NCBI GenBank assembly: GCA_004154925.1
Contig: QJNS01000284.1
Span: forward strand, 30,231 to 94,230
Direction: 5' to 3'
Source: Monosporascus cannonballus
Taxonomy: Eukaryota; Ascomycota; Sordariomycetes; Xylariales
DNA: 64,000 nt
The notes beneath the pieces are model-generated. The model had not been told where the DNA came from, made no database searches, and was given only the letters and a program-made list of their open reading frames with translations. The stretch's first letter is position 1; each line of letters starts with the position of its first letter. This document shows positions 1 through 64,000 of the stretch, one piece after another. The position numbers were made by a program, and so were the translations under genes.

Positions 1-3000
1 GGCTTAAATATATTAATATTTATAATTTACGCTTTATTTTTTTTATTTATATATATTAATTTACGTATATAATAATTATTAATAATATTATAAAAATAAT
101 TATGAAATATGGCTGTTTTCGTTAAATTGGCGGCTTAATTAAATATAATTATAAAGTAAAAATCCGGCATTTTAATATTAATCGTTCCGAAATTGATATT
201 ATTATTTTTCTTATATTTAAAGGTTAACGTTCGAATTAAAATATTTAAATTTTTTAATAATTAATATATTCGGGTTATTAAATAATATTTTTTTAATTTA
301 ATTTAATAATTTACGTTTTATTATTAAAATTATTATTTATATTAATAATAAGGCGAAAATTATAAATATTTATAATTATTTAATTAGAATTATAATAAAC
401 CGGGGGTATTTATTAAAGGTTATAAAAAATATTATTAAGTTTTATAATTCCGAAATATTTTACGGATATTTAATTAATATATGTAATAATTTAAAATAAT
501 TAAATAATTTTATCCGTACCGTCGTATTTATTATTATTTTTAAATTAAATTTAGATATTCCGGATCTTAATTAAATAATATAATAAAATATATCGTAAAA
601 TTTTCCGATTAAAAATTTATAATAATAATTCGGTTAAACGATTCGTAATTATAAATAATTAAATATAATTAATTATAAATAAATTATATTATTTATGCCT
701 TATTGAATATTTAATAAATATAAAATTAAATTATTTATTTTTAAAAAAATTAAAATAACAAAAATAATTTAAGTTTCGTAAGCCAAAAACCATATTATTT
801 ATAAAAATATAAAAATTATAATAAAACATAATATAACGGATTTAAATAATAAAAAAATAATACGTAATTTATTATAAATAATTTGGATTAAAACGAAATA
901 ATTATCGAATTTTAATTTTAATTTTTGGCCGGTTAAAATATTATCCGTAAATTTCCGAAATAAAATAATTTTAATATATAATACCGGAAAAAAATAAGGC
1001 CTTAATAATATGCGTTATTTAACGGCAAATATATACGTAAAACGGTTTTGGCATATTTAAAAAAAACGAAATTATTATATTAAAAAAAACCGTAATAACT
1101 TAATTCCGGCTGAACTTTATTATAATATATATATATTTAATTTCTTTTATATATTTAAACTTTTAAATTCGAAAATATTTGCGTAAAAATAAATATAAGC
1201 CGGTTCGATAAAGGTAATTAGTTAGGAAAAAAATAAAATCTTAATATAAACGACGGACGAACGAATTATTTTTTACGCAGTTATTTCCGTTTAATAATAA
1301 AAAGGCAAAATAAATATTTATTTTTATTAAATTCAAATAATTTATATTTAATAAATTTTTAAATAAATTAAATAAAATTAAAGATTTATATTTAATTTAA
1401 AATATAATTAAATTAATTAAGGCGGTTCCTAATTTTAATAAATAATAATATTAAGATATTTTGAAAAACCGTTTATTTTCTGTATTATATATAATATGCG
1501 AAAAAGCTATACTTTCGATTTTACAAAAAATATAAGTAATTTTTCGTAAATAACGGAATTTGCTTAATCGGAAATAACGGTATTATATCCTTATGCCGTA
1601 AACCGATCCATATAAATTACGGATTATTATTACGTTATAAACTTAATAAATATCGGAAAAAATTATAAGGCCGCCTTAAATTACGTCCCGTCCTAATTAA
1701 AATATACCGTATATAATTATTCGGTTTAAATTAATAATTAACGGTTTAACGGTAATCTTAATAATTCAAATATTAAATCGGCATATAGTTTATACGCTTT
1801 TACAACTTAAAATCGTAATTTCGGTTATGGTAATACTTATATTTATACGCGTAATTCGTAAGGTATTAAATAATCTTAATTAGGAATTTACTTTATCCCC
1901 TTTATTTATTATGTCGGCGCAAAACTTATTATTTTTAAATATTTTTAACTTTTTAATCTTATTTTTATTATTATATCCATATTCGTATAATTCGTTTACT
2001 TTTATATCGTTACCGGAATTGCCGGCGTTGCCAAAACGTAATAATTTGCAATTTAACATTATAAATAATATATCGGAAAAAAATCAAAATAATAATTTTT
2101 ATCGAAATTAAAAAGTTATACGTTAAAAATAAATGGTATTTATCGGATAATAATATTAGTAATAAATTAAAGGATAATTACGATATTAGGTTAAAAAGCA
2201 AAAAACGAAATTCCGCCGGTTTTAATTAAGGCCGATAACAAAAAACGCGTTTAATTTTAACGTAACGTTACGGTTATAAAACGTAATAATTATAAATATT
2301 TATATAATATTAATAAAAACTATTAATATATTATTTACTTATTAAATTTATTATTTTTATTAATTTTTAATTGGTTAAATTTTATACAGAATATTAATTC
2401 GTCCTGATCCGGATTAATTATATGCCGTAATAAATATGTAATAAATTTTTTTAATTAAAAAATTAACAAAATTTTATATTACGTAATTCTAATTATAATA
2501 TATTGCGGTTATTAGCAAATTATCCTTTTAATTTTTAATCCGTAATTTATAATGCCGAATTAAAATTTTCTAAATCTTATTTTTTTAATTTCTTTTTCGA
2601 ATTTGTTATATTAATTTTTGAAATATTTTTATCCCTTTTAACTTTCAAGGTATTTTGGTTCGGGTCGAATAATTAGGATAAATAATTAATTATACGGATA
2701 AATAAATAATATAAATAATTTTTCGTTAATATAAAAAAAGTTATTTTTTATTATTAATATAGTTATTCCGGCGTCCGCTTTTTTTAAATACTAATTCGAA
2801 ATATTTAAAATCCCGGATTTATAATAAATCCTTATTAATTACATTTTATAAGCTTATTCTTTTGCAATTAGAATTAATATCTGTCGATATACGATTTTAA
2901 TTAGTATTTTTCGAAGCCGCCCGTATATTTTATTATTATTTTGTTGGAAATTTTGGTAATTATTTCTTTTTCGAATTAGGGTTTTTTAATTCCCTTAATA

Positions 3001-3972
3001 AAGCTCGACGGCCGGATCTAGTTTTTTTTCCCTTACCGCGTTTTCCCTTTGTCGGCATAACTAAGTCCCCGGCTAGTTTTAAGGATTCCTTTGTTTTTTC
3101 CCTTGCTGGTTCTAGGAATTCCTTTGTATTAAAATTTTATATAAATATAGTAATAGTCGGATATTCCGGATAACCGCCGAAATCCTTAGTATTAATACCG
3201 AATATACCGCGGTACCTCAGAATCCAATTTTTGTATAAAACTATTTACTTAATAATTAATTACGTATAATTACGAATTTTCTTTTCGTTTACTATTATGA
3301 AAATAACGTTTATATAATATATACTATAGGATATATCGCGGTTTTATATTTTTTTTTAATTAAAATCATAAGATTATTATACCTTTAATATTATTTATAT
3401 TATGTAAATTATTATAAATTATAAATTCCCGAAAATGATTAACGGTACGAATTATATGGTTTTTTAAAAATATACGCCGGTTAAATCTGTAATATAAAGA
3501 ATGTTTATTTTGCGGTTTTAAAGATTTATTATTTAATAATCCTTATTATTCGTATTAATAATTTTATTATTATATTTTAATATAAAAAAAACGAATAATA
3601 TTATATATTATTTAATAAATTTTTTAAGGTTTAATAAAAATAAAATTTAAATGTTGTTAAAATATATAAATATATTTTTTTTAACTTTTTATAAGTTATG
3701 TATATGTAATCGAAATCCCGGAATATTTATTTATATATTATTCCGATATTATCGTAAGTAAAATATACGTTAATATATATATAACGGTAAATAACTTACG
3801 TTTTTTGGTATATAATAATAAAATTTATTTTATAAAAACTTTACGGTATTAATATTTTATTAAATAATCGTTTGGCTTAAAGAAAACTTATTTTGTAAAT
3901 TGGGGCAAAGTTTAAAAAACAGTATATATACCAAAAAATAAAATACGGAAAATAACGCCGTAATTGATATAA
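1..3972. other. AT-rich RIP-degraded block, no recognisable gene
   Basis: The stretch is extremely AT-rich, with C found mainly in CpG and almost no CpA, which is the RIP pattern. Short readable runs exist: a plus-strand frame around 1620-1860, a stop-free plus frame at 1911-2111, and a lysine/arginine-rich minus frame around 2950-3130. None shows a domain I can name. It is probably repeat relic. It is the left flank of element A and ends in the TTTGT target site (3973-3977). Confidence 0.6.
3801..3938. repeat. 14-bp perfect inverted repeat pair
   Basis: TTTTTTGGTATATA at 3801-3814 is the exact reverse complement of 3925-3938. In DNA this AT-rich it may be chance, but the GG/CC core makes it slightly better than background. 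Confidence 0.35.
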
Positions 3973-3977
3973 TTTGT

Positions 3978-4183
3978 TGTAAGATAATGGACAGCTGTGA
4001 ACTGGGTGAGGTAATCTCCGACCAATCGTAAAGCAGATTTTAAAAAGTGAATGTATTAGGTTATTTCTATCTGGCGTTTCTTATTAGCTGCCAGATAATG
4101 GATTTATATTAATAAGTGGGTCGGTGGCTGATCGGTAACTGGTCGGTTACCAGCCTTATCCTTATAAAGGCTATATTCTTATA
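3978..4183 (-). repeat. Element A 3' LTR
   Basis: It pairs with 11196-11401. On the minus-strand element this is the 3' LTR, because the polypurine tract lies next to it at 4184-4200. The copies differ mainly by C/T and G/A changes, as RIP would produce. Confidence 0.92.
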
Positions 4184-4200
4184 ATTATTTCCCTTTTTTA
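4184..4200 (-). promoter_or_regulatory. Element A polypurine tract
   Basis: Read on the minus strand, this is TAAAAAAGGGAAATAAT directly against the LTR. It is the expected primer site for plus-strand DNA synthesis and fixes the element's orientation. Confidence 0.75.
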
Positions 4201-4389
4201 AGTTATTAATCCTTATTAATATTATTATTAATTTAATATAACGCGTTTTGTAAATCTAATTATGTATATTTGCCGATAATTTACCGTTATATTATGTTAT
4301 AAATGGTTGCCGTAATAATAAATACGTACCATATTGCGTAATTAATTATATTCCGCCCAGTTCCTTATTATAATCCGTTTTTAACCCTA

Positions 4390-5640
4390 CCTTATTTACC
4401 TTTTTTTTTTTTTTTCCCTTTCGCGCCTATATTTCCATTTTTTTTACGTACGCGTTCCGTTCGGTTTTGCCTTTTTCTTTATTTTTTTTCGCTTTTTCCA
4501 TTTATTCTGCATATTATCTCCGTTCGTTATATCTTTTTTTCGTAAAAAGTTCCAAAAAAATAATACTTTGATATTAAGGAGGACTGGGATTTTTTCTAGC
4601 GTTATCCTTTTAATGCCGATGATAAAATAGATATTAATTATATTATAGGCCGCAATAAGCCGTATTATGTTTACGTAATATAACGTTATTTCGATTACCG
4701 TACGGTTTACGTTTAAATTCCGGATACCTTAAATTACGTTATAACCAATTATTATTATAAGATTTTTCGTACGGTAAATAATTATTCTTAATATTATTAA
4801 TATTATTATTTGATTTCCGTTTAAATTCCGATCGTTCTTAAAGGTACCGCCTAAACGGTTTTTTAATTCGGCACCGATAATTAGGAGTTAATCGACGAAT
4901 TCGAGAAAATTCGTATTACGGGTACCTAATACGAACATTCCAACGTAATTACGGTCGGTCGTCGATTCGACATCCTTTGCAAAACTGAGCTCGCCCTTAA
5001 TACGGTTATTATTAAGGAATATCGTTTTTTTAATATAACTAAGGTTAATTTCCGATCGTCCGTTATAACTGCGGAAATCCAGTTTTAATACTGTTTTATA
5101 GGTTTGCAAATTTAAATTCTTTTTATAAATATTACGGTCCTTTTTTTATTATTCCATAATTAATTTCCGATTAAGTACAATTTTAAGGTACCCCCATAAA
5201 TAAAATAATTTTCGAAAGCCGTTATATCATTATATTCCTTACTTATAAGCATTTTCCATCCGTTTTCCAATACTTTAATAAAATTTTGATACTTATTAAA
5301 AATTATAATTAAAAAACGGCTTTACCCAGCAAAACTATTACCAAACCTAAATACGTTAAGCGTTTTAAGAACGGCGCCTTATTTCCGATTAATAACAAAT
5401 TGTATTCCGGTTATTTAAATCTTACTTTTCGTAAAAAATAAAATATTCTTAAATTTTTTCCGGGTTTTACGCCTAATAAATTTAATAAATATGCCCGTTT
5501 TTTGCTATCGTATATTTTCCGATTACTCTCCGATATTCTTATATTAATTTCCTTAATATATTTACCAAAAATTAATTAACGTAAAACTTAATAATTAAAC
5601 GCGAAATTTTATTTTCGAAATAAAAATTTAATTTTTTTTA
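4390..5640 (-). pseudogene. Element A downstream ORF of unknown function
   Basis: This lies between the chromodomain end of pol and the 3' LTR, on the same strand as gag-pol. Two overlapping minus-strand frames read well. One runs from about 5600 to 5110 and includes the run AYLLNLLGVKPGKN. The other runs from about 5190 to 4390, with a stop-free 73-codon block at 4888-5109 and a strongly lysine/arginine-rich C-terminus near 4400-4530. Interruptions are TAA/TAG codons that RIP explains. I do not recognise a family. The position is where some LTR elements carry env-like or captured genes, but no signal peptide or membrane segment stands out. One of the two frames may be accidental. Confidence 0.5.
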
Positions 5641-5879
5641 CGTTATTTATAAATTTCCAGTTAATATATGATAAAGTAATTATTTGTTAAAAGTTTAAAA
5701 ATAATTATGTAATTAAATAATACTTTAATATTAATATTTTAATTCTATTTAAAATTATTTTTTGTAATTTTTGTAATTATTAAGTAATTAATTTCTGATT
5801 AGGTTATTATTACTTTACGGTTTTTGGGTCGTTCTATATCTTATATACGTATTTAACTTTTTTTTCGTAACGTTATAAT

Positions 5880-8800
5880 ATTTTAAATACGTATTCGAAA
5901 TATTTTCGGGGCTTCTACGTATTGTATTCGGCAGGCCAGTTTTCCCATTTAATTAGGTATTTGCGTTACCTCCGGTTAGCTTAATAACGGACGATATCCT
6001 TTATTACCTATTTTTCTTATTCCTTTATCAGGTCTGGCAACGCCATCTGGACGTCGTCCGGTTTCCAATTATGCCATAGTTTTAATAAGGATACTGGAAA
6101 TATATTATGTATCCGTTAATATTTAAAAAAAAGGATTATTTTGTACATTTAGGAACCTATTTACTTTTTAGTTAAAACTCGGATGTAAATAAATATAAAC
6201 TTTTTATTTTTAAATTTAAAGTTTTTAATCGATAAATTTACTTATTATTTTAATTAAAATTTTATAAACGTATAACGTTAATTATAATATTTCTTCTAGG
6301 TTGCCGTTATTTTTTTCTAATATTCGTATATTATTTGACAAATAACCGCCATTTTTTTAAAACGCCTTTTAATTCCTTATACCTATTTTTTAAACCTTTA
6401 TAAAAAATATTTTATTATTTTTAAATATTATTTATATAAAGTTTCGAACGGAAAACGGCTAATAAACGCATTTTGCGTATTATTATATATAAATCCCGTA
6501 TTTTATAATAATTTTATCCTATTATCTTAATATTTATTAACGTAATTACGGAAGTAATATTTTAAGATTTAATAAATACGTTCCATTTACTTATTAATTT
6601 ACAAATAATAAATAATCGATATTCGCCATTTTACATCTTATTTTTTGTAAAATTTTGCCCAGAATTAATTCGTTAATAACTTATTTTTATCGTTAATAAT
6701 TCCGGTTGGCGTACCGAATTTATACTTAACCTTGTCGTAAAATAATCGGGCTAATTCGGTTACAATTAAGGTTTTAACCATAAGAATAAATAATCCTAAT
6801 TTCGTAAAACGGTCGACGATCACTAAAATTACGTCGTACTTTAGCCCGTTTAAACCTAGGCTTTTGGGAAATCCCGTAATAAAATCTAACGAAATTTCTT
6901 GAAAAAGTTACTTAAGTAATGGCAAAGGCTATAATTATCTATATAATTTATGGCATAACTTTATTATACCCTGGTAATTCGGATATTGCTTAATATATAT
7001 TCGAATATCGTTCGCCATATTTTCCCAGTAAAACTTTTTAATTATTAATTTTAACGTACGGATATATCTTATATATTTTGCCCTTAAATTATTATGGTAT
7101 TAATTAATTAATTATTTTTATAAAACGCCTTATAATAAAATTACGAATTTATTTCGATAATATAAAACCTTATTTAAATACAAACAATATCTTCTTTTTA
7201 TTCCGGCTTAACGTTTAATTATTCGTATTAACTTTATAATATTTAAATCCTTGATTTGCAATTTTCGAACCTAATCGTAAAATTATTAAGAAATTTTCGA
7301 TTAAAATGCCGTTTTGTTCTTAAATAATTTTTTTGCTAAAGGACGTAAAACGTATTAATTATAAATAATAACTTTAATATTAATTTCGTTTTTCTTAAAT
7401 TCCTCGGAATTCGATTATAATACGGTTAAAATTTATAATTATTATTATTTAATCGTTAATCGTATTATTATTATAATTCGTACTTATATTGTTATTTATA
7501 AACGATAAGTTCGGCAAATATATAATTCCTTATTTTCCCTTTCTTTTTAAAAGTTTTTTACGATCGTATAACGAAGGTTTTCCGCTTTTTTTACGCGGAT
7601 AATAATTACCTGAACTTTCGCTACCTAAAATCTATTTAAAAATTTTATAATAAACGAATTTTACGTTATTTTTATAAGGCCTTTTACCCTTTTATAATGC
7701 TTTAAATCACGCTGTATATTTGCGACCGTTTTCCGTACGTTTTCCGGCATATTATTCGTAAATCCGAATTTCTTAAATAACGTAAAAATCACGTTTTTAT
7801 ACGTAATTTTCCCTAATATATAATCCGGGCGTTTAAATAATTTATTTGCCGGGTTAACAACGTCCAGTCGGTATTAAATTTTAAAATTAAATTACGTAAG
7901 GCGGTAAACCTATTAAGTTAATTTCCCCTTAAGGTTACGCGCCGGCGCCTTTATTATATCTTTTAGCATTATGTAATTAATAAATATTAAAAAAAAATTT
8001 CCGTATCCTTAAGGTAGTATCGCTAATATTTTAAGTTTTTTATAATCGCCAATAATTTCTATTACCTTATAACCTATCGCTTTTCGGTTAGATTTAATTT
8101 TCGCAACCAGTATACGACTAGGCGTTTATATTTTCCGTATTTCTATAAAAATATCCCTAATATGGCTTTTACCGAAACGTCTATTTTAACCCTGGTATTT
8201 TTGGCGTTATCCTAATATCGGAAAATGATCGCCAATTAAAAAATATCTTTTAAATTTCGGAACGCCCTTTTAGCCTTTTCGAGTTATTTAAATTCTGTTA
8301 TTTTACTTTTGCCTTACGTCCTTTTTAAAAGCTTAATAATAGGTTCGGTAATATACAAATAATAAACGATAAATTTCAGATAAAAATTTGCGAATCCCAA
8401 AAATACTTGAATATTATAAATTAATTTTGGTTTTGGTTACGTTTCGATAATATCGACTTATTGGCGGTCCATTTCCAAATTATCGGTACTAATTACAAAT
8501 CCTAAAAATTTTATTTTTTTTTTGAAAAATTCGCATTTAAACGTTTTAGCAAATAATTAATATTATAATAACCGTTCGTAAACTAATTAAAAATATTTCG
8601 CATATTTCTTTTCGTTATCCAAATAAATTATTATATTATTTAGATATATTACATATATATAATTAATAAATCCAGTTAATACCCCATATATATAAGCTTG
8701 GAACGTAATTAACGCATTAATAAAATTAAATAATATGACCGTATATTCGAACTGCCCGTATTACGTTCGAAAAACAATTTTTTACTAATTACCTTTTTTA

Positions 8801-9720
8801 ATTTTAATACGATAATAAACATTTTTAAAATTAATTTTCGAAAATATATTAATTAACCTTAGGCGATTTATCACTTTTAAAATTAAAGGTAAAAAATATC
8901 GGTTTTTTATCGTTATCCGATTTAACCCCTTATAATCGACATATAATCGGAAATTGCCGTTTTTTTAAACATAAATAATATTAATGCCTTTACGTCCGTT
9001 TTGGAATAACGTATCCGGCCTACCTTTAGGTTTTTTAAAATATATTTTTTAAATACCTTTTTAGGCTTTCAAAATAAGGTAAATTAGGCCGAATAAAGGC
9101 GTTTTCCCTAGGATTAAATTTATTATATATTTTGCCCTTAATCGTTAAAATATTTTTTGGCTATTTTTTCGGAATATACTCGCCGGAAATTCTTTAAGTA
9201 TATAAGAAGGTTAATTATTTTTTATTCTTATTATTCCCCAAATTCCGGGATATCTAATTTTTCGGCTAAATTTATTGAATTAACAATATAAATTTGTTTA
9301 CCGGAAAATATTAGGTTTATAATTTTCTGTTTATCGACCTTTTATAATAATCCGTATAATTATTAATATATAATTATATTTAACAAAATCCTTAATTTAT
9401 GTATTCCGAATCTAGATAATAAAAAATCGGGCGTTTTCCGATCGTAACATATTACAAAATAAATTTGCTTAAACTTTCGTTCGATTTTATTATTATTTAT
9501 TATGCTAATAAGAATTTCGTAAGTTTTATAATATTTAATATACGCGCCGTTAATGCCGATAAAACTTAAAATATTTACGGAAATTAATTAGAGGTTAAAT
9601 TTTCTCGTTAACTTTCTGCTTATAATATTTACTTATGCTCCGGTATCCATATCCATTTATACCGCCATATCCCCCGTATTTCTTTTGATAAATGCCTTTT
9701 TTTTAAAAAGCGGCTTTATT
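5880..9720 (-). pseudogene. Element A pol (PR-RT-RH-IN-chromodomain), broken
   Basis: Minus-strand relic of a Ty3/Gypsy polyprotein that would copy the element's RNA and integrate the DNA. The protease active site DTGA is intact at 9636-9647. The RT catalytic box reads YLNN at 8635-8646, where YLDD is expected, with both Asp codons changed to Asn by G-to-A mutation. The integrase core is unusually well preserved at about 6735-6895: it reads SLDFITGFP and then YDVILVIVDRFTKL without a stop. A chromodomain follows at about 5889-5965 (YLIKWENWPAEYNT, then a stop where Trp is expected). Other domains are inferred from order. Many in-frame TAA/TAG codons make it non-functional. Confidence 0.85.
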
Positions 9721-9899
9721 CCGACCGTTTTGTAATTATCAGCCGAAATAGATTAAATATATGCGCTTATTCCGGCTCCTTTTTTAGGTTTACGTTTGGG
9801 GATTAATTTAATTTATCGTTATATATTATAACGTTTTATACGGCTTTCGAAAGTTAATTTCCGTATAGCCGGGATAATAAAGTTTTCGTATCCCTTTTT

Positions 9900-11150
9900 A
9901 ATTTATAATTTACGTTTTTATAACCTGGTTTCCCATAATTATAATATTTAAATAAGCCTTAATAAAAATTAAAGGTGTTAAATTATACGGATTTATTCCG
10001 ATCGGAATTAAATCGGCGATTATTTGCCTTCCGAATATAAAAATGCCCGCGGTCTTTATTATTTTTATATAACGCTTTTAATTTGTTCTGGGGATTTTTT
10101 TTAAAGGCATTAAAATAAAATCGTTTATTTTTATTAATACTTTTGGCAGAAAATAATCGGTTTTTTTTGCCTTTTTCCAAACATCTTAATAACGCTTTAA
10201 CTTATTGACTACATTATTAACTTATTTCAGTTTAACGTTTTTTCGTAACAAAGTATTTCGTAACCTTAATATTAATTTGTAAAAGTAATTAAAAACAAAA
10301 CGTTTATTATCCCATTTATTTTTCGGGTTAAAAACATTCGCAAATTTTATTTTATAAATTAGAAATTTTTATTTAATGTAAAAGTTTAACGGCAATTAAT
10401 CGAATTATTATTGTAATTTTATAAATTATTCCTTATATTCCCTATTAAAAAGGTTAGGATTTATGTAACCTTTCTTTATAAAAATCCATAAATTTTCCAT
10501 TTTCAATTTTTTTCGTAATTAAAATACTTAAACGTAATACGGTATAATTATTATACATTCGTAATAAAAACGTCTATATGGCCCATAACCCATTAAATAT
10601 AAGTAAAAGCATTTCGCTTTGGCTTTTCGGCGTAAGCTTCCGTAATAATTTTTATTTAATTTTTTTTATTTCTAATCGACGTACGTTCGGAAAGTTTCGG
10701 GTAATTATAATATAATATTTGCTTATCGCCCTTAAGCTTTTATAACGATATCGTAATTAATTTATAAAAGTTTACTTTTTTAATTTATATTATTATTTAT
10801 TATTTGACCAGTTATTAAAATAATTCCGAATATTATTCGTTTTATTAATAAATAATTTCCAAAATCTGTTTATTATTAAGGGATTTAATCCTTTTTTGCT
10901 TTAAATTCCGGGACGCGTTCGTTATATTACGTCCGTTTTCCGACCGTTTAGCTGACGGTTATCAAAATACGTTCTTATTATATATGTAAGGGGATTTAAA
11001 ATCCCGAGGACCATGATTTTTTACCCGTTAAGGTTCCGTTATAAGTTTTTTCGCCTGTTCCCGTACCGTAATCGATCGTTCGTCAGTTAGGTTCCGATTG
11101 GCGGTTTTTTCGACTAATAACCTAAGTTCGTTTTGCAGTCGGCAAGCTTT
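9900..11150 (-). pseudogene. Element A gag, broken
   Basis: A retroviral-type zinc knuckle relic sits at about 9917-9952. It reads KYYNYGKPGYK, where the Cys and His codons have become Tyr (TGT to TAT, CAT to TAT), exactly as RIP on the opposite strand predicts. Upstream, 9983-10180 stays open for 65 codons and is rich in Lys, Arg and Asn, the usual basic linker before a CCHC knuckle. The N-terminal half towards the 5' LTR is only weakly readable, so the start is not determined. Confidence 0.75.
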
Positions 11151-11195
11151 GCGTCTGGTAATTATCGCGTTATCCTTTATAATAAATAGAAAAAT

Positions 11196-11401
11196 TGTAA
11201 GATAATAAATAACTATAAGCTGGGTAAGGTGATTTCCAACCAGTTATAAAGCAGATTCCAAAAAGTAAATATATTAAGTTATTTTTATCTAGCGTTTTTT
11301 ACTAACTGCCAGATGGTGGATTTATATTAGTAAATAGGTTAGTGGCTGATCGGTGGCTGGTCGGCTACCAGTGTCATCCTCATAAGGGCTGTATTCTTAC
11401 A
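11196..11401 (-). repeat. Element A 5' LTR
   Basis: Direct partner of 3978-4183 and the less mutated of the two. Its termini TGTAAGAT and TTCTTACA are intact. It is followed by target duplication TTTGT at 11402-11406. Confidence 0.92.
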
Positions 11402-11406
11402 TTTGT

Positions 11407-13780
11407 ATCAAAAGCTAATTTAACTTTATTACGATCTTTATATATGTTTTAATTTTTTGCTAAGTCGCTATATATTTTCTGAATACGATTACCGCATTTT
11501 GTTTTATTAAACGGCGGTAATATTATTATAATAATTGCATAATATTAAATATATATAAATAAGCAGTTATAATTAGGAAATTTAATGATATTATAAGTTT
11601 ACCGATATAAATTCGGCCTAATTAAAATTAAAAATATAAAGAAAAATGTAAAATATGGTAAATAAAATAAAGTTCGTATATTAAATAATTACCGAATATA
11701 TTATTAATATAAGTACGAAATATGTAAGGATTTATAATATATAAATAAAACTTATAAATAATTAATAAATTATGAAAATATTTTAAGGTAATATATATAA
11801 TTAAAATTAAAATATATATAAATTTTAGGATTATATAATTATAAATATATAAATTATTAGGTAAAAATAAAAAAATTAACGTTATTGTTTTATATAACGA
11901 AATAATAATATATAAAGTTTATATTTTATTACAAATTTCTTAATATAATTTATAAAATTATTTTAATTAAATATATATTAAATATAATTATTATAATTAC
12001 TTAAACTATAATTAATATTATTTATTTAACCATAATTTCTTATAATTTTAAATACCTATTATATTTTAATATATAAAATTACGTTATTTACGATATAATA
12101 ATTATTAATTATTTTTTTATTTAATACCCTAAATCCATATTATAATATATATCTTTATATATTTTACGATATTATAAAAGGTAGATAAATTCCTTGCCGA
12201 TATAATAAAGGTAATTTCTGTTATAACTTTCGATAATATATTTTAAATAAACCCAAAAAACCTTATTCGCCCGGTTAAAGGAATTAAATTCGCTAATAAT
12301 ATCCCCGAAAAATAACTTATTTCCGAAAAATAAAGTACCCTTAAAAAATAACCTTAAGGGCGGGTAATAAGATTTTGGATTAAAAGATAGCCGGAATAGG
12401 TACCAGAATAAAAATAATCTGCCCTTAAGGAATAACTTTAAGGACGGGTAATAAAATCCTAAATTAAAAAATAATCGGAACCGGTATTAGAATAATTTGC
12501 AATAAGGCGAAATTAATAACGTAATTCTAATTAGGGCATTTTCGTATTAATTAAGCAATATTTAATTATTTTATAATATAAGATATTCTTTACAGAAAAT
12601 ACATATTATACGTAACCGATTTTAAATATTAGGTATATGCTATAAGGTTATATTAATATGGCGGAAAATTAAAAAAAAGTAAAAATTTTACGTTTTAGTA
12701 TTAATGCGAATATATATTAATTAGGAAAATCGTACGACTATTAAAAATTTATAAGCTCGGTAATATTACGAAAAACTTATATTACAAATAAAGCCTTTTT
12801 ATTACGGAAAAATACGGCATTTATATAAATATTAAATATTAATAATGTAATTCGAAATATTTTTATAATAATAATTAGCAAAACAAAATTTACGTTATAA
12901 CGAATTATGCCGGCCCTATAAGTTATTAAATTATTAAATTAATTAGGAATTTTTAATTTAATATGATTGTCATAATTTAATAAAAAAATATATAAACCGG
13001 ATATTATATAAATAATACGAAAAAAGGTTTATAACTTTATAAACCGGGCCGTTTGGTTAAAAGATATATATTATATAATTATTTTATAAATATTATAATT
13101 TATCGAATTATATGGGCAATAAATATGCAAATTACGTATAAAAATGCGGCAAGGAATATTTATACGCGATTCCCAAATATTCGGTATTATTATATAGTCC
13201 GAATAAAAATTTCCAAAAAAATTTAAATACAAATATTACGTTTAAAATGAATAAATTTTTAGGATCCGAAAACGTAAAAAAAGTTATTAATGCATAAGTT
13301 ATAATAACGCATAAAAAAAAGTAAAATAAAATGAAAGAATTTTAAAAAATATTTAAAAATATTAATTAATAAGTTAATTATAAACGGAATATATAAGTTA
13401 ATCCGAAAATATATGTTATATTTAACTATAAGCAATATAATATTTTTATATTATTTTATAAAAAATAAAACATTTAAATAAAATATAATTAATTAAAATT
13501 ATACAAATTATAAACTTAATTATTTACATTAATTTCGTTAATAATTATATTATATATCGTATCGTAATATATTATTTTTTTATTTGTAATTTTATTATTA
13601 AAAACAAATACATTATATTAATATAATAATTAAGTAATTATAATAATATATAAAACGATCCCGAAATTAGCTAATTAAGATTACGTAATTAATAAAGTTA
13701 TATTAATATTAAAAATATATTATAAATATTATATTATTCATAAGAAAATATAAAATAATAAAAAATATAAAAAATTATAT
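11407..13780. other. AT-rich RIP block, unclassified repeat relic
   Basis: Right flank of element A. About 12180-13300 reads fairly well on the plus strand if TAA/TAG are allowed as former CAA/CAG, and includes the in-frame repeat at 12338. No conserved domain was recognised. LTRs or inverted repeats that would delimit an element were not found by eye. Confidence 0.5.
12338..12500 (+). repeat. 84-bp tandem duplication, in frame
   Basis: Copy one starts at 12338 and copy two at 12422. Both contain CCCTTAA, AATAAC, TTAAGG, CGGGTAATAA, AGCCGGAA or AATCGGAA, and GGTA then CAGAATAA-like blocks. The period is 84 bp, a multiple of three, and the plus frame reads Asn/Arg/Lys/Gly-rich in both copies. 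This suggests a repeat inside a former protein-coding gene. Confidence 0.6.
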
Positions 13781-13789
13781 TAACGGTTC

Positions 13790-15200
13790 GTTTTCGTCCG
13801 ATAAATTCTTATTTTGTTTATCTGACGATAATAATAACGATAACGGACCGCCTTAATCAAAATTATTAATTAAGTTATTAATAATTTGCATTATAAGATT
13901 ATAACTTTTTTCCGTATGCAAAATATTACGGTTATCCGAAGCCAAATTATTTTTAGCAAATTCGATATTAAAAGCTTTTCGAACAATTACGTTAAAATTA
14001 TTTACAAATTAATTTTCGTTTTTTGCCGTATTTAGTTAATTAAGCTTATTTACGCGTTAATAATAGGTACGGTATTATTAAAATCGATAAATTTAATTTC
14101 CATAATTTTACGACCCGCGGCTAAAATATTTTCGGAATTTTAGCCGTCCCTTTAAATCCGAAACGGATATTCCTTGATAAATTAAAAATTCCGAAATAAA
14201 AATAAACGCGTTTAAAGATTTCGTTACGAAAATCCCGAATAGCATAACGTTTATTTCGCGAAAAAATATAACGGGTATAAAATTTGCGTTATAAGAATAT
14301 ACAGTACCTAATTAAAAACGAATTTCGAAAAAAATAATATTAACATTATATATATTATTTTTCAACTGGCGGAATTCGTTAATAAACTGTAAATTATAAT
14401 ATTCGCCCTTTCGATCAAATACTTTCCATATTTTTTCCTTAAATTTTATCGGAACCAGATTTAATATTAAAATTAAATTAATAAATACTTAATTTAATAT
14501 TATAAAACATAATATCGATATTAACCGCTTTATATAATTAACGTCGTTATATCGTATAATATATAAAAGGCATAAATAAACTTGGATTTTTTTAAAAAAA
14601 TAATAATAATTTTAAAATCTTTTATTAATAAAAATAATATCGATTAACGGTTGGCTATTATCTTTAATAAGGTTAAAAAATTTATCTCCATATGGAATAT
14701 TGGCCGTATTAAAAATATTTCCGGTTTTATAATTATTTAATAGAAAAACCTTATTTAATACGTTTTAATTAAAACCGTATTACTTAAAAAATAATATAAA
14801 TAAATTATATTCCCGAATTAAAAGATAAAATATTTACGAATTATCCGTTAAATTATTTATATTATTAAGTAACGTATTATTAATAAATAATAATAAAATA
14901 TTTTCGTTGAAAAAATCCTTATTTATTAACGCGTTTTAATTAAGATCCCGTAATATTTCCCTTATTTATCCGGTACGACCAAAATATTTAAAAATTATCT
15001 TTTGCGCGATAAATTTAAATTCGGCGACGGTTAACCGGGAACATATATATTTTATAAATTCGGTAAATTCGATTTTCGAAAAAAAATTTTTAATTAAGGT
15101 ATTCCAGAAAACTCCATATACGTTAAATGCTTTTATTATAAATGGTTTATATCGGGTATATAGTTTTTATAAAAATAACGTAAATATACGAATATTATAT
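13790..15200 (-). pseudogene. Unidentified degenerate protein gene
   Basis: A long minus-strand frame reads coherently from about 15.15 kb down to 13.79 kb, interrupted only by TAA/TAG codons of the RIP kind. Readable runs include IEFTEFIKYICSRLTVAEF (about 15.0-15.1 kb), YGFN then NVLNKVFLLNNYKTG, NIPYGDKFFNLIKDN and QLGTVYSYN. The C-terminus is acidic and serine-rich (about 13.79-13.85 kb) and ends at a TAA. It would be about 450 residues. I do not recognise the family. A DNA-transposon or repeat-associated protein is likely given the heavy RIP, but this is inference. No flanking terminal repeats were identified. Confidence 0.45.
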
Positions 15201-16379
15201 ATATAAAAAATAAAAGGTTCGAAAAAATGGAATTTCTGTAATTTTTAAAATAATTACGTTATTTTATTTAAAAATTAACGGTTTAGTTTTAAAATTATTT
15301 ATATTTTATATGTTCCGGCAGTATTATCGGGCTAATAAGTACATATAAATATAAATAAGAAATTTATTTATATATGAAATAAAATAAGAACAAAAAAGAA
15401 TTATTATTTTTTATTATATAAATCGGTTATTTCGGTTTAATTAGCTTATATTTTCCGAATATAACTAATTTTTTTTGATTTCCATAAATAAGATAAAAAT
15501 ATTTTGAAAACCGATAGGATTATTTTTTTTTAAATCCATATATCCTTTAGAAAAAATTTCGATAAATGTTATAAATATTATTAATAATACCCTTATTTTC
15601 GTTAATTGCATTTAACGAAATCGAACGGCATTTATTATATAAAATACGTTTTAATTTAAGAAAACCGGGAAATTTTTATTTATTACGTTTATAAAACGTA
15701 TTAATAAAAATAAGGAATAAAATCCGGATAATATTAATTACGAATTAATAAAAAATATTAAGCAGTATTAAATATTATTATAACGTTTTATAAAATTATT
15801 TTATTTTATAATATTAATTAAGCCGTAATATAAATTATTTTACCTTTTTTTTAAAAAATACGGTTATAATAATAAATAAAAACAGTAATAATATTCCGTA
15901 TAACTGTATTATATCGAAATATTATATTATAAATATAATTTTAAATATTAAAATTATTATATTAATATATGATATTACCTTATTATACTTAATTATAAAA
16001 CATAACTTATTTTAATTAAAATTTTATAATTATAAAAAAATTAATATAGTTACTTTAGTTTTTTTCGTTAACCGAATTATATCTTTATTTAACGTATAAT
16101 AAATTTCGCAAATACTTAACCTTTTTAATATATTAATATTATTTCGTAATAAACCCGAAAATAATAAAAACCTGTTTAATAAATAAAGTAAATAATTACT
16201 GTTAATCTTGGAAATTATTTTAATTATAATAATTAAAATTATAAAAAAAATATATATATATATAAAAATATTTAGATCGTTATTATTACGAAATCGTTTC
16301 GTTTTTCGTTTCGTATTATACGATTATTATTTTTTCTTAAGGTATATAATTACTTAATTTAAAAATTTGAACCAGTTAA
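15201..16379. other. AT-rich RIP block without clear gene
   Basis: Low-complexity AT-rich DNA lies between two minus-strand relics. It may belong to the same degraded element as 13790-15200 or 16380-16850. Nothing can be supported here beyond the RIP composition. Confidence 0.5.
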
Positions 16380-16850
16380 AAGTAAACGTTTTTATAAAAT
16401 ATTAATTTTCGTTTAAGGTAATATAAATTATTTTAATTTCGAATAATACTTTTTCCGGTAAGTAACGGAATTTAGGCCTTTTTGCAAAAATTACAAATTT
16501 TCCATATAATATATTATGGTATTTGCGTATAACGGGGTCCTAATTAACCAGAATTAGAAATTCCTATTAATTTTCGCATGTTAATAACTTTTCGTATATT
16601 CGTTTTTCCTTTAAAACGTTAATTAATTGGTTAATTTAAGCGGTCGAATTAGTAATTCGGCCTGAATCGTCGCAAAAAATTTGATTATAAATAAAATTTT
16701 TAAACGTTATATTAATTTTTTTATGTTAATACCAGAAATTCAAGGTATACGTACGTATATTCTGTTTTAAGGACGTAACCCGGTAGAATTAGGAAAATTC
16801 GGATTTATCGTATTTTGAAAAGGGGGGTAATAATATAACGGGCTCGGGCT
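16380..16850 (-). pseudogene. Possible zinc-finger (BED/hAT-like) N-terminal fragment
   Basis: The minus-strand frame reads IFCDDSGRITNSTA followed by a stop and then INQLINVLKEKRIYEKL. An upstream Trp-containing run, LNFW, precedes it. The order Trp, Cys, short spacer, Ser/Thr-rich segment, then a helix with Lys resembles the BED-like zinc finger at the start of fungal hAT transposases, with His and second-Cys codons lost to RIP. This is a weak resemblance judged by eye. It may be unrelated to a hAT element. Confidence 0.3.
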
Positions 16851-17370
16851 GCAATTATTATATGCGTTAGGGTTTAGGAATGGCAAATAGGTCCTGATCA
16901 GAACCAGAATAGTATTAATAATAAGCCATAACAAAAATAACGGTATATATATATATATTTATAAAAATACGTTTTGTTATTAAATTATTACGGATTTTCG
17001 TTTTTTTGAAAAACCAAATATATTAAACGAAACCGTTTTTACGTAATTATAATTTAGGCCTTGTTAGTTCGTTACGGGGATTTGGGATTTGATTGGTTAA
17101 TATTTAACGTTATGGAGCGGTACTTGAGTGACTTTGAAGAAATTGGGAAAACGAGCCAGAGAGGTCTGAGCTAGCTGAGGTAAGTATTTCGATAATTACA
17201 ATGAATATATAGCTTATATCGTCTTAATAGCAGTTAATCAATTAATATATGCCTTAATTAAACGAATAAAACTTTTAATTATCAGATATAAGGGACATCA
17301 ATTATGTATATATTGATTCCTAGTTACAAGTGCTTTAGAACGCGTACTGCACTTTAAGGTGATCTAGTCC

Positions 17371-17388
17371 CGGAACATATATGTTCCG
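17371..17388. repeat. 18-bp perfect palindrome
   Basis: CGGAACATATATGTTCCG reads the same on both strands. It could be a dimeric protein-binding site or a cruciform. It lies 23 bp from the next hairpin. Confidence 0.7.
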
Positions 17389-17411
17389 ATCAGAGGGAAT
17401 CTTCCGTATAT

Positions 17412-17429
17412 GGGGTGCTAGAGCACCCC
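17412..17429. repeat. GC-rich hairpin
   Basis: GGGGTGCT, a 2-base AG spacer and AGCACCCC form an 8-bp stem. No T-tract follows, so it is not called a terminator. Confidence 0.65.
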
Positions 17430-17837
17430 CTGCTAGCTGACAACAGCTACGGAGGTCTAGGTCTATGGCGTTACTAGGATATACAGCTAAAAAGACGGCT
17501 TCAGGCTAGGGCAGGGTTCCTGACGCAGTCCATACATTATCCATTAGCAGCTTCAGCACCTCAAGGGCTGCTGAAGTTGAAGTGGGGGAAAATCAACATG
17601 TTGATTGAACATGATTCGTCCAAGCCCGCCAAGAAAATCAGCAATTTTCAGCAGAAAAAAAGTGGAAATGCTGATATTGATGGACCCGAACGGTTTGCTG
17701 AAGATGATGTTGATTCCCCACAAATACGCGTTGTTGAAGTGTCCCGAACACGCCCTTAATTTACAGGACCGTCCTACTTTAATCATCCAACACAGTTCAA
17801 CCGCTAAACCTTCATAGTTCCTTTGCCACTCCATGAA

Positions 17838-17900
17838 GTGTTGTGGGTGTTGTGGGTGTTGTCGGTGTTGTGGGTGTTGTTGTGCTGTCCGTGTTGTCCA
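17838..17900. repeat. Imperfect 9-bp microsatellite (GTGTTGTGG)n
   Basis: About five to six units of GTGTTGTGG or single-base variants. Any overlapping open frame in this stretch is driven by the repeat (Thr/Pro, His/Gln or Asn/Thr runs) and not by selection that I can see. Confidence 0.8.
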
Positions 17901-18537
17901 TTGCCAATAAACCGCCAAAATAGGCTGGTTTGTGCTCTGCTTTCATGTCCTTTGTGGCCGAGAGGTGGTTGCGGCAGTGGAGGAGGGGGGCTAGAAAAAG
18001 ACCCAAGGATAATTTGAATAAGATCGAAAAGGTTATCCATCGTATAATGATGAGGTGATTGGCAATTTGGAGACTAAAGAGGTTGTCGCTTTCGTTTCTT
18101 GCAAGAATTGTTCAATCGGTAAGGGAAATACTTGGGGTGGGGTTGGGGCGTTTAAGTGCGTCAGATTAAGTCGCCAGGCAGATGATTCAAATAACCACGT
18201 ACCTTTAAAGGGACAGGCGGGTCGCATCGGCTGTCGGCCCGGTCCGATACCTGGACAGGCCTGCTAAGACTGCCCGTGCAGGACAAAGGGAAAAACGCGG
18301 TTTATTAATTGCCTCGTTAATTTTCAAGGCTCATGCTGGATAAAAAGAAAACCGAATTAAGCAGAGCTACACGTGCTGAACGACTTCCGCATAAAGCAAG
18401 CTTAATCAGAGCATACCTTCAGGACGAGCCATCCTATTAGGGCTATATTTTATTTTTCCTAGGCACCTTGACAGTTATCAGCTTCCTAGTACTGTAGATT
18501 CGAATTGGAATGTCGTCCCCCACAAGTTGGCTTAGCA

Positions 18538-18722
18538 ACACACCCCTTTTTTTGTAATATATTCGCTTAATAACTTATTAACGTATGTATTAATATCTTA
18601 GCGCATAAAAAAGGTATGAAAACATAAATAATATTAAAATATAAAACTTAATAAGAAAATTATTTTAATATTATATATATATATATATAATTTTAATACG
18701 TTTTAAATTATTAATAAATAAC
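18538..18722 (+). repeat. Foldback element, outer left arm
   Basis: Reverse complement of about 46375-46548, with mostly C/T and G/A differences. It ends in ATAAC (18718-18722), the target duplication of element B. Confidence 0.8.
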
Positions 18723-18910
18723 TATAAAAGGCTTCACCTAAGCGGTCTGCAATTAGTTGCCAATAAGAGTTTATTTTTTAGCTAAAGAGAAAAAAAAGAG
18801 AAGATGAAAATACAGTTATGTATGTTCGCATATAAGGCGCTGCGCTAATGCTGTTTGGTACCGGCGTTTATCCGGTACTCCATAATAGGGCTCCATATAA
18901 CCTTATTATA
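18723..18910 (-). repeat. Element B 3' LTR
   Basis: Direct partner of 45652-45839. It has TATAAAAGG at the left end (TGTAAAAGG in the partner) and CCTTATTATA at the right end. The core GCATATAAGGCGCTGCGCTAA is shared unchanged apart from flanking bases. Confidence 0.85.
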
Positions 18911-18930
18911 TTATACCCCTTATCTTTCCC
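18911..18930 (-). promoter_or_regulatory. Element B polypurine tract
   Basis: The minus strand reads GGGAAAGATAAGGGG a few bases from the LTR edge. This is the expected polypurine primer and supports minus orientation. Confidence 0.6.
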
Positions 18931-19179
18931 AAAAGGGGTTAACATATCGTAAAATCAATAATCGCGTTAATTTTTAACTTTTAATTAATCCGAAATTCGG
19001 AAAGTTGTCGATTTCCGAATTAAACCTAATTTAGATAATTAATTATAGGTTAATTATATGCTAAATAGGCCTATATATAAAAATGCGTTTACGTTTTTAT
19101 TTATTTTAATTTTTTTATAATAATAACTTAATTCGATAAATTAACTTTAATTAATACTTATAATAACGTTTTTATATAT

Positions 19180-19442
19180 TATTTTACAATAGCTTAAAAA
19201 TTAATTAATACGTTATAATACCGCGAAAATATTTTGCAAAAAGGACGTTTTTATAGTTTCGGGCCTTTTTGATAAATCGGAATCCGTTAAAGTTTTTCAT
19301 ACGTTACGTATTTACGTCGCCTTAAACGAATATTTTACCTATATTTGCGATATATTTTATTTTACTTATATAATTCGTTTTGCCGAAAACCCAGACGTAT
19401 TTTATTTGAATTAACGAAATATGTAATTTACTTATATATTAC
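19180..19442 (+). pseudogene. Element B antisense accessory ORF, first part
   Basis: Plus-strand frame inside the 3' region of minus-strand element B. It is free of stops for about 66 codons (19205-19402), rare in DNA this RIPed. Readable runs are YNTAKIFCKKDVFIVSGLF and FHTLRIYVALNEYFTYI, then IIRFAENPDVFYLN. The frame is cut by element C at the ATTAC target site and continues in the same frame from 32842. The start is not determined; upstream TAA/TAG codons can be former CAA/CAG. I do not recognise the protein. It is not the RCxxC protein of C-G. Confidence 0.5.
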
Positions 19443-19807
19443 TGTTATGACCTAACGGGCTGCGGCCTTAGAAAACGGTCGCAACGGTGACTAAGCCATG
19501 TGGGTCGAGTCACGTGATAGCTCGACCGGATCGATCGTAAAGCCTTTAAAGCCGGGCTCGACAAAATCGATCGTAAAGCCTTTAAAGCCGGACTTAACAA
19601 AATGAAAAAATTAAATATAAAAATATTTATTACTTCCATAATTTAAATAATATCAGCTTATAATATAATATCGTTACCCAAGGTACCCTTGGTATTACAA
19701 AACATAATACATTACTATATTTATTGCTCAGATTCCCACGATATTCCTATTAACATAAACCCGTCAACTTAAGATTTAATAATTGGTTAAATTACCTAGC
19801 CGTTATA
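19443..19807 (+). repeat. Element C 5' LTR
   Basis: The U3 holds two tandem copies of a unit of about 34 bp (ATCGATCGTAAAGCCTTTAA and following, about 19528-19598). The 3' part shares its GCTCAGATTCCCACGATA and GGTTTAATAATTGG-like block with LTRs D-I. Confidence 0.92.
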
Positions 19808-19949
19808 TATTACAAACTTTTATTCAGTAATACCGTTAAACTTTAAACAATACTTAAAACTGTTAAAATATCGACCAGCACTTAGGAAACCCCTATTTAA
19901 CAGCTTTAGGCTTAAATTCAAAAGCTGGAAAAAAAAGTTCGACAACTTA

Positions 19950-20554
19950 GGGCTACGCCACCTACCTAACCCTTTCTTGCCCGTATAAAGCCAAAAAAGC
20001 CAAAACCCTATAATAAAAAAAACAACCTTTAAACCTTTTTAATTTAGGCATAAATTTACTTTCGTTTCCTAAACCTTAATAACTTAACGGATATAATCCT
20101 AGCAGTAAAAATATACCTAACAAAAAATGTAATTAATTAATTTAAACCCATTATAAGAAATTTTCTAAAAATAAAAAAACAAATAAAAAAAACTTTTTTA
20201 ATAAAATCTTTTTAACTTATATCAATTTTAAAAATAAAATACGCGATAATTTCGGCAATCCGGATAAAAAACGATCCGCGGCCTAACAGTTTTTATAATT
20301 CCGATAAAAAAAACCTGTATCTAAATACGCCGTAACTTTTAAAAATTTTACGGCTAAGGCCGGATAAGGAAACGATAAAGCCGATGCCTTTATTAACATA
20401 TTTTATAAAAGATTAAAAGATAATATAAAAAATAAGATTATTCGGATTAAACGATTAGTTGTCCTACACCAGTATATCTCAAAAGCAATTAAGATTAACA
20501 ACCGACAGTTTGAAAAACGACAGGAGAAAAAAGAATAATACGCCCTACGCTCGG
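19950..20554 (+). pseudogene. Element C gag, N-terminal part
   Basis: The plus frame reads as a Gag capsid region in its second half. Runs such as RDNFGNPDKK (about 20240), KYAVTFKNFTAKAG, DAFINIFYKRLKDNI and IRIKRLVVLHQYISKAI precede a basic stretch, RQFEKRQEKK. Stops fall at CAA/CAG or TGG positions. The reading frame is cut at CTCGG (20550-20554) by element D and resumes at 27290 in frame. The equivalent uninterrupted sequence in element E (36220-36280) confirms the join. Confidence 0.8.
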
Positions 20555-20987
20555 TGTGACGGCTAGGTGGTTTAACCAACTATTAAACCTTAAGTCGACG
20601 GGTTTATGTTAGCAGGAGTATCGTGGGAATCTGAGCAATGGATACAATAATCGTATCACATCTCTTAATACCGGAAATACCTTATTACAAACGATTAATA
20701 TTGATAAATGTTACAAGCTAAAGCTAGCTAAACTATAGAATTAATAAGCATATATATCCTTCTCCTTTAGCTGGATTACCATCAGTAAGTTGGTGATTCG
20801 GCTTACTGGCTCACCACCAGTAAGTTGGTAATCCGGCTCACTGGCTTACCACCAGTAAGTTGGTGATCCGGCTTACTGGCTTACCACCAATAAGTTGGTA
20901 ATTTATTACGTAACCTAATTTATATGGTTTTCTTGGCCTTTTCCGTTACGACCATTTCTGGAGGCCGTGGCTTATCAGGTCGTAATA
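20555..20987 (-). repeat. Element D 3' LTR
   Basis: 433 bp, 27 bp longer than its partner because of different numbers of the internal 35-bp repeat. The polypurine tract follows at 20988. Confidence 0.92.
20774..20905. repeat. 35-bp tandem repeat in LTR D
   Basis: About 3.6 units containing ACCACCAGTAAGTTGGTGAT and then CCGGCTTACTGGCTT. The unit is an imperfect inverted repeat (ACCAGTAAG / CTTACTGG). The same unit occurs in LTRs 26879-27284, 55609-55996 and 62023-62339 in different copy numbers. Confidence 0.85.
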
Positions 20988-21012
20988 CGATCTCCTTTCT
21001 CCCAAAATCTTG
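20988..21012 (-). promoter_or_regulatory. Element D polypurine tract
   Basis: The minus strand reads TTGGGAGAAAGGAGATCG abutting the LTR start. The GGAGATCG or RGAAATCG ending is shared by F and G. Confidence 0.7.
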
Positions 21013-21073
21013 CCCTTAAGATTTCTTTTCTCCTGGTAAGTTTTTTCCATATACCTTTAACATATCTTCCGGT

Positions 21074-21565
21074 ATGTCCAAATGTCGTTTTCGCAAATCC
21101 GAACAGCGATTTGCTTTGGTTAATTTAATTGAACTTGAAGGTTTTGATACGATACCTTATTCTTTTTGTTTTATTTGGCAGTTTAATTACCAAATAATAG
21201 ATGGGGTTTTTTGTTATAAAGAATATATCCGTCAAGGTCGTTCGTATAACAGGATAAAAGTCTTTATTTTTATAATCAATCGCTATATTACAAAATCGAA
21301 AAGATTAAAAAAAGAAAAATTAACGGCCGAAAAATTTTTATTTAAAGCTTTTACGCATTTTTTTCGTATATGTCGTTAGCGTTAATATTATCAGTCTTAC
21401 GGTACGAAATTTGTTAATCGTACCCTTTAATCTTTGGATGATTTTAACGATTTTACGTAATTAAAATCAAAATCCGTAATTAAGGTTTAGGCCTTAGGAA
21501 AGGTAAACGTTATTAATTGAAATACGGTAAACCAAGGATTTCCTTTTATAAATCTTATAAATTAG
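21074..21565 (+). pseudogene. Antisense Cys-rich accessory ORF of element D
   Basis: Plus-strand frame on a minus-strand element, from ATG 21074 to TAG 21565, 164 codons with no frameshift. It begins MSKCRFRKSEQRF and is open to codon 101. In-frame TAG/TAA/TGA codons after that match CAG, CAA or TGG changed by RIP. A central block, QIIDGVFCYKEYIRQGRSY, aligns with the RCxxC region in the copies of C, E, F and G; here some Cys codons have become Tyr. A basic helix, KSKRLKKEKL, follows, then TLxSLDDFNDF and a conserved ending, FINLIN. The stop lies 5 bp beyond the pol stop on the other strand (21555-21557). Similar short RC-x-EC-type hypothetical proteins exist in fungi as far as I recall; function unknown. 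Confidence 0.75.
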
Positions 21566-24500
21566 GATATTATTATTTCGGGTAATTCCGCCGTTATTAA
21601 TAAAAAATTTTTAATAAGTATTAAATGCTAATAAGATTTTTGGCAAGTTTTTAGGTATTTTCGGAACCTGGGTATTTTTTCTATTTGATTAGGTACTAGG
21701 TAAGTCCGTTTTATTTTTACATATTAAATATTTTTTATATTTCGTATACTTATTTATTTTTTATTTTTACGTCGTTTTATGCCGTATATATTTTAATTGT
21801 ATCTGTTATTATTTTAAATAAAAAGATATGAAGAATTAAATAAAATTTGACTTTTAATAAAATTTTTAATTAATAATTATTTCCTAAATTAATATATTTA
21901 AAATCGAGTTTTTTGCTGGGTCATTTTATTTAAATATTTTTTGTAACAAAAAAAAATTCTTTTTTTAAAAGTTAATTTTTTAAACTTTTTTAATTATAAT
22001 ATTTATTTATTTAATTTCGTACGAATTTTATTTTTAATTTTATTTCGTAATATAGCTATCATAATTATTTTAAAGTAAAAATCATTTTAATATTAATTAG
22101 ACCGTTATTATGCGTTTTTTTATAAATTTTTAACATAAAACCAAAATTTATATTTATAAATATTATTTTAATATTTTCGTAATAATTAATATTATAAATT
22201 AATTAAGTAATCGGTGATTTTTTAACTTAATTATTTTGGTTATAATTAATATAATATCGTAAAAAAACCTTTAAGGTTTAATTTATTTATTTTGTTTATT
22301 TATTCGTTTAAGGTTTAAATGCGTTAGATAATTTATAATTTAGGCCGATTTATGTTATAAGGTTTTGTTAAAATTTAGATATAAATATTGATTTTCTGTT
22401 TAATAAAATTTTTATTAATAATATATATATGCTGAAAATACATTTAAAGAAAATATATATTAATTATTCGGCGGTTGTATTTTTATAATATAGTAAAAAA
22501 TAAGAAAATTTCGTAAATCGGTTAATAATTACAAAGATATTGTTGTAATATATTCTTATAATTGGATTTTTTAATATAAAAAGTTTAATCATAAAGTTGA
22601 ATATAATTAAATACCATAATTATTTTACGATTAATAATGGTTATAATTCTCCGTATAACTTATATTGTTAAGTTTTTACTTTGGTATAAATATTATATTG
22701 CCATATAATTCTTTATACCGTTAATTTTATTTTAGGAATAAAATATATAAGTTAAAGTCGTTTTAAGGTTTTATAGATCTTTAAATATCTATATAGCTAA
22801 TATTCGTATATTTTTCGTATTAGATTTTTTTGGTATTTTTTTGGTACTTTTATTTTGTCCGTTTTTTAGTTTTTTGAGAAATTATTATTATATTGCTAGA
22901 TTTTCTGATATATATCGTAAGGTAATACTCGAATCATCGTAATTTGTCGTAAGGATAAATATCCTTTTATAATGGTATCGAAAATTGTATAATTAACTTT
23001 AACCAATTTTTTTTAAAAAATCTGGTCGCCTGTTTAAAGTATTTATTTTATTATTCTTTAATCCTTTTTTATAGATAATAACGAAATCAAAATTCGCTAA
23101 TTTTTTTGCGTATTTTAATTATCGTTTTATAAATTCTTTGGTCGTGGTAAATCGGGTAAGATTTTGATGATCTGTGTAAACTTTAACCTGGTACAAGTTT
23201 CCCTTTAAAAAGTGCCTATATTCCCAAAATATATTAATAATGGCCATAAATTCCTTATTTAAAATACCGTAATTAAATTTAGTTTTTTTTAATTTATACG
23301 AAAAGAATATAATAAGGTGCAATTTACCTTAATTATTTCGTTATCCGATCACTGCGCTTAACGCGTAATCTAAAGTATCGGTTTTTAATTTAACGGGACG
23401 ATTTAAATCGTACATAATTAATACTAATTCGTTAATAATCGTATTTTTAATATCCTGAAATACTTTTTCCGTATTTGGCGTTTATTTAAATTCCTTTTTT
23501 TTCGAAAGATTTATTAAGGGTATAATTATTTTATTCAAATTTTAAATAAATTTCTTATAATAATTAATAAATCCTAGGAATATCTATATGTTTTTAATTA
23601 TTATTAACGTTTGTTATTTTATAATTATAACGATTTTTTAAGGATTTTTCTAATATATCTTGGAATAATAATATATCCCAAATATTCCATTTTTTATATA
23701 TGGAATTAATTTTTTTCCGCGTTAATAAGTAGTTTTGCGTTTTATAAAATTTGAAGAACTTTATGAACGTATTTTACGTATATTTTTTTTATTTCCGAAA
23801 AAATGAAAATGTCGTTAAGATAACAAATAACGAAAATATCGAAATATTTTCGTAATATAAAATTTATTATCTGTTAAAAAGTTATTAGTACGTTTATAAG
23901 TCCTATTAATGTATCTAAATACTTAAATAATTTATATTTCGTTTTGAAAATTATTTTTTATTTATATCGTTTTTTAATTCTGATAAGGTTATATTTATTT
24001 TTAAAATCGAATATTATAAATTATTTGGCTCCGTAAAATCGGTTTTTTATTTCTATAATTAGGGGTAATAATATTTGATTTTTAATAATAATATTATTTA
24101 GTTATTGGTAATTAACCATAAATCGCAATTTTTTATTTTTTTTTAGGTACGAAAAATATCGGGTATTTTATTAGTAATTTCGAAGGTCGAATGTATTTTT
24201 TTTGTAATCGATTTTCCTGGTATTTTTTAAAAGTACGTAATTTATTTCTGTTAAAGTTATAAATAAGGTAAAACTTTATCGAAGATCTTTTTTAAAAAAT
24301 TATTTTATAATTTTATTTATTATGTTCTGGTAATTTCGTATTAAGTTCCTTCCTAAAAAGCTGCTTATATCTATAATATTATGGTAATATATTAATTAAA
24401 CTTTCTAATTCCTTAAGTTGTTTTTTTTTGTTGTTTTAGATTATTATTTAATTGCTTTAACTTCGCTTTAATGGTAATAATAATACGTCGTATTTTTTTC

Positions 24501-24960
24501 TGATATCCGTTTTTTTTTATATTTTGTTTTTTTGGGTGATAAGGTATTTGTTATGTTTTTATATTTGCATATATCGCCATTATCGATCGAATATTAAGAT
24601 TTTAATTTTTTTTATTTGTTAATAGGATATAAGGCGAACCTTATTTGGCCAGTTCCGCTATTAATTAAGATTTTGTACTGGCGTATTTATAATAATCCTA
24701 AGATTATATCGTAATTCTCGAATAAAACGATATCGAAATTAACTATTTGGTATTGTCCTTGGATAAAAATCTTAAGGTAATTAATTTCGCATATAATTTT
24801 TCCGTTATCGTAAGCGAATTTTTGACTTTCGGCATTCGTCGTTATGTAAAGTTCCAACTTATATTTCCATAATAATTTAAGCTTATTAAGCATATTCGGT
24901 ATAACGTAATTTCCGTTTAAAGCTCCGTAGTCCACTATTGCGGTATATTAATGTATTCTA
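21555..24960 (-). pseudogene. Element D pol, broken
   Basis: Minus-strand polyprotein relic in the usual order. The protease region at 24687-24935 is open for 82 codons (MDYGALNGNYVIPNML, with the active-site Asp/Ser lost). The RT catalytic box reads VICYLNDIFIFS near 23805-23850, one Asp of the DD pair replaced by Asn. RNase H lies at 23119-23322, open for 67 codons (NYGILNKEFMAIINIFWEY, then TDHQNL). Integrase follows at about 22.0-23.0 kb, by position. The chromodomain is at about 21590-21740 (YLIK, stop, KKYPGSENT). The frame ends with TAA at 21555-21557. Confidence 0.85.
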
Positions 24961-25899
24961 ATTTATATATCCAAAATAATAAGGTTATTAAATTTTTTAT
25001 CGTCGTGTTTAAAGCCTTTCTTGGGAGTTCTCTTTGATTTTTTTGAGTTTTGTTATTTTGCGGTTCTTTTATAAGTAATCTTTTTCTTTTAACATTTATT
25101 TGAGTTTATCGAGCTTTGCTTATGTTTTTTCGTTTAACGCGTTAAGTTACTATATTTGTCATTGTTGTCGGCGTATTGTTCCTTTAAGCCGTATTAATTG
25201 TTCCTATTTCTTTTGCAATTTTTTTTCTTATCGAATAAACTGTTTTTTTATGTTTGCGATTATATTCTATTATGTATTATTTCGGCTATTATTTTAAAGA
25301 TTTTTTATAAATTAGCATATTTTTTTGATAACTTTTTTTTTGGAAATCCGTAATAACGTTTTAATAATATTTTTTTACTATACGTTAGATTAATTCCTTT
25401 TCCGTTCGGTAATTGTATTATTCATAATAACAAAAGGGATTTTTTTATAGATATTATTTTTTTTCGGGCCAGTTCTTTATTTCGGCCAATTATTGGACAT
25501 TTTCTGGGATTATAATTCAAAATTATCGATATTATTGTTTATTATTTTTGTTATACCCGGTTCGGTTTAAAAAATCAAATTTTTTATAATATATGTAAGT
25601 AATTCGTACGTAAATATATTATTTTTATTTTTCGTAATCGGTATACTTTTGTCGTTAATAATATATAACGTATATTTTACCGTATTAATCGGGTATTCCG
25701 GAATAACCCTTTTCTATTTAATTTTAATATTTACGTAATTATTTTTATAACATTTTTATTATATTTACAATACTTATTAAATTAGCTTTTTAATTTTTTA
25801 TATTTTTCGTCGAATTTTTTATTGTAATAATCCCGGTTAAACCTTTTGTTATAAGCCTGATATATATTTGGTTTAAATTATGTTAATAATTTTATTATC

Positions 25900-26860
25900 A
25901 TTTTTTTAATTATTCTTAAATTATTTTTCTGGTATAAGGGTTTAGTTATTTTATCGTGGCTTTTTGGGTTTCTTATATTTATAAGCTTTGTATCCTATTT
26001 TGCCATAATTAAACCATTTAATTTGGCTTTAATTTTGTTTATGAGTAACGCCGAATTCCATAAGTCCTGGCGCCGTTCCGTAAGAAGTAGGGGGTGCGTT
26101 TTATTTTTTTTCCTGATTGGATTTGTTATATCCCGAATATAAGGCATATTATTCTTTTTTTTTATTATTTTTCAAATTGTTAATTGTTAATCTTGATTAC
26201 TTTTGCAATATACCGGCCCAGGGCAACTGGTTATTCGATTCGAATAATCTTATTTTTTACATTATTTTTTAGCCCTTTATAAAATATGTCGATAAGGGTA
26301 TTGGCTTTATTATCTCCTTATCCCGCCTTAACTGCGAAATTTTTAAAAGTTACGGTGTACTTGGATACGGGTTTTTTCTGTTAGAATTATAAGAATTATT
26401 AAGCCGCGGATTATTTTTTATCTGGATTACCGAAATTATCGCGTATTTTGTTTTCGAAATTGGTATAAATTAAAAAGATTTTATTAGTAAAGCTTTCCTT
26501 ATTTACTTTTTTTATTTCCAAAAAGTTTTTTATAATAAATTTAAATTAATTAGCTGTATTTTTTATTAAGTATGTTTTTATTATTAGGACTATATCCGCT
26601 GGGTCGTTAAAGTTTAAAATATAAAAATAAATTCGTGTTTAAGTTAAAAAGGTTTAAGGGTTGTTTTTTTATTGTAAGGTTCTGGTTTTTTTGGCTTTAT
26701 ACGAGCGAGAAAGGGTTGGGCAAGTGGCGTAGCCCTAAGTTATCGGACTTTTTTTTTCCAACTTCCGAATTTAAACCTAAAGCTGTTAAATAGGGGTTTC
26801 CTAAATGCTGGTTAATATTTTAACAGTATTAAATATTGCTTAAAGTCTAACGGTATTACT
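25900..26860 (-). pseudogene. Element D gag, broken
   Basis: The zinc knuckle relic reads KWFNYGKIGYKAYKYKKPK at about 25969-26022. It matches the intact knuckle of element C (27395-27450) except that Cys and His codons have become Tyr or Trp. Capsid sequence upstream towards the 5' LTR is recognisable only by comparison with C and E. Confidence 0.75.
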
Positions 26861-26878
26861 GAATAAGAATTTGTAACG

Positions 26879-27284
26879 TATAACGGCTAGGTAATTTAAC
26901 TAACTATTAAACTTTAAGTCGACGGGTTTATGTTAGTAGGAGTATCGTGGGAATCTGAGTAATGGATATTGTAATCGTATTATATCTTTTAATATCGGAA
27001 ATGCCTTATTGTAAACGATTAATATTAATAAGTATTACAAGTTAAAATTAGTTAGATTATGGAATTAATAAGCGTATATATATATTTTTTTTTGCTGGAT
27101 TACCACCAGTAAATTGGTGATTCGGTTTATTGGCTTACCATTAGTGAGTTGGTGATCCGGCTTACTGGCTTACTGGCTTATTACCAGTGAGTTGGTGATC
27201 TATCACGTGACCTGATCTACATGGTTTTCTTGGCCTTCTCCGTTGCGACCGTTCCTGGAGGCCGTGGCTTGTCAGGTCGTAACA
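26879..27284 (-). repeat. Element D 5' LTR
   Basis: 406 bp, from TATAACGGC (RIPed TGTGACGGC) to GGTCGTAACA. Its right third (27180-27284) has escaped RIP. The following leader, read on the minus strand (about 26820-26878), is shared with C, E, F and G. Confidence 0.92.
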
Positions 27285-27289
27285 TTCGG

Positions 27290-27560
27290 GATACAAGTCC
27301 AACCAGGGGAAGAAACGAGACGCACCCCCTACCTCTCACAGAACAACGCCAGGACCTATAGAACTCGGCGTTACCCACAGACAAAATTGGAGCCAGATTA
27401 AATGCTTTAACTGTGGCAAAATGGGACATAAGGCCTACAGGTACAAAAAACCCAAGAAACCACGGCAAAATAACTGGACCCCTATACCGGAAAAATAATT
27501 CAAAAATAATTAAAAAAACGATAACAACGTTATTAACATAATCCAAGTCAAATACGTATT
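27290..27560 (+). pseudogene. Element C gag, C-terminal part with intact zinc knuckle
   Basis: It continues the C gag frame after element D and is stop-free from 27290 to about 27500. It reads GYKSNQGKKRDAPP, then the CCHC-type knuckle KCFNCGKMGHKAYRYKKP at about 27395-27450; only the last Cys is changed (TAC). This short strip keeps normal base composition, unlike the rest of C. The knuckle would bind the element's RNA during particle assembly. Confidence 0.85.
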
Positions 27561-28429
27561 AGGCCTTAAGTAAAAAATCCAATAAGGATTATTATAATAA
27601 GAAATTCGACGAAAAATGCGAAAAACCAAAAAACTGGCTTAATAAATATTGCAAATATAATAAAAAGCGTTATAAGGATAATTATACGAATATTAAAATT
27701 AAATAAAAAAAGTTTGTCCCGGAACCCCCGATCGATACGGCAAAATGTACGCCATATATTATTAATAACGAAAATACCCCGATTGCGAAAAATAAAAACA
27801 ATATATTTACGTACGAATTACCCGTATATATTACGAAAAATTTAATTTTCTAAACCGTACCGGGTATAATAAGAATAATAAACAATAATATTAATAATTT
27901 TAAACCATAACCCCAGAAAATATCTAATAATTGGCCGAAATAAAAATCTGGCTTAAAAAGAATTAATACCCGGAAAAAAAACACTTTTTATCATTATGGA
28001 TAATATAACCATTATACGGAAAAAAGTTAATTTAACGTACGGTAAAAAATACTATTAAAAGGTTATTACGGATTTCCATTTTCAATTAATATTTATTATA
28101 AATCCCCCTAAAAAAAGCTATTAAAAAGAAATACGTTAATTTACGAAAAGGCTTTAAAATAATAATTAAAACGACGTATAATGAGATATAGTCGTAAACA
28201 TAAAAAATAATTTTCTTATTAAGGAGAAAAATTATAATAAAACCAGAAATAATTAATACGGTTCGAAAAAATAATACGTCGATAATAATAACAAATATAA
28301 CAACTTAACGCGCTATATACAGAAACATAAATAAAACTTAACAGATTCGAATAGGAATTAAAAAAAATTACTTATAAAAAAGCCGCAAAATAACAAAACC
28401 GAAAGACATTAAAAAGAACTCCCAAAAAA

Positions 28430-31400
28430 AGCTTTAAATACGACGATAGAAAACGTTAACAACCTTATCACTTTGGAAATACGAATCGGAACGCACTGGT
28501 ACACCGCAATAATAAACTACGGAACTCTAGGCGGAAATTACATTGTACCGGATATGGTCAATAAGTTCAAACTGCCATAGAAATACAAATTAAAACCTTA
28601 TATAATAATAAATGCCAAAGGTTAAAAATTCGCCTACGATAACGGAAAAATTACATACGAAATTAATCACTTCAAAATTCTTATTAAAAAATAACATTAA
28701 ATAATTAATTTCGATATCGTTTTATTCGGAAATTACGATATAATTTTAAGATTACCATAAATACACCAATACGGAATTTTAATTAATGGCGGAATTGGCC
28801 AGGTAAAATTCGCTTTATTTCCTGTTAATAAATAAAAAAAAATTAAAATTTTAATACTTAATCAATAATGGCGACAAATATAGGCATAAAAATACGACAA
28901 ATACCTTACCACTTAAAAAAACAAAATATAAAAAAAAACGGGTATTAAGAAAAATATAATATATCGTTATTATTATTAAAACGAAATTAAAATAATTGAA
29001 TAACGATTTAAAATAATAGGAACAGCAACCCAAGGAATAAGAAAATTTAATTAATATACTATTATAATATTACAAATATAAGCAGTTTTTTAAAAAGGAA
29101 CTTAATACAAAATTACCAAAATATAATAAATAAGATTATAAAATAAATTTTAAAAAAGGATCCTTAACAAAATTTTACCTTATTTATAATCTTAATAAAA
29201 ACGAATTACGTACTTTCAGAAAATACCTGGAAAATCGGTTACAAAAAAAATAAATTCGACCTTCAAAATTACTAACAAAATACTCGATATTTTTCGTATC
29301 TAAAAAAAATAGGAAATTACGATTTATAATTAACTATCGACAATTAAATAATATCATTATTAAAAATCTAATATTATTACCCCTAATTATGGAAATAAAA
29401 AACCGATTTTACGGATTTAAATGGTTTATAATATTCGATTTTAAAAATAAATATAACTTTATTAAGATTAAAAAAAGATACGAATAAAAAATAACCTTTA
29501 GAACGAAATATAAATTATTCGAATATTTGGTTATATTAATAGAACTTACGAACGTACTAGTAACCTTTTAGAGGATAATAAACTATATATTACGAAAATA
29601 TCTCGATATTTTCGTCGTTTGCTATGTCGACAACATTCTTATTTTTTCGAAAACAGAAAGAATATACATAGGATACGTTCATAAGGTTTTTCAAGTTTTA
29701 AAGAACGTAAGGTTATTTATTAACGCAAAGAAAAATTAATTCTATATATTGAAAATGGAATATTTAAAACATATTATTACCCCAGAACATATTAAGATAA
29801 ACCTTAAGAAAATTGCTGTAATTATAAGATAATAAACGTTAATGACAATTAAAAAAGTATAAGTATTCTTTAGATTTGCTAATTATTATAAGAAATTTAT
29901 TCGAAATTTTAGCAAAATAACTATACCCTTAACAAATCTTACAAAAAAAAAGTTCAAATAAACGCCAAATACAAAAAAAACATTTCAAAATATCAAGAAT
30001 ACGATTACTAACAAACCAATATTAATTATATACGATCCAAACCGCTCCATTAAACTAAAAACCGATATTTCGGATTACGTATTAAACGTAATAATCAGAT
30101 AACAAAATAATTAAGGCAAATTATACCTTATTATATTCTTTTCGTACAAGTTAAAAAGAACCGAACTTAATTACGGCATTCCAAATAAAAAATTTATAAC
30201 TATTATTATGGCATTTCGGAAATTTAAATACTTCCTAAAAAATTTTGTACCAAGTCAAAATTTATACGGATTATCAAAATCTTACCCGATTTACTACGAC
30301 CAAAAAACTTATAAAAGGATAATTAAAATATGCAGAAAAATTGGCAAATTTTAACTTCGTTATTATCCATCAAAAAAATTAAAAAACGGCAAAGCGAATT
30401 CTTTAAACAGGTAATCAAACCTTAAAGAAAAATTAATCAAAATTAGTTATATAATTTTTGATACTACCATAAAAAATATTTACGCCTACGACAAATTATA
30501 ACAATTCGGGTAAAACCTTACGATATATATCAGAAAATTTAACAACATAACGATAATCTCTCAAAAAACTAAAAAACAGATAAAATATAAATTTCAAAAA
30601 AAATATCAAAAAGATTTAATACGAAAAATATACCAACAGCAATTATATAAATATCTAAAGATTTATAAAATCTTAAAAAAACTTTAACGTATATATTCCT
30701 TTTTTAAAATAAAATTAATAATATAAAAATTATACAATAATACGATATTTGCGCTAAAGTAAAGACTCGACGATACAGACCATACGGAAAATTACCGCCA
30801 TTACCAATTACAAAATAACCATAATATTTAGCCATATTTAACTTTATTACCAAACATTTTATATTAAAAGATTTAGCTATAAAAATATATTACGATAATA
30901 TTTTCGTAATAATTAACCAATTTACGAAATTTTCCTATTTCTTATTATATTATAAGAACATAAACGCCAAATAACTAATATACAGTTTCTTTAAACATAT
31001 TTTCAACATATACAGATTACTAATGGAAATTATATTAAATAAAAGATTAATATTTGCATTTAAGTTTTAACAAAGCTTTATAACATAAATCGGCCTAAAT
31101 CACAAATTATCCAATACGTTTAAACCTTAAATAAATAAATAAATAAAACAAATAAATTAAACTTTAAAAATTTACATATAATATTATATTAATTACGAAT
31201 AAAATAATTAGGTTAAGAAATTACTAATTATACAGTCAACTTATAACATTAATTATTACGAAAATATTAAAATAATATTTACGAACGTAAATTTTGATTT
31301 TATTCCAAAGATTTCCAAAAAAAAAAACATAGGATAACAATCCAATTAACATCAAAATAATTATAATAATTATATTAAGAAATAAAAATAAAACTGGAAT

Positions 31401-31898
31401 TCGTACGAAATCAAATAAATAAATATTACAATCAAAAAAGGTTAAAAATATTAATTTTCGATAAAGGGAAAATAACTTTCCTTGCCATAAAAAACATTTA
31501 AATAAAATGACCTAATAAAAAACTTAATTTCAAATATATCGGTCTATACAAAATTACTAAAAAAATCTTAAAAAACAATTACTAATTAAAATTTCCACCA
31601 AAAGTTAAACTTTATCTAATTTTTTATATTTTTTTGTTTGAATTAACAACAAATATAATCAAAATACATACGGCACAAAACGATATGGAAATAAAAAAAT
31701 AAACAAATATACAAGGCGGAGAAAATTTCCGACATACGAAAATAAAACGGACTTACCCAATACCTAATTAAATAAAAAAAATATCCAGACTCCGAGAATA
31801 TCTGGGAACTCGTCAAAAACCTTATTAACGTCCAACACCTATTAAAAAACTTTTACCAACAACGCCGAAATCGGCAAGGTCAAAAGTTCCCTAATTAA
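28430..31898 (+). pseudogene. Element C pol with C-terminal chromodomain, broken
   Basis: Protease at about 28490-28760 has the active site changed to NYGTLG. RT lies at about 29.1-29.9 kb with the catalytic box FVVCYVDNILIFS near 29600-29645 (second Asp to Asn). RNase H starts near 30058 (KTDISDYVLNVII). Integrase runs from about 30.6 to 31.4 kb, with YDICAKVKTRRYRPYGKLPP before the core and the first catalytic Asp replaced (FNFITK). A GPY/F-like segment is near 31500-31640. A chromodomain closes the protein (GLTQYLIK, stop, KKYPDSENIWELVKNLINV), which would target integration to histone-marked chromatin. Pol ends at TAA 31896-31898. Confidence 0.87.
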
Positions 31899-32319
31899 TA
31901 AACAACCAATTTGTGGACTCCAGGTTGGACCAGTCGAAAAGAAAAGCGGCCTCCGCCGTGGTAACCTTGGCGGCCTCCAGTTCGACCTGTTTTTCTTAAC
32001 GTTCCAATTCATCCAACTCCTTTAAGAACCAAAGCCCACGAAATAATATGCATATTATACGATCGGCCTATAATTTCTTTTATTTTCGAAAACGATAAAC
32101 CTTAGCCTACGCCTGCTTTGTTTTTCTCTTAGCTTTTTTAAGTTCTGTTTTAACTTTAAAATAATTAAAAACGAGCTTTTTAAATTAAAAAATAAAAAAG
32201 CTATTAACGTTATAAAGGCCTGAGTTTTACGTTACGCATTTTTTACACCTAGAAAAATCTAATGAAAAAACACGACAAAATAATAACCCGCAATAAATAT
32301 AATAAGAACATACGGGCAT
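31891..32319 (-). pseudogene. Antisense Cys-rich accessory ORF of element C
   Basis: Minus-strand frame from ATG 32317-32319 (MPVCSYYIYCGLLFCRVF) to TAG 31891-31893, 143 codons, same frame throughout. The signature SRCKKCV lies near 32236-32256. A basic helix, KLKQNLKKAKRKTKQ, follows, then an acidic/coiled-coil tail, WFLKELDELER and EKQVELEAAKVTTAEAAF, and the ending NWLFIN. RIP-type stops interrupt the middle; the C-terminal 45 codons (below about 32040) are nearly free of them. Its stop overlaps the end of pol on the other strand within CCTAATTAA. It has the same position and orientation as in D, E, F and G. Zinc binding is an inference from Cys spacing. Confidence 0.75.
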
Positions 32320-32471
32320 ATTTACGGTTCGAAAAATAATTAATTTAAGCAAATTATTTTGCTTTTACGTTTTTTTTATTAATTAGTTTTTTAATACGAC
32401 CTAACATAATAACGGAAAAAAAACTTATAAAAAAAGTTTTTCTGAACGAAAATTATAAAGAAAAAAAATCA

Positions 32472-32836
32472 TATTATAACCTAACGGGCTGCGGCCTCAG
32501 AAAACGGTCGCAACGGTAATTAAGCCATAGGGGTCGAATTACATAATGGCTCGACAGGATCGATCGCAAAACCTTTAAACCCGGGCTCGACAAAATCGAT
32601 CGTAAAACCTTTAAAGCCGGACTCGACAAAATAAAAAAATTAAGTATAAAAATATTCATTATTTTCATAATTTAAATAATATCAGCTTATAATATAATAT
32701 CGTTACCCAAGGCACCCTTGGTATTACGAAACGTAACACGTTACTATATTTATTGCTCAGATTCCCACGATACTTCTGCCAACATAAACCCGTCGACTTA
32801 AGGTTTAATAATTGGTTAAACCGCCTAGCCGTCACA
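32472..32836 (+). repeat. Element C 3' LTR
   Basis: 365 bp, same length as the 5' copy, and followed by ATTAC (32837-32841). A short A/G-rich polypurine tract precedes it at about 32455-32471. Confidence 0.92.
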
Positions 32837-32841
32837 ATTAC

Positions 32842-33260
32842 TTATTCGTTATTTTCAAAATATTTATTATTATAAGTAAAAAAGCGGTCCGTTATAAAGT
32901 TTGCGTTAGTTATAATTATAATTATACCGAAATAAATATCTTTTTTTTACTAATATATTTTTTAATATAATTCTTACGTAATTTACGGATATTTCCGAAT
33001 TTCGTTAAACGGTTATCGCGTTTTGCGAAATTGCTTTTAATTATAATTACGGAAACCTTGGTAAATTTATTTTTTTACGTACTTTTTATATTTCTTTTTT
33101 GCCGTTAACCTTAACTTAACGGCTATTTGTGCTTAGGAAAAAGCGGATACCAAGATTTTACATTTACGTTTTAAATTTTCGTACGTCGTTTATTTCGAAA
33201 TACGTTTATACCTTTAATTCCTGGCTTATACGTTATTTATATATGGGTTAAGTGGCCGGT
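32842..33260 (+). pseudogene. Element B antisense accessory ORF, second part
   Basis: Continues the frame of 19180-19442 after removal of element C. Readable runs are LLIRYFQNIYYYK, YRNKYLFFTNIFFNII, IAFCEIAFNYNYGNLGKF and LRTFYISFLPLTLT, ending near 33250 at YLYMG and TAA. Together the two parts would give roughly 220-250 residues with many aromatic and few charged residues. The protein is unrecognised and may be a captured host gene. Confidence 0.5.
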
Positions 33261-33269
33261 TTTGCCGGT

Positions 33270-34984
33270 TTTTTTGCTTAATATAATAAAGCACGTATTA
33301 AGAATAAAAATAACAAATATCGTTATATAAGTTTTTTTTTGCAATATTTTTACGTTTTTTTCGTACCGTTTATTAATTTACGTTATAGATGAAATTAATA
33401 ACCGTTAATAATCGTATTCTTAATGTTTTCGAAAATTTCGTAATTATAACTTAAACGGCTAAAACAAAATTCCGGTTTTACTAACATTTAATATAAATAA
33501 AATTAAATAATTGCGCGTTTTATGTACGTAATTTTTATATAACATTAATGTTGCAAATTTATAAAATAAATTATTAAATTTATAAGTTTTTAAACATAAT
33601 TAAATAATTTCGTAACCGCTATATTATTTTTATAATTTCGAACTTTTTCTTAATATGCTTTATTCGTAAATAACGAAAACGTTATTTTAACGTTTATTTG
33701 CAAATTATATAAGGTTATTTGTAAGCGGTTTTCCTAAGTTTCTTATACCGTTTATATGCTGCCCGGCCGGTATTTTTGGGCTGGACTTTTACCTGTCCGT
33801 TTTCGAGTAGTACGTTGGATTTGGGGTTTATTATTAATAGCTATATTGCCGTATTTTCTTTTCGAATTGTTATAAAGCTATTATATTTGCAAAATTTTCG
33901 AACGGTTCTTAAATTGATTTTACGTAATATAATTATTTTATTTGAATTTAGCATATAAATCTTTTTTTTATTTTTTTAATCTGGGCTTAAAAATATTTTT
34001 GATTTTAAATTCCGGTTCGTTATTTTCTTTAAAAATAATAAAGAAAGATTACGTATTTATGTTAATTTAGGATAATAAAAAGTTACGGTTCGTACGTTTT
34101 AATAAATTAACGTAAAAACGGTTATAAATCCTTTTAAATATATTTAATTTAATAACGTAAAATTAATTATTTTAATTATTTTAATATTTGATTTAAAATT
34201 ACTTTATATTTTTCGACGGCCAAAAAATGGCCATATTTTGTAAGGATAATTAGATTATGTTATTAACTTTGTATTTTTCGGCAGAAAAACGATATTTATT
34301 TGTTATTTTTTCTTAGGTTTATTAGGTAGCCGTTATTACAACTTAGGCGAATTCCGTACTTTTTTGCAATTTTCTAACGCAATTTTTTATTTTTGTGCGT
34401 AAATTTTTTTTGTTACTAAATTATTTTTTATTCAAGGAACCGGATTAATATAATATCCGTAAATTAAAAAAAGGATTTAATTTTATCGAAATCGTATTTT
34501 AATTATTAATCGCAAATATTGCTTTTAAAAAAACTTATTTTATTTTTATTATAAGTTCGTTATAAAAATTCGTAAATATATTAAAACCTTTTAATTAGTT
34601 TTTTCTGTGATATTATTACTTTCTGAGTAGTATATAATGGAAAAACATTATTTTATTCTTATTAATTCGCAAAACTTGGTTTAAAATCTTTTACTTAATT
34701 GGTTTTTTTATTATTATAATAACTTTAAGAAAAATATAAAACTTTTAATATATTTTTACAAATATTTCCGCACATATTTTTGTATTTATCATACGTATTA
34801 TTTTTAGGATTATTATTTTAAATAATTAGTTTATTATACTTATCAAAAAATGTGGGTTATATTTCAAAACGGTTAATAAATCGGTTATAAAATTAATCGA
34901 TAATTTATTATAAAATCGTTCGGAAATCGGAAATAACTTTAATAACCTTTTTTTCTTATTTCTTTATAAGTTTTTATGGCCGTA
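33270..34984 (-). pseudogene. Element B integrase region of pol, broken
   Basis: The minus-strand frame beside element E reads LLKLFPISERFYNKLSINF and then ITDLLTVLKYNPHFLISII, a typical Ty3/Gypsy integrase core start with the first catalytic Asp changed to Asn. KICAEIFVKIY follows. Downstream, near 33760-33800, SPAQKYRPGS resembles the start of the integrase C-terminal domain. A chromodomain could not be confirmed. The frame is joined to the RT half at 41779 once element E is removed. Confidence 0.75.
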
Positions 34985-35510
34985 TGTTACGACCCAACAA
35001 GCTCCGGTCTCAAGAAACGGTCAAACAGGGATCATACGAGCCACTCCATAGGTTACGTAACGGTGATCACTGCCAAGCCAGTGATCAAAAGTGATCAAAG
35101 GGGATCATAAGCGATTATGATCATTATTAGCTGCGTAATTATAAGTAATTAAACTAAGAAAAAAAAGGATATATACGCTTATTATTTTCGTAATTTAAAT
35201 AATTTTAGCTTATAATATAATATCGTTACCTAAAGTACCTTTAAAATTAGGAAACGTAATACGTTATTATATTACTTAAATTCTTACGATATTCCTATTA
35301 ATATAAACTTATTAACTTAAAATTTAATAATTAGTTAAATCGTTGTCACGGCGCTGTACGTCTCTTGGGTTTCTGGAAGATATTCTGTTGTTGTACGAGG
35401 AAGAAAGAAGAGAGCTATCTAGTAAGCGTGTAGCGCTTACATATATATAGCGAAACGGCGGCTTAAATAAGCCGCTTTGCTAGTGCCGTAACAATCGTTA
35501 AGTCGTTATA
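34985..35510 (+). repeat. Element E 5' LTR (interrupted)
   Basis: 371 bp of LTR plus a 150-bp insertion and its duplicated ATCGT. The U3 has a cluster of GTGATCA/GATCAT repeats forming overlapping palindromes at about 35052-35130 (GTGATCAC, CCAGTGATCAAAAGTGATCA). Confidence 0.9.
35344..35493 (+). mobile_element. 150-bp LTR-like insertion (solo LTR or mini-element)
   Basis: A GC-normal, non-RIPed sequence starts TGTCACGGC and ends GCCGTAACA, with 5-bp duplications ATCGT on both sides (35339-35343 and 35494-35498). The TG...CA ends, 5-bp duplication and internal TATATATAG fit a solo LTR of a short-LTR element, perhaps Ty1/Copia, or a small non-autonomous LTR element. It carries hairpins (GCGGCTTAAATAAGCCGC). 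Because it is unmutated inside a RIPed LTR, it is young or single-copy. Confidence 0.8.
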
Positions 35511-35559
35511 CGTTATAAATTTTTATTTAGTAATACCGTTAAATTTTAATAATATTTAA

Positions 35560-36480
35560 TACTGTTAAAATGTTAATTAGCGTTTAAAAAACCCTTATTT
35601 AGCAGTTTTAGGCTTAAATTCGGAAATTGGAAAAAGAAGTTCGATAATTTAGGGTTACGTTATTTGCCTAAGCTTTTCTTGCCCGTATAAAGCTTAAAAA
35701 GCCGGAAGCTTATAATGGAAAAGGTAATCTTTAAACTTTTTTGAATTAGGCATAAATTTATTTTTGTTTTTTGGATTTTAGCTATTTAGCAAATATAATC
35801 TTAGCAATATGAATATGTTTAACGAAAAATACGGCTGATTGGTTTAAGCCTATTATAAGAAATTTTTTGAAAATAGGAAAATCAAATAAAAAGGATTTTA
35901 TTAATAAAACTTTTTATTTTATATTAATTTCGAAAATAAGGTACGCAATAATTTCGGCAATCCGGATAAAAAATGATTTGCGGCCTAGTAATTTTTGCAA
36001 TTCCGATAAAAAAGATTTATATTTAAGTACGCCATAACCTTTAAAAGTTTTACGGCCAAAGCAAAATAAAAAAATAATAAAACCGATACCTTTATCAATA
36101 TATTTTATAAAAAGTTAAAGGATAATACAAAAAATGTGATTATTCGAATCAAGTAATTAATTGCCTTAAACCGGTATATTATAACGGTAATTAAAATTAA
36201 TAATTTAACAATTTGAAAAACGATAGAAAAAAAAGGATAATATGCCTTACGTTCGGGATACCACAAGTCCAATTAGGGAAGAAATAAGACGTACCTTTTA
36301 CTTTTTACGGAACGGCGTTAAAACTTATGGAATTCGGCGTTACCCATAAATAGAATGAAAGCCAAATCAAGTGCTTTAATTACGACAAAATGGGATATAA
36401 AATTTATAAATATAAGAAACCTAAGACGTTATGGTAAGATAACTAAATATCTGTACCGGAAGGATAATCCAGAAATAATT
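35560..36480 (+). pseudogene. Element E gag, broken
   Basis: Capsid-like sequence parallel to C's gag, then the knuckle relic KCFNYDKMGYKIYKYKKP at about 36378-36430. The uninterrupted stretch at 36240-36275 shows what element D destroyed in C. Stops are of the RIP type. Confidence 0.75.
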
Positions 36481-37399
36481 AAGAAAATAATAGCAAAATT
36501 ATTAACATAATTTAAGCCAAATATATATTAGGCCTATAGCAAAAAGTTTACCAGAGATTATCTCGATAAGAAATTTGACGAAAAATACGCAAAACTAGAA
36601 AAATAACTTATTAAATATTACGAACATAATAAAAAGCGTTATAAAGATAATTATGCGAATATTAAAATTGGATAAAAAAAGTCTATCCCGGAATTTTTAA
36701 TCAATACGGCAAAATGTACATTATATATTGTCAACGACGAGAATATCTCAATTACGAAAAATAAAAATAATATATTTACGAATAAATTACCTGTACGTAT
36801 TATAATGGATTTAATTTTCCAAATTGTATTAAAAATAATAAAAACGATAAATAATAATATCGATATTTTCGATTTATAACCCTAGGAAATATCTAGCAAC
36901 TGGCCGAAATAAAGAACTAGCTTAAAGAAAAATAATACCTGCAGGAAAACCCCTTTTATTATTATGGATAATATAACTATTAAACGGAAAAAAAATTAAT
37001 CTAACATACGGTAAAAAAATATTATTAGAAAGTTATTACAAATTTTTATTTTTAATTAATTTTTATTATAAATTTCTAGGAAAAAAAACTATCAAAGAAA
37101 AAATACATTAATTTATAGAAGACCTCTAAAATAACAATTAGGATAACGCATAATAAGATGTAATCGTTAATACAAGAAAACAATTTATTCAATAAGAAAG
37201 AAAATTACAAAAGAATTAGGAATAATTAATACGATTTAAAGGAACAGTATGCCGGAAATAACGACAAATATAATAACTTAATACGTTAAACGAAAAAATA
37301 CAAAAACAGCTTAATAAATTTAAATAAAAGTTAAAAGAAAAAAATTACTTCAAAAAAGTTACAAAATAACGAAACCCAGAAGAATTAAAGAGAATTTCC

Positions 37400-40300
37400 A
37401 AAAAAGGCTTTAAACGCAATAATAAAAAACGTTAATAACTGTATTACTTTGGATATACGAATCGGAACGTATTAATATACCGCAATAATAAATTACGGAG
37501 CTTTGGGCGGAAATTATATTATACCAAATATAATTAATAAACTTAAGCTGTTATAGAAATATAAGTTAAAACCTTATATAACGACGAATGCCGAAAGTTA
37601 GGAATTTGCTTACGATAACGAAAAAATTATATGCGAAATTAATTACTTCAAGATTTTTGTTAAAGGATGATATTAAATAATTAATTTCGATATTGTTTTA
37701 TTTAGGAATTACGATATAATCTTAGGATTATTATAGATACTCCAATACGGAATTTTGATTAACGGCGGAACTGGCCAGGTAAAATTTGCTTTATTCTTTA
37801 TTAATAAACCAAAAAAAAAGAAATTAAGATCTTAACATTGGATCGATAATAGCGATAAATGCAAACATAAGAGCACAATAAAAACCTTATTACCTAAAGG
37901 AATAAAATATGAAAAAAAGATCGGATTTTAAAAGAAATATAAGATATCGTTATTATTATCAAAACGAAATTAAAGTAATTAAATAATAACTTAAAATGAT
38001 AATAACTTTAAAAATCAAAAGGTTTAATTAATATATTATTATAATACCACAAATATAAATAATCTTTCAAAAAAAGCTCGATACGAAATTATTAGAACAT
38101 AGGAAATAAAATTACGAAATGATTTTTAAAAAAGGATTTTCGACAAACCTTTACCCCATTTACAACTTTAACGGAAACGAATTATGCATTTTTAAAAAAT
38201 ATCTGGAAAATCGGTTATAAAAAAATGGATTCGATTTTCGAAATTACCAGCAAACTACCCGATATTCTTCGTACCTAAGAAAAATAAAAAGCTATAATTT
38301 GTACTTAATTATTAATAATTAAACGATATCATTATTAAAAATTAAATATTATTACATTTAATTACGGAAATAAAAAACCGATTTTACGGAACTAAATAAT
38401 TTATAATATTCGATCTTAAAAATAGATATAATCTTATTAAGATCAAAAACAAATACGAATAAAAAATAACTTTTAAAACGAAATACGGACTGTTTAAATA
38501 TTTAATTATATTAATAAAATTTATAAACGTATTAGTAACGTTTTAACGGATAATAAACCATACGTTACGAAAATATTTCGATATTTTCGTCGTATGTTAT
38601 TTTAACGATATTTTTATTTTCTTAAAAATAAAAGAAGCATACGCAGGATATATTAATAAAGTTCTTCAAGTTTTACAGGACGTAAAACTACTTATTAACG
38701 CAGAAAAAAGTTAGTTTCATATAGAAGAAATGGAATATCTGGGATATATTATTACCTTAGGACATATTAAGATAAACTCTAAGAAAATCGCTGTAGTTAA
38801 AAAATAGCAGACATTAACGATAATTAAGGAAATACAGGTATTTCTTGGATTCGCCAATTACTACAGGAAGTTCATTCAAGACTTTAGCAGGATAATTATA
38901 CCCCTAACGAATCTTATGAAAAAAAAGGAATTTAAATAAATGCCAAATACGAAAAAATATTTCAAAATATTAAAATTACGATTACTAGCGAGCTAATACT
39001 AATTATATACGATTTAAATTATTTCGTTAAACTAAAAACCGATATTTCCGATTATACGTTAAACGTAATAATCGGATAACGAAATAATTAAAGCAAATTA
39101 TATCTTATTGCATTTTTTTCGTACAAGTTAAAAAGAGCCGAACTTAATTACGGTATTCCAAATAAGGAATTTATGGCCATTATTATGGCATTTCGAAAGT
39201 TTAAGTATTTCCTAAAGGGAAATTTGTACCAGGTTAAGGTTTATATGGATTATTAAAATCTTACCCGATTTATTACGATTAAGGAACTTATAAGACGATA
39301 ATTTCGATACGCGGAAAAATTGGCGAATTTTGATTTCGTTATTATCTATAAGAAAGGATTAAAAAACGGTAAAGCAAATATTTTAAGTAAGCAACCGGAC
39401 CTCGAAAAAAAAGGTCAAAATTAGCTATATAATTTTTGATATTACCATAAAAAATATTCACGCCCCCGACAAATTGGGACAATTCGAGCAGTATTTTACA
39501 ATATATATCAAAATTTTTAACAGCATAACGGTAATTTTTCGAAAAAGCAAAAAACGGATAAGATATAAATTCCAGAAAAATATTAAAAAAGTTTAATACG
39601 AAAAATATACGAATATTAGTTATACGGATATCCAGATATCCATAAGACCTTAAAGCAATTTTGACGCATATATTCCTTTCTTAAAATAAAATTAACGATA
39701 AAAAAAATTATACGGCAATATGATATTTATGCTACAGCAAAGATTTGATAATATAAATTATATAAAACATTATAACCATTATTAATTATAAAGTAACCAT
39801 AATATTTAATTATGTTTGATTTTATTATTAAACTTTTTATATTAAAGGATTTAATTACGGGAATATATTATGATAGCATTTTCGTAATCGTTAACCGATT
39901 TACGAAAATTTGTTATTTCTTATTATATTATAAGGATATAAATGCCGAATAATTAGCAAACATTTTCTTTAAATATATTTTCAGCATATACAGATTATTA
40001 ATAGAAATTATTTTAAATTATAAATTATTTAACGTATTTAATTCATAAATAAATAAATAAATAAAACGAATAAAATAATTAAGTTGAAAAATTATTAATT
40101 GCATAATTAGCTTATAATACCAGCTATTAAAAAATATCAAAATAATATCTATAAACGTAAATTTTGGTTTTATTTCAAAAATTTATAAAAAAGTACGTAA
40201 TAACGGTCTAATTAATATTAAAGCAATTTTTACGTTAAAATAATTATAATAACTGCATTAAAAAATAAAATTGAAAGTAAAATTCGTACAAAACTAAATA

Positions 40301-40762
40301 AATAAATATTATAACCAAAAAAATTAAAAAAACTAATTTTTAAAAAAGGGAAAATACTTTTTCGCCATAAAAATATTTAAATAAAAAGACTTAATAAAAA
40401 ACTTAGTTTCAAATATATCGGTCTATATAAAATTATTAAGAAAATCTTAAAAAATAATTATTAATTAACGTTTTCACCAAAAGTTAAAATCTATTTAATT
40501 TTTTACGTTTCCTTATTCGAATTAATAACAAATATAATTGAAATATATATAATATAAAACGATATAAAAATGGAAAACGAATAAATATATAAGGTAAAAA
40601 ATTTTTTTAATATGTAAAAACAAAACGGATTTACCTAATACCTAATTAAGTAAAAAAAAATATCCAGATTCCGAAAACACCTAAAAACTTATTAAAAATC
40701 TTATTAACGCTTAACACTTACTAAAGAAATTTTACCAATAACGATAGACGCGTCCTAGTTAA
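37400..40762 (+). pseudogene. Element E pol with chromodomain, broken
   Basis: Protease relic at about 37490-37770 (NYGALGGNYIIPNI). RT catalytic box VVCYFNDIFIF near 38585-38630, first Asp to Asn. RNase H from about 39040 (KTDISDYTLNVII) to TDHQNL-equivalent sequence near 39245. Integrase at about 39.7-40.4 kb, with ISRF/VNRFTKICYF-like core text. Chromodomain at about 40640-40740. The frame closes at TAA 40760-40762 after RPS. Confidence 0.82.
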
Positions 40763-41318
40763 TAACCAACCAGTCGGTAGCCGAGATATCGGGCCAATTA
40801 GCCGCGATATATATTAACGTAATAGCCGTAACGGCGGCTTTCAATTATTCTTATTCTTAACGTTTTTGTTTTTTAGCTTATTTAACGATTAAAATTTACG
40901 TTATATTATAGTAATACTTCTCGAACCAATTAATGCTTTTTGCTTATATAAACAAATAAAATAAGAAAAAACTTAATTTCTTTTCCTAATATTTGCGTTA
41001 AGTTTTAAAATAAAGCCGTTAAAACTTTAATAATTGTTTTTCGGTAAACGTTTTTTTACGTTTTAAATGTTAATACTTATAACGAATATTTTATAAGAAA
41101 AAAATAGGTATACCGGTACTATTATAAATCGATTTCGATTAATATATTCCTTATATTTTAAAACATTTTTTTATTATTTTACATCTTATGTTTTTCGAAA
41201 AATAATAAAAATAAAGTATAAGTTCGTAACCAAATTTGTTAAAGGCTTTTATAAGATTAATACGACGACCGGTAAAAAAACAAAAAACGCGACAAATTTT
41301 AAAAATACAAAACGACAT
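40755..41318 (-). pseudogene. Antisense Cys-rich accessory ORF of element E
   Basis: Minus-strand frame from ATG 41316-41318 (MSFCIFKICRVFCFF) to TAG at 40755-40757, 188 codons, one frame. The first 55 codons are open. The block RCKIIKKCFKI, stop, GIY corresponds to the RCxxC region of the other copies, and is followed by NSTGIPIFFL, matching CDGTGVFPFSL in F. A basic region and a Gln/Lys-rich helix precede an ending DWLVIN-like. The stop overlaps pol's stop in CCTAGTTAA. It is longer than the copies in C and D, mainly in the middle. Confidence 0.72.
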
Positions 41319-41404
41319 AATTAAAAGCAAAAGCAAAAAAAACATTTACTAAACGAAAAAAAAAAGAAAAAAATTGAAGGCAAGATTTTAAAAAGAAAAA
41401 ATCG

Positions 41405-41773
41405 TATTACGACCCAACAAACTCCGGTCTTAAAAACGGTCAAATAAGAATTATACGGGCCACTCCATAGATCACGTAATAATAATCACTGCCAAACCAA
41501 TAATCAAAAGTGATTAAAGGGGATTATAAGCAATTATGATCATTATTAGCCGTATAATCATAAGTGATTAAGCCAAAAAAAGGAAAATATATACGCTTAT
41601 TATTTCCATAATTTAAATAGTTTCAGCTTATAATACAACATCGTTATCCAAGGTACGCTTGGTATTACGAGACGTGACACGTTACTGTATTGCTCAGATT
41701 TCCACGATACTCTTGCCAACATAAACCCGTCGACTTAAGGTTTAATAGTTGGTTAAACCGCCAAGCCGTCACA
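41405..41773 (+). repeat. Element E 3' LTR
   Basis: 369 bp, uninterrupted partner of 34985-35510, followed by CCGTA. The preceding purine-rich AAAAAGAAAAAATCG is its polypurine tract. Confidence 0.92.
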
Positions 41774-41778
41774 CCGTA

Positions 41779-44300
41779 TACGTCGTAATTCCTATAAAAC
41801 TGCCTTATTATACGATATATACCCGGCCAAAAACAACTTTTCGAAAATATCGTTATCGTAACCTTTTTGCCTAGGTGGCCTATTATATACGAATTGTAAG
41901 TATTTTATATTAAGGCCGTTTTAAAAGGCTTTTAATTTAAGATTTAAAGAACGTTTTCGAAATTAAAAAAGGGTTTTAATATTCAAAATATATTCCGTAA
42001 TTAATATTAATAATTTTAATTCCGCCGAAGCATTGCGTTTCCTTTTTATAATAATTTTAATAATATAATTATAATTTTTATTATGTTTTAACGTTACGTT
42101 TTACAATTTTTAAAAGTTTTCGTAATTTTAAAATATTTACGTTTTTCAAAATAATCCGTTATTTTTTATTTTAATATTATTAACCGTTATTGTATTTTCG
42201 GCGTATTTTTATCGTTTCGTAAATAATATAAATAATTTTTTATTTTTTATTTATAAAAAATTTCGTACGGTTTTTTAATTATTACTTTCCTTTATAAACG
42301 TATTTTATTCTTTATACGAAAATATATCAGCCTTAATATTTAAGCAGCCGATACGGAATTCGAAATAAAAGTTAAAATAGGATAATTGTTTTAATTACTC
42401 TATTTAGTATTTATTTAACCTTTTAATAATTATAAAATATTTTAAATTTTTATAATTAATAATAATTTTAAATAAGATTATTATGGTATATAATTCTATA
42501 TTTTACGTTTTTAAATAATTTATTGCCGTTAAAAACCTTTTATTATATATTTTATAATTAGTTTTAACGAGATTTAATATATTAAAATAATAAATGACCA
42601 ACCGTAATATTTTTAATTTATTAATTTAAAATAAATAAATTCCGTAAATTATTTTTAAATAATTTGCTTTTAATATTATAAATATTTCGGAATTTTATTA
42701 TACTAAGATCCGTTTTATTATAAAAGTATTTTTAAAACGTTCGAACCTTATTTTTTTTGCCTTAATAAAATAAAGTTTTTTTCCGGGTTAAAGCTTTCAA
42801 CGGTACCGATATATCCGCGTAATAAGCTATAAAATCGCAGTAAAAATTTGCGAACCCTAAAAATTTTCGGATTTCCTTAAACGTTTTAGGAACTTTCTAT
42901 TCTTTAATCGTACGCCATTTTTCGAAATCTATTCGTATTTCTTTTCCGGCATTTATAATAAATCCAAAATATTTTATTATCTTTACGGCAAATTCGCACT
43001 TGGAAATATCCAAACTTAAATTTGTTTTTCTTAAGCGGCTTACAACTTTTTTTACTTTTTACATATAATCCTTTTTGGATCTGGAAGAAAAAATAAAGAT
43101 ATCGTCCATATACGCTAAATAAAAAACGTCGAAATATTTCTTTAGAACTTCGTTAACATATCGCTAAAAAGTTACGAAAACTCCGCATAAACTAAATAAT
43201 ATTACCAGTTATTCGTATAAGCCGAAACGCATTCGGAATACCGTTTTTTATTGGTTTCTTTTTATTCTAATTTTATAAAACGTTATTCGGACGTTTATTT
43301 TCGTAAACCATTTAACATAAAAAATAACCTTAGGATTTCCGAAATAAAAAGTAAAAAATAATGGTTTTTTTTGGTTATTACATTTAACGCCTAATAATCG
43401 TAACAAAAACGTAACCTTTTTTCGGGTTTTTTTATAAATAAAACCGAAAACTTTACGGGCGAACTATTTATGCGGATATACCTTTTATTTAAAAGCTCCA
43501 TCAAGGTTTTCCTTAAAGCTAGTAATTTTCCTTTAATTATATTATACAAAAGCCTCCATAATGCTAATATTTTTTTTTCCTTATTTCGTTTTTGCATAAC
43601 AAAATCATATAATTTATTTTGGGACGGAATAAAGATAAAATATTATTTAAATTTTTATCGAACAGTTTCCAAAATATTATTAACTTAAATAAAAGCTTTT
43701 CGTTAATTTCCACTTTTTTCTTAAGCGTTAACGCCTTATTAATATCGGCTAGAATAATTGAAAATAATTAAACTTCCTATTTAATCCTTTTAATCTTTTG
43801 TATTTTCTAAAATTCCGCCCTAAAAATGGAAATTAAAAATTTTTTTCGCTTCGCAAGTTATTCGTACGTTATTTTTTTAAGCTTCGTATTTTTTTTCGTA
43901 AACCCTTATATAATCTATTGCGCCTACCGTTAAAAAATGCTTTTATATTACGTATACGATATTATAACGCTTTATCCAAGGTTTTTCCAAAATCAAAAGG
44001 TAATTAAAGTTATTAATAATATATGCAAATATCCTAATTTTAAAACTGTCGATATCTGTCTTTATATATATTATTTTCTTAATTTCTTTTTGCCGTTATC
44101 GGTTCCTTTTTCGAATTTTGTTTAATCCGTATAATTTTATTAAAATATGCGGTAATTATAAGCATTTTACGAATATTTCGATTATAGCAGCAAAATATTT
44201 ATATTCTTAATTAATAAAACTTTTTATAAATTCTTTTAATTAATATATATATCGATAATAAATAATATACCGTTCATATTTTACTTCGCGATCTTTATTT
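41779..44300 (-). pseudogene. Element B protease-RT-RNase H region, broken
   Basis: The RT N-terminal block at 43391-43597 is open for 68 codons (LMELLNKRYIRINSSPVKF, VLFIKKPEKRLRFCYDY). The catalytic box is intact: FYLAYMDDIFIFSSRSKKDY at about 43070-43130, with the YMDD codons at 43101-43112. KCEFAVKIIKYFGFIINAGK and FLGFANFYCDF follow downstream, the thumb region. The protease lies between this and gag and is not individually recognisable. RNase H continues to the E insertion at 41779. Confidence 0.82.
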
Positions 44301-44379
44301 CGGCCTAAGCTACCTTTCGTTTTTAAATACGCTAATATTTAAAAATTACTTTTTTCCCTTTTCGTTTTTAAATTCGGAC

Positions 44380-45290
44380 TTTTTATTTTTGTATATTCTT
44401 AACGAACTACTCCTTTTTTGCGGTTTTTTATTAATAAAAACGGGTAACGGTTCGCCTTATAATTAAAACGCTTACAATATAAATAAAAGCCTTTTGTTCT
44501 ATAGGCGTTCCGTTTTTTTAAATCACCTATTACGTATGTTATTTCGGCGTTAGGAGTAAAATTTAAAATCTTTACTTTTGCCGTCTTATTGCCGAAACAC
44601 CCGTTATATTTATATCGCTATTTAGGTTACTTCTAGCTTAATTATTACCGCCTAACTATATTACTAAAAAATTGTTCTTTTTTTGCCGCATTATTCCTTT
44701 AAAGCGTTTAGTAATTTTCATTATTTTATTTATTTATACGTTATAATTTTTAAAAACTTTACTAAAATTAAAATTTAAGTATATTTTCTATTTAATATTC
44801 TTTTTAAAAACGTAAGTTTCGCTTCCGTTAACCAGGTAATTCCTTTTACGTTTATTAACGTTTTTTCGAATAAAGGATAAAATAACGAAAAATTTGCGTT
44901 ATCGGCTTATTTTAAATTACGAAACCGTTTAATTACTTCTTTTTATGCCGATTATTATATTATTCGTATAATATATAAAAAAAACGGACGGGATTATAAA
45001 TATTATTTAGGTTTCTCGTAATATAATAAATAATAACCGTACGCTATATATTGATTTCGAACCTTTCGTATATAGCGTAAAATTAGTTACGAATTCTTTT
45101 TACGAAAATAACGTTTATCTTAAGTTTATAAATTATGAATACGTATTATCCAGGGAATTTCTTTTTTATCCCGTCGAATTTCTCCGGCCAAAGTAACGGC
45201 TTCTGTTTGGCTTTTGCTATTAGTTCGATTGTTCGAACCATTTTTACGGAATGGCCTAATTACGTTTTTAATCGTTACTGGGTTAAGAAA
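44380..45290 (-). pseudogene. Element B gag, broken
   Basis: The minus-strand frame starts near 45245 (MVRTIELIAKAKQKP, LLWPEKFDGIKKKFPG) and shows a Ty3/Gypsy-type capsid pattern (FYAIYERFE, YYITRNLNNIYNPVRFFY). A zinc knuckle, LYCKRFNYKANRYPFL, lies at about 44440-44500 with two Cys lost or altered. Interruptions are CAA/CAG to TAA/TAG. The sequence is clearly different from the gag of C-G. Confidence 0.8.
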
Positions 45291-45651
45291 AAGTTGATAT
45301 TCGTAAATGTTATCGTATTTCGAATTTTTAATTAAATAGTAAACTTTTGCTAAATAATTAAACCGTTTTTAAATTATTCGGTTATTTATACTAGCTTTTT
45401 ATTTGCCTTATATTGCGCTTTTATATGTTTACGGAGCTGGGCTGCCTTTTTCTTACTTTCTCCGAACTGGTAGCTTATGCGTTACTTTATAACCGCCATC
45501 GAACTTGTGAAGGTTTCCGTTATAACGCTAAATACCCTTTATAACTTTAGGTCGATAAGGGCCCCTTGCTGGGCCCTTTAAAAAACGTTCGAAAATCCTA
45601 ATATCTAATTCCGAACGTCTTCTGTTTTACTAAATAATAAGCTAAAAAATA

Positions 45652-45839
45652 TGTAAAAGGTTTTACTTAAACGGTTTGCAATCAGTTACTAATAAAAGGT
45701 TATTTTTTAGTTAAAGAGAAAAGAAAAGGAAAATAAATATACAGTTATATATGTTCGCATATAAGGCGCTGCGCTAATGCTGCTTAGTACTGGCGTTTGT
45801 CCGGTGCTCCATAATAAGCCTCCATACAGCCCTAATATA
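45652..45839 (-). repeat. Element B 5' LTR
   Basis: Less mutated partner of 18723-18910. It starts TGTAAAAGG and is followed by ATAAC (45840-45844). Confidence 0.85.
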
Positions 45840-45844
45840 ATAAC

Positions 45845-46548
45845 TTTTTTAAAAAAAACCGGTAATTATTATAAATAATTATTAAAAATATTAAAATAAT
45901 TCCAAACCGTTATAAATTTTGTATTATAACAAACCGTCGAATATATGAAGTTTACAAGCTATATATCTTAACGCATATAAAGGTTATTACCTTATAGTTA
46001 GGTCGACGACATAGCCCTCGTTAAGGGCTACATTTTGATATGATGATATACGGCTTTATAACTGCTATATTAACGTTTAAATTTAACTTTATAATATATT
46101 AAGTCAAAAATTATATATCTATATTTCGGTATATCAAAACGTATTTTATAGCCATAAAGCCGTATGCGGTATTAAAATGTAACTTTTAACAAGAGCTATA
46201 TCGTTAACTTAACCATAAGGTAATAGCCTGTATACGCGTTAAAATATATAGCTTGCAAACTTTATATATTTCACGGTGTGTTATAATATAAAATTTATAA
46301 CGGTTTCGAAATTATTTTGGTATTTTTGATAATTATTTATAACGATTACCGTTTTTAGTCTTTTAAAAATTATTTATTAATAATTTAAAACGTATTAAGG
46401 CTATATATATATATATAATATCAAAATAATTTTTTATTAAGCTTTATATTTTAGCATTATTTATGTTTTCGTATTTTTTTATGCGTTAAGATATTAATAA
46501 ATACGTTAACAAGTTATTAAGTGAATATGTCGCAAAAAAGGGGTGTGT
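45845..46548. repeat. Foldback element, inner left arm, loop and right arm
   Basis: About 45845-46085 pairs with 46120-46374, and the rest (46375-46548) pairs with 18538-18722. The centre near 46085-46120 is AT-rich with TATATATCTATATT. CpA is partly retained, so RIP is milder than in B. Confidence 0.78.
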
Positions 46549-46713
46549 ATCAGATCCACCTATACCCCACTAATGCCTGCACTAACTTAACACGCCTGAT
46601 TTTGAATGTGTTTTGCAACATTTTCAATTGATACAAGCATTACAACAATATATCTGTTATATTTTAACACTACGTGAAGTGCGACGTCCTACAACAATAT
46701 ATAGAGAAATCAA
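46549..46713. other. MULE 3' flank, non-coding
   Basis: A short, normally composed stretch lies between the foldback element and the MULE stop codon. No polyadenylation signal or terminal inverted repeat could be assigned. Confidence 0.5.
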
Positions 46714-47521
46714 TCAATCCTCCGTTAGGTCAATTATTTCCTGACCTTTTTGACCTTCCTGACCTTCCTGAGCTTCAGCTTCCTTCAGGATATCGTCAAT
46801 ATTATGGTAATCGTAGAAATCAGCGTTAGGGGCTTCATTTCGGGCTTCATTAACGTGTTGCCGCTTCGTAGCGCGTGCTGCCTGTTGATACTTCATATCC
46901 CGTTGACGCTGTAATATGGCGCGGACCGCATCGTGAGTGGATTGTGAAGCTGTTGATCCTCCGCGTTGTAACTGTGAAGCTGTTGATTTTCCGCGTTGTA
47001 ACTGTGATTGTTGCGATCCCTTACGCTTCGCCTGCGAGGAGCCGCCTCGTTTTGCCTGTGAAGGCGTTCCTCGAGTTGTCTGTGATGATCCTCCGCGTCG
47101 TGGTTGTTGAACCTTTCCGCTGCTACGCGGCTGCCCTTGATGGGATTCGTCCTTGTCCGAATCAATGATAATTTGCTCCTATTGGGAGGGATGACGGCGT
47201 ACAGAAGGATGAAGCCGTCGTCTGCCATGGTGACGCGTTAGGGCTTGAGGGAGGGTGACGGCGCCATTCCGAGGTCGCCCACGAGGTTGTTGAGTATGGG
47301 GTTTTTTAATTAATAACAAGGGCTTTTGATCAGCGAGGTTCCGGCCTGGTAGCCATTTGGTATTAACGTCGCCTGCCTTCAGCTCGCGAATACGAGGCTG
47401 TTCCTCCGTTAACTCGAGGTTCTTGAAGATCTTGAAGGCGCAGGGAAGGCCGTATTGCCTTTCGCATGCATATCCTTCCGGGGGGCAGGGTTTTAGCGTT
47501 CTGGGGATTCGGGTGGGTGAG
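46714..47521 (-). pseudogene. MULE transposase, C-terminal part
   Basis: The minus-strand frame from 47521 to the TGA at 46714-46716 is open apart from one TAG near 47174-47176. It carries the SWIM-type zinc-finger tail (CPPEGYACERQYGLPCAFKI, about 47430-47490), KWLPGRNL and an AT-hook, QQPRGRPRNGA (about 47260-47295). A low-complexity Ser/Gln/Gly/Arg region and an acidic end, EIIDLTED, follow. This is the tail of Hop-type Mutator-like transposases of fungi. Base composition is normal, so this stretch was not RIPed. Element F interrupts it at GTGAG; the frame resumes at 54260. Confidence 0.85.
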
Positions 47522-47899
47522 TGTTACGACCTGACAGGCTCCGGCCTCAGGAAACGGTCAACGAGGATAACACGGACCACCTCTCGGGTTATGTGATACG
47601 TACTTAGCGAAAATCTGCTAAGCATAATTGATCAGCATTAAGCAACCGCTTAATAAGAATTTATTAAATACGGTTAAACAAAAATATATAATAATATTAA
47701 AAATTAATATATATACGTTTATTATTTCTATAATTTAAACATTTTTAATTTGCAATAATAATTCGTTATTTAAAATATTTTTGGTGTTACGAAACGTAAT
47801 ATGTTATTATATTTATTATTCAGATTTTGATAATATTTTTATTAATATAAATCCGTACGATTAAAATTTAATAATTAATTAAATTTTTTAACCGTTATA
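47522..47899 (+). repeat. Element F 5' LTR
   Basis: The first 130 bp are unmutated and the rest RIPed. U3 carries AGCGAAAATCTGCTAAGCAT and TTAAGCAACCGCTTAATAAG, an imperfect inverted pair distinct from the U3 of C, D, E and G. Confidence 0.92.
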
Positions 47900-48019
47900 T
47901 GTTATAAGTTTTTATTTAGTAATATTATCAGATTTTAGATAATATCGATTAATATTATGTTTATTAGCAAATAATCAGAATAACCTACTTACCAAATCCT
48001 TAATTACCCGAATACTAAA

Positions 48020-49040
48020 ATGGAATTTAAAAAGAAAAAAAAAGTTTTTCGACGCCTAAATACTATAAACGAACGTATTTTCCAACTTAAAAGAGATAAT
48101 AATGATTTTACGACATCTTTTTAAATAACTTATAAAAAGTTTAAAGAGAAAAAGAAGCTTTTAAAACCGGAAAACATTTTCGAATAAATTAAGTTATCTA
48201 ATTAAATTTTATTAAAAAATTAAAAAAAAGTTTTTAAACTTTTAAAATTAAATTTTTTTAACGGAGTTTCGATTAAGTTATAATTATTTCTAATTTAATG
48301 CCGAACATATTTCGGGTATTTTCTTATTCGATTTATCACGTTTATTATTCGAATCGAATTCGCAATCGGATAATTTATTAGAAATACGATTATTTGGTTC
48401 GAGCCCGTTATAAGGAACTACGTTATTTTATTGATCGAAAAACAAAACCTAAAAATAACACGAATTTATAATAATTATAAACATTTTAAATAAATCTTAA
48501 CGAAATTTCTCGGAATAATAAATAAAGAAATAAAGGCCAAAATATAAATTTAATGATTATAATAAAAAGAATTAATATCTAATTACGGCAGTACGTTAGT
48601 TTAATTAGTATTTAAGCTAAATTAAAGATAAAAAGTATTAATAGTTAAGTTCTTCGACGTCTTAAAAAATATAAAAGGAACTTTTTAAAGATAATTAGCC
48701 TAATTATTTATCGCATTATATTATTATAATAATTAAGATTAACGATCGACAATATGCGTAATGTATTAAAAGTATTAAAAGAAAAAATAATAGTAAATCC
48801 CGATATATAATTAATACTAGCGCTTTTTAACGTAATAACATTTTTTACGGCATAAAATTAGGACTTATGAAATTAAAAGTTATTTATAGAAAAAATTAGA
48901 ACCAAACCAAATATTATAATTATAATAAAATGGGATATAAGATAGCATAATATAAGATATTTAAAAAAAACCCCATTAAAATAACTAAAAACTTATATTT
49001 AAAAAGTAATCTAAAGAAAGCCAAAAAAACGAAAGTAAAT
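48020..49040 (+). pseudogene. Element F gag, broken
   Basis: Probable start ATG 48020 (MEFKKKKK), matching the ATG at 56116 in G. The knuckle relic KYYNYNKMGYKIA, stop, YKIFKKNP is at about 48907-48965, with Cys/His codons changed to Tyr. RIP stops are frequent. Confidence 0.72.
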
Positions 49041-49849
49041 TTATTAATATAATTTAGCCTAAATATATATTAAGTCCCCTATAGCGAAATATCCAATAAG
49101 AAATATAAAAAACTAAAAAGCTCATTTAATAAATATTGTGAATATAATAAAAAGCATTATAAGGATAATTACGCGAGCATTAGAATTAAAGTAAAGAAAT
49201 CTGTTTCGGAAGTCTTAATCGATACGGCAAAATGCATACCATATATTGTCGACGACGAGAATATCTCGATTACGAAAAAGAGAAATAATATATTTACAAA
49301 CGGATTATCTGTATGTGTTATAAAGGATTCGATTTTCTGAACCGTACCGGAGATAACAGAAATAATAAATAATAATATCGATATTTTCGATCCATAATCC
49401 CGGCAGATATTTAATAATTGGCCGAAATAAAAAGTTAGTCTAAAAGAAAATAATGCCCGTAAAAAAAACTTTTTTTATTATTACTAATGGTATAATTATT
49501 AAATGAAAAAGTAATTAATTTAACGCATAATGAAAAAATACTGCCAAAAAATCACAGCGGATCTTTATTTTCAGTTAATATTTATTATAAACGTTTACGA
49601 AAAGAAAATTATTAAAACAGAAATACGTTAATTTAGAGAAAAACTTTGAAACAATAATTAAAATAACATATAGTAGGATATAATTACAAATATAAAAAAC
49701 GAGTTATTCGATAAGAAAAAAAGATTATAACAAAACTAAAATAATTAATATAATTCGAAAAAATAATACGCCGGCAATAATAATAAAAATAATAGCTTAA
49801 TACGTTAAACGTAAAAATATAAATAAGGTTCGATAAATTCGAACAAAAC

Positions 49850-52800
49850 TTTTTAAAAAAAGCTTTAAATACGATAATAAAAAACGTTAATAATTTTATT
49901 ACTTTGGATATATAAATGAAAATGTATTAGTATATCGTAATGGTAAATTACGGAGCTTTAGACAGGAATTATATTGTACCAAATATGGTTAATAAGTTCA
50001 AATTATTATGGATATATAAGTTAAAACCTTATATAATAACGAATACCAAAGATTAAGAATTCGCTTACGATAACGGAAAAATTATACGCGAAATTAATTA
50101 TTTCGAGATTTTTGTTTAAAAATAATATTAGATAATGAATTTCGATATCGCTTTATTTGAAAATTACGATATGATTTTAAGATTATTATAAATACGTTAA
50201 TACGAAATTTTGATTAACGGAAAAATTAATTAAGTAAAATTCGCTTTATTCTTTATTAATAAACGAAAAAAAAGGAATTAAGATTTTAATATTTAATCGA
50301 TAATGGCGATAAATATAGGTATAAGAATATAACAGAAACTTTATTATTTAAAAGAATAAAACATAACAAAAAAACGGGTATTAAAAAGAATACGACGTAT
50401 TATTATTATTAAAGCGAAATTAAAGTAATTAAATAACGATTTAAAATAATAATAGCTTAAAATGTTAAAAAATTTAATTAATTTAATTACTATAATATTA
50501 TAAATATAAGTAGTTTTTTAAAAAGGAATTCGATACGAAATTATTAAAATATAGCGAATAGAATTATAAAATAATTTTTAAGCAAAGATTTTCGACGAAG
50601 TTTTACCTTATTTATAACTGTAGCGGAAACGAATTACGTAGTTTTAGAAAATACCTAAAAGATTGGTTATAAAAAATAGGGATTCGATTTTCGAAATTAG
50701 TAGTAAGTTATTTAAGGTTTTTTGTATTTAAGAAAAATGAAATATTACGATTTATAATTAATTATCGATAATTAAATAATATCATTATTAAAAATCGAAT
50801 ATTATTACCTTAAATTATAAAAATAAAAAACCGATTTTACGGAATAAAATAGTTTATAATATTTGATTTTAAATATAGATATAATTTTATTAGAATTAAA
50901 AAATATAAATGGAAAACAATTCTTAAAACGAAATACAAATTATTTGAATATTTGGTTATATTAATAGGATTTACGAACGTATTAATAACTTTTTAACAGA
51001 TAATAAATTATATATTACGAAAATGTTTCGTTATTTTCGTCGTATATTGTTTTAATGATATTTTTATTTTTTTAAAAAATGGAAAAAAAATGCAAAATAC
51101 GTTTATTAAGATTTTTAAGCTTGATAAGGCGTAAGGTTATTTATTAACGTAAAAGAAATTAATTTTATAAACAGGAAATACAATATTTAAAATATATTAT
51201 TATTTTAAAATATATTAAAATAAATTTTAAAAAATTGCTATAATTACGAAATTGTAAACTTTAACGATAATAAAAAAAAATATAAGTATTTCTTATATTT
51301 ATTAATTATTATAGGAAGTTTATTCGAAATTTTAAGAAGATAATTATATTTTTAACGAACTTTATGAAAAAAATTAAATGGATGTCAAATACGAAAAAAG
51401 TATTTTACGATATAAAAGATATAATTATTGATAAGTTAGTATTAATTATATATAATTTACATTACTTCGTTAAGCTAAAAATTAATATTTCGGATTATAC
51501 GTTAAACGTAATAATTAAATAATTAAATAATTAAGATAATTTGTATCTTGTTATATTTTTTTATATAAACTAAAAAGAACCGATTTTAATTACGGTATTC
51601 CAGATAAGGAATTTATGATTATTATTATGGTATTCTAAAAGTTTAATATTTCCTAAAAGGAAGTTTGTATTAGGTTAAGGTTTATACGGCTTATTAAAAT
51701 TTTTCCCGATTTATTATAATTAGGGAATTTATAGAACGATAATATCGTTATGCAGAAAAATTGGCGAATTTCGATTTCGTTATTATCCATAGGAAAAACT
51801 TAGAAAATAATAAAGCAGATACCTTAAGTAAATAATTAAATTTCGAAAAGAAATTAGTTAAAATTAGTTATATAATTTTCGATACTATTATAAAAGGATA
51901 TTTACGTTTGCAATAAATTACGATAATTCGGGCAGTACGTTTTGATATATATTCGAAAATTTAGTAATATAACGACGGTTTTCTAAAAAACCAAAAAATA
52001 AATAAGATATAAGGTTTAAAGAAATAGTAAAGGAATTTAGTACGAAAAATATATAAATATTAATTATACGAGTATCCAAGAATTTACAAAACCTTAAAAC
52101 GGTTTTAAGGTATATAATTTTTTAAAAAATAAAATTAGCTGTATAAAAATTATATAATAATACGATATTTACGTTAAAGCAAAAATTTGACGATATAAGT
52201 TATATAAAGAATTATAACTATTATTAATCGTAAAATGATTATAATATTTAATTATATTTGATTTTATTATTAAACTTTTTATATTAAAAAGCTTAATTAC
52301 GGAAATATATTACGATAGTATTTTTATAATCGCAAATCTATTTTTGAAATATTTTTATTTTTTACCATAGTATAAGGGTATAAATACCGAACGGATAATC
52401 TATATTTTTTTCAAATATATTTTTAATATATATGGATTATTAATAGAAATTATTTTGAAAAATAGATCGATATTTGTATTTAAGTTTTAGTAAGGCTTTA
52501 TAATATAGATTAGCTTAAATTATAAATTATTTAATTTATTTAGACCTTAGATAAATAAATAAATAAAACAAATTAACCAAATTTGAAACTTTGTTTATAA
52601 TATTATATTAATTACGTAATTAACTTATAATATTAGTTATTATATAAATATTAAGATAATATTAGCGAACGTAAATTTTGAGTTTATTTTAAAAGTTTAT
52701 AAAAAAGTACGCGACGACGATTTAATTAATGTTAAAATAATTTTTATATTAAAATAATTACGATAGTTGTACTAGGAAATTAAAACAAGATTGAAATTCG

Positions 52801-53293
52801 TACGAAATTAAATAAGCAAATATTATAACCAGAAAAGATTAAAGGGATTAATTTTCGAAAAAGAAAAATGGTTTTTGTCGTTATTAAAAATATTTAAATA
52901 AAACAACCTAATAAAAATTCGATTTCAAATATATTGGTCGATATAAAATTATTAAAAAGAATCTTAAAATATAATTATTAATTGAAACTTTTACCAAAAG
53001 TTAAATTCCATCCAATTTTCTATGTTTTTTTATTCGAGTTAATAGCGAATATAATTAAGGTGCATACGGTATAAAATAACGTAAAGGTGAAAAAAGAACA
53101 AGTATACGAAGTAAAGAAAATTTTCGGTATGCGAAAATAAGATAGATTCACTTAATACCTAATTAAATAAAAAAAACATCCAGATTCCGAGAATACCTGA
53201 AAATCTGCTAAAAACTTTACTAGCGCTTAACGCCTGTTAAAAAACTTTTATTAATAACGATGGAATTATCAAAAATAATTACGTCCTAATTAA
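49850..53293 (+). pseudogene. Element F pol with chromodomain, broken
   Basis: Protease relic at about 49925-50200 (NYGALDRNYIVPNMVNKF). RT box VVYCFNDIFIF near 51035-51070. RNase H from about 51475. Integrase at about 52.1-52.8 kb. GPY/F-like segment near 52.9-53.08 kb. Chromodomain at about 53150-53240 (SENT, stop). The frame ends KQLRPN-like with TAA at 53291-53293. The order and spacing match C. Confidence 0.82.
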
Positions 53294-53810
53294 TGTTTTT
53301 AATGGATTAATCGGTATTACCGATACCAGATTAGTTTACAGGACCAATAAGAGGAATTAATACGGCCATGAAAGCTTCGGCGATAGCCTGTTTCTGGCGT
53401 TTTTGCTTTTCCAGTTTTTCGAATGATTATAATTCCCGTTATATTATTTTTATTTTTTTCCGAAAACCGATTAAACGCGTAATAACCTTATTTATTTTTT
53501 GTTAATAACGTTTTTATAATTTTAAAAAACCTTCCTTTGCAAAAACCTTTTTTCGCTTTAGGCGTTAGTTTTCGGTACGAATGTTTTTTAAGGAAAAAGG
53601 AAAAACGCCGGTTCCATCGCAAAGATATTTACGTTTACCGCAAGTTTTACATTTTAAAACGTTTTCTATTATTTCATATTTGTAACTTTTGAAAAAACAT
53701 AAAAAGTACTGTATAACTTTAAAATTAAGATCGTCAAAAATAAAAAGCAAATTTTGCTAACGAATAATAAAGGAAAGCTAACGACAACTTTTAATAATAC
53801 GATCTGATAT
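53286..53810 (-). pseudogene. Antisense Cys-rich accessory ORF of element F (best-preserved motif)
   Basis: Minus-strand frame ending at TAG 53286-53288. The probable start is ATA at 53808-53810, a RIPed ATG, giving 175 codons. Codons over 53565-53750 are open. They contain VLKCKTCGKRKYLCDGTGVF, an intact Cys-x2-Cys-x6-Cys cluster resembling half of a Zn2Cys6-type binding motif. A basic segment, RLKRKKVFAKEGF, then a helix, KINKVITRLIGFRKKIKII, and a charged coiled-coil-like stretch, SFEKLEKQKRQKQAIAEAF, follow. It ends SIKNIN. The stop overlaps pol's stop in CCTAATTAA. Zinc and nucleic-acid binding are inferences from sequence character only. Confidence 0.78.
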
Positions 53811-53882
53811 CGTAATAAATTAATAATATTTACTAAGAAAAATGAAATTTTAAAGGTAAGATTTTCGGGACAGGGGAGATCG

Positions 53883-54259
53883 TATTACGATTTTATAAAT
53901 TTCGGTCTTAGGAAATAATTAACGAAAATAATACGGACCACCTTTCGAGTTACGTAATAGGTTTTAGCGAAAATCCGCTAAGTACGACTAATTAGCATTA
54001 AATAACCGTTTAACAAAAGTTTATTAAGTACGGTTAAGTAAAGATAAATAATAATATTAAAAATTAATATATATATGCTTATTATTTCCATAATTTAAAT
54101 AATTTAAGCTTATAATAACAATTCGTTACCTAAGGCACCTTTGGTATTACGAGATGTGATATATTACTGTATTTATTGCTCAGATTCCTACGATACTTTT
54201 GCCAACATAAACCCGTACGACTAAGGTTTAATAGTTGATTAAACCCCCTAGCCGTCACA
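53883..54259 (+). repeat. Element F 3' LTR
   Basis: 377 bp. It is preceded by the polypurine tract ending GGGACAGGGGAGATCG (53867-53882) and followed by GTAAG. Confidence 0.92.
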
Positions 54260-55608
54260 GTAAGAGTATATACGCTTCGGCTTTGCGGTGCTGTATCGCC
54301 ATTAGATCGATCGCTTTATAAGAACAAATTAACGTGGGGTTTTCAAGCCAAGTACGTCCGAGAACGCTTCTGCGTATACGCATATTTTCCCTATTAAGGG
54401 TATCGCGGTGATCGGCTGCCATCCTGACGATTATACGCTCTAGGCTTTCGGTTACCCCAAACAGGTCGCTACGGTTGCTGAGAAGGTAGCTTTTGATATG
54501 TTTATGATTGAATTTGACGGGTGATGTAATCCGAGTACCATAATTGCGATACTGCGAGGTGTAACAGTTAGCTTACTTATAACGGTATAGGAAATACGTA
54601 TTTTCGAGATACGTTACAATATCTTCCTGATCGTTACCGAATTCGTTAATCAGCTTCTTTTAAGATTTTTCGAATTCTTCCGTTGTCTGGGAGTATATTA
54701 TATGCGATTAGCATAAAAAGATACCTTTTTAAATATGGGGGATCTTTATGGGAAACGTATTTAAAGGTCGAACTTTATTATTTTGACCTAGGCTGTTAAG
54801 CTGCCGTAACTGTTGCGCTTTAACGTCGACGAAGTAATAGTAATTTAGGTTTTCGTTATTTGGGTTTTTTTATTGTTATCGTTATTCCGATCTTAAGGTG
54901 CCTTTTTTCATTTACGATTAATTTGACGGATAACGGTTTTGTTAACATGGAAAATATAAATCTATTGTTAAGCCAAGAAGAGTTGTTTAATTGTTACTTT
55001 TTTAAATTTTTTCTTAAAATCAGATTATAACACTTCAGGCTTCCGAATATTTAGTTTTCGCAATAAATATACGTAGCTTTCCATAAGCCAGCCGTACTAG
55101 AGCCGAATCTGATCAGGAATAACGCCGAAATATATGTTAAATATTGATCCAGTGTATGTAAAACTCGTTATGTTAAAAAAGAGCATATGATATTTATTCG
55201 TTTTGTACGTATTATCGAAACTTGCGACTTTCGGATACCGTTTCCATATATTTACGTACCAAGGGTGCGTCCAGACGGCGGTAGCGATACGTATAAAATC
55301 ATTATTTTCGTATTTGATACGATAGGGAAAGTCGTTATTTTGTAAACATTTCACGAAAGCTTACGTCCCGGTATACTCGTTTAGCTTTTCGTGTCGACAT
55401 TTCTGAATGTAATTATTTATATCCTTGTACGTTATTTCGTAACTTGGAAAGGCCGTTTTAATGGTAGCATAAATATCCTGCAGCAGGATATTATTTGCAG
55501 CCATATTTTTGATCATTAGCTTTTCGTTTTCGGTTAGGCGGCAGGCTTGGGGGCAGAGGTTACAGCAATTCCACCGAAATCTACCGGTTACGCAATTCGT
55601 TGCGTAAC
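54260..55608 (-). pseudogene. MULE transposase, central catalytic part
   Basis: Minus-strand frame between the F and G insertions. N-terminal region: 55361-55603 (LLQDIYATIKTAFPSYEI, KDINNYIQKCRHEKL). MULE catalytic domain: DNTYKTNKYHMLFFNI with the first Asp at 55214-55216; YGWLMESYVYLLRKL; the second Asp in SDFKKKFKKV at 55019-55021; IFHVNKTV near 54931-54957. Then TTEEFEKS, YRNYGTRITSPV and HIKSYLLSNRSDLF lead into the SWIM part beyond F. About ten in-frame TAA/TAG/TGA codons show mild RIP-type damage. It would cut and paste the MULE between terminal inverted repeats. Confidence 0.87.
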
Positions 55609-55996
55609 TGTCATGACCCAATGGGCCACGGTCTGTAAAAACGGTCTGTCATGACCCAACCACAAGTGCGTGGTAGAGTAGGTTACGTAATGGATTACCA
55701 ACTCACTGGTGGTAAGCTAGTAAACCGGATCATTAACTTATTAATGGTAAGCCAGTAAGCCGGATTACTAATTTACTGGTAATAAGCCAATAAGCTAAAT
55801 CAAGATATATACGTTTATTATTTTTATAATTTAAATAACTTTAATTTATAATATAATATTATTATTTAAAATATTTTTTAAAAATACGAAACGTAATATG
55901 TTATTATATGTATTACTTAGATTTTTATAATACTTTTGTTAATATAAACCCGTATAACTAAAGTTTAATAATTAATTAAACCGTTTAGCCGATATA
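55609..55996 (+). repeat. Element G 5' LTR
   Basis: 388 bp with about three 35-bp repeat units (ACTGGTGGTAAGC... type, about 55690-55800), two more than its 3' partner. The end GCCGATATA is a mutated GCCGTCACA. Confidence 0.9.
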
Positions 55997-56115
55997 CGCT
56001 AAAAACTTTTATTTAATAATACCGTTAAACTTTAAATAATATCGCCGATATTACATTTACTAATAAACAGCCCGAATAATTTATTTACCAAATCCTTAAT
56101 TATTTAAACATTAAA

Positions 56116-57090
56116 ATGGAATCTAAGGAGGAAAAAAAGCCTTATTTTTTGGCGAAAAAGAATTTCGACATTTAGATATTATAAACGAACGATTTTTTAG
56201 CTTAAAAAAATAATGACGATTTTACGATACTTTTTTAAGCCGCTTATAAAAAACTTAAAAAAAAAGAAGAATTTTCGAAACCGGGAAACCTTTTTAAATA
56301 AGCTAGATTATTTAGTTAAATTTAACGAAAAAATTAAAAAAGGTCCATGACTTTTTTAAGCCAAAGCTTTTCAATAAAACTTTAATTAAATTATAATTAT
56401 TTTTAATATAATAGCAAATATATTTTAAGTATTTTCTGATTTAATTTATTATATTATTATATAAATAGAATTTGTAATTAATCGGTTTACTAGAAATACG
56501 ATTATTTAATTTAAGTCTGTTATAAAGATATATGTTATTTTGTTAACTAAAAAACAAAACCTAAAAATAATACATATATATAATAATTACGAATAATTTA
56601 AATGAATATTAAAAAAAGTTTTCGAAATAATAAATTAGAAAATAAAAGCCGAAATATAAATCTAATAATTACGATAAAAGGGATTAACATTTAGTTACGG
56701 TAATATATTAATTTAATTAGTCCTTAAATTAAATTAAGGACAAAAAATATTAATACCTAAGTTTTACCAAAGCTCAAAAAATAAAAAAAAAATTAAATTT
56801 ATTTAACTTAATTATTTATCGGATTATATCTTTATAGTAATTAAGATTAACGATCGATAATATATATGGCGTATTAAAGATACCAAAGAAAAAAATAATA
56901 ATAAACCCTAATATATAATTAATACCAGTATTTTTTAATATAATAACACGTTTTACGATATAGAACTAAGACTTATAGAATTAAATGTTATAATTATAAC
57001 AAGATGGAATACAAAGTAGCATATTATAAAGTATTTAAAAAGCCCCTTTAAAATAATTAAAAACCTATACTTAAAAAGTAATCCAGAAAA
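56116..57090 (+). pseudogene. Element G gag, broken
   Basis: ATG 56116 opens MESKEEKKPYFLAKKNF. The knuckle relic KCYNYNKMEYKVAYYKVFKKP is at about 56979-57045 with Cys/His lost. It has the same layout as F. Confidence 0.73.
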
Positions 57091-58009
57091 ACTTAAAAAA
57101 ACGAAAACAAATTTATTAATATAATTTAGCCTAAGTATATACCAGGTTTCTTATAACGAAAAATCTAATAAGGAATACGAAAAGCTAAAAAGCTGGCTTA
57201 ATAAATATTATAAATATAACAAAAAGTATTATAACGATAATTACGTAAATATTAGAATTAAACAGAAAAATTCTATCCCGGAACTCCCTATCGATACGGC
57301 AAAATATATGCCATATATTATCGACGACGAGAATATCTTAATTACGAAACAAAAATTATATTTATAAATAGATTACCCATATATATTATAAAAGAATCGA
57401 ATTTTTAAACCGTACCGGAAATAATAAAAATAATAAAAAATAGTATCGATATTTTTGATTTATAACGCCAGGAAATATTTAATAACTGGCCGAAATAAAA
57501 ATTTAGCTCGACGGAAAACAATACCTATAAAAAAACCCTTTTTGTGATTTTCAGTAATATAATTACCACACAAAAAAAGATTTAATTTAACGCATAATAA
57601 AAAGGTATTATTAGAAAATTATTACGGATTTTTATTTTGAATTAATATTTATTATAAACTTTTACAAAAAAAGGTTATTAAAGAAAGAATACCTTAATTT
57701 ATAAAAGAATTTTAAAATAAAAATTAAAATAACTCATAATAATATATAATCAAAAATATAAGAAAATAATGTATTTAATAAACACAGGATAATAAAACTA
57801 AAAATAATTAATATAACTAAAAAATAATATACCGGTAAAAACAATAAATATAATAATTCAACGAATTAAACGAAAAAATATAAATAAAATTGCATAAATT
57901 TAAATAAAAAATAAAAAATAGATTATGTATAAAAAAGTCGCAAAATAATAAAATCCAAAAAAATCAACGGAAATTCCCAAATAAAGCTTTAAACGCAATA
58001 ATAAAAATT

Positions 58010-61000
58010 ATTAATAACTTTATTACTTTAAATATACGAGTCAAAACGTATTAATATACCGCAATAATAAATTACGGAGCTTTAGGCGGGAATTATATTA
58101 TATCAAATATAGTTAATAAATTTAAATTGCTAAAAAGATATACGTTAAAACCTTATATAATTATAAATACCGAAAATTAAAAATTCGCTTACGATAACCG
58201 AAAAGTTATACGCAAAATTAATTACTTTAAAATTTTGATTTAAGGACGCTACTAAATAGTTCATTTCGTATCGTTTTATTTAAGAATTACGATATAATCT
58301 TAAGATTATAATAGATATATTAGTACAGAATTTTAATTAACGGAAAAACTAGCTAAATAAAATTTATTTTATTTTTTATTAATAAATTTAAAAAAAGAAA
58401 TTAAAATTTTAATATTCGATTAATACTAATAACAAATATAAGGATAAAAATACGATAAAAACCTTATTATTTAAAAAGATAAAATATAAGAAAAAAACGG
58501 GTATTAAAAGATACGATATACAGTTATTATTATTAGAATAAAATGAAAGTAATTAAATAAAGATTTAAAATAATAACCCGAAAAATTAAAAACTTTAATT
58601 AATATATTACTATAATACTATAAGTATAAGTAACTTTTTAAAAAGGAATTAAATACGAAATTATTAAAATATAGTAAATAAAATTATAAAATAATCGTTA
58701 AAGAAATATTTTAACGAAGTTTTACCTTATTTCTAATTTTAACGAAAACAAATTACGTATTTTTAAAAAATACTTAAGAAATCGATTATAAAAAAGATAG
58801 ATTTAACCTTCTAAATTACTAGTAAAATATCTTATGTTTTTTATATTAAAAAGAACGGAAAATTGCGACTTATAATTAATTATCGATAATTATATAATAT
58901 TATATTTAAAACTCAAATATTTTTACCGTTAATGATAAAAATAAAAAACCGACTTTATGGAGCAAAATAATATATAATATTGGATTTTAAAAATAAATAT
59001 AATTTTATTAAGATAAAAATAATACGAATAAAAAATTATTTTTAAAATAAAACACGAATTACTTAAGTATTTAATTATATTAATAAAATTTATAAATATA
59101 TTAACAACCTCTTAACAAATAATAAATTATATATTATGAAAATATCTTAATATTTTCGTCATTTATTATTTCGATAATATTCTTCTTTTTTAAAAACCGG
59201 AAAAAATATATATAAAATATGTTTATATAGTTTTTTAACCTTTATAAAACGTAAGGTTATTTATTCATACAGAAAAATTTATTTTATAAATAAAAAATAA
59301 AATATCTAGGACGTATTATTATTTTACAATATATTAAAATAAACCTTAAGAAAATCGCTATATTTATACCATAATGAAGGTTAACGATAATATAGAAAGT
59401 ATAAGTATTTTTTCGATTTGTTAATTATTATAAGAAATTTATTTAAAATTTTAATAAAATAATTATATTTTTAATAAATTTTACGAAAAAAGGTTTAAAT
59501 AAACGTTAAATACGAAACCAATATTTTAAAATATTAAAGATACGGTTATTCACAAATTAATATTAATTATGTACGATTTAAATCGCTTTATTAAACTAAA
59601 AGCCGATATTTCAAATTATACGTTTAACGTAATAATCGATTAAGGAAATAATTAAGGCAAATTATATTTTAATGCATTTTTTCGTATACATTAAAAAAAG
59701 CCGAATTTAATTACAGTATTCCAAATAAGGAATTTATAATTATTATTATGGTATTTCGAAAATTTAAGTATTTTTTAAAAGGATTTTATATTAAATTAAA
59801 GTTTATACAAATTATTAAACTTTTACTTAATTTATTATAACCAAAAAGTTTACCGGACAATAATTCCGTTATACGGAAAAATTGGCAAATTTTAATTTTA
59901 TTATTATTTATAAAAACATTCAGAAAATAACAAAGCGGATACCTTAAATAAATAATTAAATTTCGAAAAAAGTTAATTAAAATTAATTATATAACTTTCG
60001 ATATTATTATAAAAGAATATTTACGCCCGTAATAAATTGCGATAATTCGGGTAATATCTTTCGATATATATCAAAAGATATAATAATGTAACACTAATTT
60101 CCCAGAAAACCAAAAAATAAATAAAATATAAATTTTAGAACAATATCAAAATGCTTTAGTACGAAAAATATACGAATATTAGCTATACGAATATCCAGAG
60201 ATCCATAAAATCTTAAAACGGTTTTAACATATATATTTCTTTTTTTAAATGAAACTAACGGTATAAAAAATTATATTATAATACGATATTTGCGCCAGAA
60301 TAAAGATTGGATAATATAAATTATACGGAAAATTATAGTTATTATTTATTATAAAACGATTATAATATTAAATTATATTCGACTTTATTAGCAAATTTCT
60401 TTTATTAAAAAATTCTAATTATAAAAATATATTACGATAGCATTTTCGTAATCGTCGACCGATTTACGAAATTTTTTATTTTTTACTATATTACAAAAAT
60501 AAAAATGCCGAACAAATAATACATATATTTTTTAATTATATTTTTAATATATACGAATTGTTAATAAAAATTATTTTAAATTAAAGATTAATATTTGCAT
60601 TTAAGTTTTGGCACCGTTTTATAATATAAATCGGCCTAAATTATAAGTTATTTAACATATTTAAATCTTAGATAAATAAGTAAATAAAACGGATAAATTA
60701 AACCTTAAAAACTTACTTACAATACTATATTAATTACGAACAAAATAATTAAGTTAAAAAGTTACTTATTGCATAATTAGCTTATTATATTAATTATTAT
60801 AAAAGCATTAAAATAATATTAGCAAACGCAAATTTTGGTTTTATTTCAGAAATATACAAAATAATACGTAACGACGGTTTAATTAATATTAAAATAGTTT
60901 TTATATCAAATTAATTACGATAATTATATTAAAAAAATAAAAACAAAATTAAAATTCGTACGAAATAAAACAAGTAAATACTATAACTAGAAAGAATTAA

Positions 61001-61454
61001 GGGAATTAATTTTCAAAAAAAGAAAAATGGTTTTTCTTGTTACAAAAGAATTTAAATAAAGTAACCCAGCAAAAAGCTCGATTTCAAATATATCGGTCCA
61101 TATAAAATTACTAAGAAAATTTCAAAAAATAATTAGTAATTAGAACCGTTACCAAAAGTTAAATTTTATTTAATTGTTTACGCTATTTTAGTTAAATTAA
61201 TAACGGATATAATTAAAATACATACGGTATAAGACAATATAAAAATAAAAAACAAATACGTATACGAAATAAAAAAATTTCTCGATATGCAAAAATAAAA
61301 CGGACTTATCTAGTACCTAATCAAGTAAAAAAAGTATCTAGACTCTGGAAATACCTAGAAACTAGCTAAAAATCTTATTAACGCCTAACGCCTATTAAAA
61401 AGTTTTCACCAGTAATAACGGAATTACTTAAAATAATAACATTCTAATCTATAA
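58010..61454 (+). pseudogene. Element G pol with chromodomain, broken
   Basis: Protease relic NYGALGGNYIISNI at about 58065-58110. RT box VIYYFDNILLF near 59150-59185 (second Asp to Asn). RNase H from about 59595 (KADISNYTFNVII). Integrase at about 60.25-60.96 kb (IFVIVDRFTKFF near 60440-60480). Chromodomain at about 61310-61400. Ends with TAA at 61452-61454. It is more damaged than C. Confidence 0.8.
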
Positions 61455-61935
61455 AATTCAAAAAAGAAGCCCTTAATTTATCGTATTCCAATTAATAATA
61501 TCCATTTTGCTTAAGGCCTGAATCTTAATTACAGACTTTAACCCCAATTACATAAGGTCGTTAAAATCGTCCAAAAATTAAAGGGTACGATTAACAAATT
61601 TCGTACTTTAGGATTAATAATGCTGGCATTAACGACATATATAAAAAAAACGCGCAAAAACTTTAAATAGAAATTTTTCGGCCTTTAATTTTTCTTTTTT
61701 TTAATTTTTTCGACTTTGCAATATAACGATTAATTATAAAAATAAGGATTCCCATTTTATGGTACGAATAACTTCGGCAAATATATTTCTTATAACGGGA
61801 AACCTCGTCTATTATTTGGTAATTAAGCTGTCAGGCAAAGCAAAAAAACAAAATATTACGTTAAAAACCTGTAAGTTTAATTAAATTAGCCAGGGGAAAT
61901 CGTTATTCAAATTTGCAAAAACAACGCTTAAATAT
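61444..61935 (-). pseudogene. Antisense Cys-rich accessory ORF of element G
   Basis: Minus-strand frame from ATA 61933-61935 (RIPed ATG) to TAG 61444-61446, 164 codons, exactly the length of the copy in D. It reads IFKRCFCKFE, then RFPLANLIKLTGF, QLNYQIIDEVSRYKKYI and RYIAKSKKLKKRK, matching D residue for residue apart from RIP changes. The stop lies next to pol's TAA on the other strand. The equal length of D and G argues that the frame was under constraint before RIP. Confidence 0.72.
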
Positions 61936-62022
61936 ATCGGAAAACATAATAAATAAATACAAAAAACTTATTAAAGAAAAAAGGGAAATCTTAAGGGCAA
62001 AATTTGTAAAAAAGGGAAATCG

Positions 62023-62339
62023 TATCATAATCTACTAGGCCACGGTTTTCAGAAAAAGTTTATCATAACCCAACCACAAATACGCAGTAGGGCAAGTCAT
62101 ATAATAGATTACCAACTTACTGGTAATAAGCCAGCAAGCCGGATCAAAATATATACGCTTATTATTTTAATAATTTAGATAACTTTAGCTTGCAATAAAA
62201 TATCGTTATTTAAGGCACCCTTGGAATTACGAAACGTAATACGTTATTATATCCATTACTCAGATTCCCACGATATTCCTACTAATATAAACCCGTACGA
62301 CTAAGGTTTAATAGTTGGTTAAACCGCCTAGCCGTCACA
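62023..62339 (+). repeat. Element G 3' LTR
   Basis: 317 bp, preceded by polypurine AAAAAAGGGAAATCG and followed by GTAAC. It has one 35-bp repeat unit only, 71 bp shorter than the 5' LTR. Confidence 0.92.
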
Positions 62340-62460
62340 GTAACCGCCAAGCTCAATCCACTTATTTAGGTTTTTTCTGAGATAGATATCTATTCATTTG
62401 AAACTTTCGTGGATTGTTATAATAAGTGAACCTCGTAGCGGTGTAAGTCCCGTTATTAGT
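62340..62460 (-). pseudogene. MULE transposase, N-terminal part
   Basis: Continues the MULE frame to the right of element G: minus strand LTPLRGSLIITIHESFK, stop, IDIYLRKNLNKWIELGGYATN over the GTAAC junction. This resembles the short conserved start of Hop-type transposases. The initiator codon is not clear; readable sequence runs to about 62460. The total coding length of the three pieces is about 2.26 kb, normal for this family. Confidence 0.65.
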
Positions 62461-62719
62461 GAAGTTTAGTTATATAAGTAGCGATATTAATGGATGGCTA
62501 TTTATTACGCTATAAAAAGGGTCCCACCAACCCGGAAACACCTAACATTTCAACCCATTACTCCCCCATAACTTTAAACATAATTATTTCCTAATAACGA
62601 AAATGGTATATTTAAAATATTTAAATTTTTGCGGTCATTTTAATACCGGGCTTGGCCTAAGGAAATAACCGTATTATTAGATGTGGGTTATCTATTAATA
62701 AATATATTATTTTTATTCA
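62461..62719. other. MULE upstream flank
   Basis: Mixed composition, no frame supported. It could hold the MULE promoter and terminal inverted repeat, but no partner repeat was found on the far side. Confidence 0.45.
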
Positions 62720-63074
62720 TATTATGACCTATCACCTTTTGGCCGGCACAAACGGTTTAAGAATAAGGATTCCCCAATTAAGTTACGTGCGATTACGTAC
62801 AATAACCCAAAGGATTATTAAGATCATTTTCGAATCCAATGATCTAGGAAAACCACTTAAGATATATTTAGTATATAAATACAATTATTACCTTTCCTAT
62901 AATCTAGATAGCACCAGCTTGAATTACAACTTAGTTACCCAGATTACCTTTGACAATCTGCTATTACCAGACGTAACTAGTGATACGACTTATTGCTCAA
63001 ATTCCCACGATATTACTGTCAACATAAACCGTACGATTAGGTTTAATAGTTGGTTAACTAGCCCAGCCGTCACA
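62720..63074 (+). repeat. Solo LTR H, plus orientation
   Basis: Starts TATTATGACC and ends GCCGTCACA like LTRs C-G. It shares GCTCAAATTCCCACGATA and GGTTTAATAGTTGG in its 3' part, but the U3 is divergent. No internal element follows. Flanks ATTCA and ATTTT do not form a clear duplication. The overlapping 138-codon open frame is incidental. Confidence 0.75.
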
Positions 63075-63144
63075 ATTTTATTTTGTTACGATATCGAAAG
63101 TACAACTGAATTCGGAAGGGTTAAAGCATGGAGCTGTTAATAAG

Positions 63145-63479
63145 TGTGACGGCTAGGGGGTTTAACCAACTATTAAACCTTAGTCGTACGGGTTTATGTT
63201 GGCAGGAGTATCGTGGGAATCTGAGCAATAGATACAGTAATCGTGTCACGTCTCGTAATTCCAAGGGTGCCTTGGGTAACGAATTGTTATTGCAAGCTGG
63301 AGCTATCTAGACTATGGGAATAATGAGCGTACATATACTTAATTCTCCCATCCTGTCGAGCTTGGCTCTATGGGCTCTACGATCGATCCTGTCGAACCAT
63401 CACGTGACTCGACCCACGTGGCTTAGTCATTTTCTTGTTGCGACCGTCCTCTGAGGCCACAACCCGTTAGGTCATAACA
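63145..63479 (-). mobile_element. Solo LTR I (family C), intact, minus orientation
   Basis: Plus-strand view: TGTGACGGC to GGTCATAACA, 335 bp, flanked by ATAAG at 63140-63144 and 63480-63484. It matches LTR C, including the GATCGATC unit, but with a single copy of the 34-bp repeat. It is almost free of RIP, so it shows the family's original sequence. Confidence 0.9.
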
Positions 63480-63484
63480 ATAAG

Positions 63485-63814
63485 GCTACTCAGCAGGAAA
63501 ATAGGATTATTGTGCGCAACGTGTTGGACCCATACATTTTAGGTGCGCTTCCGATATATTTTTGATTTTCCGAATTAACATACGGTTTTTCGCAAGAATA
63601 ATTATACTAATATCTCGATACTTATATACTTACTTCCATTTTTGGGCTGGCTTTTGCTAACCAGGCCCCTGTTAGCTCTGGCCTGTTAGTTCGACCCTTC
63701 CTAATTGAAAGTAGTTGCTATAACCTTTTTTTAGTTATCTATTAAGGAATTGATATAGCTACTACTAATTTGCGAAATAATACAAAGCTTCAAATTAAAC
63801 TATTTACGCGTTCC
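63485..63814. other. Unique DNA without recognised feature
   Basis: Normal to moderately AT-rich sequence with no supported gene. It separates solo LTR I from the edge LTR-like sequence. Confidence 0.5.
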
Positions 63815-64000
63815 TGTAACGGCCATGGCCGAACACCAGAATAAGCAATCACCTGATTGTTATGGCTGCACCATACCATCACGCCACCAGGGCAAAAGAT
63901 CGGTGGAATGATCGCAATTGTGGCAATCATCCTGGTGCTTACAGCTGTATATATGTACTCGTACATGTTGGAAGACATTACGGGTGACCAGGCCGTAACA
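63815..64000 (+). repeat. LTR-like sequence at window edge
   Basis: Begins TGTAACGGCC and, at the last base of the window, reads GGCCGTAACA, its near-perfect inverse. The inside is non-RIPed and has TATATATGTA. The ends resemble those of the 150-bp insert at 35344-35493. It could be a solo LTR or the 5' LTR of an element continuing outside the window. The 62-codon minus frame inside it is not supported as a gene. Confidence 0.55.

What the first reader, a model, noticed from the sequence alone, without database searches (positions are those of the whole stretch)
21074..21565. Five chromoviruses carry the same antisense Cys-rich gene between pol and the 3' LTR
Seen: in D (21074-21565), C (31891-32319), E (40755-41318), F (53286-53810) and G (61444-61935) a frame on the strand opposite to gag-pol runs from ATG (or RIPed ATA) to TAG without frameshift. 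All share an RCxxC-type block (F: KCKTCGKRKYLCDG; C: SRCKKCV), a basic segment, a helical charged tail and an Asn-ended C-terminus. D and G are both exactly 164 codons. Known: similar small hypothetical proteins occur in ascomycetes, from memory and unverified. Inference: an element-encoded nucleic-acid-binding accessory protein or an antisense regulator of the retrotransposon.
Basis: partly seen in the sequence, partly recalled or inferred. Interest (0 to 1): 0.88.

Follow-up and report, generated by a model that had tools for sequence, protein, structure and literature searches.

The report
Antisense Gal4-like gene in fungal retrotransposons
Five decayed retrotransposons in this fungal DNA each carry, on the strand opposite to their other genes, the remains of one small conserved gene whose intact relatives in other fungi have the cysteine spacing of Gal4-type DNA-binding proteins, so these mobile elements likely encoded their own gene switch.

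Summary
An HMM of 60 intact homologs finds the five reported places and no other in the window (D, C, F at 1e-14 to 4e-17; E and G in weak pieces); 20 shuffled windows give nothing above 0 bits. The frames are not open: each reads through 7-14 stops, G is also frameshifted, and the reported ends are premature stops. All five lie antisense between chromodomain and 3' LTR, starting 71-94 bp from that LTR. Three query copies each gave 150 scored matches in the genome; one fetched element has the frame intact. Transversions among 22 copies fall 15/17/69% on codon positions 1/2/3, a sign of past purifying selection. The 78 homologs share a basic N-terminus, CX2CX6CX8CX2CX6C (55 of 78, spacer 8 in 51), a predicted long helix and an acidic, Trp-bearing tail. 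The spacing, and weak fold matches that are all Zn(II)2Cys6 factors for one of two models, suggest a Gal4-like regulator; membership and DNA binding are unproven. Antisense retrotransposon genes are known (brtn of Boty); homology to BRTN was untestable.

The parts
21071..21628 (+). element D: antisense accessory gene, broken; the finding's 21074-21565 plus about 20 conserved codons after its premature end
   Evidence: HMM of 60 intact homologs 4.1e-17 over 21071-21547; read-on; end approximate
21158..21247 (+). element D: six-Cys cluster positions (one Cys, five Tyr left)
   Evidence: position in the translation against the spacing
31906..32379 (-). element C: antisense accessory gene, broken
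   Evidence: HMM 1.3e-14
40737..41315 (-). element E: antisense accessory gene, broken
   Evidence: 86 bits with the same-genome profile; two weak pieces with the intact-homolog profile
53274..53810 (-). element F: antisense accessory gene, broken
   Evidence: 222 bits with the same-genome profile, 1e-15 with the intact-homolog profile
61470..61929 (-). element G: antisense accessory gene, broken and frameshifted
   Evidence: two weak HMM pieces in two frames
21588..21929 (-). element D: chromodomain end of pol
   Evidence: tblastn with chromodomain stretches of sister copies, 4.5e-37 at best
31502..31874 (+). element C: chromodomain end of pol
   Evidence: tblastn, two frames
40381..40744 (+). 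element E: chromodomain end of pol
   Evidence: tblastn, two frames
52898..53251 (+). element F: chromodomain end of pol
   Evidence: tblastn
61056..61412 (+). element G: chromodomain end of pol
   Evidence: tblastn
20554..20985 (-). element D: 3' LTR (5' LTR 26878-27282)
   Evidence: 79.4% repeat pair
32474..32841 (+). element C: 3' LTR (5' LTR 19443-19813)
   Evidence: 88.9% repeat pair
41407..41760 (+). element E: 3' LTR (5' LTR 34987-35342)
   Evidence: 79.2% repeat pair
53882..54243 (+). element F: 3' LTR (5' LTR 47521-47883)
   Evidence: 76.3% repeat pair
62025..62344 (+). element G: 3' LTR, limits approximate (5' LTR about 55611-55991)
   Evidence: repeat pairs in pieces

Best explanation
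The five elements carry the decayed remains of a conserved antisense accessory gene whose product likely was a small nuclear regulator: a Gal4-like (Zn(II)2Cys6-type) zinc cluster, predicted to bind DNA, joined to a helix predicted to dimerise and to an acidic tail. Shown: position and orientation, conservation, the six-Cys spacing, the opposite charges of the two ends, the codon-position bias among same-genome copies. Predicted: the fold and the long helix. Inferred and untested: the gene would be transcribed inward from the 3' LTR or the 70-95 bp beside it; the protein would return to the nucleus, pair through the long helix, bind element DNA (most plausibly the LTR) and set the level of element transcription, much as the antisense HBZ protein does for HTLV-1. 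RIP (repeat-induced point mutation of fungi) has since broken nearly all copies seen in this genome.
For: Independent profile hits only at the five places, none in shuffles. Integrase and chromodomain homology on the opposite strand in 12 of 12 further loci, picked by hand across the hit lists. Start 68-96 bp from the 3' LTR in 9 of 9 elements measured. One intact frame with 0 stops against 8-11 in the other five frames. Transversions 804/900/3745 by codon position in 22 copies, LTR-side control 2664/2974/3520. CX2CX6CX8-12CX2CX6-7C in 55 of 78 homologs. PF00172 is the Pfam family matched by most members, 26 of 64 at E<=1, and one member passes its cut-off. GAL4, PUT3 and LAC9 are the only solved chains whose weak matches cover all six Cys. 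All 8 rows of the second fold comparison are Zn(II)2Cys6 factors. N-terminus net positive in 48 of 48, tail net negative in 58 of 58 with [DEN]W in 49 of 58.
Confidence: 0.5

Rival explanations
1. A real antisense protein, but not a transcription regulator: the zinc module and long helix would serve as a nucleic-acid chaperone, or tether the pre-integration complex to chromatin together with the chromodomain integrase.
For: Same anatomy fits: basic N-terminus, zinc-type cluster, long helix; likeness to transcription-factor clusters is mostly spacing; no CGG/CCG excess in LTRs.
Against: A chaperone gives no reason for antisense placement; the acidic Trp tail (58 of 58 negative) is more usual in activators (recalled).
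Confidence: 0.25
2. The antisense transcript is what matters: it would pair with gag-pol RNA and feed RNA silencing or block expression, the protein being secondary.
For: The frame runs into the pol 3' end in L045; antisense RNA of LTR elements can regulate (reviewed in PMC7264820, parts 1-2 read).
Against: Protein-level conservation across 78 homologs and third-codon-position bias are not needed for an RNA-only function.
Confidence: 0.12
3. Captured host gene or cargo: a host zinc-cluster gene picked up once by an element and carried along, with a host-directed or no function.
For: Zn(II)2Cys6 genes are frequent in this genome (111 matches to PF00172).
Against: Present in at least three diverged query families with 150 scored matches each and in homologs from many genera, at a constant place; selection signal.
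Confidence: 0.08
4. Chance frames, or the shadow of a sense gene.
For: The window frames themselves are full of stops.
Against: Nothing above 0 bits in 20 shuffles; sense frames over the region have 8-11 stops in the copy whose antisense frame is open; intact homologs elsewhere.
Confidence: 0.01

Closest known systems
brtn, antisense gene of Boty-like chromodomain Ty3 elements of Botrytis cinerea (Zhao et al. 2011, Virology 417:248; not read, seen only as cited in PMC8365987, PMC7264820, PMC4227169)
   Same: Antisense gene between pol and 3' LTR of an ascomycete element whose pol ends in a chromodomain (passages); also reported from Sclerotinia and, as a similar transcript, Monilinia (PMC5987419)
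Zn(II)2Cys6 fungal transcription factors (GAL4, PUT3, PPR1, HAP1; PF00172)
   Same: Six-Cys spacing, coil after the cluster, acidic end
   Different: Little likeness beyond the Cys; about 200 aa only; carried antisense in a retrotransposon
HTLV-1 HBZ
   Same: Antisense, beside the 3' LTR, nuclear regulator (nuclear localisation and 3' LTR promoter as told in PMC11963269 and PMC7264820, passages)
   Different: HBZ is a bZIP protein (recalled); unrelated host and element
Antisense ORFs of plant Grande (gene23), RIRE2 and Retand (TRP28)
   Same: Antisense between pol and 3' LTR; some nuclear or predicted to bind DNA (PMC7264820, PMC11963269)
   Different: Retand is a non-chromovirus lineage; no zinc cluster is mentioned in the passages seen

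Membership tests
Zn(II)2Cys6 binuclear cluster (PF00172) | Spacing CX2CX6CX5-12CX2CX6-8C (recalled) | tested here: met
   55 of 78 homologs, spacer 8 in 51; the misses include proteins that start after the cluster or lack part of it
Zn(II)2Cys6 binuclear cluster (PF00172) | Score above the Pfam cut-off | tested here: inconclusive
   P0071 22.0 against 21; others seen one by one are below; 26 of 64 match at E<=1
Zn(II)2Cys6 binuclear cluster (PF00172) | Sequence likeness beyond the Cys | tested here: inconclusive
   hhalign score 20.9, probability 12%; 0 of 100 full shuffles but 7 of 100 Cys-kept shuffles reach it
Zn(II)2Cys6 binuclear cluster (PF00172) | Fold | tested here: inconclusive
Zn(II)2Cys6 binuclear cluster (PF00172) | Two zinc ions; DNA binding | not testable with these tools
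   needs protein
Ty3/gypsy chromovirus (the carrier) | PR-RT-RH-IN order with a C-terminal chromodomain | tested here: met
   L045: RVP_2, RVT_1, RT_RNaseH, Chromo 4.4e-19, integrase region between them not scanned against Pfam; homologous stretches at all five window elements
brtn antisense gene of Boty | Antisense between pol and 3' LTR of a chromodomain element | tested here: met
brtn antisense gene of Boty | Homology to BRTN | not testable with these tools
   no BRTN sequence at hand; no homolog bears that name
HBZ-type antisense regulator | Antisense transcript starting in the 3' LTR | not testable with these tools
   no RNA; start 68-96 bp from the LTR in 9 of 9, TATATA on that strand in 8 of 9 LTRs, which is near-palindromic and may serve the sense promoter
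HBZ-type antisense regulator | bZIP domain (recalled) | tested here: not met
   no bZIP among the 25 Pfam families most matched by the 64 members; zinc cluster and long helix instead

The most novel reading that the evidence does not exclude
Ascomycete chromoviruses carry an antisense, self-encoded Gal4-type transcription factor (zinc cluster, coiled coil, acidic activation tail) that binds their own LTRs: an independent fungal counterpart of HTLV-1 HBZ, and the Zn(II)2Cys6 class living inside a retroelement.
Probability: 0.35. Interest if true: 0.85.

Novelty: new variant of a known kind. Interest (0 to 1): 0.66.

Why it matters
Antisense genes of LTR retrotransposons are known, but their products have no settled function (PMC7264820). 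A family with intact members, a defined zinc-type motif and a predicted dimer helix makes the question testable with one purified protein and one LTR reporter. If true, fungal retroelements and animal retroviruses each placed a regulator on the opposite strand beside the 3' LTR. It also suggests that dozens of 'hypothetical proteins' in ascomycete proteomes may be retrotransposon genes.

Tried and rejected

Rejected: chance frames, shadow of a sense gene, the 164-codon identity of D and G and the Asn end as real features.

Full report
WHAT IS THERE. The window lies in an 88.8-Mb genome of 618 contigs, unnamed here, at 14-42% G+C in 1-kb windows, with reverse-transcriptase remnants most of which hold stops, as expected of RIP (repeat-induced point mutation). 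Five LTR elements carry the frames named in the finding. LTR pairs: C 19443-19813/32474-32841, D 20554-20985/26878-27282 (nested in C, opposite strand, with a 5-bp target duplication that has one mismatch), E 34987-35342/41407-41760, F 47521-47883/53882-54243, G about 55611-55991/62025-62344. A sixth pair, 3977-4324/11195-11551, with a reverse transcriptase on the minus strand, has no such frame by either profile.

THE FRAMES. Read literally they are broken: 7-14 stops each. D alone has an ORF of note, 101 aa. The shared 164-codon length of D and G is accidental, because G is shifted relative to D after about residue 80-98. The reported TAG ends are premature: in all five the sequence runs on about 20 codons to a doubled stop. 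In G the last residue is Asp, not Asn.

HOMOLOGS. Searching with read-through copies from the same genome gave 3 proteins; with the best of these, 8; with an alignment of five, 77 at E<=0.01 (only the 7998 candidates sharing most words were scored). Together 78 proteins, some of them fragments. One, P0055, carries a source's label 'Zn(2)-C6 fungal-type'. A profile of the 60 that are at least 160 aa long, built without the window, finds D, C and F at 4e-17, 1e-14 and 1e-15, E and G as weak pieces, and nothing else in the window at E<=1. Shuffled windows reach at most 0 bits and the reversed window -1.4.

PLACE. In every window element the frame starts 71-94 bp inside the 3' LTR and ends against or into the pol 3' end, which encodes a chromodomain. 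Four further copies with LTR pairs give 68-96 bp. I fetched 12 further loci picked by hand across the hit lists; in 12 of 12, integrase and chromodomain homology lie on the opposite strand just downstream of the antisense frame. One of the 12 (L054) is not matched by the intact-homolog profile at E 1e-3, only by the same-genome profile. The intact frame in L045 overlaps about the last 145 bases of the chromodomain ORF on the other strand. Three queries (F, G, L045) each gave 150 scored hits out of 1190, 1336 and 1463 candidates; how far the lists overlap was not computed. In some searches the only listed hit without stops is L045's own; ten partial matches (within residues 1-101) are stop-free, D's among them. 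The L045 frame has no stop, against 8-11 in the five other frames of the matched span.

SELECTION. RIP makes only transitions, so transversions between copies reflect divergence among elements before RIP. In 22 F-type copies, leaving out the part that overlaps pol, transversions at codon positions 1/2/3 are 804/900/3745 over all pairs; disjoint random pairings give a median p of 4e-33. All 40 distinct copies (4 of 44 dropped as duplicates; hits under 360 nt, G among them, were not taken) give 20072/12998/29828, a weaker bias, probably because alignment across subfamilies is poor. The LTR-side flank of the same 22 copies gives 2664/2974/3520 by column phase. All-pairs counts are not independent, and gaps blur phase in the control. 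This is a proxy for dN/dS, not dN/dS itself.

IS IT A Zn(II)2Cys6 PROTEIN? It looks like one and may well work like one; membership is not proven. For: PF00172 is matched by 26 of 64 members at E<=1, the next family by 8; P0071 passes the cut-off; PUT3, GAL4 and LAC9 are the only PDB chains whose matches cover all six Cys, none significantly; the best PDB row is an unrelated coiled coil at 0.0011. Against: hhalign to 18 host domains scores 20.9 at 12% probability, never reached by 100 full shuffles (maximum 15.3) but reached by 7 of 100 shuffles that keep the Cys columns, so the likeness is mostly the spacing; and the Pfam matches of P0001, P0053 and P0071 align one half-cluster in shifted register, while that of P0016 is in register.

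HOW IT WOULD WORK (inferred). An antisense transcript starting in or beside the 3' LTR would be translated into a protein that enters the nucleus through its basic end, dimerises through the long helix, binds DNA through the cluster and acts on transcription through the acidic Trp tail. The natural target is the LTR. Eight of nine LTRs have TATATA on the antisense strand about 170-230 bases into the LTR, C's does not, and the motif is near-palindromic. LTRs show no excess of CGG/CCG. D's LTR has 3.8 copies of a 35-bp repeat, a possible binding array, untested.

WHAT IS KNOWN. An antisense gene, brtn, was reported in Boty, a chromodomain Ty3 element of Botrytis (Zhao et al. 2011, not read; cited in PMC8365987 and PMC4227169, passages, and PMC7264820, parts 1-2 of 3 and passages), and a BRTN-like transcript in Monilinia (PMC5987419, passage). 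Plant elements have antisense ORFs of unknown function, some nuclear or predicted to bind DNA (PMC7264820; PMC11963269, passages). PMC9409477 (passages) held nothing of use. So an antisense gene at this place is not new; the zinc-cluster and long-helix reading, its spread over ascomycetes and the selection signal appear to be, within the ten paper searches made. Whether BRTN belongs to the same family could not be tested.

Noticed in passing
window 20554-27282 within 19443-32841: Element D is inserted in element C on the opposite strand, with a 5-bp target duplication differing at one base; C's LTRs (88.9%) flank both.
   Followed up: partly
window 3977-11551: A sixth LTR pair (71.5%) with a diverged reverse transcriptase at 7990-9030 (-) has no antisense gene by either profile.
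   Followed up: partly
window 20771-20902: A 35-bp tandem repeat, 3.8 copies, inside D's 3' LTR; the unit holds an inverted repeat and CCGG.
   Followed up: no
window 46714-47523 (-): Frames free of stops over 110-154 aa, rich in Gln, Ser and Arg, in a G+C-richer stretch; not identified.
   Followed up: no
window 17553-17942 (-): A 129-aa stop-free frame in a stretch of 42% G+C amid AT-rich sequence; not identified.
   Followed up: no
L045 2847-3614 (+): A Cys- and His-rich 255-aa open frame before the protease, without a Pfam match at E<=0.001.
   Followed up: no
window about 21035-21045; L047 LTR-side flank: A splice-donor-like GGTAAG in a pyrimidine-rich stretch between the 3' LTR and the antisense start in D and L047.
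   Followed up: no
G000:C116:47294-47917 and other hits: The L045-type antisense gene is a third subfamily, 150 scored matches, distinct from the F and G queries.
   Followed up: partly
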